A stretch of 44,214 nucleotides of DNA from Acetobacterium sp. (GTDB lineage: Bacteria > Bacillota > Clostridia > Eubacteriales > Eubacteriaceae), in NCBI GenBank assembly GCA_028692885.1, contig JAQUWM010000016.1:1-44214 (forward strand), in the 5' to 3' direction. Below are positions 1 through 44,214 of the stretch, piece by piece (the first letter of the stretch is position 1; each line of letters begins with the position of its first letter). The position numbers and the translations under genes are program-made. The notes under the pieces were generated by a model. It was not told the origin of the DNA and made no database searches. It saw nothing but the letters and a program-made list of their open reading frames with translations.

Positions 1-126
1 TCACCCGTTCGCCACTTTCTAAGATTTCCGTCACCCGAAGGATCCTTCCATCTCGTCTCGTTCGACTTGCATGTGTTAAGCATACCGCCAGCGTTCGTCC
101 TGAGCCAGGATCAAACTCTCAATAAA
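1..126 (-). rRNA. rrs: 16S ribosomal RNA, 5' end (partial)
   Basis: Read on the minus strand, positions 119 down to 100 match the universal bacterial 16S start (AGAGTTTGATCCTGGCTCAG), followed by the conserved stretches for ACGAACGCTGGCGG and ACATGCAAGTCGAACGAGA. The gene runs off the left edge, so only about the first 125 nt are present. The mature 5' end is placed about 8 nt upstream of the conserved AGAGTTTG by analogy with other bacteria. The segment around 40-60 (GGATCCTTCGGGTGACGG on the minus strand) resembles Eubacterium/Acetobacterium type 16S genes from memory, which is the main taxonomic hint. Confidence 0.97.
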
Positions 127-389
127 AATTTAATTGAAAAAAGTTTGTATTTAAAGCCGTTAGGCTTTTAAATGCTGTCTCATGAATAACTGTGTTTTAT
201 ACTCTACCGAGTGCACTTTATCCTCTGCCGAGTTAATGTTTTAAAGAGGACATCTCTCTGTTTCTATTTTAGCCGCATTCACCCTCGCGGATGTTTCGGC
301 TATTTTACAGGTTTTATGGTACTATTCTCTTTTCTATGACCGCCGCTTCTTGTTGTTTGCCGGCAGTTTCCTACCGAAGAAGCTTTTCT
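127..389 (-). other. 16S rRNA leader region
   Basis: This non-coding stretch lies between the proximal rRNA promoter and the 16S gene. On the minus strand it holds a hairpin (TAGCCG at 302-297 with CGGCTA at 275-270, enclosing CATCC and GGGTG around a GCGA loop). It also holds two near-identical 11-mers, CTCTACCGAGT at 202-212 and CTCTGCCGAGT at 223-233 on the plus strand. These are typical of processing and antitermination leaders, but no defined boxA was assigned. Confidence 0.5.
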
Positions 390-418
390 ATTATACCGTT
401 GTTTCTTCATGTTGTCAA
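390..418 (-). promoter_or_regulatory. rRNA promoter P2
   Basis: On the minus strand a perfect -35 TTGACA (418-413) is followed by a 17 nt spacer and a perfect -10 TATAAT (395-390). It points at the 16S gene and would give a leader of about 255 nt. Confidence 0.85.
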
Positions 419-498
419 GCTGTTTTTTTGAAATTCTTTTAAGTTCATTTCAATGTTTCAGCTGTGTGTTTTGCTGCCCCGTTCGAGACAACTTCATT

Positions 499-527
499 AG
501 TATACGCTCTTTCATTCGTCCTGTCAA
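499..527 (-). promoter_or_regulatory. rRNA promoter P1
   Basis: On the minus strand -35 TTGACA (527-522), a 17 nt spacer and -10 TATACT (504-499). It lies about 110 bp upstream of P2, giving the tandem promoter arrangement usual for rRNA operons. The -10 TATACT and the spacing are the same as at the separate 5S promoter at 2296-2324. Confidence 0.85.
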
Positions 528-707
528 TGCTTTTTTTTAAAAATTTTTTAATTCTTTTTTTCCAAAACATCATCTTCCACCTAAAACCCCGGATTTCCGG
601 ATATAGATAACTCGATTATTTCAGCTATTCAAGCGACTTAAAGAACCTCATTGTTATCTATCTTGGAAAATCCAGATAAACTTTCTAAGCAGCTTACATC
701 ACTTAAT

Positions 708-1548
708 CTAAAGCTGGGGGCGATTTTTAATAAAACTGCCATCTTCCAAATCTGCGAAGGCTTGTTTTAATTCATCTTCTGTATTCATTACGATGGGACC
801 ACCCCAGGCTATGGGTTCATGAAGCGGTGGTGCTGAAAACGCAGCAAATCGAAGCGGCTTTTCATCAGCGGTTATTTCAAAGTATTCGCCTTCACTAAAC
901 AGCAGCGCCGATTTCTCTTGATATAAGGTTCCCGCCACTGTGCCCTGACCTTCAATTAAAAACGCAAATACGGTTTCGCCTTTGACAGTTGGTATCTTAA
1001 CTGATTTTTCCGGTTCAACTACCACATCTAAAATCATTGCCTGGATGTGATGGGGTTCGGCGCCTTTTAGCCCTTCATAAGATCCGGAGATAACGCCAAT
1101 ATTAAAACCATTTCCTTTATATAGAGGACGTTTCTTTTCGGATTTCAAAATATTTTGGCTCCGTCATTTTTTCTGATTTGGGCAAATTCAGCCATAACTG
1201 AAAGCCCAGCATTCTTTGACAGGCCTGGGGCATCTCCTGATGGAGAATCCCACTTCCCCCAGTCATCCATTGGGAACAGCCGGATTCGATGGTTCCCTTA
1301 TTACCGAGGCTGTCCTGATGTTCAATCAACCCTTCGACCAGATAGGTGACGGTTTCAATTCCCCGGTGGGGATGCATGGGAAAACCTTTGATGTAATCCT
1401 GGGGATTTTCAGAATCAAAGGAATCCAGCATCAGAAAAGGGTCAAATGCTTTGACGGTTGAGTGAGCCAAGACACGGGTCAGATGAACCCCAGCCCCATC
1501 CACTGCATTAATCCCCTGAACGACCTGTATGACTTTTCTTTCTTTCAT
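708..1548 (-). pseudogene. pirin family protein, frameshifted
   Basis: Pirins are bicupin iron proteins of about 230-290 residues. Here the N-terminal cupin (from ATG at 1548, preceded by GAAGG) is in one frame and carries the signature HPHRGIETVTY and the MTGGSGILHQE region. The reading frame runs out near 1117 just after MTEPKYFEI. The C-terminal cupin continues in another frame from about 1148 to 708 (NIGVISGSYEG, then FAAFSAPPLHEPIAWGGPIV). The two parts abut at exactly the expected place in a normal pirin, so a single indel around 1130-1150 splits one gene. That spot contains short A-runs, so a sequencing error is possible. The gene sits between a 5S and a 16S rRNA gene on the same strand. 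Function in this host is not clear; many pirins have quercetinase-like or redox-sensing roles. Confidence 0.85.
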
Positions 1549-1672
1549 AAAAACGCCTTCTTTCTTCTTTTTGCAACTGTTTATTAGCATTATACCGCAT
1601 GGGGCGTTATTTAAACGTGCTTGGGGAATAATTCATTCATTTGTCGATGCTCTGATAGAATTACTACCATCT

Positions 1673-1710
1673 TACTTGCTGATGCGATACTTCATCTCCG
1701 CTGCACCTCC
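1673..1710 (-). repeat. 38 bp repeat, copy 1
   Basis: This stretch matches 1917-1954 at 32 of 38 positions, in the same orientation, with a shared core TCTCCGCTGCACCTC on the plus strand. Both copies lie in the non-coding region downstream of the 5S gene and flank the palindrome at 1731-1796. Confidence 0.7.
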
Positions 1711-1730
1711 GTTAAGGACTTCGCCCCATA

Positions 1731-1796
1731 AAAAAATAGATATCCGAATATTGATTTCCAAGTAAACTTGAATCAATATTCGGATATCTATTTTTT
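1731..1796 (-). terminator. long perfect palindrome, probable bidirectional terminator
   Basis: Two perfectly complementary 26 nt arms (1731-1756 and 1771-1796) enclose a 14 nt loop that itself contains CAAGT and ACTTG. Each arm begins or ends with six A/T residues, so a U-tract follows the stem on either strand. It sits about 200 bp downstream of the 5S gene on the minus strand and upstream of the pirin gene, so it most likely ends 5S transcription. Confidence 0.8.
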
Positions 1797-1916
1797 GCAT
1801 GGCTTCTGTTTAAATGATCGTCGTTTCCTCGGGTTTATTTAATTCTTATCGGATACACCCTCGTCAACTGCGTAAGTTTTTGCACCTTTGCTTCGTCAGT
1901 AACTTCACTGCCGTTA

Positions 1917-1954
1917 TACTCGCTCATGCGGCACTTCGTCTCCGCTGCACCTCA
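1917..1954 (-). repeat. 38 bp repeat, copy 2
   Basis: Second copy of the repeat at 1673-1710 (six mismatches in 38). It begins about 40 nt downstream of the 5S 3' end on the minus strand. The flanking sequence towards 1860 has looser similarity to the same motif (TGCACCT, CTTCGTC, CTTCACTGC). Confidence 0.7.
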
Positions 1955-1994
1955 GTCGCCAGATGGCTCGTTGTTTCGCGCAAAAAATTTAAAA

Positions 1995-2112
1995 GTCCCG
2001 CAACGTCCTATCCTCCCAGGCAGTTACCCACCAAGTACTTTCGGCGCTGGAAGACTTTACTTCTGTGTTCGGTATGGGAACAGGTGTGGCCCTTCCGCCA
2101 TCGTCGCGAGAC
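1995..2112 (-). rRNA. rrf: 5S ribosomal RNA
   Basis: On the minus strand the 118 nt from 2112 to 1995 has the conserved 5S core (CACACCTGTTCCCATACCGA, then AACACAGAAG). Its 5' end GTCTCGCGACG pairs with the 3' end CGTTGCGGGAC to form helix I. No 23S or tRNA sequence lies upstream within reach; instead a strong promoter is found at 2296-2324, so this 5S appears to be transcribed on its own. Confidence 0.95.
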
Positions 2113-2295
2113 TAATTTAGCTTTGTTTTGCTAAAAACAAATAGGTTTGAAGGAGCGTTAGCGGTTAAACCAACTAAATTGTCCATCCTTTTTTCTAAAA
2201 ATAATCCTTAAATCAACAAAATATTTTTAGAGAAAAAGATGTTCCTTATCCCTACTTGCTGCATTTATTCAGTTCTTGTTTATTTCAACTTCTTT

Positions 2296-2324
2296 AGTAT
2301 ACTTTAGCTCACTCAGTTTGTCAA
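2296..2324 (-). promoter_or_regulatory. promoter of the stand-alone 5S gene
   Basis: On the minus strand -35 TTGACA (2324-2319), a 17 nt spacer and -10 TATACT (2301-2296). Transcription would start near 2289 and give a leader of roughly 180 nt before 5S. Its -10 hexamer and spacing match 16S promoter P1 at 499-527. Confidence 0.85.
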
Positions 2325-2508
2325 GCCCTTTTAATTTTATTTTGCCTTTGTTTTATTCTCAATTCTGGCGTCAATATCTGCGCTTTTAAACCATTTTTCC
2401 ACCGCAAACGAATTGTCGGCTCAAAAAACACACTGGCTTTGTCCCGCTTTGTCCGCTTTATTCTGCTACGCAACGACCAGTTTATCTTTCTTTTCTTCAT
2501 AAATGACA

Positions 2509-3270
2509 TCATTTATTTTTATCATCTATATTAGAGATGATTTTTTCCAGCAGGTTGATGAGCTTTTCTTCGCAGCTTTCAATGGTAAAGTCATCGGTTT
2601 TCAAAAAATCAAAATAAGTTTTTGAACGGGCTACGGTGATGATCTGGGCCCGCTTGACCAGATCTGCAAAAGTGCTGTTTTGATCGAGATCCAGATCGAA
2701 ATTTTCCGGGCGCAAAAAATAGTCCAGATCAATATCAAGAATCAAATCCTCAGCACTAATGTCTTTAAGCGACAGTTCAGCGCTTTTAAACATGGCGTCC
2801 TCAAGACTTCCAAATTGGTTTTCGGGAACAAGATAGTGGCTACCCCTTAAATAAACGTGCTTTTCCATACAATTGATCATATGATAGTCCCTCAAATAAC
2901 CCAATTCCATGGCGGTATTGATATGTTCATCATTTCGCATCTGATCCATGACCCTTTGCACACTATCTAAATGAAGGGGCTCCAGGGCAGCCATCATTCG
3001 ATGCTGAAATTTTTCAACCAGTTCCGCCTCCCGATTAGGATCGATGGCCATCGCTTTTTGATAGGCCCATAACCAGAACGGCGGGTTGGTGTCCGGATGA
3101 TAATCAATACTGACCAGTATCATGGGCTGTTTTCGGTTTTGAAACAAACTACCCCAGATCAGCAGCACATATTGATGGTCGTCTACGACCCGGATGTCTT
3201 TACCACCAATACTCAGGCAACGGGGATTTAAATTGCTGTTGCTCATATCAGGTTCGATTCTCCCAGCCAC
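2509..3270 (-). CDS. UPF0489 family protein
   Basis: A 253-residue soluble protein with the features of the UPF0489 family (C5orf22-like): an N-terminal DDHQYVLLIWG stretch, a SIDYHPDTNPPFW motif and a DIDLDYFL motif near residue 190. These Asp/His-rich motifs resemble the metal sites of arginase/deacetylase-like folds, but the biochemical role is unknown. The longest reading frame starts with GTG at 3270; an in-frame ATG eight codons later (MSNSNLNPRC) is about 13 nt from a GGGAG and is a credible alternative. The gene lies 9 nt after the radical SAM gene, so the two form an operon and may act together. The C-terminus is polar and ends in NIDDKNK. Confidence 0.8.
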   Translation of the reverse strand: MAGRIEPDMSNSNLNPRCLSIGGKDIRVVDDHQYVLLIWGSLFQNRKQPMILVSIDYHPDTNPPFWLWAYQKAMAIDPNREAELVEKFQHRMMAALEPLHLDSVQRVMDQMRNDEHINTAMELGYLRDYHMINCMEKHVYLRGSHYLVPENQFGSLEDAMFKSAELSLKDISAEDLILDIDLDYFLRPENFDLDLDQNSTFADLVKRAQIITVARSKTYFDFLKTDDFTIESCEEKLINLLEKIISNIDDKNK

Positions 3271-3279
3271 CCATTATCA

Positions 3280-3873
3280 TTAATTAATATATGAACGGAC
3301 CCGTAATTCTGCCCCTACCGATTGGCTGATTCTGCGACAGGCTTCCTGATCCTCGATGGGTAGTATATCAACAATACTTAATACCACCTTCGTATATCTT
3401 CTGGCCAGTCGGGCGAACTCCAACAGCTCTTCATAGGCATTTTCAAAAACCGGACGACATAATTCATCATATTCTTTTTTGTTTTTAGCATTTAAGCTAA
3501 TCGAGACCACATCAATGGCATCTTTTAAAAGAGGGGTCATATCTTTTTTATAGATCAGGTTCCCATGACCATTCGTGTTAAGCCGAATTGGTATCGCATG
3601 GGTTTTTTTCACTTCTTTTGCGATGGCACAGATCTCGTCCAAACGGTAGGTCGGTTCTCCATATCCGCAAAAAACCAGCTCCTCATATTGATCCAGATTC
3701 CGTCTTAAGATATCTTCAAGTATCTCTTCCTGAGTTGGTTCTTTCTCCAGCCAGAGATCATCAACTCCATTAACTGTGGGTTCATCTTTTCTTACGCAAA
3801 ACGTACAGGCGTTGCTACATCGATTGGTTATGTTCACATATAAAGATTTCCCTAATTCATAGGTAATCGTCAT
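3280..3873 (-). CDS. radical SAM protein, TatD-associated type
   Basis: A 197-residue protein with the canonical radical SAM cluster motif CSNACTFC (CxxxCxxC) near the N-terminus and a downstream FCGYGEPT stretch that corresponds to the SAM-binding GGE region. Its short length and the CTFCVR context match the family often annotated as TatD-linked radical SAM protein; no tatD gene is seen in this window. The start is taken as ATG 3873 because GGAGG lies eight nt upstream; a longer in-frame TTG start would overlap that ribosome binding site. It is followed after 9 nt by the UPF0489 gene. Substrate unknown. Confidence 0.8.
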   Translation of the reverse strand: MTITYELGKSLYVNITNRCSNACTFCVRKDEPTVNGVDDLWLEKEPTQEEILEDILRRNLDQYEELVFCGYGEPTYRLDEICAIAKEVKKTHAIPIRLNTNGHGNLIYKKDMTPLLKDAIDVVSISLNAKNKKEYDELCRPVFENAYEELLEFARLARRYTKVVLSIVDILPIEDQEACRRISQSVGAELRVRSYIN

Positions 3874-4345
3874 TTTATTTTCCTCCAAGGATTTGTTTAT
3901 CTTTTATTTTCTTCGCTAATCCGTTATCTTCATAAACACTTATGGGACATTAGGAAATGTGATCTGATTATTTAATCGACTCATTGCTTTCAAACAAATC
4001 TTATCAAAAGTTATCAACATTTTACCATATTTAATCATGATGTCACGTAAAATCATGATTTTCTAGGAATATCTCCAATTATTTCTCTTGTCATTGGGAA
4101 ATATTTAAGATTTCTTCCCGCTATAGCTACTAAACGCTTCAGCACTTTGGCTAATAAAAAAACACATCTTCCAATCGTCTATGTTGGTAGATGTGCTTCT
4201 TTATGTTTTTTATTTGTTTGTTTTCTTTAAAACACCAGATTGACAAGCTTTAATTCGCAGCCTTATACATTCAGCCAAGCCCAACGCGGTTTAGTTTACC
4301 ACCACATTGGGAACCTATTCCGAAAAAATACCCGCCACTTTGGGA
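3874..4345. other. non-coding region between arsC-like gene and radical SAM gene
   Basis: About 470 bp without a convincing gene. It contains the terminator at 4155-4195 in its middle. The AT-rich part from 3900 to 4050 would hold the promoter of the radical SAM operon on the minus strand; a possible match is TTGTTT, 17 nt, TAAATA near 3970-4000, but it is weak. Nothing else is recognised. Confidence 0.4.
4155..4195 (-). terminator. Rho-independent terminator downstream of the ArsC/Spx-like gene
   Basis: CACATCT (4163-4169) pairs with AGATGTG (4189-4195), with an extra CCAA/TTGG pairing inside. On the minus strand the stem is followed by TTTTTTTATT, fitting the end of the 4346-6232 gene pair. 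Confidence 0.7.
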
Positions 4346-4717
4346 TTAATTCTGCTTATTAGCCAACAATGCGGCTTTCCACTGCTCTTCTTTGAAGCCG
4401 ATGAGGACAGTATCAGCCAAAATAACCAGCGGTCGCTTCACCAGCATCCCATTGGTGGCCAACACTTCGGCCATCTGATCCGGAGTCATTGTTTTAACCT
4501 TGTCTTTGAGTTCCATATCCCGATACACCAGACCACTGGTGTTAAAAAACTTTTTAGCATCGCCCTGATAAAGATTCATCCATTTGATCAGTTCGTCTTT
4601 TTGGGGATGCTCCTCGACAATATGCCGTTCTTCCACATCGATCTGGTTTTCTGCCAGAAACTTTTTCGCTTTCTGGCAGGTTGAACATTTGGGGTAGCAT
4701 AAAAATAATGGTTTCAT
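4346..4717 (-). CDS. ArsC/Spx family thioredoxin-fold protein
   Basis: A 123-residue protein with the N-terminal redox motif CSTC in the context CYPKCSTCQKA, and the C-terminal GMLVKRPLV and FKEEQW motifs of the ArsC/Spx/MgsR family. The presence of CxxC and the GxLVKRP signature is typical of Spx/YffB-like proteins rather than a confirmed arsenate reductase; there is no ars operon around it. It may be a thiol-based regulator or a glutathione-independent reductase. It starts 30 nt downstream of the arylsulfotransferase-like gene end on the opposite side (4748), same strand, so co-transcription is likely, ending at the 4155-4195 terminator. Confidence 0.85.
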   Translation of the reverse strand: MKPLFLCYPKCSTCQKAKKFLAENQIDVEERHIVEEHPQKDELIKWMNLYQGDAKKFFNTSGLVYRDMELKDKVKTMTPDQMAEVLATNGMLVKRPLVILADTVLIGFKEEQWKAALLANKQN

Positions 4718-4747
4718 GGTTAACCTCTATTCTGACTTAAATTTTCC

Positions 4748-6232
4748 CTATTTGAACTTTTGAACCCGGTCATTGGCAACGCCTTGAGGCAAGGTGACTT
4801 CCAGCAGTTTTTTGCCGGTATTGAAATCTATTTCGGAAATCATTACATTGCCCTCTTTGAGCAGACCCCATCCGATCGTATAGACTTCAATGTTATCACC
4901 GATTTTCTGAGCACTGCCATAGGCCAGGGTGGTTTTTCCCGGTACCTTGTATTCCTGGTAGCCGAGGATTTTCTTATTGACTTCGTCCAGTTTTATTTTC
5001 AGGATTCGAGTTTGACCAGTGCTTGTGGCATTGTCAAATACGGTTAATTCCCCCTCGGCAGTGATCGCCAAATCGGTTTGTCCCGCTGTTTTTTGTTCCG
5101 GAGACATTCCAAATTCATCGCCATTGCCGGATAATTTCCAGATAACATCCCGGGTTTCCCGATCGATTTTCATAATCGTGTTCATGTTTCCAAAGGAGAC
5201 AATCAGATTATTATCAGCGGGATCAATGATCATCCGATTTAATCCGGCATAATCGGGACTCTGGCTGGTGGTATTGCTGTAATCATGGTCATTCACGCTC
5301 AGTCCATAAAATTCCGGATGGGAATCGGTGGTAAATTCAAAAACGACCTGATCATCTTTCACTTCCTGAATCAGATTGCGAACCACTTTTGATCCCATGT
5401 TGTTAGCGCCTAATCCGTCCGGCACATTTTGCACCAGCACCAATTGAGAAACTTCAACAATATAATGGTTATCATCAATTAAGATGAAGTCACGACCATC
5501 CACCGGATCGCCGGCTTTTGCTACTTCACTTTGGGCCAGGGTAATGGTATCTATTTCCTGATACCGATCATCCAGAATCACCCGTTCTCCCACCGCATAA
5601 CCGATACCGTTGCTGTCGCCGTATACCCGCTGATAGCTATAACGGACAGTGCCATTTTCATAAACATGCTTTTTGAAATCCCGATAGGATTCGCCGTTGG
5701 CTTTTTCCGGTGATTTTGCGATATAAAAAACAACTTCACCCTGATTATTCAGTTCATATAAGGCTGCACCCCCAGTTGCCACCGCGGCAAAATAATTTCC
5801 CTCGTAACTGCTTGCTCCGACGGGAATAATTTCTGGCAGTTGGGCTGACAGGGTTCTCAGATAAATCACCCGCTCATCCTTTTCGTTACCCACCTGAATC
5901 TTTATCAGTTCGCTGGATGAAAGCTCATCCAACTTTAAATCAATGGTTGTCCCGGCACCGATGCTCTTACCATCTATTTTAACGGTGGCCCCGACCTCGT
6001 TGAGTAATTTTATTCTATTTTCAGCAACACTGCTCAAACATACTGCATCGTACACCGCATCGTTTTCTGAAAGCGGCAACTCCACATTAAATCCGTTAAT
6101 TTCAAAGCTCAGGGTTTTGTCTGACATCAGGGTATTATCCCGCCCTGAATAGGCCAGTGTGCAACTGACTAAAATGATCAACAGCACCGCAACGCTGATT
6201 GATACAATAAGAAATTTTCTTGAACTATCCAT
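4748..6232 (-). CDS. arylsulfotransferase (ASST)-like protein, membrane-anchored
   Basis: A 494-residue protein with a hydrophobic N-terminal anchor (FLIVSISVAVLLIILVSC, residues about 7-25; the Cys followed by TLAYS could be a lipobox, but it is not a classic one). An N-terminal domain of about 110 residues precedes a beta-propeller region. Motifs such as NDHDYSN, MIIDPADNNLIVSFGNMNTI, MKIDRETRDVIWKLSG and QTDLAITAEGELTVFDNA follow the pattern of the ASST propeller family, in which His residues carry the sulfuryl group. I see the repeated IDRxTxxVIWxLSG blade but cannot confirm all catalytic His and Arg residues, so activity is uncertain. It is preceded by a 450 bp intergenic region and followed by the ArsC/Spx-like gene. 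Likely faces outside the cell. Confidence 0.75.
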   Translation of the reverse strand: MDSSRKFLIVSISVAVLLIILVSCTLAYSGRDNTLMSDKTLSFEINGFNVELPLSENDAVYDAVCLSSVAENRIKLLNEVGATVKIDGKSIGAGTTIDLKLDELSSSELIKIQVGNEKDERVIYLRTLSAQLPEIIPVGASSYEGNYFAAVATGGAALYELNNQGEVVFYIAKSPEKANGESYRDFKKHVYENGTVRYSYQRVYGDSNGIGYAVGERVILDDRYQEIDTITLAQSEVAKAGDPVDGRDFILIDDNHYIVEVSQLVLVQNVPDGLGANNMGSKVVRNLIQEVKDDQVVFEFTTDSHPEFYGLSVNDHDYSNTTSQSPDYAGLNRMIIDPADNNLIVSFGNMNTIMKIDRETRDVIWKLSGNGDEFGMSPEQKTAGQTDLAITAEGELTVFDNATSTGQTRILKIKLDEVNKKILGYQEYKVPGKTTLAYGSAQKIGDNIEVYTIGWGLLKEGNVMISEIDFNTGKKLLEVTLPQGVANDRVQKFK

Positions 6233-6600
6233 ACATTCGTCTCCTTCTGATCCACATCATTTCGTATGCCACTGTTATCAAATACACTTTTGTATTTTAG
6301 CATACCGATGATTTTATCACACCTTCTTTAAATTTCCATGTAGATCCTATCTGGCTTTCTTAAATGAACGATCCACCCATCCGCTCATCAGACTATTGTA
6401 ACGTATTCCCGTAAAAAGGTAAAGGCCAGAAATTTTCGCTTGCTTTTTCGTCTAAGATAACCCATTTAATAATAGCTGAGAACCGACCTTCAGCAACTAA
6501 TATCCACCGTTCGCCCGCTCATATAATTATTTTTAATAATAGGCAACGCTTCTATAAATATGCTAAAATAAAGTCACCTCATGAAACAAGAACGATCAAA
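6233..6600. other. non-coding region upstream of ASST-like gene
   Basis: No gene seen. On the minus strand an extended -10 (TATGCTAAAAT around 6305-6295) is the best promoter candidate for the ASST-like gene; its ribosome binding site is AGAAGGAGACG before ATG 6232. On the plus strand the same extended -10 sequence (TATGCTAAAAT, 6559-6569) lies just before the hairpin at 6601. Confidence 0.4.
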
Positions 6601-6645
6601 GCCAGTGTTTAGCAGGAGTCGCCGCTAAACACTGGCCTATTTTTT
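6601..6645 (+). terminator. strong hairpin with plus-strand U-tract
   Basis: GCCAGTGTTTAGC (6601-6613) and GCTAAACACTGGC (6624-6636) form a perfect 13 bp stem, followed on the plus strand by CTATTTTTT. No plus-strand gene precedes it, so it may end a short RNA begun at the extended -10 at 6559-6569. On the minus strand it is followed only by TTTGATCGTTCTT, so it may also weakly end the ABC exporter operon. Confidence 0.75.
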
Positions 6646-6703
6646 ACTTTGCTTTTTAGGTTTGCTTTTTGTGGTTCTTTACCTTATGTTTGAACGCAAT
6701 TGA

Positions 6704-7438
6704 TTAACCCGTTACCACATCCCGCCGTTTTAACCAGGTGATGGCAAATAGACAAAAACCAGCGATAAAAACAGCACCGGCGATCAGAAAGGAAATTTCG
6801 CCCACCGACATCGGTGCCGCCGGATCGTTGGCCCGCATGCCCAGGGTGATTAGCGCATAGGGAAAGGTGAGGCCATAACCTTGCGACAACAGTGCCAACC
6901 CGGCAATCCCGCCCATCAGAGCAATGCCCACCGGCACGGCAAAGCTGCGAATCACCAGCGATAGACAAAGCTGCAAAGCGCATACCACCATGCCGCCCAA
7001 CGCTCCAAACAAAAGCCAGACTGGTAATTCCGGCGGAATCGGTCCCGCCAGCCCTGCCAGGAACCCCGAAATGATAAACAACAGTCCAATCCAGAGCTGG
7101 GTCAAAATCACCATCAGCCAGCCCATCATCAGTTTAGCCATAAATACCTGTGTTATCGGAACCGGAGCGGTCATCACCGCATTCCAATTATGATTGGCAT
7201 GTTCCAGCCGAAAAAGATAAGACGCGTAGATCCCAATCAATACCGGCAGGAAAAAGTAACAGGCAAACAGGGTATGCTGAGTCCACAGGCTGTACCACTG
7301 ATTCTCCAGCATGCCCAAATTATTTAAATAATTGAAGGTTCCCATAAAGGCCGGAATAATGGGAATCAGTAAAAAAGCCAGCCACACTGGACTGTGGCGC
7401 ATCTTGATCATTTCTGCTTTTAAAACACGTATCAGCAT
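6704..7438 (-). CDS. LanG/MutG-family ABC transporter permease
   Basis: A 244-residue integral membrane protein with six predicted hydrophobic segments, of the ABC-2 permease type found as the third gene of LanFEG lantibiotic immunity transporters (MutG/SpaG-like). The N-terminus MLIRVLKAEMIKMRHSPVW and the LFRLEHANHNWNAVMTAPV stretch are typical of the family. It starts 3 nt after the preceding permease, which ensures equal expression. The gene order ATPase-permease-permease beside a divergent two-component system is the arrangement of LanFEG-RK and of clostridial CprABC-type antimicrobial-peptide resistance loci. No lantibiotic biosynthesis gene is in the window, so self-immunity is not indicated. 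Confidence 0.85.
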   Translation of the reverse strand: MLIRVLKAEMIKMRHSPVWLAFLLIPIIPAFMGTFNYLNNLGMLENQWYSLWTQHTLFACYFFLPVLIGIYASYLFRLEHANHNWNAVMTAPVPITQVFMAKLMMGWLMVILTQLWIGLLFIISGFLAGLAGPIPPELPVWLLFGALGGMVVCALQLCLSLVIRSFAVPVGIALMGGIAGLALLSQGYGLTFPYALITLGMRANDPAAPMSVGEISFLIAGAVFIAGFCLFAITWLKRRDVVTG

Positions 7439-7441
7439 CGC

Positions 7442-8194
7442 TTAGACCTCCCTTCTCACAAATAAAATTCGTCCAATACCATAAATCAGCACAAAGAAAA
7501 CCAAAATCAAACCGAGCCCAGACCAATCAATGGCCGTCCAGTAGAAATCGGTGGCCCGGGTGGTCTCATCCCAATTCATGCCAACCTGCATCAGCACCCC
7601 ATAATAACTCCACAGAATCAGCTTTTGCAAGCCCTGGGGGAAAAACATACTGAACAGGCCGATAAAACCGCCGACGAGTCCCAGGGTCATTGGTACCATC
7701 TGATTGGCAACGAGCATCGAGACCCCCTGCTGGAAGATATATATGGTCAGACTCACCACCAGGGTAAAAAACAGATAACTCGCCAGCGCGCCCCAGGGCA
7801 CTGGTCCGCCAAAATGCAGAACGAAACCCATGCCGATCATAATGGCCAGTTGTCCCAAAGCGGCGCCAAGCATATAGATACTGCCCCAGATAAACTTGGC
7901 CGCAAAGATCCGCTGAGCTGGAATAATGGTTTCCAGTAGCTTAAAGGTTTGACCCTTATGCTCCACATCGCTCAGACGCGAAGCGACTACCGCGGCAATG
8001 ACCGGCATGATGATACAGTTGAGCATCGGAAACTGATAAAGAAAAAACATCCAGCCCTGAATCAGGTCATTGGCATCCTTGTTGGAAATAGCCCAGCCCG
8101 CCCAAAGCAGCTGAACCGCCATCATCACCGCCACCACCAGCCAGATCTTGCGGCCTTTTGTTTTTAAAACCTCCATCCCGATTGCGGCGCTCAT
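7442..8194 (-). CDS. LanE/MutE-family ABC transporter permease
   Basis: A 250-residue protein with about six transmembrane helices, of the MutE/EpiE permease family. The SRLSDVEHKGQTFKLLETI segment after the second helix is the usual cytoplasmic E-loop of these exporters, and the end FVRREV is typical of ABC-2 permeases. Its ATG overlaps the ATPase stop codon (ATGA), indicating translational coupling. With the flanking genes it should form a heteromeric exporter that removes membrane-active peptides from the lipid bilayer. Confidence 0.85.
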   Translation of the reverse strand: MSAAIGMEVLKTKGRKIWLVVAVMMAVQLLWAGWAISNKDANDLIQGWMFFLYQFPMLNCIIMPVIAAVVASRLSDVEHKGQTFKLLETIIPAQRIFAAKFIWGSIYMLGAALGQLAIMIGMGFVLHFGGPVPWGALASYLFFTLVVSLTIYIFQQGVSMLVANQMVPMTLGLVGGFIGLFSMFFPQGLQKLILWSYYGVLMQVGMNWDETTRATDFYWTAIDWSGLGLILVFFVLIYGIGRILFVRREV

Positions 8195-9105
8195 AAGCTC
8201 ACCGCCGTTCCCGTCAGCTCCAGGAAAATATCCTCCAGGCTCTTTTTGCGTTCTTCAATCCGAACCAGGCCAATATTATTCTGTCCCAGCGCCTTACTGA
8301 TTTCCGCCATCATCGTATCTTTCATCTGCGGAATAATCAGATAATCATCCTCGGCTTCCCAGGCCACGCCATTTTGACTGAGGAATGCTTTGGTCACCTC
8401 ATTATTCATGGTTCGCACCGCCAAGTGCTGTTTACTGTACTGATGCAGCTTGGTCAGGCTATCCTGATAAACCAGTTCTCCTTCGCGAATGATCCCCACC
8501 CGGGTGGCCAGCTGATCAATTTCGCTTAAAAGGTGGCTGGAGACCACCACTGTCATGCCAAATTTTTGCGGCAGCGACTGAATCAGTTCCCGCATTTCCG
8601 AAATCCCAGCCGGGTCCAGCCCATTGGTGGGTTCATCCAGAATCAGCAGCTTAGGATAGCCCAATAACGCACTGGCCAGCCCCAACCGCTGTTTCATCCC
8701 CAGCGAATACTGGCTGACTTTTTTACTTTGCTGATTCTCCAGCCGGACTATTTTCAGTACTTCCGTAATGTTCTGTTTCGGTACTCCCCGCAGCGTTTGA
8801 AAGATCCGCAGGTTTTCCTCGCCGGTTAGATGCCCGTAATAGCTGGGTGACTCAATCAGCGAACCGACATTTTTAAGGTTTTCCAGGCGGTTTTTGCTGT
8901 TGACCCGTTTCCCAAAAACCGCAATCTCCCCTTCTGTGGGCTTAGCCAACCCCAGAATCATCTTCAGCGTCGTCGATTTTCCGGCGCCGTTGGGCCCCAA
9001 AAAACCATAAATCGCCCCTTCCGGAACCTTCAAATCGACATCCTTGACCCGATAAATATTTCCATATTGTTTGCTGAGACCCTCAGTCTCGATGATATTG
9101 CTCAT
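8191..9105 (-). CDS. LanF/MutF-family ABC transporter ATP-binding protein
   Basis: A 304-residue ABC ATPase of the BcrA/LanF type. It shows Walker A GPNGAGKST, signature YSLGMKQRLGLA, Walker B LLILDEPTNGLDP and the switch His in SSHLLSEID. The C-terminal 80 residues form the extra domain usual in this family. ATG 9105 is chosen over an in-frame GTG at 9114 because AAGGAG lies eight nt upstream of the ATG and overlaps the GTG. It is the first gene of the exporter operon and is divergent from the regulator gene at 9251, with 145 bp between them. Confidence 0.92.
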   Translation of the reverse strand: MSNIIETEGLSKQYGNIYRVKDVDLKVPEGAIYGFLGPNGAGKSTTLKMILGLAKPTEGEIAVFGKRVNSKNRLENLKNVGSLIESPSYYGHLTGEENLRIFQTLRGVPKQNITEVLKIVRLENQQSKKVSQYSLGMKQRLGLASALLGYPKLLILDEPTNGLDPAGISEMRELIQSLPQKFGMTVVVSSHLLSEIDQLATRVGIIREGELVYQDSLTKLHQYSKQHLAVRTMNNEVTKAFLSQNGVAWEAEDDYLIIPQMKDTMMAEISKALGQNNIGLVRIEERKKSLEDIFLELTGTAVSL

Positions 9106-9203
9106 AATATGCACTCCTTCTTTTTTATACCTTTATGATAGCCGATGAACCTTACGGCGGGTTGTCCCCGGCCTTACTTTTACCTTAATTTTGATCGTAT
9201 CCG

Positions 9204-9232
9204 CTAACACCAACTAATTTTTCAGGTATAAT
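9204..9232 (+). promoter_or_regulatory. candidate promoter of the two-component system
   Basis: A perfect -10 TATAAT lies at 9227-9232; the best -35 at 17 nt spacing is CTAACA (four of six). The start point would be only about 12 nt upstream of ATG 9251, just ahead of the GGGGG ribosome binding site. The shared intergenic region would also hold the ABC operon promoter, not clearly seen. Confidence 0.45.
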
Positions 9233-9250
9233 AACTTGGGGGTGATTTGG

Positions 9251-9970
9251 ATGAAAACAATTTTCGAAGCAAAACTTCTGGTTGTCGATGACGAACCGGA
9301 AATTATCAAGCTATTAAAAACAATCCTTCATCAGGCGGGTTTTGCTCAGGTGATCAGCGCTGAAAATTGCCGGCAGGCGCGGGAGCTTTTTGCTTTAGAA
9401 AAGCCCGATGGGGTCATTTTTGATGTGACGCTGCCGGATGGCGACGGGTTCTCGCTGATGCAGGAATTGCGGCAGCAGTCAAATGTGCCAATGCTGTTTT
9501 TATCGGCTCGGGATGAGGATGAGAACCGGCTCCTGGGACTGGGGCTGGGTGCCGATGATTACATCACCAAACCCTTTCTGCCCCGGGAACTGGTACTGCG
9601 CTTAAGCGGAATCCTGCGGCGGGTTTACCAGCCGCTGTTGACTAAGCCACCGGCGGAGGAATGTCTGGTACTGGGGGCGGTGACCGTCAATTTTAAAAGC
9701 GGCATCGTGCAGACCAGTGATGGTGAAAAAACATTGACTGCCAAGGAGCACGCCCTGCTGAAAAAGCTCTGGCAAAACCAGGGCCATATTGTCACCGCCG
9801 ACAGCCTCTGTCGCAGCGCCTGGGATGATGATCTCTATGGCTATGAAAACACCCTGATGGTCCACATCCGAAGGCTCCGGGAAAAAATTGAGGTGGATCC
9901 TTCCCAACCCCAATACCTGCTGACCGTTCGCGGCATGGGTTATAAACTGGCCGCGGAAACCAAGCCATGA
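9251..9970 (+). CDS. OmpR/PhoB-family response regulator
   Basis: A 239-residue regulator with an N-terminal receiver domain (VVDDEPEI acidic pocket, phospho-acceptor Asp in VIFDVTLPDGDG, then LFLSARD and TKPF with the conserved Lys) and a C-terminal winged helix (LTAKEHALLKKL, then ENTLMVHIRRLREKIE and TVRGMGYKL). ATG 9251 is preferred because GGGGGTG precedes it; an upstream in-frame TTG has no separate ribosome binding site. Its stop codon overlaps the kinase ATG. By context it probably activates the divergent LanFEG-type exporter in response to cationic peptides; this is inference from CprR/SpaR-like loci. Confidence 0.92.
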   Translation: MKTIFEAKLLVVDDEPEIIKLLKTILHQAGFAQVISAENCRQARELFALEKPDGVIFDVTLPDGDGFSLMQELRQQSNVPMLFLSARDEDENRLLGLGLGADDYITKPFLPRELVLRLSGILRRVYQPLLTKPPAEECLVLGAVTVNFKSGIVQTSDGEKTLTAKEHALLKKLWQNQGHIVTADSLCRSAWDDDLYGYENTLMVHIRRLREKIEVDPSQPQYLLTVRGMGYKLAAETKP

Positions 9971-11325
9971 AAAGTTTGCGAAAAATCATCACCCGTTCAA
10001 TTCTGCTGACGGCAACGATTGCACTGTTGCTGGTCGCCATCAATATGGCTTTTGCCACCAACTGGATGTTTAAATATTCCGGTAACCAGCCCCTTAAATA
10101 TGCCATTGCCGATATTTCCGATGGCCTCACCAACACCGAGGGGACTTATGCGCTTAATCCCTCTGCCACTGCGATGATGGAAGAACAATATGTTTGGGCG
10201 ATGCTGATTGGCCGGGATGGTCAGGTGATCTGGAACAAAAACCTGCCGGGAGATATTCCCCGGCACTATACCCTTACTGATGTGGCCTCCTTCAGCCGTT
10301 GGTATCTCAACGACTATCCGGTCTCGGTTTGGGAACATCCCGACGGTTTACTGGTTCTAGGCGACCCTAAAAGTAGCATCTGGAAATATAATATCACCTC
10401 CACCGAAGATACCATTTCCCATATTCCCGGTTTTTTGGCCGGTTTTTTGATCCTGAACGTTGTGGCAGCTCTGGTGCTGGCCTTGTTTCTGGGACTCTGG
10501 CTCTACCGCAAGCTGAAGCCCCTGTATAACGGCATTACCGCGCTACCAAAAAAAGAACCCCTGGCACTGCCCACCGGAGGTGTTACCGGGGAAGTAGCAA
10601 GGATTCTCAATGAAACATCGGTGATTCTCAGCCAGCAGGAAAAACAACTGACCCACCGGGATCAGGCTCGGACGGAATGGATTGCCGGGGTTTCTCACGA
10701 TATCCGTACCCCGCTGTCGATGGTGATGGGCTATGCCAGCGAACTGGAAAACAACCTTATTCTGCCCGCCGCCGAACAAAATCAGGCCCGGATTATCCGT
10801 CAGCAGAGTCAACGGATTAAAGCTCTGATCAGCGATTTAAACCTGGCTTCCAAACTGGAGTACCATGCCCAACCGATGGAGCTGGCCCGGGTTTCGCCCG
10901 CCGCCTTAATCCGGGGCGCAGCGGTGGATTTTATCAACGACGGTCTCCCCGCCCCCTATTCCCTCGTTGTCGATGTGACCGAGGAAGCCAACGGCCCTAT
11001 TTTACTTTGTGATCAGGCCCTAATTCGCCGGGCGCTGACTAACCTGATTGATAACAGTATCCGGCACAATCCCCGGGGCTGTGCGATTAAACTTTCGGTG
11101 ATTAAATCGACGGTCGGCCTGGCGATTAAAGTCAGTGACGATGGCAAAGGCTATCCCCCTGAACTTATCAAAAATTCAGGGGGATTGGATGAATCACTGT
11201 TACTCGGAAACCACGGCTTAGGACTGATCATTGTTCGCCGGATCATGAAAATCCATGGCGGGAGCGTTGTTTTTGAGAATCTGCCTGATGGGGGCTGTGC
11301 GGCTGCACTTGTTTTTAGCTCTTAA
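9967..11325 (+). CDS. sensor histidine kinase
   Basis: A 452-residue membrane kinase. A first transmembrane helix (about 12-32) and a second (about 152-178) flank an extracytoplasmic domain of about 120 residues that contains WYLNDYPVSVWEHPDGLLVL. The cytoplasmic part has the H-box GVSHDIRTPLSMVMGY, N-box NLIDNSIRHNP, G1 DDGKGYP and G2 GNHGLGLIIV. The start overlaps the regulator stop codon (ATGA). The extracellular loop is much larger than in intramembrane-sensing BceS-type kinases, so it may bind its ligand directly, as proposed for LanK/CprK-like sensors. Confidence 0.92.
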   Translation: MKSLRKIITRSILLTATIALLLVAINMAFATNWMFKYSGNQPLKYAIADISDGLTNTEGTYALNPSATAMMEEQYVWAMLIGRDGQVIWNKNLPGDIPRHYTLTDVASFSRWYLNDYPVSVWEHPDGLLVLGDPKSSIWKYNITSTEDTISHIPGFLAGFLILNVVAALVLALFLGLWLYRKLKPLYNGITALPKKEPLALPTGGVTGEVARILNETSVILSQQEKQLTHRDQARTEWIAGVSHDIRTPLSMVMGYASELENNLILPAAEQNQARIIRQQSQRIKALISDLNLASKLEYHAQPMELARVSPAALIRGAAVDFINDGLPAPYSLVVDVTEEANGPILLCDQALIRRALTNLIDNSIRHNPRGCAIKLSVIKSTVGLAIKVSDDGKGYPPELIKNSGGLDESLLLGNHGLGLIIVRRIMKIHGGSVVFENLPDGGCAAALVFSS

Positions 11326-11364
11326 TACGCATCTTATCTTAGTAATCAGGTTGTCTTTGCAACT

Positions 11365-11540
11365 TATGTTCGATCAGTTGCTGAACAGGCTACGACGATC
11401 CTATCAAAATATCCTATTGTTTTAGAAACTATGTTCGATCAATTAAATTAAATTAAATTAAATATTGTAACAAGGAGCAATCCATGATGAACAAGGGGGC
11501 AGACCCTCGTCCGCACACTGCTTTAATTCAACTGATCGCT
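11365..11540. repeat. repeat-rich intergenic segment
   Basis: Between the kinase and bioY. It contains a 12 nt direct repeat TATGTTCGATCA (11365-11376 and 11430-11441), a 10 bp inverted repeat CGATCAGTTG / CAACTGATCG (11371-11380 and 11529-11538), and tandem ATTAA units around 11441-11462. No gene, and no clear terminator for the kinase, was found. Confidence 0.5.
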
Positions 11541-11565
11541 CTTAAATAAACACGCTTACCAAAAA

Positions 11566-12135
11566 TTATTTTGTCAGCATCCCTCGCCCGATCACCGGTG
11601 CCAGTCGTTTGGCCAGTAGCACGCTCAAGGCAATCTTAATCAGATCCCCCGGCAGAGTCATCACAAATCCGGTCATCATCAGGGTAGCTGCGCCGACTGG
11701 GGTATTGAGGTAATAATTAGCGATGATATAGTACCAAGGCAGTCCCAAAGCATAGATCACTGCGGTTCCCGCTAAGGCAGCCAGCACCATCTGCTTGGTC
11801 GATTTGCCCGGGGTTCTTTCCGCCACCCAACCGGTAACAAAAGCCCCCAGGGCAAATCCGATAAGATAGCCAAAGCTTGGTTTTAATACATACAGCAAAC
11901 CGCCGCCGCCGGAAAATACCGGCACGCCAGCCAGACCGATAAAGATATAAACCAGCACCGCAATCAGCCCGCCCCGAGACCCCAGCAGCAGACCGGCCAG
12001 AATAACAAACAGGGTCTGGAGGGTAAAGGGTATTCCCGGTAAGGGCACTTTAATCATCGCCCCCACCACGATCAATGCGGAAAATAATCCGCACAGCACC
12101 AGCATTCTTATATTAAGGGTATTTTTTTCAATCAT
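11566..12135 (-). CDS. bioY: biotin transporter S component BioY
   Basis: A 189-residue membrane protein of the BioY family, the substrate-binding S component of ECF-type biotin importers. Typical motifs are VPLPGIPFTLQTLFVILAG near the N-terminus, GSRGG, GLAGVPVFSGGGGL and FGYLIGFALGAFVTGW, with six predicted helices. No ecfA/ecfT genes are nearby, so it would use a shared energizing module elsewhere or act alone. It lies downstream of birA on the same strand, separated by 195 bp that contain a long hairpin (12209-12302). Linkage to birA supports control by biotin. Confidence 0.93.
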   Translation of the reverse strand: MIEKNTLNIRMLVLCGLFSALIVVGAMIKVPLPGIPFTLQTLFVILAGLLLGSRGGLIAVLVYIFIGLAGVPVFSGGGGLLYVLKPSFGYLIGFALGAFVTGWVAERTPGKSTKQMVLAALAGTAVIYALGLPWYYIIANYYLNTPVGAATLMMTGFVMTLPGDLIKIALSVLLAKRLAPVIGRGMLTK

Positions 12136-12208
12136 TTCATGTCCATCCTATTCTAATTTTCTGTCAGTAATTGCTAAATCTTAAAGCATCGAACAATGGT
12201 TGCTTTGA

Positions 12209-12302
12209 TGTCAGTTTCACAAACAATTTTGTAACGTGCAGGCGAACAATTCAAGGAAATGTTGTACGCCCTAGTATAAAAATTGTTTCGTGTAAACTGA
12301 CA
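12209..12302 (-). repeat. 94 bp imperfect palindrome between birA and bioY
   Basis: The ends TGTCAGTTT (12209-12217) and AAACTGACA (12294-12302) are complementary. Pairing continues through CAC/GTG and AAACAATTTT/AAAATTGTTT with two single-base bulges, giving about 22 paired positions. An inner GGCG/CGCC and AACA/TGTT pairing fills the centre. There is no U-tract on the minus strand, so it is not a standard terminator. It may be a MITE-like repeat or an mRNA stabilising or processing stem within a birA-bioY transcript. Confidence 0.7.
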
Positions 12303-12330
12303 GCGAAGCTCACGACTGTCTATTAATTTC

Positions 12331-13308
12331 CTAAATCTTTCTAATACTGATTTCTCCTGAATTTAGGGTTTCTGTCTGTCCAAATTGATTTCTGATCATC
12401 AGACCGCCTTCGTCACTGATGTCCAGGGCGGTTGCTACTTCCCATTCATTATTTCTAAAAACCTTAATCTGTTTTCCCAAAACCATCGACTGGGTTTTGT
12501 ATTCCTCTAAAAAATTCCGATTAGTCAGATCGTCACAGATCGTTAAGACCTCGTTAATAATTTCCGCCGCCAGCCGGTTACGGGTCAGGGCATCCGGTTT
12601 TTCATTAAACAGCGTCCCGACAATGTCTTCCAGTTCTTTGGGTAAGGCCGCTTCCGGCTGTTTGAAATTCACCCCGATGCCGATGATCACAAACTCGAAC
12701 TGTCCGTTCTCAAAGTTGGTCACCGCCTCGGTGAGAATCCCCACAATCTTCCGGTCGCCCATAAAAATATCATTGACCCACTTGATCTGGGTATCAATAC
12801 CAGTCACTTTTTTGATGGCCCGGCAAACCCCCACCGATGCGCCGGTGGTTAACAGCACCGCATCACGGGCGGCCACATCGGGTCGCAATACCAGACTCAA
12901 ATAAATCCCGCTTTTGGGCGGTGAATAAAAGGAACGGCCCATTCGGCCCCGTCCCTGGGTTTGCTCTTCAGCGATAATAATAGTTCCCGTTTTTGCCCCT
13001 TCAAGTGCCAATTTCTTGGCTTCCTGATTCGTCGAGCCAAGGGTTTGATAGACAATCAGTTCAAGCTCCTGATTGGTCGGGGACAGCCAGGGGTGTATCC
13101 CTTCCGCCGACATCAGATCCGATTCGCTTTTTAACCGGTAGCCTTTGTTGGTGGTGGACTCTATTTCATAACCCGCTTCTTTTAGTGTTTTGATGGCCTT
13201 CCAGATGGCCGACCGGGAGACCTTCATGGTGCTGGCCAGCACTTCTCCGGAGAGATAGGTTTCGCGATTTTCTTCCAAGGTTTGTAATAATTTTTGTTTT
13301 GTCGACAT
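12331..13308 (-). CDS. birA: bifunctional biotin-[acetyl-CoA-carboxylase] ligase / biotin repressor BirA
   Basis: A 325-residue protein with an N-terminal winged helix-turn-helix (residues about 1-65: STKQKLLQTLEENRETYLSG, then VSRSAIWKAIKTLKEAGYEIE), a central catalytic domain with the biotinyl-AMP loop EEQTQGRGRMGRSF and the KWVNDI motif, and a C-terminal SH3-like domain. It attaches biotin to carboxylases and represses biotin genes when charged. ATG 13308 follows AGAGGTG. The upstream promoter overlaps a BirA-type operator (13348-13381), so it should repress itself. Confidence 0.95.
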   Translation of the reverse strand: MSTKQKLLQTLEENRETYLSGEVLASTMKVSRSAIWKAIKTLKEAGYEIESTTNKGYRLKSESDLMSAEGIHPWLSPTNQELELIVYQTLGSTNQEAKKLALEGAKTGTIIIAEEQTQGRGRMGRSFYSPPKSGIYLSLVLRPDVAARDAVLLTTGASVGVCRAIKKVTGIDTQIKWVNDIFMGDRKIVGILTEAVTNFENGQFEFVIIGIGVNFKQPEAALPKELEDIVGTLFNEKPDALTRNRLAAEIINEVLTICDDLTNRNFLEEYKTQSMVLGKQIKVFRNNEWEVATALDISDEGGLMIRNQFGQTETLNSGEISIRKI

Positions 13309-13326
13309 TTTTTCACCTCTGGGGTT

Positions 13327-13355
13327 ATTCTAACCAAAAAAAAAGCTATTGTCAA
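13327..13355 (-). promoter_or_regulatory. birA promoter
   Basis: On the minus strand -35 TTGACA (13355-13350), a 17 nt spacer containing nine T, and -10 TAGAAT (13332-13327). Transcription would begin about 12 nt upstream of the birA ATG. The -35 box is inside the operator half-site at 13348-13357. Confidence 0.85.
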
Positions 13356-13381
13356 CCATTTTTGTTGAAGTGGTCGACAAT
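13348..13381. promoter_or_regulatory. BirA operator
   Basis: An inverted repeat ATTGTCAACC (13348-13357) and GGTCGACAAT (13372-13381) with a 14 nt spacer. This fits the known Firmicute BirA box layout (TTGTnAAC-type half-sites, 14-16 nt apart). One half-site contains the -35 of birA, so binding would block RNA polymerase. Confidence 0.85.
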
Positions 13382-13424
13382 CTCTTTTTCATCCTGGTTA
13401 TCCGATTTTATTTACTCATCTTAT

Positions 13425-14912
13425 TTACTCATTTTTGAGCTGGTATAACGAAACGACCGTATCCTTCGTAATTAATTCATATTTCATCGCCAGAACAGCA
13501 TAGAGCGTCTGGTTTTGTTGGGGATCATTATTTAAAACGATCCATTTAGGCGGATCATTTTCCAGTAGCTTATTGGTATCAATAAGCACCTGTGGGTCGT
13601 AGCGCCCCCACCATTCCTGCATCGTAAAATATTTATAACAGGGTGTGATATCCGCCTTTAAAAACCATCCGGCGGGAACCGAATAACCCAAAACACTGTC
13701 TAAATCGTCAGCCGGGATTAAATTTTTGATCGTCAGGGCATTTTCATAATAGCTGTTATTCGGTTGTTCGGCAATAATATCACGAACCATCTGATCTGCA
13801 AAGTTTACGTAGATGCCCACCGTTATTAGAAAAAGCACCAATACCCCGACTAGCACCACGCGATAATTTTCCTTGATCAGCGTTTTTCCATTTGTAACAT
13901 AAAGCTCAATTAATAAAATAATGGCCAAAACAAAGCACGGCGTCGTTAAGATAAAATAATGGTAGAAAACCCCGCCCAGTAGCAGCGAAAAAAAGGTTAT
14001 CAGCGAGCCGCTGATTAATAACCAGCCGATTTCCTTACCTGCTTTTTTGAGCACATAATAAGCGCCCATACTAAAAGAAAAAATCACCGGAGCAATGCCA
14101 TAACTAAATTTTACAAACTCCGCTGGTGTTGATATCCCTGACATCCCACCAGCATATTTCAGATTAAACAGAAACGTCCCATAAATCATATCGCCCAAAG
14201 CATGATTTGCCAAAAAATAAATCGATACTGATAAACATACAAAAAACGAGCCACTCAGAAATGTCAGAACATTATCAAAAAAATTGCGAATCGACTGATT
14301 GGCTAGCAGTTGGATCATCACAACTAAGACGATCGCACCAATAAACGCCCCGTTATTTAAACGGATAAATACAATCAGCGTAAAGCAGATCCCATATACC
14401 AGCGCATAGATTGGTGGATGCTTAGCCTTTCCCAGGGGTTCTAACTTAAAATATTTTGTGGCCAGGTATAGCGGTAAGAATAGTAACGGCAAACTATATT
14501 CCTCCGATAAGTTTCCCCCTTCAAAGGTGGCGGCCAGAATTAACAAAAAGAAAACAATAGGCAGCCAACACCACTTTTTTTCAAAAAACAATCGCCCTAT
14601 TTTAAAAATCAGAACTAGGTTTGCTGTCATAAAAAGCCCTTGTACCAAAAAGTTACCAAAACGATCGGGACTGATCCACCATCCTAAGGCTTCGATAAAA
14701 AACATGACCGGCCCCTTATGATCAAATAAATCCACATAGGGAATGTAACCAGCGGTTATGCCCTTGCCAATCAGTAAAAATATTGCCGAATCGGAGATAC
14801 CAAAATTATCAATAAACAGGGGGCTGGTTCCATAAGCAAATACCAGTAGAAAAAGAACTGCGATTAACGCCAGAATTCCGTAGTCCAGAAGCGAATTTTT
14901 ATATGTCTGCAT
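13425..14912 (-). CDS. GT-C family integral membrane glycosyltransferase (GT39/ArnT-like)
   Basis: A 495-residue polytopic protein with roughly 11-12 hydrophobic segments and a C-terminal soluble part of about 110 residues (from PNNSYYENALTI on). After the first helix, the extracytoplasmic loop contains DLFDHKGPVMF, matching the DHKGP signature of PMT_2/dolichyl-phosphate-mannose-type transferases. Such enzymes take a sugar from a polyprenyl-phosphate carrier and transfer it to a protein or envelope polymer outside the membrane. It begins immediately after the stop codon of the GT2 gene, which likely makes the donor lipid. The acceptor is not known. Confidence 0.85.
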   Translation of the reverse strand: MQTYKNSLLDYGILALIAVLFLLVFAYGTSPLFIDNFGISDSAIFLLIGKGITAGYIPYVDLFDHKGPVMFFIEALGWWISPDRFGNFLVQGLFMTANLVLIFKIGRLFFEKKWCWLPIVFFLLILAATFEGGNLSEEYSLPLLFLPLYLATKYFKLEPLGKAKHPPIYALVYGICFTLIVFIRLNNGAFIGAIVLVVMIQLLANQSIRNFFDNVLTFLSGSFFVCLSVSIYFLANHALGDMIYGTFLFNLKYAGGMSGISTPAEFVKFSYGIAPVIFSFSMGAYYVLKKAGKEIGWLLISGSLITFFSLLLGGVFYHYFILTTPCFVLAIILLIELYVTNGKTLIKENYRVVLVGVLVLFLITVGIYVNFADQMVRDIIAEQPNNSYYENALTIKNLIPADDLDSVLGYSVPAGWFLKADITPCYKYFTMQEWWGRYDPQVLIDTNKLLENDPPKWIVLNNDPQQNQTLYAVLAMKYELITKDTVVSLYQLKNE

Positions 14913-15851
14913 TTAATTGCGTTCCTTAACAATGAAAATCGGTCGTTTTTTTGTTTCCAGATAAGTTTTGGCCAGGTATTGACCCAAAATCCCAATACTG
15001 AATAACTGAATCCCACTGATCAGGAAGATCAAACACACCAGCGAGGCCCATCCATAGGCGGAACCATGCCATAATATTTCCCGAATAATGATCACGACAA
15101 TGGCCACAAACGATAGCATACAAAATAGTAGTCCGGTAGCTGATGCAAAGGCCAACGGTGCGGTTGAAAAACCGATGATCCCTTCCATTGAATAAAGGCA
15201 TAACTCCCAGAAAGACCACTTGGTTTTTCCGGCTGCTCGCTTAGCATCCTGATAGGGCAGCCATTTTGTATTGAAACCAACCCATTCAAAAATGCCCTTT
15301 GAAAAGCGATTATACTCGCCGACCGACAGAACAGCTTCAACCACAAAGCGCTTCATCAATCTAAAGTCCCGTGCCCCTTCGACAATTTCCATGCCGGTCA
15401 TCCGATTGATCAGCTTGTAAAAGCGTTTGGCAAAAAAAGAACGAATGTGGGATTCTTTCGCACGGCTTTCTCGGCAGGCTGCCACGCAGTCAACATCCTC
15501 ATTAATCAGAGCCTCATACATGGGCATGATTAATGCCGGCGGATCCTGCAAATCAACGTCCATAATCCCGACATAGTTCCCTGAAGCATATTTTAACCCG
15601 GCATAAATGGCCGCTTCTTTACCAAAATTCCGGGAAAAGAATATGTACTTGATGCGACGATCTTTTTTATTGAGATCTTTTATGATCGTCAGGGTCTTAT
15701 CTTTAGAACCATCATCAATAAACAGAATCTCAAAATCTACCGTTGGCATCTGAGAAATAACCTCATTCACCAGTGTATCATAAAAAAGGGGAATGACCTC
15801 TTCTTCACAATAACAAGGAATCACCATACTTATTGTTTGTTTCTCCATCAT
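14913..15851 (-). CDS. GT2 polyprenyl-phosphate glycosyltransferase (GtrB/DPM1-like)
   Basis: A 312-residue protein with an N-terminal GT-A catalytic domain (SMVIPCYCEEEVIPLFYDTL, FIDDGSKDKT, SRNFGKEAAIYAGL, and the metal site DVDLQDPP) and two C-terminal transmembrane helices (about 230-258 and 265-292). This is the architecture of GtrB/YkcC-like enzymes, which load a hexose onto undecaprenyl phosphate. The start at 15851 has an ATGATG pair preceded by AAGGTG; either ATG may be used. It is adjacent to the GT-C gene. A promoter at 15973-16002 and a hairpin with U-tract in the leader precede it. Confidence 0.9.
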   Translation of the reverse strand: MMEKQTISMVIPCYCEEEVIPLFYDTLVNEVISQMPTVDFEILFIDDGSKDKTLTIIKDLNKKDRRIKYIFFSRNFGKEAAIYAGLKYASGNYVGIMDVDLQDPPALIMPMYEALINEDVDCVAACRESRAKESHIRSFFAKRFYKLINRMTGMEIVEGARDFRLMKRFVVEAVLSVGEYNRFSKGIFEWVGFNTKWLPYQDAKRAAGKTKWSFWELCLYSMEGIIGFSTAPLAFASATGLLFCMLSFVAIVVIIIREILWHGSAYGWASLVCLIFLISGIQLFSIGILGQYLAKTYLETKKRPIFIVKERN

Positions 15852-15902
15852 TCTTCACCTTAAACATTATTTTAATCCGCCTCAAAAACACAAAATACCT
15901 TT

Positions 15903-15955
15903 GTAAAAAAATAAATCCTGTCTTTGATTTTCCATTGGGTTTCAAGACAGGATTT
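15903..15955 (-). terminator. hairpin terminator in the leader of the GT2 gene
   Basis: AAATCCTGTCTT (15913-15924) and AAGACAGGATTT (15944-15955) form a perfect 12 bp stem with a 19 nt loop, followed on the minus strand by ATTTTTTT. It lies between the promoter at 15973-16002 and the GT2 start, so it would end a short RNA of about 60 nt unless read through. Thus it may be an attenuator. Confidence 0.75.
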
Positions 15956-15972
15956 TACTGCTAATTTCTTTT

Positions 15973-16002
15973 ATTATACCACGAATCAGCTTAACGAATC
16001 AA
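15973..16002 (-). promoter_or_regulatory. promoter of the glycosyltransferase operon
   Basis: On the minus strand -35 TTGATT (16002-15997), an 18 nt spacer and a perfect -10 TATAAT (15978-15973). The start point is only about 10 nt ahead of the hairpin at 15955. Confidence 0.65.
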
Positions 16003-16085
16003 AAAAGCCCGTGGTTTCTCGATTTTCTTCTAAAGTCTTAATAATTGTTTTAGCGTGATTTCTTAGCGCTGTTCGGCCGCCAACT

Positions 16086-16129
16086 AAAAAATCGATTATC
16101 AACTTTTTAAAAATAACGGTCGATAATCG
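16086..16129 (-). terminator. terminator of the ABC importer A operon
   Basis: CGATTATC (16093-16100) pairs with GATAATCG (16122-16129), and the minus strand then reads ATTTTTTAG. It lies just downstream of the oppF-like gene end at 16153. Confidence 0.65.
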
Positions 16130-16152
16130 TTTTTGAAACTGACCCTAGTCGG

Positions 16153-17076
16153 TTAATATAATTTTTGGAACACCAGGCTGGGAAAATTATTAAAAACACG
16201 GTGTTTTGGCGATAATTCCACCATTTCAGCTTCTTCTATCGCACTTCTTGCATCATAGTCAATTAATATTTTATTTCGTTCATAAATTGGATCTGGCACC
16301 GGCACTGCTGATAATAAGGACTGCGTATAGGGATGAGCCGGTCTTGTGAAAATTTCTTCGGTTGGCCCAATTTCCATAATCTTTCCATGAAGCATCACTG
16401 CCACCTTGTCACAGATAAATTTAATTATTGAAAGATCATGGGCAATCAAAAGAAACGAAAACCCATGCTCCCGTTGCAACCGCTGAAATAAGGTGATTAT
16501 TTGAGCCTGTATGGAAACATCCAGTGATGCAATCGGTTCGTCAGCAATGATTAAATCCGGACTTGTACTCAAACACCGGGCAATCGCAACACGTTGTCGC
16601 TGACCACCCGATATTTCGGTTGGGTATTTCTTTTTAAAGGTGTGATCTAGTCCCACTTCCATTAAAAGGGTGTCCAATTTTTCCTGAATTTTATTTTTGT
16701 CTTGCAGCAATTTATTTACAACAATTGGCTCCGTTATAATTTCTTCAATTGTCATTCTGGGATTAAGTGCTGCTGCTGAATCCTGAAAGATAATCTGCAT
16801 ATTTTTGTTAATATCGCCTTTGTTTTTTCGATACACCCCCTTGTCCGAAATCAGATTTCCTTTAAAATAGACTTCGCCCGCTGTTGCCGGATAAATACCC
16901 ATGATGGTTCGGGCAACTGTCGATTTACCCGATCCCGTTTCACCAACTAAACCAACCACTTCGCCTTTTTTAACCTCAAAATCGACGCCATTGACGGCTT
17001 TAATTGTTAAATCTTTATTGATTTTAAAATGCTGTTGCAGATTTGACACACTTAAAATTGGCTCTGAATTCATCAT
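16153..17076 (-). CDS. peptide/nickel-family ABC importer A, ATPase (OppF/DppF-like)
   Basis: A 307-residue ATPase with Walker A GETGSGKST, signature ISGGQRQRVAIA, Walker B LIIADEPIASLDVS and the H-loop IAHDLSIIKFI. The C-terminal region begins like the oligopeptide-transporter tail (RPAHPYTQSLLSAVPVPDP) but ends after LSPKHRVFNNFPSLVFQKLY without the CRFHxRCP cysteine motif common in OppF. It overlaps the preceding ATPase gene by 4 nt. It is the last gene of importer A, followed by the terminator at 16086-16129. Confidence 0.9.
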   Translation of the reverse strand: MMNSEPILSVSNLQQHFKINKDLTIKAVNGVDFEVKKGEVVGLVGETGSGKSTVARTIMGIYPATAGEVYFKGNLISDKGVYRKNKGDINKNMQIIFQDSAAALNPRMTIEEIITEPIVVNKLLQDKNKIQEKLDTLLMEVGLDHTFKKKYPTEISGGQRQRVAIARCLSTSPDLIIADEPIASLDVSIQAQIITLFQRLQREHGFSFLLIAHDLSIIKFICDKVAVMLHGKIMEIGPTEEIFTRPAHPYTQSLLSAVPVPDPIYERNKILIDYDARSAIEEAEMVELSPKHRVFNNFPSLVFQKLY

Positions 17077-18092
17077 TCTTTTTCCATCCTTTTCAATGAA
17101 ATTGGTGGTTTAATTTTGGGTGCTTTTTCATCCATCAGCCATGTTGCTACATAATGGGTGGGTGAGACTTCATACATCGGGGGCATTTCTTCATAATCAA
17201 TGGCGAGAGCATATCGATTTCGTATCGCAAACGCGTCGCCTGGGGGTGGGTTTAGCATAATCGGTGGGGTTCCGGGAATGGTGGCCAACGACTCACCCGC
17301 CTTAGTCAGTGCCGGCAAAGCCGACATCAGTCCCCATACATAGGGATGTCTGGGGTTATAAAGTATATCTTCTGCGGTTCCAATCTCCACAATTTTTCCG
17401 GCATACATTACTGCCACGCGATCGGCAATTCTGGCAACAACACCCAGATCATGCGAAATAAACACAATGGAAATCCCGGTTTTATTACGGATATCTAACA
17501 GTAAGTCTAATATTTTTGCCTGAACCGTTACATCAAGCGCGGTGGTCGCTTCATCGGCAAACAAAATTTGGGGATTTGATACCAGGGCGATTGCCAGTAC
17601 ACAACGCTGTCTCATTCCGCCGGAAAAAAAGTGTGGCTGCAACGAAAACATCTCTTCCTCTCTGTTAATCCCCACCAAATTGAGCATTTCGATTCCCCGT
17701 TTTTTTGCCTCTTCCTTACTGACTTTATTGTGTTTAACAATAGCCTCTGTTATCTGTTTACCAATCGGAATTGTCGGGTTGAGGGTGGTCATCGGATCCT
17801 GAAAAACCATCGACATAACACCACCTCGCAGTTTTCTCATTTCCTTTTCTTTATAGTCGGTAATGTCTTCGCCATCGACAATGATTCGCCCTTGTTTGAT
17901 TCTGGATGTTTTCGGGAGCAGTTTTAGAACGGCTTGGCTCATCACCGTTTTTCCACAGCCAGATTCTCCGACAATGGCTAATATTTCGCCTTTCTTCAGT
18001 GACAGGCTGACATCTCTAACCGCTTCAACCTCACCATTTTTCGTATCAAAACTCACTGACAAATTTTGCAATTGTAAAATCGGTTCCTCCAT
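17073..18092 (-). CDS. peptide/nickel-family ABC importer A, ATPase (OppD/DppD-like)
   Basis: A 339-residue ATPase with Walker A GESGCGKT, signature FSGGMRQRCVLA, Walker B ILFADEATTALDVT and ISHDLGVVARIADRV. The C-terminal domain keeps the family frame (PGTPPIMLNPPPGD, then EEMPPMYEVSPTHYVATWL). However, the usual tail GCxFxPRCPxAxxxC reads GDAFAIRNRYALAID here, so all cysteines that bind a 4Fe-4S cluster in some Dpp/Opp ATPases are absent. It overlaps the next ATPase gene by 4 nt and lies 90 bp after the binding-protein gene. Confidence 0.9.
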   Translation of the reverse strand: MEEPILQLQNLSVSFDTKNGEVEAVRDVSLSLKKGEILAIVGESGCGKTVMSQAVLKLLPKTSRIKQGRIIVDGEDITDYKEKEMRKLRGGVMSMVFQDPMTTLNPTIPIGKQITEAIVKHNKVSKEEAKKRGIEMLNLVGINREEEMFSLQPHFFSGGMRQRCVLAIALVSNPQILFADEATTALDVTVQAKILDLLLDIRNKTGISIVFISHDLGVVARIADRVAVMYAGKIVEIGTAEDILYNPRHPYVWGLMSALPALTKAGESLATIPGTPPIMLNPPPGDAFAIRNRYALAIDYEEMPPMYEVSPTHYVATWLMDEKAPKIKPPISLKRMEKE

Positions 18093-18185
18093 CTATTGCC
18101 CTCCCTATTCTATCGATAGATGCCGGATGCTCAACTGAACATCCGGCAAACAAAGAATGCTTACAGCCTTTTATTTTGTGCTTAA

Positions 18186-19772
18186 TTATTTGTTAAGCGT
18201 CCAATCTTCAATATTCCACATCACACCAACGGCATGATGACCAAGAACGCGATCGGTATTGAGCCCGTCAAGTCCACTGATACTGACATAATTTCCATCC
18301 AGATAGGCAATCAGCACTGAAGCTGGCTGTTTTGCGAACGCTACTTCAAATTGACCATATAAGTCTTTTCTGGCTGTGACATCTTTCTCATGTCTGGCCT
18401 TTGTCAACAAGTCATCCACGACAGGGTTTGAGTATTTCATGGTGTTGGAACTACCAGCGGTGGTAAATTGGGCATAAAGTGCATCTGGATCAAATTCGAC
18501 AGCGTAGCCTGATAAGAATCCATTGTATCCAGATTTCCAGTCGAATTTTGTAACCAGAACAATTTCCATATCCACACCGGCTTCTTTTAGCTGTTTTGAG
18601 ACAATGTTGGCAATGTCAATTCGTTCTTCTTCATAATCCCGAACCTGAATGGTAAAATGGAATCTTTCCCCATTTCGTTCATAAATGCCATCAGCGCCTT
18701 TCGTCCAGCCCAATGCCTGCATTTCCTGGGCAAATTTGTTCAGATCTAATGTATAAATATCAGCGGCAGTATTTCCACCAAAGGCATTTAACTGAATCGG
18801 GCTGTATGCAGAGCTTCCCTGATTATTGAGCACACTCTTAACCACGGACTCTTTATCAATTGCATAGTTGAGAACCCCAACAGAATCCTTGTTTTTTATC
18901 CAGAAATCGGTTCGATTATCCACTGAAATCGCCCGATAGTCGGCGGTTGTAAAATCGATATTTTGATAACCATCTTTGCCTCGGAATTTTTCTGCATAGT
19001 TTGCGTTCAGCCAGGCTAGATCGGCTTCACCGGATTCAAGCATCAATGCTTTAGTATTTTCGACCGCAACGGTTTTATAAACCACCCGATCGATATTTGG
19101 CACCTTATCGTAATAATCGGCATTCTTTTCCAGGGTGATAGTTCCCCCTGTTTTATCCCACTCGACAAATTTGTAGCGGCCGGTTCCCACAGGCGCCTGA
19201 TTAAAGGATGCGGTGGTCAAATCCTGACCATCCAATAAATGTTTGGGAGCAATTCCAATGGTAAAATTGTCCAGCATGGCGGCGTTGAATTGGGAAAGCG
19301 TAATCGCCACGGTGTTGTCATCAATTGCCGTCACACTAGCAATGTCGGTATAGTTACTTAATACACTGGCCGATAAGGTGGTATCTTTTGTCAGCTTATC
19401 GTAGGTGAAAACAACATCCTGTGCTGTTAACGGTTGGCCATCATGCCATTTCACTCCTTTTCGCAATTTAAAGGTATACGTTAATGAACCCTCATCATAG
19501 GTATAACTTTCAGCCAAATCGATGATTGGCTTGCCTGATGCATCATACTTCATTAAACCCGAGAAAATGATCCCAGCCAATTCACTGCCCTCGTTAATAA
19601 TCGGGTTAATGGAATCTGCGGTTTCTCCAGCGTATACCAGAGTGTTTGACAGATCCGACCCAGTCGATGATTTTTTATCAGCCGATGCTGAGGAGCACCC
19701 CGCAAGACTTACCATGGTACTTACACAAAGTACCCCAACGAACAATTTGACAATCTTTTTCTTTACATTCAT
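18186..19772 (-). CDS. peptide/nickel-family ABC importer A, substrate-binding lipoprotein
   Basis: A 528-residue solute-binding protein of family 5 (SBP_bac_5; OppA/DppA/NikA superfamily). ATG 19772 is chosen because GAGGAG precedes it; the open frame extends further upstream without a ribosome binding site. A lipoprotein signal ends in VSLAGC. The family core is visible as GLMKYDASGKPIIDLAESYTYD, YTFKLRKGVKWHDGQPLTAQDVVFTYDKL and PVGTGRYKF. Ligand cannot be read from sequence: peptides, nickel chelates and other small molecules are all bound by this superfamily. It lies between the permease and ATPase genes of importer A. Confidence 0.92.
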   Translation of the reverse strand: MNVKKKIVKLFVGVLCVSTMVSLAGCSSASADKKSSTGSDLSNTLVYAGETADSINPIINEGSELAGIIFSGLMKYDASGKPIIDLAESYTYDEGSLTYTFKLRKGVKWHDGQPLTAQDVVFTYDKLTKDTTLSASVLSNYTDIASVTAIDDNTVAITLSQFNAAMLDNFTIGIAPKHLLDGQDLTTASFNQAPVGTGRYKFVEWDKTGGTITLEKNADYYDKVPNIDRVVYKTVAVENTKALMLESGEADLAWLNANYAEKFRGKDGYQNIDFTTADYRAISVDNRTDFWIKNKDSVGVLNYAIDKESVVKSVLNNQGSSAYSPIQLNAFGGNTAADIYTLDLNKFAQEMQALGWTKGADGIYERNGERFHFTIQVRDYEEERIDIANIVSKQLKEAGVDMEIVLVTKFDWKSGYNGFLSGYAVEFDPDALYAQFTTAGSSNTMKYSNPVVDDLLTKARHEKDVTARKDLYGQFEVAFAKQPASVLIAYLDGNYVSISGLDGLNTDRVLGHHAVGVMWNIEDWTLNK

Positions 19773-19814
19773 AACTTTTTCTCCTCTAAAATTATCTAAA
19801 CAGTATCTCAAAAA

Positions 19815-20720
19815 TCAGAGATAACTTTCCCGCTTATTTGTTTCTTTTCTAAAATAGTATGCAATATTGGTAACACACACCAGGGTGGTAATCAGAAATA
19901 CTCCCGGAAAGATAATGACCCACCATGAATTTGACAGCAACGCTTTGTTAGCCAGAGACAGCATACTACCCCAGGAAACGACATCAATGGGCAATCCCAA
20001 ACCCAAAAAGCTGAGCGTCGACTCCATCGAGATGCTGAGTCCAATGCTGGAGACTACCACAAACATAATGGTGGAGATAAAATTGGGAATCAGGTGTTTT
20101 ATCATAATATGAAAAAAGCCGCTCCCCATACATTGTGCCGCCAGGACATACTCACTACTGCGGATCTGTCTGACTTCACTCCGGACAATTCGCGCCAGAC
20201 CGCACCATCCGGTCACCCCAATGACAAATGATATTTTTACAATATTCTGGGTTCCCATTACCGATGTCAGCAATAAAATCAACAGTAGGTTGGGAATACT
20301 GTTCATCAGCTCGGGAATTCGCATCATGATTGAATCAACCCGGGAATTCGCGGTTCCGCTGACACAGCCATAGATAACACCAATCACGGTGATAATCGCC
20401 ATCCCCAATAAACCGATCAGAATGGATACCCGACCGCCATACCAGATCATCGAATAAATATCTCTTCCCAGGGAATCAGTGCCAAAATAAAATTCTGAGT
20501 TTGGCGGTTGATTAAGATTTTGTAGATAAAAACCGGTCGGATCATGATTATAAACCTGTTCCGCAAAAATACAGCCCAGAATGATAATCCCAAGAATAAC
20601 CATAGACAGGATCGGCATCCCTTTTATCTGCTGCCAGAAGGAAATCTTTTTCTCTGCTGATTCGTATGTTTTGTAATTCGCCCCGACTAGGACAAAGGGG
20701 TCTGTGGCGTTTCCTTCCAT
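19815..20720 (-). CDS. peptide/nickel-family ABC importer A, permease (OppC/DppC-like)
   Basis: A 301-residue permease with an N-terminal cytoplasmic segment, a first helix (ILSMVILGIIILGCIFA), the PNSEFYFGTDSLGRDIYSMIWYGGRVSI motif of the DppC/NikC family and five further helices. The EAA loop region (AAQCMGSGFFHIMIKHLIPNFISTI) contacts the ATPases. It overlaps the 3' end of the partner permease gene by 34 nt. Confidence 0.92.
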   Translation of the reverse strand: MEGNATDPFVLVGANYKTYESAEKKISFWQQIKGMPILSMVILGIIILGCIFAEQVYNHDPTGFYLQNLNQPPNSEFYFGTDSLGRDIYSMIWYGGRVSILIGLLGMAIITVIGVIYGCVSGTANSRVDSIMMRIPELMNSIPNLLLILLLTSVMGTQNIVKISFVIGVTGWCGLARIVRSEVRQIRSSEYVLAAQCMGSGFFHIMIKHLIPNFISTIMFVVVSSIGLSISMESTLSFLGLGLPIDVVSWGSMLSLANKALLSNSWWVIIFPGVFLITTLVCVTNIAYYFRKETNKRESYL

Positions 20721-21706
20721 GCGGTCACCTCCGTTAATTTCATTCTGGGATCAATGGCTTCATTGATAAACTGGGCAATAATACTGCTGGAAACAACCAT
20801 AACGCCGGTAATGAGAACAATCAACATCAATAAATTGTAATCATGATATTTGGCACTGGTAACCGACAGCGCTCCAATCCCCGGATAATTAAACACGGCT
20901 TCAGCAATAAAGGTCCCACTGAGAACATGAGGAATGGAGATCGCCATAATGTTGACAATGGTTGGTGCCACATTTCGAAAACAGTGTTTTAAAACGACCT
21001 CCGACTTCGTACATCCTTTTGATTTAGCCAGCAGCACATATTCTTTTCGGATTTCATCCAGCAGTTTGTTTCGGATCATGTAGGCGTAATACCAGAGATG
21101 ACTAAGTATCATTACCGTCAGGGGCAAAATCATATGCTGGATGCGGTTAAAAAGATCATCCGATTTACCAATATCATAAGCGCCACTACTGGGAAGCCAT
21201 CCCAGATTGATGCTAAAAATCAATACCAATACAACTCCCAGCCAAAATGACGGGATATAATAAGCCGCAGTTCCCACCTTACAGATAATCCGGTCAATCC
21301 AGGTGTCTTCATGCATGGCACAAAATAATGCCAAAATCGTTGCCAGCACAAATACCAGGATATAGGCAGTGCCCCCGAGAACCAGGGTGTTTCCGATTAA
21401 CGGGGCAATCACAGCCAATGCCGGCATTTTGTATTTTAGCGACATCCCAAAATCACCTTGCACAGCATTGCTGATCCATTTAACATACTGGAGTGCGATG
21501 GGGCCATCCAGTCCCAACCGCTCCCGTGCGGCATCCAGTTCAGGGGATGTCATCGACTCGACTGCATCGCCATAATAGGACTCCAGCGGATCGCCTGGCG
21601 CCAGACGGGCAAAGTAGAAAACCACAATTGATAAAAGCAGCATCGAAAGCAAAAACCATAGCGTTCGTTTGACTATTTTCTCGATTAACATCGATTTGCT
21701 GTTCAA
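20687..21706 (-). CDS. peptide/nickel-family ABC importer A, permease (OppB/DppB-like)
   Basis: A 339-residue permease with six helices. It shows the family's N-terminal pattern (FYFARLAPGDPLESYYG, then ARERLGLDGPIALQYVKWI, QGDFGMSLKYKMP) and the EAA loop KSKGCTKSEVVLKHCFRNVAPTIV. The start is uncertain: a TTG at 21706 lies very close to AGGA, while an in-frame ATG at 21691 is about 15 nt from it. It follows the methyltransferase gene by about 40 nt. Confidence 0.9.
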   Translation of the reverse strand: MNSKSMLIEKIVKRTLWFLLSMLLLSIVVFYFARLAPGDPLESYYGDAVESMTSPELDAARERLGLDGPIALQYVKWISNAVQGDFGMSLKYKMPALAVIAPLIGNTLVLGGTAYILVFVLATILALFCAMHEDTWIDRIICKVGTAAYYIPSFWLGVVLVLIFSINLGWLPSSGAYDIGKSDDLFNRIQHMILPLTVMILSHLWYYAYMIRNKLLDEIRKEYVLLAKSKGCTKSEVVLKHCFRNVAPTIVNIMAISIPHVLSGTFIAEAVFNYPGIGALSVTSAKYHDYNLLMLIVLITGVMVVSSSIIAQFINEAIDPRMKLTEVTAWKETPQTPLS

Positions 21707-21743
21707 TCCTCACACTCCCAACTTATGGATTTAATTGCGGTCT

Positions 21744-22430
21744 TCATGAAATCAGCACACCCGTTTCTGATACCTTTGTTCCCATCAGAACAAACCATGG
21801 ATCATAATCATATCCCGGACGGGTCAAACCCGGTAACTTTTGTATCTGCACTTCAACAAGACCGTTTCTTTCCAAAAGCTCTTTCAGTTCTTCCATGCGA
21901 GCGCTCTTTACTACCAGATGGTTATCCACTTCTTCATCTTCATAAATATTAACCTTGCCAATATTTAGTCCAACGCCCTCTTTCATCCGGTTAAAACACA
22001 TAATTTTTCCCCCTGGTTTCAAAATTCTCAGCCATTCTCTGATTGCCAGATCCGGTTCAACCAGTGTCCAGATCAGCCGGGAATTGATAATAAAATCAAT
22101 GGTCTCGTTCATAAAGGGCAGATTTAAAACACTCCCTTCCATAAAAATGGCATCAGACGCTGCTGTTTTTGCATGCTTAACTGCATAATTCATCATCTCT
22201 CTTGATATATCAATCCCGATGGTTGAATGACCCAGCTTTGCCGTCATATTTGCCAGAAAGCCGGTTCCGGTTCCCAGATCCAGAACATTTTTATTCTGAT
22301 CCGTCCCTAAAAGATTGTTAAGCGCCTCCATCCATGCCTGCAAATCCTCCGTATCATGATCAGCATCAAACGAATCAGAACGCTTGTCCCAGTACGCTTC
22401 AATTTTTTTTATTACTCCAATTACTTCCAT
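21744..22430 (-). CDS. class I SAM-dependent methyltransferase (importer A operon, first gene)
   Basis: A 228-residue Rossmann-fold methyltransferase. Motif I is VLDLGTGTGFLANMTAKLG, the acidic ribose-binding residue is in IGIDISREMM, and motif II/post II reads MEGSVLNLPFMNETIDFIINSRLIWTL, followed by WLRILKPGGKIMCFN. Unlike ordinary UbiE enzymes it has a long C-terminal part ending DYDPWFVLMGTK. ATG 22430 follows AAAGGGGA. It is the first gene after the leader RNA at 22451-22504 and is transcribed with the ABC importer A genes. A methyltransferase is not part of standard peptide importers, so it may act on the transported compound. Substrate unknown. Confidence 0.85.
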   Translation of the reverse strand: MEVIGVIKKIEAYWDKRSDSFDADHDTEDLQAWMEALNNLLGTDQNKNVLDLGTGTGFLANMTAKLGHSTIGIDISREMMNYAVKHAKTAASDAIFMEGSVLNLPFMNETIDFIINSRLIWTLVEPDLAIREWLRILKPGGKIMCFNRMKEGVGLNIGKVNIYEDEEVDNHLVVKSARMEELKELLERNGLVEVQIQKLPGLTRPGYDYDPWFVLMGTKVSETGVLIS

Positions 22431-22450
22431 TTTTTCCCCTTTCAAAAAAC

Positions 22451-22504
22451 AAAAAACCACGAAAATTGATTTCTATCTACGATAGGACACTCAACCTTCA
22501 TGGC
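22451..22504 (-). terminator. leader hairpin A, terminator-like, conserved with 28546-28601
   Basis: On the minus strand GCCATGAA (22504-22497) pairs with TTCGTGG (22463-22457) and the following T, then a T6 run. The 33 nt inside contain a perfect small hairpin CTATC-GTA-GATAG (22485-22473). The same layout, with a different inner stem, precedes importer B. It lies just before the methyltransferase ribosome binding site. Confidence 0.65.
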
Positions 22505-22570
22505 TAAATTAATTGATTAAATTTTAAAATAAGTTTTCAGACAAGTCTTTCAATATTTTTGTGTTTGACA

Positions 22571-22583
22571 GTATATACCTGTA
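22571..22583 (-). promoter_or_regulatory. shared box A at the importer A start point
   Basis: TACAGGTATATAC on the minus strand, containing the palindrome GTATATAC. It begins 3 nt after the -10 of the importer A promoter and matches the importer B box at 28605-28617 at 11 of 13 positions. A position at the transcription start suggests a repressor site. Confidence 0.6.
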
Positions 22584-22586
22584 GAT

Positions 22587-22615
22587 ATGTTATTCCAGTA
22601 AAATCCATTTGTCAA
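22587..22615 (-). promoter_or_regulatory. promoter of importer A operon
   Basis: On the minus strand -35 TTGACA (22615-22610), a 17 nt spacer and -10 TAACAT (22592-22587). The start would be near 22580, giving a leader of about 150 nt that contains hairpin A. Confidence 0.7.
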
Positions 22616-22651
22616 TCATTATTTTGAACATCCTAACATCCGGTGAAAAAA

Positions 22652-23551
22652 TCAACAATCATGTTTAATTCTCTCTTTTCCCACGCTCCAAATCATAATT
22701 CCAATCATCGATGTCATCTTTTCAGAATATTTCCCATCCCTGTCACGATTACCAAAAATATACGCTTTAATCTTCGCTACTTTTATTCGACTAAGTTCCG
22801 TATAACAACCATATTCATGACAGATCGCCTCAAGGGCTTCTTCCGGATCTTGAATTTTCACCCATTCAAATGGTGAGTAACTCATTTCTGGTCTGTACCC
22901 CATTGAATAAACGAGATTGAAAGCATGTAGTATTTCATTACGCCCACTTTCAGGGAGAGCCCTCTCAAATATGATCTCATGTAGTTCAGCTTTTCTTGTG
23001 TTTTTTGACAGCCCTGAGAGCGAACTATAACAACAAATATCTCGGGAGGTTTGATTCATTTTTATCAACCCCTCAACGTTGCAGATCCCGGTATTCAGGT
23101 TTGAAATAACCAGGTCAAATTGTTTATGATAGTCTGGGCTCTCACTATCAACTTCAGACCAATCTTTATGAAGGCTGGCTATATTCTCCAAACCAGCCTT
23201 TTGTGTTTTTTCCGCTAATATTCTGAGCATGCTTTCTGAGCAATCCAGTCCAATAATTTTTTTACAGTATTTTGCAAGTTCGAGGGCATATATTCCCGTT
23301 CCACAGCCAATATCCAAAACCACCGTCTCCTTGTTTAAAATGTCTTTTGCTTTCAAGAGTTTAATGGTTTTATCAATTCTGCGACGATCCTTTTCCATCG
23401 TTTCATCGTATGAAAGGGCAATTTTATCCCATATTTGAGTCCCCGTTTTATTTAAGGAATCGACGGATTCATTATTTCTTTCAATCGCTGACGACCACTG
23501 TTCGCTTGCAAATTTTTCATAATTCTTCAAGAACGATACTTTTTGATTCAA
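22652..23551 (-). CDS. class I SAM-dependent methyltransferase (importer B operon, last gene)
   Basis: A 299-residue methyltransferase. An N-terminal part of about 75 residues (WSSAIERNNESVDSLNKTG, then WDKIALSYDETMEKDRRRID) precedes motif I VLDIGCGTGIYALELAKYC, the acidic IGLDCSESML and a DLVISNLNTGICN motif. The C-terminal third carries IFERALPESGRNEILHAFN and YSPFEWVKIQDPEEALE, unlike common metabolic methyltransferases. Start is TTG 23551 with GGAG six nt upstream; no ATG fits. It begins 13 nt after the importer B binding-protein gene and ends the operon. Its sequence differs greatly from the importer A methyltransferase, so the two are not recent duplicates. Confidence 0.85.
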   Translation of the reverse strand: MNQKVSFLKNYEKFASEQWSSAIERNNESVDSLNKTGTQIWDKIALSYDETMEKDRRRIDKTIKLLKAKDILNKETVVLDIGCGTGIYALELAKYCKKIIGLDCSESMLRILAEKTQKAGLENIASLHKDWSEVDSESPDYHKQFDLVISNLNTGICNVEGLIKMNQTSRDICCYSSLSGLSKNTRKAELHEIIFERALPESGRNEILHAFNLVYSMGYRPEMSYSPFEWVKIQDPEEALEAICHEYGCYTELSRIKVAKIKAYIFGNRDRDGKYSEKMTSMIGIMIWSVGKERIKHDC

Positions 23552-23564
23552 TTATTTCTCCACA

Positions 23565-25130
23565 TCATTCCTTGATATCAACAACATATAAGTCTGGTCT
23601 GAATGTTACATCAATTGCAAAATTCTCCACCTTTTTATTGGTAGCATACAAAGTCACGTCATTCCAAATTGGAATAATATAATTTTTGTCACTGATTAGT
23701 TTCTGAATTTGACTATAGTAATCCTGTCTTTTTTTCTTGTTTGGTTCAACGGCCACTTTTTGTATCAAGGCATCAAGGTCGGCATCGTTGATCCCGTAAT
23801 TTCGGGAAACGTTATTGGCTCCAGTGCTGAGTGCATTTCTTACAAAGAAGAAATTTGGTTCTCCTGAGGATACCGTAAATGGTTGCGGTGCAATATCATA
23901 TGTCCCTTCTTTTAAACGTTGCGTCCATGTTGCCGAATCGACTGTTTCAATCTGTGCTTCAATCCCAATCTCTTTTAACTGTGCTTGAATCGCAATAGCA
24001 ATGTCCTGATAAGGCCATCTGCCAAGCAGCGATGAATTTAACAAAATGATCGGGGCTGGCGTTTCTCCACTCACTGCTTCTGATTTTAATTTTTTTGCTT
24101 CTTCACTGTTAAATTGATACTTGCAGTCAACCGTCCAGTCTTTTGATGCTGCACTTAAAACGCTCATTGACGACTTACCATAGCCCAGCAGAATTTTATT
24201 AACGATCGTATCCCGATCGATGCTTAAGCTTAATGCATCACGAAGTTCCTCATTATTAAATACCTTGCCTTCGCTAGTATTCATAAAGTAATAATGCACC
24301 GTACCTACTAATTGTTCACTTAGAACTAAATTTTGGTCACTCTCAATTTGAGCTGCCTGTTGAGGCAAAATGCCACCTACATCAGATATGACATCAATTT
24401 CTCCACTTTGCAACGCAGCAAGTCGTGTTGTGGGATCGGCGATATTTTTAAATTCCACCGTATCCAATTGAGGTTCTCCCAGATGATAATCCGCAAATTT
24501 TTCTAAATAAAGAACCTGCGTTTGTTCGTTGTATTCCTTGTATTTATATGGACCAGTCCCATAAGGGAAGGTAATGGCCTTATTTTCGTTAAACGAACTG
24601 GATGCAAACATTACCCCGTTTTCATAAACCAACCGCGTATTAAAATCCGGTATCGGTTCTGCATGGGTGACCGTAAATGTCGTCTCATCCACGACACTCA
24701 TGTTTGTAATTTTCCCAAACTCGCCAACGGATTCGTAGGCTGGATCATATTCTTTCTTAACGGTATTGAAATGATATAAGCGATCCAGATTCAAAATGGC
24801 ACCCTCTGAATTCAAGGTGCTACCATCATGAAACTTAACATTTTTCTTTAATTTGATTGTCCATGTCAACCCATCCTCAGAGGGTGCCATCGATTCAGCT
24901 AACCACATCACCGGATTCATGTCGTTATCAAAACGCGCTAAAGACTCCCAGACATTGCTGCTTCCATGAACATATACGTTTGACCCCTCCCCCAACCAGA
25001 ATGTTCTCCCGGCACCAATAATTAAATCCTTTGGTTCATCCGGTGCTGTTTCTGCAGATGCGGAGCACCCTGTAAACAGCAGCAAAACCGACAATAAAAC
25101 AGTCACCACACTCATTACTTTTCTCTTCAT
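23565..25130 (-). CDS. peptide/nickel-family ABC importer B, substrate-binding lipoprotein
   Basis: A 521-residue family 5 solute-binding protein. ATG 25130 follows AAGGAG; the frame extends five codons further without a separate site. The lipobox is LLLFTGC. The start of the mature protein (DLIIGAGRTFWLGEG, NVWESLARFDNDMNPVMWLAESM, TWTIKLKKNVKFHDGSTLN) resembles NikA-type proteins more than OppA, and the gene follows two short ATPases typical of NikDE. A nickel-chelate or dipeptide ligand is therefore plausible but unproven. Confidence 0.9.
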   Translation of the reverse strand: MKRKVMSVVTVLLSVLLLFTGCSASAETAPDEPKDLIIGAGRTFWLGEGSNVYVHGSSNVWESLARFDNDMNPVMWLAESMAPSEDGLTWTIKLKKNVKFHDGSTLNSEGAILNLDRLYHFNTVKKEYDPAYESVGEFGKITNMSVVDETTFTVTHAEPIPDFNTRLVYENGVMFASSSFNENKAITFPYGTGPYKYKEYNEQTQVLYLEKFADYHLGEPQLDTVEFKNIADPTTRLAALQSGEIDVISDVGGILPQQAAQIESDQNLVLSEQLVGTVHYYFMNTSEGKVFNNEELRDALSLSIDRDTIVNKILLGYGKSSMSVLSAASKDWTVDCKYQFNSEEAKKLKSEAVSGETPAPIILLNSSLLGRWPYQDIAIAIQAQLKEIGIEAQIETVDSATWTQRLKEGTYDIAPQPFTVSSGEPNFFFVRNALSTGANNVSRNYGINDADLDALIQKVAVEPNKKKRQDYYSQIQKLISDKNYIIPIWNDVTLYATNKKVENFAIDVTFRPDLYVVDIKE

Positions 25131-25197
25131 TATTTTCTCCTTCAAAATGATTTATCAGAAATTAAGACTCTGTCCTAATTCAAGAACTTTTTTATAC

Positions 25198-25965
25198 CTA
25201 TAGTCTTGCTTTCAATAACTTTTGCGTGTAGGGATGATGATTGTCCAGGCTCCCGAAATTTTTTGCAATCTCCAGAATTTTTCCATTTTTCATGATCGCC
25301 TTTCGATTACAAAAATCATCCACAAGACCAATATCATGAGAAATGAACACCATCGTCACATCAAAGTTTTGATTCAACTTTTTCAGTAATTCAATAATCT
25401 GTTTTGACGTAATCATATCCAGATTCGATGTCGACTCATCCAATATTATACAGTCCGGCTTTAACGCAAGCGCTCTGGCGATTGAAACCCGCTGTCGTTG
25501 ACCGCCACTTAATTGTGCCGGTTTTCGAGAAGCCCATGAACTGGAAAGGCCCACGTCTTCCAATAATTTTTCAGCAATTCCCTGCTCCGGAAGACGAAAA
25601 TTTTTCAGCGGCTCGGTTATTATTTTTTTTAACGTCATTTGCGGATTAAGTGACGAACTACTATTTTGAAACACTGCCTGCATACGTTTTCTCACCGGCA
25701 AAAAATCCCGATACGATTTCAATTTGGCGATATCAACGGTGTCAAATACAATTTCTCCACTATCTGGTTTAGTCAGACCAAGCATGAGATTCACAAGCGT
25801 CGTTTTTCCGCAACCACTTTCACCGATTAGTCCAAAGATTTCCCCTTTTTCAATGGTAAAACTGATATCATCCACTGCCGTATTATTCACAATGATTTTT
25901 TGTTTTCTTTTGTTTTCTTTTTTATAAGTCTTCGTTACTCTATTTATTTTAATTAATTCTGTCAC
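25198..25965 (-). CDS. peptide/nickel-family ABC importer B, ATPase (NikE-like)
   Basis: A 255-residue ATPase with Walker A GESGCGKTT, signature LSGGQRQRVSIA, Walker B CIILDESTSNLDM (Ser in place of the usual Pro after the catalytic Glu) and ISHDIGLVDDF. It ends right after HPYTQKLLKARL, lacking the whole C-terminal oligopeptide domain; this short form is the one seen in NikE. It lies about 20 nt after the other ATPase gene. Confidence 0.9.
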   Translation of the reverse strand: MTELIKINRVTKTYKKENKRKQKIIVNNTAVDDISFTIEKGEIFGLIGESGCGKTTLVNLMLGLTKPDSGEIVFDTVDIAKLKSYRDFLPVRKRMQAVFQNSSSSLNPQMTLKKIITEPLKNFRLPEQGIAEKLLEDVGLSSSWASRKPAQLSGGQRQRVSIARALALKPDCIILDESTSNLDMITSKQIIELLKKLNQNFDVTMVFISHDIGLVDDFCNRKAIMKNGKILEIAKNFGSLDNHHPYTQKLLKARL

Positions 25966-25984
25966 GATCTATCGCCTTTCTTTT

Positions 25985-26755
25985 TTAGATAATTGATGCA
26001 ATTAACTCAATGGTGTATGTCTCTTGAGGCGAACTAAAAATTTCCGCTGTCGCATTCTGTTCGATTATTATGCCGTCTTTCATGATAATAATGTCATCAC
26101 AAACACTCTTTAACTCCGCCAGATTATGAGAAATATAGACCATCGCGAGATTTTCTCTCGCTTTCAAACTCTTTAACTCCATGATGATCTGCTTCTTGAT
26201 TGAAGCATCAATGGCTGATGTTGGTTCATCTGCTATTAACACCTGCGGTGAAAGCGACAACGCCGCCGCAATGACAATGCGTTGTTTCATTCCGCCGCTA
26301 AGTTCATAAGGATATTTATTCATCACCTCCGCGGCATCCGCAAGGTGTACCGACTCCAGTTTGTTCAGGATTATTTTATCGAGCACGCTTTTATCTTTGG
26401 AAACACTTGCCAAAATATCATAAAATTGGCGCTTAATAATCCTCACAGGATTTAATGCCGTCGAAGGATCCTGAAAAACCATCGAGATTTCTCTGCCTCT
26501 TATTTTATCCATTTTTTTGCGACTGCGTTTTAACAGATCTTTCCCCTGAAAAATAATTTCTCCCTCAATGACGGCATTAGCAGAAAGAATACCGAGTATT
26601 CCTTTTGCGATGGTACTTTTTCCGGAACCACTGGCCCCAGCGATACCCAACACCTGACCTTCTTCCAGCGTAAAGCTCACCTCAGAGACGGCCAAATAGC
26701 TGGTGTCTTCTATTTTATAGGATATGGAAAGGTTGTTCACTTCCAGTAACCGCAT
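25985..26755 (-). CDS. peptide/nickel-family ABC importer B, ATPase (NikD-like)
   Basis: A 256-residue ATPase: Walker A GASGSGKST, signature LSGGMKQRIVIA, Walker B VLIADEPTSAIDAS, then ISHNLAELKSV. ATG 26755 follows GAGGGG and lies 1 nt after the permease stop codon; the longer open frame into the permease gene has no ribosome binding site. The protein ends soon after QETYTIELIASII, without the oligopeptide C-terminal extension, matching NikD length. Confidence 0.9.
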   Translation of the reverse strand: MRLLEVNNLSISYKIEDTSYLAVSEVSFTLEEGQVLGIAGASGSGKSTIAKGILGILSANAVIEGEIIFQGKDLLKRSRKKMDKIRGREISMVFQDPSTALNPVRIIKRQFYDILASVSKDKSVLDKIILNKLESVHLADAAEVMNKYPYELSGGMKQRIVIAAALSLSPQVLIADEPTSAIDASIKKQIIMELKSLKARENLAMVYISHNLAELKSVCDDIIIMKDGIIIEQNATAEIFSSPQETYTIELIASII

Positions 26756-26756
26756 T

Positions 26757-27572
26757 CTATAGCCCCTCCAGTTCCTCATTTGAAGCCAGCGCATCGCCAA
26801 TCAGATTAAACGCCAACACCACTGCAATGATGGTGATAATCGGATATAGAATCATTTGGGGTGACTTTGTGATATACATCCTGGCCTCATTAATCATCAT
26901 TCCCCACTCCGCTTCGGATGCCTGGGCGCCTAATCCAATAAATGATAATCCTGAAATTGTCAGTATCGTTGAGCCAATATCCGTTACAATTAAAGTCCCG
27001 ATGGTATTTTTTATATTCGGCAGGATATGCCAAGTGATGATATGAAGGTGATTCGTTCCTGCTACCCGGGCGGCTTTGACATAGTCGGCATTTTTTACCC
27101 CGATAACTAACCCCCGAATAACCCGCGCATAATTGGCCCAGGACACAATGGCAATGGCAATCATAATATTTAGCACACCCGGTCCGAGCATGCCTGCGAT
27201 TACAAGTGCAAAAAGAATTCCGGGGAAGGCAAGCAAAACCTCACACAGCGCCGTAAAAATTTTATCAATCAGCCGGTCTGAAAAAATTCCGGCTACTGTA
27301 CCAACAAGAGTTCCGATCGAAATTGAGACCAGCAGCACGAGACCGGTAACCATTAAAGACGTTCTTGCCCCGTATAATAAACGCGATAAAATGCAACGCC
27401 CCAGTTGATCTGTCCCTAACGGGAATTCTCTTGATGAATGGTTTAAGCTATTCATGACATCAATTTTTTGGGGATCATTCGGCGCTAGAATCGGTGCAAA
27501 TATCGCCAGACCGATCACAATTAAGACCAACAGAATCCCGATTAACAACTGTATCTTTTTTATTTTCATCAT
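26757..27572 (-). CDS. peptide/nickel-family ABC importer B, permease (NikC/DppC-like)
   Basis: A 271-residue permease. It has a short N-terminus, a first helix (LLIGILLVLIVIGLAIFAPI), then SREFPLGTDQLGRCILSRLLYGARTSL, the DppC/NikC signature, and an EAA loop in AARVAGTNHLHIITWHILPNI. The start is ATG 27572 or the next ATG, both after TTGGAG. It overlaps the 3' end of the NikB-like gene by about 98 nt, an unusually long overlap. Confidence 0.9.
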   Translation of the reverse strand: MMKIKKIQLLIGILLVLIVIGLAIFAPILAPNDPQKIDVMNSLNHSSREFPLGTDQLGRCILSRLLYGARTSLMVTGLVLLVSISIGTLVGTVAGIFSDRLIDKIFTALCEVLLAFPGILFALVIAGMLGPGVLNIMIAIAIVSWANYARVIRGLVIGVKNADYVKAARVAGTNHLHIITWHILPNIKNTIGTLIVTDIGSTILTISGLSFIGLGAQASEAEWGMMINEARMYITKSPQMILYPIITIIAVVLAFNLIGDALASNEELEGL

Positions 27573-28503
27573 TATCTCCAACTAGCCATTGGGCTGGTAT
27601 TAACAGTCCATAGATTAAATCAACACCAATATTGATCAGCATATAAACACTGGCCATTATCAGCGCATACGCTTGAATCACCGGATAATCTCGCCCATAG
27701 ATTGCTTGTACCAGGAAACTGCCGGCTCCCGGCCATGCAAAAAGGGTTTCGATAATGGCCGACCCTCCCAATAATCCCCCAATCATTAATCCGATTGATG
27801 TGATAATTGGTGGCAGCGCATTTTTAAGGATATGATTTTTCACGATGCGAAAGTTGCTGACCCCAAAAACTCGTGCTGCAGTGACATGATTCATCTTAAT
27901 AACTGCCAACATTTGAATCCGGATGAGTCGCGCCAATCCTGCCCCAGCAATAACACCAATTGATAAAGATGGCAAAATAAGATGCTTCAATCCACCGATC
28001 CCCATAACCGGCAATAATTTAAGATTCACACCAAAAACAAGAATCAGCAATATTCCCAGACAAAACGATGGAATCGATATGGCAATGGTATTATACAAAG
28101 AAATCCCCACATCCAGTATTTTCCCTTTTTTAAGTGCTGACGCAATACCGAGCGGAAAACCGATCAGAAGCATCGCAATGGTTGCTCCAAATGTTAACAA
28201 CAAGGTCGCTGGTAGTCGAACCATAAATTCATGTAAAACCGGTTGATTTGTTTTATATGAATTTCCAAAGTCACCTTTTATAACATCCATCAGCCAATCA
28301 AAATATTGTACCGTCCAGGTTCGGTTTAATCCCAGGTATTCTTCTGCCTCCAGCCGTTCTTCCAGGGTGGGATTCTCTTTGTTTGAAAGCAGTGTATCCA
28401 CCGGATCTCCTGGTGCTACCCTCCCCATCACAAAGGTAAGCAGCGAAACACCCAGCAATACAAAAAAAGCGTATAAAATTCTCTTACTTATATACTTAAT
28501 CAT
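27475..28503 (-). CDS. peptide/nickel-family ABC importer B, permease (NikB/DppB-like)
   Basis: A 342-residue permease with MGRVAPGDPVDTLLSNKENP, EEYLGLNRTWTVQYFDWLMDV and KGDFGNSYKTNQPV, and an EAA loop in AARVFGVSNFRIVKNHILKNALPP. The C-terminal 35 residues after LLIPAQWLVGDN are hydrophilic and encoded within the start of the next gene in another frame; family members usually end near this point. It is the first gene of importer B, about 45 nt after leader hairpin B. Confidence 0.9.
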   Translation of the reverse strand: MIKYISKRILYAFFVLLGVSLLTFVMGRVAPGDPVDTLLSNKENPTLEERLEAEEYLGLNRTWTVQYFDWLMDVIKGDFGNSYKTNQPVLHEFMVRLPATLLLTFGATIAMLLIGFPLGIASALKKGKILDVGISLYNTIAISIPSFCLGILLILVFGVNLKLLPVMGIGGLKHLILPSLSIGVIAGAGLARLIRIQMLAVIKMNHVTAARVFGVSNFRIVKNHILKNALPPIITSIGLMIGGLLGGSAIIETLFAWPGAGSFLVQAIYGRDYPVIQAYALIMASVYMLINIGVDLIYGLLIPAQWLVGDNDENKKDTVVNRDSVGLNCDRSGDICTDSSAE

Positions 28504-28545
28504 CTATTCTACCTTCTTTATTTCGACGTAAATGATCGCATCAAT

Positions 28546-28601
28546 AAAAAAAAGCCACGAAAAAATGTGCCGGTCTACAAACCGAAACAAGTCTTCATGA
28601 C
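28546..28601 (-). terminator. leader hairpin B, terminator-like, conserved with 22451-22504
   Basis: On the minus strand GTCATGAA (28601-28594) pairs with TTCGTGGC (28561-28554), followed by T8 (28553-28546). The 32 nt inside hold CGGT-TTGTAG-ACCG (28584-28571). Outer stem sequence, distance and U-tract match leader A, while the inner stem differs in both arms so that pairing is kept. Loop sequence GTAG is shared. Confidence 0.65.
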
Positions 28602-28604
28602 TTT

Positions 28605-28617
28605 GTATATACAGGTA
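28605..28617 (-). promoter_or_regulatory. shared box B upstream of importer B
   Basis: TACCTGTATATAC on the minus strand, 11 of 13 identical to box A at 22571-22583. Just upstream, CATATTAA may serve as the -10 region, at about the same distance as in operon A; the -35 is not clear. Confidence 0.55.
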
Positions 28618-28700
28618 TTAATATGAAACTATCTTCTCATAACCGATGCGTTGAGTCAACTCATTTTTTTCAGCAAATGAAAAATTCATTTAGAATACAT

Positions 28701-29966
28701 TTACTGAGCCAGCACTGCCAACGCCTTGACAATAATGTCAAAATTCTTCGCCATACTGTCAATGCTCCAGAATTCATCAGTCTGATGACAGGTGTTGATC
28801 TCACCGGGAAAGACGCCGCCAAAAGCTACGGCGTTATCAAAGGCCCGGGCATAGGTTCCGCCGCCCGAGACAATCGGACCGCTAGTATCGCCAGTGTAGT
28901 CGGAATATACTTTTTGCAGCGATGTGACCAGAAAACTGTCCTGATCCACATGCAGCGGCAGCGTTTCATGATCCATTTTCAGGGAAAACCCGAGATCGCC
29001 AGTGGCTTTCTGGATCGCTGCGCAAATATCGCTGCTCTTCATCGTCACCGGGTAGCGGATATCACAGCGGAGCACGGCGATATGATCATCCGCATAAGCA
29101 ATGGCTGGATTAAGGGTCAGATCCCCTGACACCTGATCAGACCGGTTAATTCCAAAACCTTCCGGCGTCGCCCGATCAAGCAGCTCCAAAATCGGATGCT
29201 GGATGCCCGCCGCCCGTAATTCTCCCGCCAGTTTTAGTAGCGCATTATCACCTTTTTGCGGATCGGAAGCATGAGCGGATTTACCCCTGGCTTCGTAGCT
29301 CTGGCCATTGTAATCAGCCCGGGCAACATCCGGAACCGAATTAATCTGTTTACCGCTGCTTAGGTTTAGCACCGGTCGGCCAGCCTCCAATTCTTTTTCG
29401 AAAATTACATTCATGATACCCTTTTCCGCAAAAATAACCGGGAAGCCGGAATCCGGCGAGAAGGCGTAGACCGGTGTTTCTTCAGTTTCTTTGTAGCGTT
29501 TCATACAAGCCCAGCTGCCACCTTCTTCATCGCCGCCGATAATCAGGCGAATCCGTTTATTGATCGGGACCTGGGCCTCTTTCAGGGCTTTCAAGGCAAA
29601 CAGGGCAATGATGGTGAGCCCTTTATCGTCCAATACCCCACGGCCATAAACCGTATCGCCGTCAATAGTCAAGTCAAACGGCGGCACGGTCCAATCATCG
29701 CCCACTTCCACCGTATCAACATGCGTGATCGCTGCTACCATTTCCGGGCCTGCTCCGAATTCCACGTAACCACAATAGCCGTCACAGTTTTTGGTGGTCA
29801 AGCCGAAACTTTTACCCAACTCTAACACGTAATTGATGGCCTCATTGATGCCGGTTCCCAAGGGCGCTTCTTGAGTGACCGCTCCAGTGTTGGCGTTCAC
29901 CGACTTTATTTGTAACAGCCCTCGTAGGGCCTCTAACACTGCTTGTTTATCAAAATGAATGGTCAT
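28701..29966 (-). CDS. PepV-like M20 dipeptidase, paralog 2
   Basis: A 421-residue metallopeptidase of the PepV/Sapep group. Zinc ligands are in ITHVDTVEVGDDW, GVLDDKG and GGDEEGGSWACM (catalytic Glu and ligand Glu), followed by FSPDSGFPVIFAEKG; the last His is in NTCHQTDEFW. ATG 29966 with GGGGA upstream gives the same length as its neighbour; the open frame extends into the intergenic region without support. The two neighbouring genes are clear paralogs in tandem, for example INEAINYVLELGxxFG and TKNCDGYCGYVE in both. Such enzymes cleave dipeptides in the cytosol, consistent with the peptide-family importers next door. Confidence 0.93.
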   Translation of the reverse strand: MTIHFDKQAVLEALRGLLQIKSVNANTGAVTQEAPLGTGINEAINYVLELGKSFGLTTKNCDGYCGYVEFGAGPEMVAAITHVDTVEVGDDWTVPPFDLTIDGDTVYGRGVLDDKGLTIIALFALKALKEAQVPINKRIRLIIGGDEEGGSWACMKRYKETEETPVYAFSPDSGFPVIFAEKGIMNVIFEKELEAGRPVLNLSSGKQINSVPDVARADYNGQSYEARGKSAHASDPQKGDNALLKLAGELRAAGIQHPILELLDRATPEGFGINRSDQVSGDLTLNPAIAYADDHIAVLRCDIRYPVTMKSSDICAAIQKATGDLGFSLKMDHETLPLHVDQDSFLVTSLQKVYSDYTGDTSGPIVSGGGTYARAFDNAVAFGGVFPGEINTCHQTDEFWSIDSMAKNFDIIVKALAVLAQ

Positions 29967-30021
29967 GTTTTCCCCATTTCTGTCGCTATGATTTAGGGTT
30001 AGCGCATGGCCACCCCTGCTA

Positions 30022-31287
30022 TTATTGTACCAGACTTTCCAGGGCTTTAGTGATAATATCAAAATTCTTGTTCATGCTGATTATGCTCCAGTACTCATCG
30101 GTCTGATGACAGGTGTTCGGTTCCTCGGGGAATCGCCCTCCAAAAGCCACGGCATTATCAAAGGCCCGGGCGTAGGTGCCGCCGCCAATTGCCTTGGGGC
30201 CAGTCGTATCCCCAGTATAATCTTCATATATTTTTTGCAGGGCATCGATAAGATAACTTTCTTTCTCAATATGGAGCGGTGGCAAATCATAATTGATGTT
30301 AACCGAAAAACCCAGGGGGGTAACAGCTCTTTCAATGTGATCCCGGATGTCGGTTCCTTTCATGGTTACCGGATAACGGATATCGCACTTTAGCACCGCT
30401 TTTTCCTGATTGACATTGGCAATTGATGGATTAACGGTAAGTTTCCCGGAAATTTCATCTTCAAAATCGATATTCAGTCCTTCCGAGGTGGCAATGTCGA
30501 TAAGATCCAGAAAGGGGTGTTCCAACCCCAGCATTCTCAGCTCACCGGCCAATAAAAACATCGCATTGATCCCCTCATGGGGCTGAGATGCATGAGCGGG
30601 TTTACCAGTACTTTCATAAACAGCATCACTAACAATGGCCTTGGCGTAATCGGGAACAGTATTGATCTGATTGCCGCTGAAAAAGCCCAGGTTGTGAATC
30701 GCCGGCTCCAGATGCTTTTTGATGCAGACATTCAGAATACCCTTTTCGGCATAAATGGCCGGATACCCGGAATCTGGTGAAAAGGCATAGGTCGGAGCTT
30801 CTTCAGTGGCTTTGTAGCGGTTCATACAATGCCATTGTTCGCCTTCTTCATCGCCACCGATAATCAGCCGCACCCGTTTATTGATCGGCACTCCACTATC
30901 GGCCAGGGCCTTCATGGCATAAAGCGCCACCAGGGTCGGACCCTTGTTGTCGATGGTGCCCCGGCTATAGGCCTTGTCCCCGTCAATGGTCAGATCAAAG
31001 GGATTGACCGACCAGCCGTCCCCCACCGGCACAGTATCCACATGGGTCAAAATGCCAATCATCTCTTCGCCCTGACCCATTTCAACATAACCGCAATAAC
31101 CGTCACAATTTTTGGTTCTAAAACCAAAGCGCTCGCCCAGTTCCAGAACATAATTGATGGCCTCGTTAATGCCAATCCCCAGGGGCGCCCCCGGTATCAC
31201 CGGTCCGGCATCGGCATTGGTTGAATCAATTTGCAGCAGCCCCTTCAGGTCGTCTAACAGGTCTTTTTCCTTAAGTTTATCGTTCAT
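30022..31287 (-). CDS. PepV-like M20 dipeptidase, paralog 1
   Basis: A 421-residue M20 metallopeptidase, tandem paralog of the gene at 28701. Metal and catalytic motifs are LTHVDTVPVGDGW, GTIDNKG, GGDEEGEQWHCM, FSPDSGYPAIYAEKG and NTCHQTDEYW. Its ATG overlaps the last codons of the DUF1653 gene by 11 nt, and the second dipeptidase follows after about 55 nt, so DUF1653-pepV-pepV form one operon. In the first paralog the active-site triad motif is IDNKG where the second has LDDKG, a small change near a zinc ligand. Confidence 0.93.
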   Translation of the reverse strand: MNDKLKEKDLLDDLKGLLQIDSTNADAGPVIPGAPLGIGINEAINYVLELGERFGFRTKNCDGYCGYVEMGQGEEMIGILTHVDTVPVGDGWSVNPFDLTIDGDKAYSRGTIDNKGPTLVALYAMKALADSGVPINKRVRLIIGGDEEGEQWHCMNRYKATEEAPTYAFSPDSGYPAIYAEKGILNVCIKKHLEPAIHNLGFFSGNQINTVPDYAKAIVSDAVYESTGKPAHASQPHEGINAMFLLAGELRMLGLEHPFLDLIDIATSEGLNIDFEDEISGKLTVNPSIANVNQEKAVLKCDIRYPVTMKGTDIRDHIERAVTPLGFSVNINYDLPPLHIEKESYLIDALQKIYEDYTGDTTGPKAIGGGTYARAFDNAVAFGGRFPEEPNTCHQTDEYWSIISMNKNFDIITKALESLVQ

Positions 31288-31522
31288 CTTTTTTTAATGA
31301 TGCCTCTCCAATATATTCAAAACGTTTGATCATAACCCCGTCTTTTTCGATGATTTCGTTCCACATCGCAGCCGGCCGCACCCACAGCCCGCCTTCGCCA
31401 TACAGGGGTCGGTAAATTACCATGGCTTCCAGGGTTTCACTGTGGCTACCAACCCCAATCACTTCGTATTCATTGCCCTTATAATGCCGATAACGGCCGG
31501 GTTTGATTATCTCTTGTTTCAT
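31277..31522 (-). CDS. DUF1653 domain protein
   Basis: An 81-residue protein with the DUF1653 pattern: PGRYRHYKGNEYEVIGVGSHSET, VIYRPLYGEGGLWVRP, and MWNEIIEKDG with RFEYIGE. The domain is small, beta-rich and widespread but of unknown function. It is the first gene of the dipeptidase operon, with an 11 nt overlap with the next gene. Divergent from the zinc/HTH gene at 31659. Confidence 0.88.
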   Translation of the reverse strand: MKQEIIKPGRYRHYKGNEYEVIGVGSHSETLEAMVIYRPLYGEGGLWVRPAAMWNEIIEKDGVMIKRFEYIGEASLKKDER

Positions 31523-31583
31523 TACTGATTGCTCAACTTTCGCTTTCTTCTTGCCGTAAATCGTGATATTATATACAAAGATC

Positions 31584-31611
31584 CTTAAGAAATTGCCTAA
31601 CTTTTCTTAAG
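31584..31611. promoter_or_regulatory. inverted repeat in divergent promoter region
   Basis: CTTAAGAA (31584-31591) and TTCTTAAG (31604-31611) are perfect inverted copies 12 nt apart, about 50 nt upstream of ATG 31659 and close to a TATTATATAC sequence at 31568-31577. It may be an operator; no regulator is assigned. Confidence 0.4.
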
Positions 31612-31658
31612 CCTAACGATCAAATAACTCATTACTTTTTTATACAAAGGAGCTTCTT

Positions 31659-32033
31659 ATGCAAAAATGTTTTTCCTGCGGTATTGAACTTACTGACGAT
31701 GATATTTACGAAGTAAAAGGCAAGATTTTTTGTGATGACTGTGCCTTAGGCCAGCATAAGCTGGTGCAAACCTGTGACCCCAGTGCGGTTCACAGCGCCA
31801 AGCTCGATCGCCAGCGATCCGGCCACACCGGAACCCAGGGGCTGACCCCGCGTCAAAAAGAATTCTATGACTACATCGTCGCCAATAATGGGGTAACCGT
31901 TCCTCAGTTTGTTGAAAAATTTGGTCTGACCCCTGAAGAAGTCAGTGCGGAACTCAGTGTCTTAAGACATTCCGAGCTAGGTAAAGGACAAAAAAGAGCC
32001 GACGGTGTTTATTTTGTAACCTGGGAATCCTGA
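31659..32033 (+). CDS. zinc-ribbon/LIM-like protein with C-terminal winged-helix segment
   Basis: A 124-residue protein. The N-terminal 30 residues hold two CxxC pairs (CFSC and CDDC) with LIM-like spacing (CGIELTDDDIYEVKGKIFCDDC). A linker rich in Ser, Asp and Arg follows, then a helix-turn-helix-like stretch (TPRQKEFYDYIVANNGVT, VPQFVEKFGLTPEEVSAELS, VLRHSELGKGQKRADGVYF). This suggests a small zinc-dependent DNA- or protein-binding factor. AAGGAG precedes the ATG by seven nt. Function unknown. Confidence 0.8.
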   Translation: MQKCFSCGIELTDDDIYEVKGKIFCDDCALGQHKLVQTCDPSAVHSAKLDRQRSGHTGTQGLTPRQKEFYDYIVANNGVTVPQFVEKFGLTPEEVSAELSVLRHSELGKGQKRADGVYFVTWES

Positions 32034-32044
32034 TTTTTTAATAT

Positions 32045-32087
32045 CAATAAGAGTGCAGGACGAATTTTTCAACTGGTATTCTTATTG
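32045..32087 (+). other. hairpin between zinc/HTH gene and DUF975 gene
   Basis: CAATAAGA (32045-32052) and TCTTATTG (32080-32087) are perfectly complementary with a 27 nt loop, without a U-tract. It may be a weak terminator or part of the DUF975 leader. Confidence 0.35.
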
Positions 32088-32118
32088 TTGATTATAAAAA
32101 ACAATAAAGGAGAATTTT

Positions 32119-32748
32119 ATGAAAACAAGACAGGAAATAAAAGCGATCGCCAAGCAGAACTTTTCCGAGAATTACTGGATCTGTGTCGGCGCAACCGTAT
32201 TGGCACTGGTCGTGATTGGCGCAGCTTCCGGGGTCACGTCCTTTTTAGGCGGAATAGGTGGTCTGATTATCTGGGGACCGATGATGGTTGGCCTGCAGTT
32301 TTTTTCACTATGGATTTACCGTGCTGAATTACCAGCCCCGACCATTGAAGACATGTTTAAAACCGGATTTTCAGACTTTGGTCGAAAACTGGGGGGGATG
32401 CTGTGGATGGAATTATTTGTTTTTCTCTGGTCTTTACTCTTTGTTATACCCGGTATTATTAAGTCCCTCGCCTATAGTTTTACCCCCTATATTTTGGCTG
32501 AATATCCCAATGTACCGGCCACCGAGGCCGTTAAGATTTCAATGCGGATGACCGAGGGGCATAAGGGCGAAATTTTTGTGATGTCCCTTAGCTTCTTAGG
32601 ATGGTTTTTACTGAACGGATTTACCTTTGGTATTCTCGGTATCTTCTATGTGAACCCCTACTTCTTTACCAGTATGGCTGGACAATATGAAGATCTTAAG
32701 GAATTAGCACTTCAAAACGGTGTCGTCAGCATCGATGAACTCGTTTAA
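32119..32748 (+). CDS. DUF975 family integral membrane protein
   Basis: A 209-residue protein with about five hydrophobic segments. It begins with the family's KTRQEIKAIAKQNFSENYW, followed by a Gly-rich helix pair, ELPAPTIEDMFKTGFSDFGRKLGGMLWMELF and the PGIIKSLAYSFTPYILAEYPNVPATEAVKISMRMTEGHKG region split over the loop before the last helices; both are typical DUF975. Function is not known; members are often called stress or glycerophosphoryl-diester-phosphodiesterase-membrane-domain-like. AAAGGAG precedes ATG 32119. A strong terminator follows. Confidence 0.85.
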   Translation: MKTRQEIKAIAKQNFSENYWICVGATVLALVVIGAASGVTSFLGGIGGLIIWGPMMVGLQFFSLWIYRAELPAPTIEDMFKTGFSDFGRKLGGMLWMELFVFLWSLLFVIPGIIKSLAYSFTPYILAEYPNVPATEAVKISMRMTEGHKGEIFVMSLSFLGWFLLNGFTFGILGIFYVNPYFFTSMAGQYEDLKELALQNGVVSIDELV

Positions 32749-32760
32749 AACTTATTTAAA

Positions 32761-32794
32761 ACAGGAGGCAGAATTTTTCTGCCCCCTGTTTTTT
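32761..32794. terminator. bidirectional terminator between DUF975 and rib operon
   Basis: ACAGGAGGCAGAA pairs with TTCTGCCCCCTGT (one mismatch) with a 3 nt loop. A T6 run follows on the plus strand, and TTTTAAAT follows on the minus strand. It lies between the convergent ends of the DUF975 gene and ribH. Confidence 0.85.
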
Positions 32795-33260
32795 AATTTG
32801 CTATTTCGTTGATTAAGTTGACCATTTCAATCGCCGTCAGGGCACAGTCATAGCCTTTATTGCCGGCCTTGGTTCCGGCCCGTTCAATTGCCTGTTCTAT
32901 GTTTTCGGTGGTCAGCACCCCGAAGATTACCGGAATTTCGGAATTAAGTGAAACATGAGCCACACCCTTTGAAACCTCACTGCAGACATAATCATAATGG
33001 GTAGTCGAACCGCGGATCACTGCTCCCAAACAAATGATGGCATCATATTTTCCCAGTTTGGCCATTTTGGCTGCAATCAGAGGAATCTCAAAGGCCCCCG
33101 GTACCCAGGCCACGTCAATGTCATCTTCCTTCACATCGTGACGCTTTAAACCATCAATGGCTCCGCCCAACAGCTTTGAACCAATAAATTCATTAAACCG
33201 TGCCACCACAATCCCCACTTTAATTCCCTTTGATACTAAATTACCTTCAAATACATTCAT
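32793..33260 (-). CDS. ribH: 6,7-dimethyl-8-ribityllumazine synthase
   Basis: A 155-residue protein of full family length. It condenses 5-amino-6-ribitylaminouracil with dihydroxybutanone phosphate. Characteristic motifs are [42 protein letters not shown] (with the catalytic region), [16 protein letters not shown] and [13 protein letters not shown]. It is the last gene of the rib operon, 37 nt after ribBA, and ends in the shared terminator. Confidence 0.97.
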
Positions 33261-33297
33261 TGTCTTCTCCCTATATTTTATTTTTATATAATGTCTC

Positions 33298-34500
33298 TTA
33301 GTTATAATTTAAAATGTGACCCATTTTTTCCTGTTTCGTTTTTAAATAAAACAGGTCATGACTGGATGCTTCCATTTGGATGGGAACCCGCTCCACCATT
33401 TTCAGCCCAAATTCTGACAGACCGTCCATTTTTTTGGGGTTATTAGTTAGCAACCGCAGTTGTTTTATCCCCAAATCGCTTAAAATCTGAGCGCCAATAT
33501 AGTATTCCCGCATGTCTTCCGGGAACCCCAGTTCAATGTTAGCCTGAACCGTATCCATGCCCAGATCCTGAAGGGCATAAGCTTTAAGCTTGTTGATCAA
33601 ACCAATCCCCCGGCCTTCCTGACGCATGTACAGCAGCACCCCCCGGCCTTCTTTTTCAATAGCAGTCATCGCCGCCCCAAACTGATCACCGCAATCACAG
33701 CGGATCGAACCAAAGGCATCGCCAGTTAAACATTCGGAATGAACCCGGCACAACACCGGGCTAGCACCACTCACATCGCCCTTAACCAGAGCCACATGAT
33801 GTTCGCCATTAAGCTTATTGACATAGCCATAAGCCATAAATTCACCGTATTTGGTGGGCATTTTGGTGACTGTCACCCGCTCCACCAGTTTTTCATTTTG
33901 TTTGCGATAGTCCTGCAGATCCTTGATGGTAATGAATTTCATCTGATGGGTCTGGGCAAACGCAATCAACTCCGGGGTTCGCATCATGGTGCCGTCTTCT
34001 CGCATAATTTCACAGCACAGACCGCACTCTTTCAGTCCGGCCAGTTTGACCAGATCAACGGTTGCCTCAGTATGGCCATTTCTTTCCAGCACCCCATTTT
34101 CCCTGGCCACCAGCGGAAACATATGTCCGGGTCGCCGGAAATCTTCCGGTCTGGCATTCTCGTCGACGCACTTGATGGCGGTGACGGAACGTTCTGCGGC
34201 CGAAATGCCGGTGGTGGTATCGACATGGTCAATGGACACGGTAAAAGCGGTACCGTGGTTATCAGTGTTGTCTATCACCATTTGGGGAACCGCTAGTTTT
34301 CGCACCAGTTTTTCACTCATCGGCATGCAGATCAGCCCTTTTCCATAGACGGCCATGAAGTTGACGTTTTCGGTAGTTGCAAATTCGGCCGCACAGATAA
34401 AGTCGCCTTCATTTTCCCGATCATCATCATCGGTAACAATGATAATTTTGCCGGCTCGTAAATCTTCCAATGCTTCTTCAATGGTATTAAATTTAAACAT
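33298..34500 (-). CDS. ribBA: bifunctional DHBP synthase / GTP cyclohydrolase II
   Basis: A 400-residue fusion. The N-terminal RibB domain (about 1-200) has [25 protein letters not shown] and [15 protein letters not shown], and makes 3,4-dihydroxybutanone 4-phosphate. The C-terminal RibA domain has the zinc site [33 protein letters not shown] and the [11 protein letters not shown] stretch, and opens GTP. The ATG follows AGAGAGGG. It is third in the operon; the 190 bp before it contain a long palindromic repeat (34548-34643). Confidence 0.97.
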
Positions 34501-34547
34501 AGTACCCTCTCTTATTTTAAATTTCTAAAATTTTACTAAATACTGCC

Positions 34548-34643
34548 GTACCGATCAATTGTTAATCTATTGTATGCTGCAAGCTCGGACAGGTTACGCC
34601 GTGTCCGCCTTGATGCATACAACATGCGAACAATTGTCGGTAC
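34548..34643. repeat. palindromic repeat element, copy 1 (between ribE and ribBA)
   Basis: A 96 bp imperfect palindrome ending in GTACCGA and TCGGTAC. Paired blocks from outside in: CAATTGTT/AACAATTG, TTGTATGC/GCATACAA, CAAG/CTTG (34580-34583, 34609-34612) and CGGACA/TGTCCG, around a 10 nt loop. A second copy is at 39838-39935; similarity continues about 25 nt beyond the right end (TACTAAGTTG to CTTTGACA). In the RNA it would be a long stem between the ribE and ribBA cistrons. Confidence 0.85.
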
Positions 34644-34689
34644 TAAGTTGCACTCTTTGACAAGCTCAAGTTTTTATACCAAGATCACT

Positions 34690-35352
34690 TTAAAACCCGG
34701 CCTCGGTCAGAAAATCAATGGTCAAACCACTGGATTTTTTCTGGTTGCGATCTGTTTTTGAAGGTGGATTCAACAACAGGCTTTCAATATATTTGCCCAC
34801 CAGGTCGTTTTCTAAGTTGACCAGATCTCCGGATTTCTTGATTCCCAGGATTGTCTGCTTAACCGTGTGGGGAATGATGGACACTTTAAAGCAATCGACT
34901 GTCATTCCAATGACCGTTAAGCTGATGCCATCAATAGCAATGGAACCTTTTTCGATGATGTAGCGCAGTATTTTCGGCGGTGCCTTAATCTCAAAGATCA
35001 CCGCATTATCATCTTTAGTGATTTGCACAATATGACCAGTTCCGTCAATATGGCCGGCCACCATATGTCCCCCGAAACGGCCATTGGCCGGCATCGCTCT
35101 TTCCAGATTAACGGCCGATCCGCCTTTTAAATCGCCCAGGTTGCTGCGGTTTAGGGTTTCACTCATCACATCGGCCATCCACTTATTTCCATGGAGCTGG
35201 GATACCGTCAGGCATACCCCATTTACTGCCACGCTGTCGCCCAGTTTTAAATCGTCCATGACGAGTTCACCCTGAACCCATAACTGGGAAGAGCGTTGAC
35301 CCTTAACTACAGCCGTAATTTTGCCAATTTCTTCGATAATTCCTGTAAACAT
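34690..35352 (-). CDS. ribE: riboflavin synthase, alpha subunit
   Basis: A 220-residue protein with two lumazine-binding barrels. It begins MFTGIIEEIGKI, and shows MSETLNRSNLGDL, NLERAMPANGRFGGHMVAGHIDGTG in the first to second repeat and GISLTVIGMTVDCFKVSIIPHT in the second. It dismutates two lumazines to riboflavin. It starts a few bases after ribD. The C-terminal extension of about 15 residues is longer than usual. Confidence 0.96.
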   Translation of the reverse strand: MFTGIIEEIGKITAVVKGQRSSQLWVQGELVMDDLKLGDSVAVNGVCLTVSQLHGNKWMADVMSETLNRSNLGDLKGGSAVNLERAMPANGRFGGHMVAGHIDGTGHIVQITKDDNAVIFEIKAPPKILRYIIEKGSIAIDGISLTVIGMTVDCFKVSIIPHTVKQTILGIKKSGDLVNLENDLVGKYIESLLLNPPSKTDRNQKKSSGLTIDFLTEAGF

Positions 35353-35356
35353 GTCC

Positions 35357-36445
35357 TTACCTCTTCACATATTCGAGGCAGATATCTTCCCCGAAAATTT
35401 TTATTTTTCGGTCCGTAAACTGAAAGGCCTCCGCTGGATCTTCCAGCCCCGGCCCTTCCACCGGAGTTTTGGCCGCCGCACCGCCAAATATTTTGGGGGC
35501 CAGATAAACCTGGAGCTTATTAACGATACCGCTTTTTAACGCACTGAAATTCAGGGTTCCCCCGCCTTCCAGCAAAATGCTGTCGATCCCCGCTGCTCCC
35601 AGTTTTCGCATCAACTCATTGAGATCCAGATGATCCTCTGCTTTTGAAACTGCTAAAATTTTACAACCCCTGACTTCAAACTGCTTTATTTTGCTCTGAT
35701 CCTGGGAGCAGGTGGCCAGATAGGTCGGTATTGTCCGGGCCGTTGCCACGACCTGTGCTGTCAGCGGGGTGCGCAGATGCGTATCGCAGATAATCCGGCT
35801 GGGGTTTCTCCCCCCCGCAATCCGACAGGTCAGCTGCGGATCATCCTGTAAAATAGTGTTGACCCCGACCATAATTCCGGCAACTTCATTGCGGGTCTGA
35901 TGGACCGCCTGCCTGGCCTCTGCCCCGGTAATCCATTTAGATTTTCCGGTGCGGGTGGCAATTTTGCCATCCAGGGTCATCGCGTATTTCATTAACACAT
36001 AGGGGGTTTTGTTTTTAATATAGTGAAAAAATACGGCATTCATTTCCTGACAGGGCGTTTCCCTAACCCCGGTTATCACCGTAATCCCCTGCTGTCTCAG
36101 GATCTCAATCCCCTTGCCACTAACCAGCGGATTGGGATCGAGGGATCCGATCACCACCCGGCTGATTTTATTGTCAATGATCGCCTCGGTGCACGGCGGG
36201 GTTTTACCATGATGACAGCAGGGTTCCAGCGTCACATACAGCGTTGCCCCGGCCACCGACTGAGTACAGGCTGCCAGAGCCTGGCGTTCGGCATGAAGTC
36301 CGCCATATTTTTCGTGATAACCGCTGCCGATGATCACATCATCCTTGACGATCACCGCTCCCACCAGAGGATTGGGATTTACCTGACCCCGGCCTTTTTG
36401 GGCCAGATCGATGGCCAGATCCATATATTTTTGATGATTTTCCAC
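35357..36445 (-). CDS. ribD: bifunctional diaminohydroxyphosphoribosylaminopyrimidine deaminase / reductase
   Basis: A 362-residue fusion. The N-terminal deaminase has the zinc motif HAERQAL followed by LEPCCHHGKTPPC; the C-terminal reductase begins around MKYAMTLDGKIATRTGKSKWITG. It performs the second and third steps of riboflavin synthesis from the GTP product. Start is GTG 36445 with GAGAGGAG upstream. First gene of the operon, downstream of the FMN riboswitch. Confidence 0.97.
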   Translation of the reverse strand: MENHQKYMDLAIDLAQKGRGQVNPNPLVGAVIVKDDVIIGSGYHEKYGGLHAERQALAACTQSVAGATLYVTLEPCCHHGKTPPCTEAIIDNKISRVVIGSLDPNPLVSGKGIEILRQQGITVITGVRETPCQEMNAVFFHYIKNKTPYVLMKYAMTLDGKIATRTGKSKWITGAEARQAVHQTRNEVAGIMVGVNTILQDDPQLTCRIAGGRNPSRIICDTHLRTPLTAQVVATARTIPTYLATCSQDQSKIKQFEVRGCKILAVSKAEDHLDLNELMRKLGAAGIDSILLEGGGTLNFSALKSGIVNKLQVYLAPKIFGGAAAKTPVEGPGLEDPAEAFQFTDRKIKIFGEDICLEYVKR

Positions 36446-36474
36446 ACGTTCTCCTCTCTCAAAAAAGAAAAATA

Positions 36475-36492
36475 CCCTGATGTCATTCAGGG
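36475..36492 (-). terminator. second, weaker hairpin before ribD
   Basis: CCCTGA and TCAGGG (36492-36475 on the minus strand) form a 6 bp stem followed by TATTTTTCTTTTTT. It lies between the riboswitch terminator and the ribD ribosome binding site, and may be a back-up terminator or part of the expression platform. Confidence 0.45.
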
Positions 36493-36526
36493 CAAAGGGG
36501 TTTTTTACAGATCTACGTATTCTTTG

Positions 36527-36564
36527 TATAAAAAAAGCTCTGAAATGATTACCATTTCAGAGCT
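36527..36564 (-). terminator. terminator of the FMN riboswitch expression platform
   Basis: AGCTCTGAAATG and CATTTCAGAGCT form a perfect 12 bp stem with a 5 nt loop, followed on the minus strand by T7. It is about 40 nt downstream of the aptamer and would stop transcription when FMN is bound. Confidence 0.88.
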
Positions 36565-36601
36565 AAATAAACAAAGATTCATTAACATGCAAAACTTTAT
36601 T

Positions 36602-36710
36602 ATCTTCTTTCATCCAGACTTTAACTGTCGGCCTCGGAATTACACCGAATCATACCTTGCGGTTCGTGGGCTATACCACCGGTAGGGAAACTATCCCTGC
36701 CCTGAAGACT
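36602..36710 (-). ncRNA. FMN riboswitch (RFN element)
   Basis: On the minus strand the conserved RFN blocks are all present in order: TCTTCAGGGCAGGG, TTTCCCTACCGGTGGTAT, AGCCCACGA, GATTCGGTGTAATTCCGAGG, CCGACAGT and AGTCTGGATGAAAGAAGA. Ends pair as P1. It controls the downstream ribD-ribE-ribBA-ribH operon. Confidence 0.97.
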
Positions 36711-36728
36711 TGCTATTTAATTGATTAA

Positions 36729-36758
36729 ACTTTAACATAATTGATATATTCCTGTCAA
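36729..36758 (-). promoter_or_regulatory. rib operon promoter
   Basis: On the minus strand -35 TTGACA (36758-36753), an 18 nt spacer and an extended -10 TGTTAAAGT (hexamer 36734-36729). Transcription would begin about 10 nt before the aptamer. Confidence 0.75.
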
Positions 36759-36810
36759 TATATTAAAAATTATTTTTCTTTATGATCTTTTTCGTTTATA
36801 ATAGGAGCAT

Positions 36811-36916
36811 GAAATATTAAGTTAATTAAAGAATTTTGCAAATCGAACTGGCAATTGCGCAATGTGCGGGCGGTCACGGATCGCCCCCTACGTTAAATAT
36901 TTAATTCAACTTATAT
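36811..36916. repeat. small GC-core repeat-like element
   Basis: AT-rich, roughly complementary ends (ATATTAAGTTAATTAAA and TTTAATTCAACTTATAT) flank a GC-rich core, GGGCGGTCACGGATCGCCCC, which is itself a stem. This looks like a short dispersed repeat; no second copy is in this window. Confidence 0.4.
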
Positions 36917-36969
36917 AACACTAGCTGTTATGATATTTTCCGAACATTTTGAGAAAGGACGGAACACCT

Positions 36970-39807
36970 GTGCAGTGGTTTAAAAAAAGCCTGATCCGCC
37001 GGATTGGTACAATTGTTATCGGATTTATTATTGTCGCCTTCGCTGTTTATGGGGTCATTTCCATCCAAATGTTGAGTGGTTTTTTTGAGGCGCACAGCAA
37101 GATCGAAATATCCAAAGATGCTCAACAGATTGCCACTGAAATTGACAAATTTATCGAACAGAATATTGTCATCGTGGAACAGATGAAAACCAACCAGGAT
37201 TATCAGTCCATTACTGAAGCCCTCAATACCCGGGCAGAAAAACGGCAACATCCACTGTTTGGGGTAGTGACTCAGGAACTCCAGGCGATTAAAGCCTCCG
37301 ACCCCAATATTTCGCTGGCTTACATCGGCGTGACAAAATCGAATGATGTGATTTCTTCCACCGCTGAGTTTGACCCCAAACCAGACTATGATCTAAATAA
37401 GCGCCTCTGGTATGTTAAAACCTTAAAATCGCGGGGGATAACAGTCACCAGTCCCTATATTGACATCGTCACCGGAGAAATGGTGGTTTCCATCACCACC
37501 CCGATCCTAAAAAACAACAACGTGGTTGGAGCCATGGGCATTGATTTATTAGTATCGGATATTTCCAAACTGATGGATACCTACAAGGTGGGAGAAAATG
37601 GCTATACCCTATTGATTAATAAAGACGGAACAATCTTTTATTATCCCAAGGATCTCAAGGTTTTTTCTGCCGCCGGCGCCAATCCTTTTGCCTATCTCGA
37701 TGGCTATATGGATCAGTTAACCTCTGGCAACAGCGGCATCATTGAATATAATCTGGCGAATAATGCCAAATATATTGCCTACGTCCCTACCCAGTCTTCC
37801 AACTGGATTGTGGCAACCGTGATCCCCCGGTCCGAAGTCCTGGCCCCGCTGAATCAGTTTATATTCAGTTTGTTCGTTATTTCGCTACTTCTGCTTTTCC
37901 TGATCACCCTGTTTATTAGACAGATGACCCGGCTTATTTCCGAACCGATTGTAACCATTTCCAACTCGGTTGAAACCTTCAGCCAGGGTGATCAGAAAAT
38001 TAATCTACCAGATACACTTTATCGCCGGGAGGATGAGATCGGCATTTTATCCCGCGGACTACAGATGATGAGTCACCGGATTACCCAGTATATTGCCGAA
38101 GTCCAAACCAACAATCAGGCTTTAAATGAAGAAATTGACAAACGTCAGGGGGTTCAATCCCAGCTGGAGCTGATTTTGGAACTATTATCCGGGACGGATG
38201 AAGGCATTTTTATCCTGAATAATAGCTTTTTCTGTATCTACCATAATGCGGCTTTTTCCAGAATCATCGGCTTTCCAGAAACAGAAATCCCAACTATCAA
38301 CCTATTAGAAAAAAATATCCTTATCGATCAACCGCTGCTGGACAGCCTGGAAATGAATCCGGTCTGGTCCGGTGAAATTGAATATGCTTTGGATTCAGAA
38401 GAAATCCTATTTCTTTTTCTGCGCATCAGCAAGGTTAAAAATAGTGCGGATAATTACTATATCGGTAACATTATCAATCTCACGGCCCATAAGCAAATTG
38501 AAAAAGATATCCACTATCTCAAATATTTTGACCATCTGACGAAACTCAACAATAAGCTGTTTCTGGATGAATCAGGAATAGAACTCATTAATGAGGATAC
38601 CGATAATATCGGTAACTATGCCCTGATTCTGATCAACATTGATAATTTCAGAATTATCAATGAGGCCAAAGGCTTTGATTTCGGCAATAAGGTGTTGATT
38701 GCCCTGGGCAATCGTCTTAAAAGCCTGATCAGTGACCAGGATTTATTGGCTCGCCTCGGCAATGACGAGTTTGGAATCCTGAAAACCTATGTCTCTTCCA
38801 ATGAAAATTTATATGAATATATTCTGGGATTAAGCAAGGCTTTGGAAAAACAGATCGCTATCAATGACGAAGAACTCATCGTTGATGTCAGTATCGGGAT
38901 CAGCCTCTATCCCAGTGATGCCAACCACTATGCCAAGCTGTTAAAAACTGCCGCTTCCGCCCTAAACAATGTGAAGGCCAATAAAGGCCGCCGTTTTGAA
39001 TTTTATGACAAGGAAATCAATAGCCTCTCGATTCAAAAATATGAGCTGCAGAATAAACTACGTAATGCCCTGAGCAACCATGAATTTCTGCTCCACTACC
39101 AACCTCAGGTGGATATGGCCACCAATCAGGTCATCGGTCTGGAGGCTTTAATCCGCTGGAACAGCCCTGATGGTATGGTTCCCCCGGGAAGCTTTATTGC
39201 GATTGCTGAAGAATCAAATCTGATTATCCCCTTGGGCGAATGGGTGCTGGAAAACGCCTGCGAATTTGGAAAAAAATTGGCCGCCATGGGTTATCAAACA
39301 CCCGTTGCGGTTAATCTGTCGATGCTCCAGTTTAAGAGCCCTTATATCGGCGAATTGATCCAGTCGATCTTGATCCGAACAAAACTCCCCCCGGAGCTAT
39401 TGGAACTGGAAATCACCGAAGGAATTCTGATGGATAACGAGGTTGAATGCGAATCGATCCTCAGCGAATTCCATGAGATGGGCATCCAGGTCTCCATCGA
39501 CGATTTTGGCACCGGCTACTCCTCCCTGAGTTATTTGAAAAAATTTGCGGTCGATAAGATCAAAATCGACCGTTCCTTTATTAAAGGAATTCCCCATTAT
39601 GACAATGGCACTATTGCCAAGGTTATTATTGAACTGGCTGGCAATTTCAATCTTCAGGTTATTGCCGAAGGGGTGGAAACCCCAGAACAGATTGACTTTT
39701 TACTTAAAAACAATTGTCACGTTGCCCAGGGCTTTTACTACGCCAAACCACTTGGCGAAGACGAACTGCTGGCTTTTATGGAAGCATCAAAAAGGGATAA
39801 TGGCTAA
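36970..39807 (+). CDS. dCache-HAMP-PAS-GGDEF-EAL cyclic-di-GMP protein
   Basis: A 945-residue membrane sensor. Helix 1 (about 10-30) and helix 2 (about 295-318) flank a periplasmic-type double Cache domain (SLAYIGVTKSNDVISSTAEF, RLWYVKTLKSRGITVTSPYID). HAMP (about 320-375), PAS (about 400-500), GGDEF (about 520-680) and EAL (about 690-940) follow. The GGDEF site reads RLGNDEF, with Asn for the second Gly, so cyclase activity is doubtful. The EAL site is intact: LEALIRW, NLSMLQF, ELEITEG, IDDFGTGYSSL, KIDRSFI and VIAEGVET. It is probably a ligand-sensing phosphodiesterase. GTG 36970 after AAAGGA is chosen over TTG 36949. The stop codon lies inside a hairpin repeat at 39793-39818. Confidence 0.92.
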   Translation: MQWFKKSLIRRIGTIVIGFIIVAFAVYGVISIQMLSGFFEAHSKIEISKDAQQIATEIDKFIEQNIVIVEQMKTNQDYQSITEALNTRAEKRQHPLFGVVTQELQAIKASDPNISLAYIGVTKSNDVISSTAEFDPKPDYDLNKRLWYVKTLKSRGITVTSPYIDIVTGEMVVSITTPILKNNNVVGAMGIDLLVSDISKLMDTYKVGENGYTLLINKDGTIFYYPKDLKVFSAAGANPFAYLDGYMDQLTSGNSGIIEYNLANNAKYIAYVPTQSSNWIVATVIPRSEVLAPLNQFIFSLFVISLLLLFLITLFIRQMTRLISEPIVTISNSVETFSQGDQKINLPDTLYRREDEIGILSRGLQMMSHRITQYIAEVQTNNQALNEEIDKRQGVQSQLELILELLSGTDEGIFILNNSFFCIYHNAAFSRIIGFPETEIPTINLLEKNILIDQPLLDSLEMNPVWSGEIEYALDSEEILFLFLRISKVKNSADNYYIGNIINLTAHKQIEKDIHYLKYFDHLTKLNNKLFLDESGIELINEDTDNIGNYALILINIDNFRIINEAKGFDFGNKVLIALGNRLKSLISDQDLLARLGNDEFGILKTYVSSNENLYEYILGLSKALEKQIAINDEELIVDVSIGISLYPSDANHYAKLLKTAASALNNVKANKGRRFEFYDKEINSLSIQKYELQNKLRNALSNHEFLLHYQPQVDMATNQVIGLEALIRWNSPDGMVPPGSFIAIAEESNLIIPLGEWVLENACEFGKKLAAMGYQTPVAVNLSMLQFKSPYIGELIQSILIRTKLPPELLELEITEGILMDNEVECESILSEFHEMGIQVSIDDFGTGYSSLSYLKKFAVDKIKIDRSFIKGIPHYDNGTIAKVIIELAGNFNLQVIAEGVETPEQIDFLLKNNCHVAQGFYYAKPLGEDELLAFMEASKRDNG

Positions 39808-39818
39808 GCCATATCCCT
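39793..39818 (+). repeat. 26 bp direct repeat/hairpin, copy 1
   Basis: Overlaps the stop codon of the EAL gene. It forms a hairpin (GGGAT/ATCCC and GGCT/AGCC) but has no U-tract after it. It matches 39960-39985 at 25 of 26 positions; the palindromic element lies between the two. Confidence 0.85.
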
Positions 39819-39837
39819 GCGGTTGTCGTAAACTACC

Positions 39838-39935
39838 GTACCGACCAATTATTAATCTGTTGTTCGCTGCGGAATCGGACAGGCGATGCCGTGTCCGCTC
39901 CGATGCGTACAACATGATGTAACAATTGTCGGTAC
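39838..39935. repeat. palindromic repeat element, copy 2 (after the EAL gene)
   Basis: A 98 bp imperfect palindrome ending in GTACCGA and TCGGTAC, homologous to 34548-34643. The block CAAG/CTTG of copy 1 is CGGA/TCCG here (39870-39873 and 39899-39902), keeping the pairing, while CGGACA/TGTCCG is unchanged. Similarity extends right to about 39955 (TTTTTTGACAGTCTG). Confidence 0.85.
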
Positions 39936-39959
39936 TAGGTTATCTTTTTTGACAGTCTG

Positions 39960-39992
39960 AGGGATAATGGCTGAGCCATATCCCTTTTTTTA
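39960..39992 (+). terminator. terminator of the EAL gene; 26 bp direct repeat, copy 2
   Basis: The repeat 39960-39985 forms the GGGATA/ATCCC, GGCT/AGCC hairpin and is followed by T7, a complete intrinsic terminator. In the frame of the upstream gene it would also supply a stop codon (TGA in place of TAA), suggesting it is the original 3' end of that gene. Confidence 0.8.
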
Positions 39993-40039
39993 TTTAACCC
40001 GATCCGCTTCAATTGTTGTGGTGTTATTAAAATAATTCA

Positions 40040-40624
40040 CTAAAAGGTAAATCGCTGAGCAAGGGTTTCCGGGTGATCCGTGATCATCGCTTCGCTCATG
40101 ATGCAGACTCCTTTGGCGCCAGCCATCAAGGCGATTTTATAGTTTGTTTCGCTGATACCACCAATGGCAAAAACCGGAATGTCGACGGAATCGCATACTT
40201 CTTTGAGAAAACGCAGTCCCCGGGCTGGTAAACCTTTTTTGCAGGCGGTGGGAAAAACATGACCGGCGATTAAATAATCGGCTCCCAAGGATTGCGCTTC
40301 CCCAGCTTGTGCCACCGAGTGAACCGATACCCCAACCCGAGCGAATTTTTTCAGCTCTTCAACCTCTCTTCGCATGTCATCAATGGATACCTGAACGGCT
40401 CCTATCCCTAATCGATCTGCCACCGCAATGTTCTGATTGATAATCAGATCTACCTGGTGCCTTTCACAGATTTCTTTCACTTTGATGGCCAACTCTTGAT
40501 AGTCTGTTTCACTTAGTTCTTTTTCCCTTAGCATAATAGCATGGGGTTTCCCGCTGGCAATTTTATTGATGCGATTTTGAAAATCGTCTGTACACAATGT
40601 CTGGTTAGTTATACAAATCAGCAT
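40040..40624 (-). CDS. tenI: TenI-like thiazole tautomerase (ThiE superfamily)
   Basis: A 194-residue TIM-barrel protein of the ThiE/TenI superfamily. The stretches VGVSVHSVAQA and GHVFPTACKKGLPARGLRFL match TenI (thiazole tautomerase) rather than thiamine phosphate synthase, which has a GPxxxTxTK phosphate-binding motif not seen here. The N-terminus MLREKEL and IPVFAIGGI are common to both. TenI aromatizes the thiazole product of ThiG. ATG 40624 follows AAGGAG; a longer frame starts inside that site. It is 72 nt after thiH, last in the operon. An annotation as thiE is the main alternative. Confidence 0.75.
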   Translation of the reverse strand: MLICITNQTLCTDDFQNRINKIASGKPHAIMLREKELSETDYQELAIKVKEICERHQVDLIINQNIAVADRLGIGAVQVSIDDMRREVEELKKFARVGVSVHSVAQAGEAQSLGADYLIAGHVFPTACKKGLPARGLRFLKEVCDSVDIPVFAIGGISETNYKIALMAGAKGVCIMSEAMITDHPETLAQRFTF

Positions 40625-40696
40625 ATTCGACTCCTTCATTTTTCTTGCTTATAGTCTATCATATCCAGGCAAAAAGAAAACCGTAAATTGGTAGTT

Positions 40697-41851
40697 TTAT
40701 ACTCGGATATAATCGCTGTAAACCGGTTGGAGCCCCCGCTTTAAAATCATCTGGTGCACCTCCCTAACGCTTCGGGGATCGGAAATCTCAAACTGTTCAT
40801 CGCCTTTTTCTTTCTCTTCATGACCGCCCACCCCGACCCTGACCCCAGCGGAAATTTTTGTCGCCACCATCCCAATGACATGATCACGAAACCCGGCCCG
40901 TTCGCGGGTTGAGATGGTGATCCCCGCAAAAGGCATCAGCAATCGGTAAGCCAACATCACCTGTAGCAGCTGTTTCTCATGGACATCATTGGGGTTGTTA
41001 GCGGTATTGTTAATAAACGGTCTGAGCCGGGGAGTGGAAAAGCCGATTTCAGCATGGGGATATTTCTGCAAAATAAAAGCAGCATGCAGCCCGGTGGCAA
41101 AGGCATCTTTTCTAAAATCATCTAAACCCAACAGCGCCCCGAAGGAGACCCCCCGCATGCCCCCTAGCAAAGCCCGCTCCTGAGCATCAAACCGATAGGG
41201 AAAGACCCGCTTGGAGCCACTTAAATGAACCTGTTCATATTTGCTGAGATTATAAGTTTCCTGATAGACCGAGACAAAATCGGCGCCGCAATTTTTAAGA
41301 TCGGCATACTCATCAGCATTCAGGGGATAGATTTCAATCCCCACGGTAGAAAAATATTTTGCTGCCAGCTTAATCCCTTCACCAATATAGTTAACTCCGG
41401 AATGATGGCGGGATTCTCCGGTTAAAATCAGGATCTCCTTCAATCCGGTTTTGGCAATGGCTTTTAATTCTTCTTCCATTTCTGCCATCGTAAGCTTTCC
41501 CCGGCGGATTTTATTTTGGCAATTAAATCCACAGTATACACAGTTGTTTTCACAATAATTGGCAATATAAAGGGGGGTAAACAGACCGATGCTGTTGCCA
41601 AAGTGTTTTCTGGTTTCAATAATGGCTTTTTTTGCCATTTCTTCTAAATATGGTGTCGCTGCTGGTGATAATAAGGCTCCATAATCTTCTATCGATAAAT
41701 GTTCTTTTCTTAGAGCCTGTTTTACATCTCCAGCTGAAACTTTTAAGTAGTCATAGTTATCCACATTTTTTAAGACCTTATCCCGAATATCCGAAGTGAT
41801 CATCTCCATTCCCGGTTGATATGCCATCGGATCGGTTCGTTTTTTTATCAT
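40697..41851 (-). CDS. thiH: 2-iminoacetate synthase ThiH
   Basis: A 384-residue radical SAM enzyme. The cluster motif is CENNCVYC (CxxxCxxC) following LYIANY, with TGESRHHSGVNYIGEGI later. It splits tyrosine to give 2-iminoacetate for thiazole formation, the oxygen-independent alternative to ThiO. It starts right after thiG with GGAGGACTAGG as ribosome binding site; the C-terminus QPVYSDYIRV fits full length. Confidence 0.96.
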   Translation of the reverse strand: MIKKRTDPMAYQPGMEMITSDIRDKVLKNVDNYDYLKVSAGDVKQALRKEHLSIEDYGALLSPAATPYLEEMAKKAIIETRKHFGNSIGLFTPLYIANYCENNCVYCGFNCQNKIRRGKLTMAEMEEELKAIAKTGLKEILILTGESRHHSGVNYIGEGIKLAAKYFSTVGIEIYPLNADEYADLKNCGADFVSVYQETYNLSKYEQVHLSGSKRVFPYRFDAQERALLGGMRGVSFGALLGLDDFRKDAFATGLHAAFILQKYPHAEIGFSTPRLRPFINNTANNPNDVHEKQLLQVMLAYRLLMPFAGITISTRERAGFRDHVIGMVATKISAGVRVGVGGHEEKEKGDEQFEISDPRSVREVHQMILKRGLQPVYSDYIRV

Positions 41852-41852
41852 C

Positions 41853-42617
41853 CTAGTCCTCCAAAAATCCGGTCAAAGGACTGGATGCTTCACCATGGGT
41901 TAAGACCCGACCCAGACCAGCCAGGTAGGCATTTCGACCCGACTCAATGGCCTGACCAAAAGCGCGGGCCATCAGCGGAATATTTTTGGCCGTCGCCACC
42001 GCCGTATTACACATCACTGCATCGACTCCCATTTCCATCGCTTCACAGGCCTGAGACGGCCGCCCGATGCCGGCATCGACAATAATCGGAACTGCGATTT
42101 CACTCACTAGAATCTCAATAAAATCCCGGGTGCTCAGTCCCTTGTTGCTGCCAATCGGCGCAGCCAGAGGCATTACCGCCGCCGCCCCGGCACTGACTAA
42201 ATCCCGGGCGACATTTAAATCTGGGTACATATAAGGCATCACCACAAAGCCGTCTTTTGCCAGGATCTCCGTGGCTTTAATGGTTTCATCGTTATCGGGC
42301 AATAGATATTTGGAATCCTTGATGACTTCCACCTTGACAAAATTTCCGCAATTGATTTCCCGGGCCAGCCGAGCGATTTTCACTGCTTCTGCAGCCGTTC
42401 TGGCGCCCGAGGTGTTGGGCAGCAGGGTAATGTAATTGGGAATATAATCCAAAATATTTTCTTCGCCCCCCAGATTCGCCCGCCGCAGCGCCAAGGTCAC
42501 CATTTCTGCACCGCCGTTCTCAACCACCGCTTTAACAATTTCCAGTGAAAACTTGCCTGATCCCAGAATAAACCGGGAATTAAAGTTGTGTCCACCAATT
42601 ACTAATTGATCTGTCAT
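41853..42617 (-). CDS. thiG: thiazole synthase ThiG
   Basis: A 254-residue TIM-barrel enzyme that forms the thiazole phosphate ring from deoxyxylulose phosphate, iminoacetate and ThiS-thiocarboxylate. Visible are [26 protein letters not shown], the Schiff-base Lys region [17 protein letters not shown], and [37 protein letters not shown] precedes ATG 42617. It lies 88 nt after thiS and 1 nt before thiH. Confidence 0.97.
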
Positions 42618-42705
42618 TTCTTCTCCTTTTTGACTTTATTATCGATATTTATTAAAACATATCATTTCTACAATTATTGCTTTATGTTGAGTTGCGAAGT
42701 TACAA

Positions 42706-42900
42706 TCAGCCCCCACCCACAAAGCGAACCACTTCCAGGATGTCCTCCTGACAAAGCATCACTGCATCATAAGTCGATTTTGGGACTATTTCACCATTTC
42801 TGGCCACCGCCAGGGTGGCTACATCAAACTGATTATCAACTAAAAACTGCAACAGACTTTGATTGTTATCCAGACTCATCTCTTTTCCATTGACTCTCAT
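42706..42900 (-). CDS. thiS: sulfur carrier protein ThiS
   Basis: A 64-residue ubiquitin-like sulfur carrier ending in VGGG, the C-terminus that is thiocarboxylated. MRVNGKEMSL begins the protein and VATLAVARNGEIVPKSTYD is the family core. ATG 42900 with AAGGAG is chosen; the longer upstream frame would run through the riboswitch terminator. The activating enzyme ThiF is not in this operon, so it must be elsewhere or replaced. Confidence 0.93.
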   Translation of the reverse strand: MRVNGKEMSLDNNQSLLQFLVDNQFDVATLAVARNGEIVPKSTYDAVMLCQEDILEVVRFVGGG

Positions 42901-42929
42901 TGCTCTTTCTCCTTCGCTGTTGTAAACGC

Positions 42930-42984
42930 AAAAAAAGCACAAAACGCGATTACACCCTTTCGGTGGTGTACCCCATTTTGTGCT
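42930..42984 (-). ncRNA. HMP-PP riboswitch (thiS motif), terminator-embedded
   Basis: On the minus strand AGCACAAAA pairs with TTTTGTGCT, with an inner stem TACACC/GGTGTA, a conserved-looking GGGG on the 5' side, asymmetric internal loops, and a T7 tract. It starts 20 nt after the predicted transcription start and lies immediately upstream of thiS. A hairpin aptamer inside its own terminator, before thiS, is the known layout of the HMP-PP riboswitch. TPP riboswitch blocks are absent. Assignment rests on layout and memory of the motif, not on a model search. Confidence 0.75.
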
Positions 42985-43007
42985 ACTATTTATTTCTTGC
43001 TGTTCTA

Positions 43008-43036
43008 ATATTATTACATCACATAGCTAAAGTCAA
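43008..43036 (-). promoter_or_regulatory. thi operon promoter
   Basis: On the minus strand -35 TTGACT (43036-43031), a 17 nt spacer and -10 TAATAT (43013-43008), upstream of the riboswitch. Confidence 0.8.
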
Positions 43037-43179
43037 GCCCAGTATTAAAGCTTAATTCAAATCAAATTTTTACATTTATTTACATCTTTTTACATAAATT
43101 AGCCTTATTTTTAAGATGATTCCTGTTCAAATGGGGTATAATATTGTAAATAAATGAAAATTAATTGGAGGTATACATA

Positions 43180-43983
43180 ATGAATGAAGAAGTGCTAGCA
43201 TTACTTAAAGATAAAAAGGGCTTTATTTGCGATATGGATGGTGTTATCTACCACGGTAATAAACTGTTGCCGGGAGTAAAGGAATTTGTCAACTGGCTCT
43301 ATGCCGAGGATAAAAACTTTCTCTTTCTAACTAATTCCAGCGAACGTTCGCCCATTGAACTAAAAGAAAAACTGGCTCGTCTGGGTCTGGAAATCGATGA
43401 AAGTCATTTTTATACCAGCGCCCTGGCGACCGCTAAATTTTTAAAGGATCAATCCCCTGGCTGTTCTGCTTATGTCATTGGCGAAGCGGGACTGGTCAAT
43501 GCTCTTTATGACGTGGAGATTATCATGAATGACGTGGATCCAGACTACGTCGTTTTTGGCGAAACGCGTGCTTATAATTATGACTCTGTGCTCAGAGCTG
43601 TCAAGCTGATTCAAAAAGGTGCTAAACTGATTGCCACCAACCCCGATTTAACCGGCCCCACCGAAGACGGCATTGTTCCAGCCTGCCGGGCCTTTGTTGC
43701 GCCCATCGAACTGGCCACCGGCAAGGAAGCCTATTACGTTGGCAAACCCAACCCGCTGATGATGCGTACCGGCATCAAGCGTCTGGGGGTACACAGTGAT
43801 GATGCCCTGATTATCGGTGACCGCATGGATACCGATATCATTGCCGGCATTGAATCCGGTCTGACGACCTTCCTTGTTTTAAGCGGTGTATCCACCCGCG
43901 AAACCGTCAACGATTTTCCCTACCGTCCCAACTACATCCTTACCGGTATTGATGAGATTGTGGCTGGACTGGGGCTAAAATAG
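43180..43983 (+). CDS. HAD-IIA family phosphatase, NagD/AraL-like
   Basis: A 267-residue protein. HAD motif I is FICDMDGVIYHG, motif II is FLTNSS, the motif III Lys is in VGKPNPLMM, and motif IV is IIGDRMDTDI. A type IIA cap lies between motifs II and III (VFGETRAYNYDSVLRAVKLI). Members dephosphorylate sugar phosphates, nucleotides or glycerol phosphate. ATG 43180 follows GGAGG by eight nt; the longer frame starting with TTG covers that site. TATAAT at 43137-43142 is its likely -10. Divergent from the thi operon. Confidence 0.92.
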   Translation: MNEEVLALLKDKKGFICDMDGVIYHGNKLLPGVKEFVNWLYAEDKNFLFLTNSSERSPIELKEKLARLGLEIDESHFYTSALATAKFLKDQSPGCSAYVIGEAGLVNALYDVEIIMNDVDPDYVVFGETRAYNYDSVLRAVKLIQKGAKLIATNPDLTGPTEDGIVPACRAFVAPIELATGKEAYYVGKPNPLMMRTGIKRLGVHSDDALIIGDRMDTDIIAGIESGLTTFLVLSGVSTRETVNDFPYRPNYILTGIDEIVAGLGLK

Positions 43984-44072
43984 AAAATAAGCAAATAGAA
44001 TAAACGGATCCTGAATCCACCAAATATAAAATCCCCTAAAACAGATCAGGGTAGCCTTTTGCACAAACCCTA

Positions 44073-44174
44073 GATTCCCGGAATATACATTGATGAATTT
44101 CGATAACCCTTTAAACCCAAGGCTTATCGACAGTTTTCAATATCATTTTTTCTCGTTATATTAATCCGGGAATC
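44073..44174. repeat. 102 bp element with inverted ends
   Basis: Ends GATTCCCGGA (44073-44082) and TCCGGGAATC (44165-44174) are perfect inverted copies. The centre has CGATAAcCCTT and AAGGcTTATCG (44101-44129), an 11 bp stem with one mismatch. No coding capacity. It could be a MITE, a long terminator-like structure or an IS remnant. Confidence 0.55.
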
Positions 44175-44214
44175 CAGGATAAACGTGTAACATAAATTGA
44201 TCAAATGATCATTT

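Follow-up and report, generated by a model that had tools for sequence, protein, structure and literature searches.

What do two similar, terminator-like leader RNAs in front of two ABC transporter-methyltransferase operons of Acetobacterium sp. do, and what do they sense? We addressed this question for a window of 44,214 nucleotides (the whole stretch analysed, contig JAQUWM010000016.1) and for related leaders in other genomes. The leaders, which are apparently undescribed, probably act as nickel-responsive transcription attenuators for a set of nickel (or Ni/Co) acquisition genes and may be read by a protein.

Results

Two leaders in the window

The first-pass annotation had placed an outer stem, an inner hairpin and a U-tract on the minus strand in front of each operon's first gene, and all of these elements were found where it had put them. 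In leader A, CATGAA (22502-22497) and TTCGTG (22463-22458) enclose an interior of 33 nt with the inner stem CTATC/GATAG (22485-22481/22477-22473), and a T-run starts at 22456. In leader B, CATGAA (28599-28594) and TTCGTG (28561-28556) enclose 32 nt with the inner stem CGGT/ACCG (28584-28581/28574-28571), followed by a T-run at 28553-28546. The first genes begin with the ATG of a methyltransferase at 22430 (A) and of a NikB-like permease at 28503 (B).

22446..22508, minus strand: leader A, complete attenuator hairpin and U-tract (fold; 59.9 bits with search model R1, of which it is a seed)
22505-22491 paired with 22469-22455, minus strand: leader A terminator stem P3 (fold)
22489..22509, minus strand: leader A alternative hairpin P1, 8 bp, loop AUGAA at 22501-22497 (covariation among homologues)
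22473..22485, minus strand: leader A inner hairpin P2, CTATC/GATAG with triloop GUA, formed in both states
28544..28604, minus strand: leader B, complete attenuator hairpin and U-tract (fold; 69.4 bits with R1, likewise a seed)
28604-28592 paired with 28563-28551, minus strand: leader B terminator stem P3 (fold)
28589..28603, minus strand: leader B alternative hairpin P1, 5 bp, loop AUGAA at 28598-28594 (growing-transcript fold)
28570..28585, minus strand: leader B inner hairpin P2, loop UGUA (fold)
21744..22430, minus strand: first gene of operon A, class I SAM-dependent methyltransferase, 228 aa (Methyltransf_11, E 1.8e-19)
16153..21706, minus strand: remainder of operon A, two permeases, SBP_bac_5 and two ABC ATPases (Nik/Opp type)
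22652..28503, minus strand: operon B, two permeases, two ABC ATPases, SBP_bac_5 and methyltransferase

The gene order is methyltransferase-permease-permease-SBP5-ATPase-ATPase in operon A and permease-permease-ATPase-ATPase-SBP5-methyltransferase in operon B, where the SBP_bac_5 protein has Opp5A_nikA as its best match, below the cut-off. Minimum free energies were -20.8 kcal/mol (z -5.3) for leader A and -23.8 kcal/mol (z -6.2) for leader B, and none of 200 shuffles folded as well. A stable stem followed by a U-run is predicted for all seven leaders folded, which agrees with the terminator-like character proposed in the earlier annotation. In the source genome (3.03 Mb, 87% complete), the pattern CATGAAG-N20-50-TTCGTGGNTTTT occurs at exactly two sites, namely leaders A and B, and its reversed version gave no match in the same sequence. 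The resemblance of the two leaders is not due to chance; their conservation follows from the wider set of homologues, since A and B alone are too few to show it.

A leader shared across a metal regulon

The element is widespread among anaerobes: besides Acetobacterium, it is present in further Clostridia, in Bacillota outside that class and in Desulfobacterota. One of 19 Acetobacterium genomes (G012) gave no R1 match. It mostly precedes genes for Nik ABC transporters with methyltransferase, CbiM, DUF4198, FmdE, CobN, LarC or [FeFe]-hydrogenase, and the Pfam domains encoded downstream comprise CbiM, DUF4198, FmdE, CobN, Ni_insertion, FeFe hydrogenase and CsoR. Homologues upstream of nik-like operons with methyltransferases, for which the annotation had proposed to look, were found with covarying stems. 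A search of 391 genomes returned 13 places in 12 genomes with the true stem, none with a scrambled stem and one match (G200) with a reversed pattern; 12 of the 13 sites precede Nik, CbiM, FecB-like, ECF or methyltransferase genes, as judged by eye. Class- and phylum-level searches placed 33 of 40 sites before nickel/cobalt-type genes, the other seven being off-regulon or unassigned (L123, L127, L134, L137, L150, L152, L156). Tandem copies occur at L066, L077 and L107. The source genome also holds a leader match beside a transposase-like gene (L288), and the matches at L188 and L232 are repeat-like. An uptake-sequence-like repeat was considered and dropped, with only 0-7 R1 matches per genome, mostly before metal genes.

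Judged by these neighbouring genes, the leader is best read as a marker of a nickel (or Ni/Co) regulon. The earlier idea that it senses the transported compound can be narrowed to nickel (or Ni/Co) because of the regulon genes, although CbiM and CobN, which also serve cobalt, keep the two metals from being told apart. A link to a metal is thus plausible.

An alternative hairpin competes with the terminator

The 5' arm of the terminator contains a hairpin of its own, P1, with the loop AYGAA, whose formation excludes the terminator. In growing-transcript folds P1 forms before the terminator; it is the lowest-energy fold of leader A from 42 to 66 nt and appears in leader B between 36 and 66 nt, where the fold at 48 nt is a shifted variant. 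Folding and covariation together predict mutually exclusive structures, the conserved alternative hairpin using terminator bases.

Across species, pair 2 of P1 is CG in 70, TA in 12 and TG in 12 of 95 cases, and pairs 2-6 are Watson-Crick in 298 of 475 cells against a shuffle mean of 228 (maximum 251), the shuffles leaving relatedness among the sequences in place. For P1 pairs outside the search pattern, the count among the pattern hits listed was 119 of 231, compared with 76 (maximum 98) in shuffles, a contrast weakened by the 108 still reached at a slide of -1. These pattern-search statistics cover 80 listed loci (81 sites) of at least 119 stretches; the scan for CooT covered all 119. R1 was seeded with sequences containing P1, among them leaders A and B, and ten of its 85 matches were dropped from later tables (eight opposite-strand duplicates, one truncated and one weak at E 0.041). 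In the P1 count, 13 of 196 sites stayed unparsed, several of them with the loop GTGAA, and locus L147 is without a readable motif.

The changing inner stem had been taken as evidence of structure. Covarying homologues do exist, but the informative part is P1, hidden in the 5' arm. The inner stem was rejected as the chief conserved element: its sequence changes completely and only the loop class is often kept. A P2 loop NGNA is found in 46 of 97 leaders (1.2 in shuffles), and NGAA/NNGAA in 22 of 79 leaders of the pattern set among the matches listed (0.6 in shuffles). Moreover, an upstream hairpin with a GAA loop, P0, precedes 32 of 77 pattern-hit leaders among the matches listed, against 1.9% of shuffles; it lies about 13 to 156 nt from P1, with some chance hairpins counted in. 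In most leaders, not all, P2 and often P0 have related loops of the GRA type: under the script rules, 56 of 174 have neither a GRA/NGNA P2 nor a GRA P0, including leader A, whose P2 loop falls outside this class.

Promoter-like sequences and a DNA box

22571..22578, minus strand: GTATATAC box preceding leader A, probably an operator at the DNA level for family f1
28605..28612, minus strand: GTATATAC box immediately before leader B
28631..28659, minus strand: promoter-like TTGACT-N17-GAAGAT with TATGA, upstream of leader B

At 18 sites of the family, orthologues among them, the same promoter-like arrangement precedes the hairpin by 24-37 nt. The GTATATAC box occurs near promoter-like sequence in 29 of 73 leaders of the window's family f1 and, within 130 nt, in none of 117 leaders outside it.

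Comparison with known RNAs

At the gathering threshold, Rfam matches in the window are limited to FMN, 5S and SSU, so that the comparison suggested by the annotation left both leaders unmatched. Seven near loci, compared with Rfam 15 up to E 5, gave no leader match apart from a sub-threshold SpF43_sRNA hit (L004, 1611-1698, 25.5 of 70 bits) over an upstream tandem copy, which we judged to be chance; 20 other loci gave none at the gathering threshold, and 13 of those none at a leader at E <= 1. NiCo (czcD) and cobalamin riboswitches are likewise leader RNAs tied to cobalt/nickel genes, but neither matched at the leaders scanned, and their junction architectures were not seen here. No publication on this leader was found in a literature search that stopped short of bioRxiv preprints and most subscription journals.

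Discussion

In the attenuation mechanism that we propose, transcription would start a few tens of bases upstream, as the promoter-like sequence suggests, and the nascent RNA would form first P1 (loop AYGAA) and then P2 (often NGNA/NGRA), with P0 folding earlier in many species. Unless P1 is held, the 3' arm TTCRTGG would invade it, and a terminator would form in the cell; the genes would therefore stay off. When nickel (rather than cobalt, as we infer) is scarce, a trans-acting RNA-binding protein would grip the GRA-type loops and hold P1, and the polymerase would continue. Anatomy and logic lean towards such a protein over direct metal binding.

The best candidate for this reader is the small protein CooT, a testable guess. 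We tentatively consider it possible that CooT, together with DUF3842 (PF12953), is a nickel-sensing RNA-binding antiterminator of the nickel regulon across Clostridia, other Bacillota and Desulfobacterota: the metal-free dimer would span a pair of hairpins with GRA loops and keep P1 in place, and nickel would release CooT, allowing the terminator to form. About 13 independent leaders have a CooT gene no more than 2 kb away (a raw count with no background from leaderless nickel genes), often encoded with DUF3842. CooT occurs in only one of 51 stretches taken around family leaders, and was not seen in the 2.0 of 2.97 Mb covered of the leader-bearing genome G252. At L215, CooT is on the strand opposite to the leader. 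NCBIfam provides no name for three CooT and two DUF3842 proteins. In the part of the literature seen, the CooT dimer of Rhodospirillum binds a single Ni with a Kd of 9 nM (PMC6006190); CooT (PF10133) offers a nickel-binding dimer near the leaders, but is described as a CODH accessory protein. In C. autoethanogenum, deleting its gene led to less AcsB and CooS1 and to more AcsE and AcsD, with no Ni transporter named in one table of that report (PMC10230548, in part). Further passages assign CooT to some CODH operons, report it also from cable bacteria and contain nothing on RNA (PMC13056359, PMC11247825), and none of the CooT passages reports an RNA target. A CsrA-like fold for CooT was set aside, as CsrA is not among the fold-search matches listed, which excludes nothing.

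The main rival to reading by CooT or another protein is a direct metal riboswitch, in which the P1, P2 and P0 loops would themselves bind Ni2+, Co2+ or a Ni/Co compound. Conserved loops, tandem leader copies and a wide spread without one proven regulator gene fit this option, and small dual-hairpin riboswitches exist, e.g., guanidine-II. However, a ligand stabilising P1 would switch the genes on with metal, the wrong way for uptake and for a nickel-free [FeFe] hydrogenase, and the widely varying P0-P1 spacing is unlike a compact aptamer, which makes direct sensing unlikely.

We regard it as improbable that the leaders are constitutive terminators that insulate or lower expression, their sequence being kept by chance or shared ancestry. 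All seven folded leaders are good intrinsic terminators and a few lie in non-regulon places (L288, L127); yet the stem letters, beyond pairing alone, are kept across phyla (13 places against none with the scrambled stem), the two arms of P1 covary in leaders of the B type, whose terminator is interrupted by an internal loop, and the promoter-like sequences lie 24-37 nt upstream at the 18 family sites.

Control at the DNA level via the GTATATAC box or repressors of the CsoR/NikR type, with a secondary role for the hairpin, could draw on the 29 of 73 family leaders with the box and on the CsoR-family gene in the regulon. The NikR regulon has similar kinds of targets, according to the part of the source seen (NikMQO/NikK and even an Fe-only hydrogenase; PMC545781), but works by a DNA repressor and operator. 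As the box is absent at 117 of 117 non-family leaders and NikR was matched only in G252, G551 and G658 among 26 leader-bearing genomes, leaving 23 without it, this option is improbable, and the box may add to RNA control instead of replacing it.

That CsrA or ANTAR antiterminators read these leaders has next to no probability. CsrA is a small dimer reading A(N)GGA loop sites, and CsrA/RsmA sites share repeated hairpins and an A-N-G-R-A-like loop with the leaders, but they carry GGA where GAA dominates here, and the leaders would act on transcription; as a general reader CsrA fails, its gene being absent from 10 of 26 leader-bearing genomes, which are the full set of ten from Acetobacterium and Eubacterium-like bacteria in the test (family f1). 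ANTAR targets (eut, nas and ami leaders) resemble the leaders in their small conserved-loop hairpins and an alternative pairing that makes a terminator, which loop binding would block; they are, however, AxxGxx hexaloops with A1 and G4 on 3-bp stems (PMC3369931, in part), whereas the AYGAA and NGRA loops here are mostly of 4-5 nt and their counts do not fit the hexaloop pattern, and a general ANTAR reader is rejected also by its absence from 5 of 26 genomes (G206, G551, G570, G610, G658).

Acetogens, syntrophs and sulfate reducers need nickel enzymes such as CODH/ACS and hydrogenases, and 23 of the 26 leader-bearing genomes are without NikR. A shared leader would account for the control of nickel uptake and, in some of these organisms, for the change to a nickel-free hydrogenase. 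It would moreover hint at the roles of an ECF S component, of ABC systems linked to FmdE or to methyltransferases and possibly of CooT/DUF3842, and, if true, reading by CooT would constitute a protein-RNA counterpart of NikR.

Leaders in the Window and Their Genome

Both leaders that the first-pass annotation had placed before the Nik-type ABC-methyltransferase operons A and B (leader A, 22446–22508; leader B, 28544–28604; both minus strand) match its account exactly in features and positions. Each folds into one long hairpin followed by a U-run (z-scores of –5.3 and –6.2), which none of 200 shuffles equaled. The element is real and broader than had been supposed, and it is absent from Rfam 15 for the loci scanned and from the literature searched. 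We filed it as a terminator-type attenuator with recognition hairpins, outside the ANTAR, CsrA, NiCo and cobalamin families. Further features of the window are:

28605–28612 and 22571–22578, minus strand: GTATATAC box, near promoter-like sequence
28701–31287, minus strand: two neighboring Sapep-family M20 dipeptidase genes, directly upstream of operon B
32793–34500: ribBA and ribH genes, ordinary
36598–36713, minus strand: FMN riboswitch, Rfam match, ordinary

The GTATATAC box accompanies 29 of 73 family leaders vs. 0 of 117 others and is probably the DNA operator of a regulator acting alongside the leader.

In the window's genome (3.03 Mb assembly, 87% complete), the leader pattern occurs only at these two sites, and the covariance model R1, built from seven leaders on the outer 12 bp only, adds two weaker ones, before CbiM (L104) and before a transposase-like gene (L103). 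At the latter (L103/L288, G000:C30:3745–3792), where the transposase-like gene now lies downstream (by eye), an insertion perhaps occurred behind an old leader.

Homologues and Distribution

Counting the window's own genome each time, R1 matched 24 of 40 genomes in the family (18/19 of the window's genus, Acetobacterium, 5/5 of the Eubacterium-like group g3, 1/1 of g6), 15 of 391 in the class and 25 of 398 in the phylum. A stricter pattern found at least 119 stretches in a collection of 84,980 species' genomes; the 80 titles among the matches listed come mainly from Clostridia, other Bacillota and Deltaproteobacteria/Desulfobacterota, plus small numbers of Synergistaceae, Latescibacterota, Pseudomonadota and Armatimonadetes MAGs. 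Across the 391 class genomes, the real stem occurs at 13 places in 12 genomes, a single scrambled stem matched in degeneracy nowhere, and the reversed pattern once (G200). Paired leader-type hairpins stand in tandem before one operon at L066, L077, L107, L074, L098 and L085, resembling some riboswitches, which also occur in tandem.

P1, P2 and the Upstream Hairpin

The 5′ arm of the terminator stem is self-complementary around AYGAA and can form an alternative hairpin, P1. In folds of the growing transcript, the lowest-energy structure of leader A contains an 8-bp P1 from 42 to 66 nt, and leader B a 5-bp P1 from 36 to 66 nt, with a shifted variant at 48; once the 3′ arm appears, the terminator replaces P1 in the lowest-energy folds of both leaders, while the inner hairpin P2 remains.

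Base-pair patterns make P1 look to be under selection in its own right. At 95 non-redundant R1-search sites, which include the model's seven seeds, themselves with P1, pair 2 is CG in 70, TA in 12, TG in 12 and CC in 1, and pair 4 is AT in 59, TA in 16, GC in 5, GT in 4 and others in 11. Watson-Crick cells of pairs 2–6 number 298 of 475 vs. a mean of 228 (maximum 251) in 1000 shuffles and at most 201 when the right arm is slid by one or two, controls that leave the kinship of sites in place. Among the matches listed, 77 pattern hits gave 119 of 231 for P1 pairs outside the pattern (1000 shuffles: mean 76, maximum 98), and a slide of –1 still gave 108.

P2 stems differ wholly between leaders. 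Their loops belong to the class NGNA in 46 of 97 leaders (shuffled 1.2, maximum 3) and, among the pattern matches listed, to NGAA/NNGAA in 22 of 79 (shuffled 0.6, maximum 3); the control loops AGA, AAG, GNRA and UUCG were not enriched except AAG in the 97-leader set (4 vs. 0.6). Leader A carries the triloop GUA, leader B the loop UGUA. An additional upstream hairpin with a GAA loop, no more than 150 nt away, accompanies 32 of 77 pattern-hit leaders among the matches listed vs. 1.9% of shuffles, at highly variable spacing to P1 (a distance list without its own shuffle control). By the script's rules, 56 of 174 leaders, leader A included, have neither kind of second hairpin.

Candidate Readers

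Among 26 leader-bearing genomes, NikR had no match in 23, CsrA none in 10 and ANTAR none in 5. Clustering of all leader neighbors brought up CooT, confirmed as PF10133 in 8/8 proteins. CooT had presumably at one time been listed among putative RNA-binding proteins. It occurs at 8 of 119 pattern loci scanned (from a collection total of at least 119), at 6 of the 28 loci from the phylum search and 1 of the 13 from the class search, and in 1 of 51 stretches surrounding family leaders, the last in an Acetobacterium Ni gene cluster (L080):

L080:4449–4595, minus strand: CooT reading frame with in-frame stop, about 1.9 kb before a leader
L080:3960–4382, minus strand: DUF3842 (PF12953), adjoining the CooT frame

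Counting each genome or genus once, about 13 CooT loci lie within 2 kb of a leader, and CooT adjoins DUF3842 at 9 of 13. It lies on the same strand as the closest leader everywhere but at L215; at L140 this same gene has a same-strand leader. L140, L183 and L252 encode almost the same CooT protein and are thus close relatives. CooT ends just upstream of the leader at L224 (about 28 nt) and L153, and the DUF3842-CooT pair lies downstream at L268 and L177. None was found in G252, of another Clostridia family, in the 2.0 of 2.97 Mb that were scanned. Structure comparison of the predicted L224 CooT model retrieves crystal structures of CooT, followed by weak matches. Published work describes a dimer binding one nickel with a Kd of 9 nM (PMC6006190) and adjoining Wood-Ljungdahl genes in E. 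limosum and A. woodii (PMC10230548). CooT may read the leader, or it may be no more than a nickel chaperone within that regulon; the observations fit both.

Regulon and Proposed Switch

First genes downstream of 196 sites, named by Pfam on cluster representatives or by the window's own genes, comprise methyltransferase (34), SBP_bac_5 (24), CbiM (24), DUF4198 (13), permease (10), ABC ATPase (9), FmdE (8), Peripla_BP_2 (6), CobN (5), ECF S (4) and smaller groups, including orthologues and tandem copies, so that events are not independent. Single cases include LarC/Ni_insertion (L146), a CsoR-family repressor (L070) and a TM1266-like hydrogenase regulator (L201). Metal-type gene groups hold 33 of 40 class and phylum sites (11/13 and 22/27), with L122 and L126 counted through their ECF gene and L123, L127, L134, L137, L150, L152 and L156 falling outside; the exact search across the class gave 13 sites, of which 12 stand before genes of this type and the remaining one before a transposase-like gene (by eye).

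ECF S components follow the leader at L121, L125, L126, L128, L132 and L145 (PF12822 by Pfam for L128, the others by cluster or eye), with a kinase-like gene at L121 and L128 and a methyltransferase at L132; perhaps they represent an uncharacterized nickel or cobalt S component.

One DUF4198 protein has a Kd of 18 nM for Ni2+ (PMC12537917), and earlier work predicted NikR control of NikMQO, NikK and an Fe-only hydrogenase in delta-proteobacteria (PMC545781). Because the leader's gene set resembles these predicted NikR targets, it points to a nickel regulon, with cobalt also possible. Genes for [FeFe] hydrogenase stand behind L186 (identified by Pfam), L192 and L215 (both by cluster), three leaders of Syntrophomonas and a related Firmicutes MAG; this suggests a nickel-sparing isozyme switch. 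Under nickel scarcity, the uptake genes and the Ni-free hydrogenase would be expected to be on; since the terminator is the more stable final structure, some factor would then need to hold P1, a role that a metal-free protein would fit better than a metal-bound aptamer.
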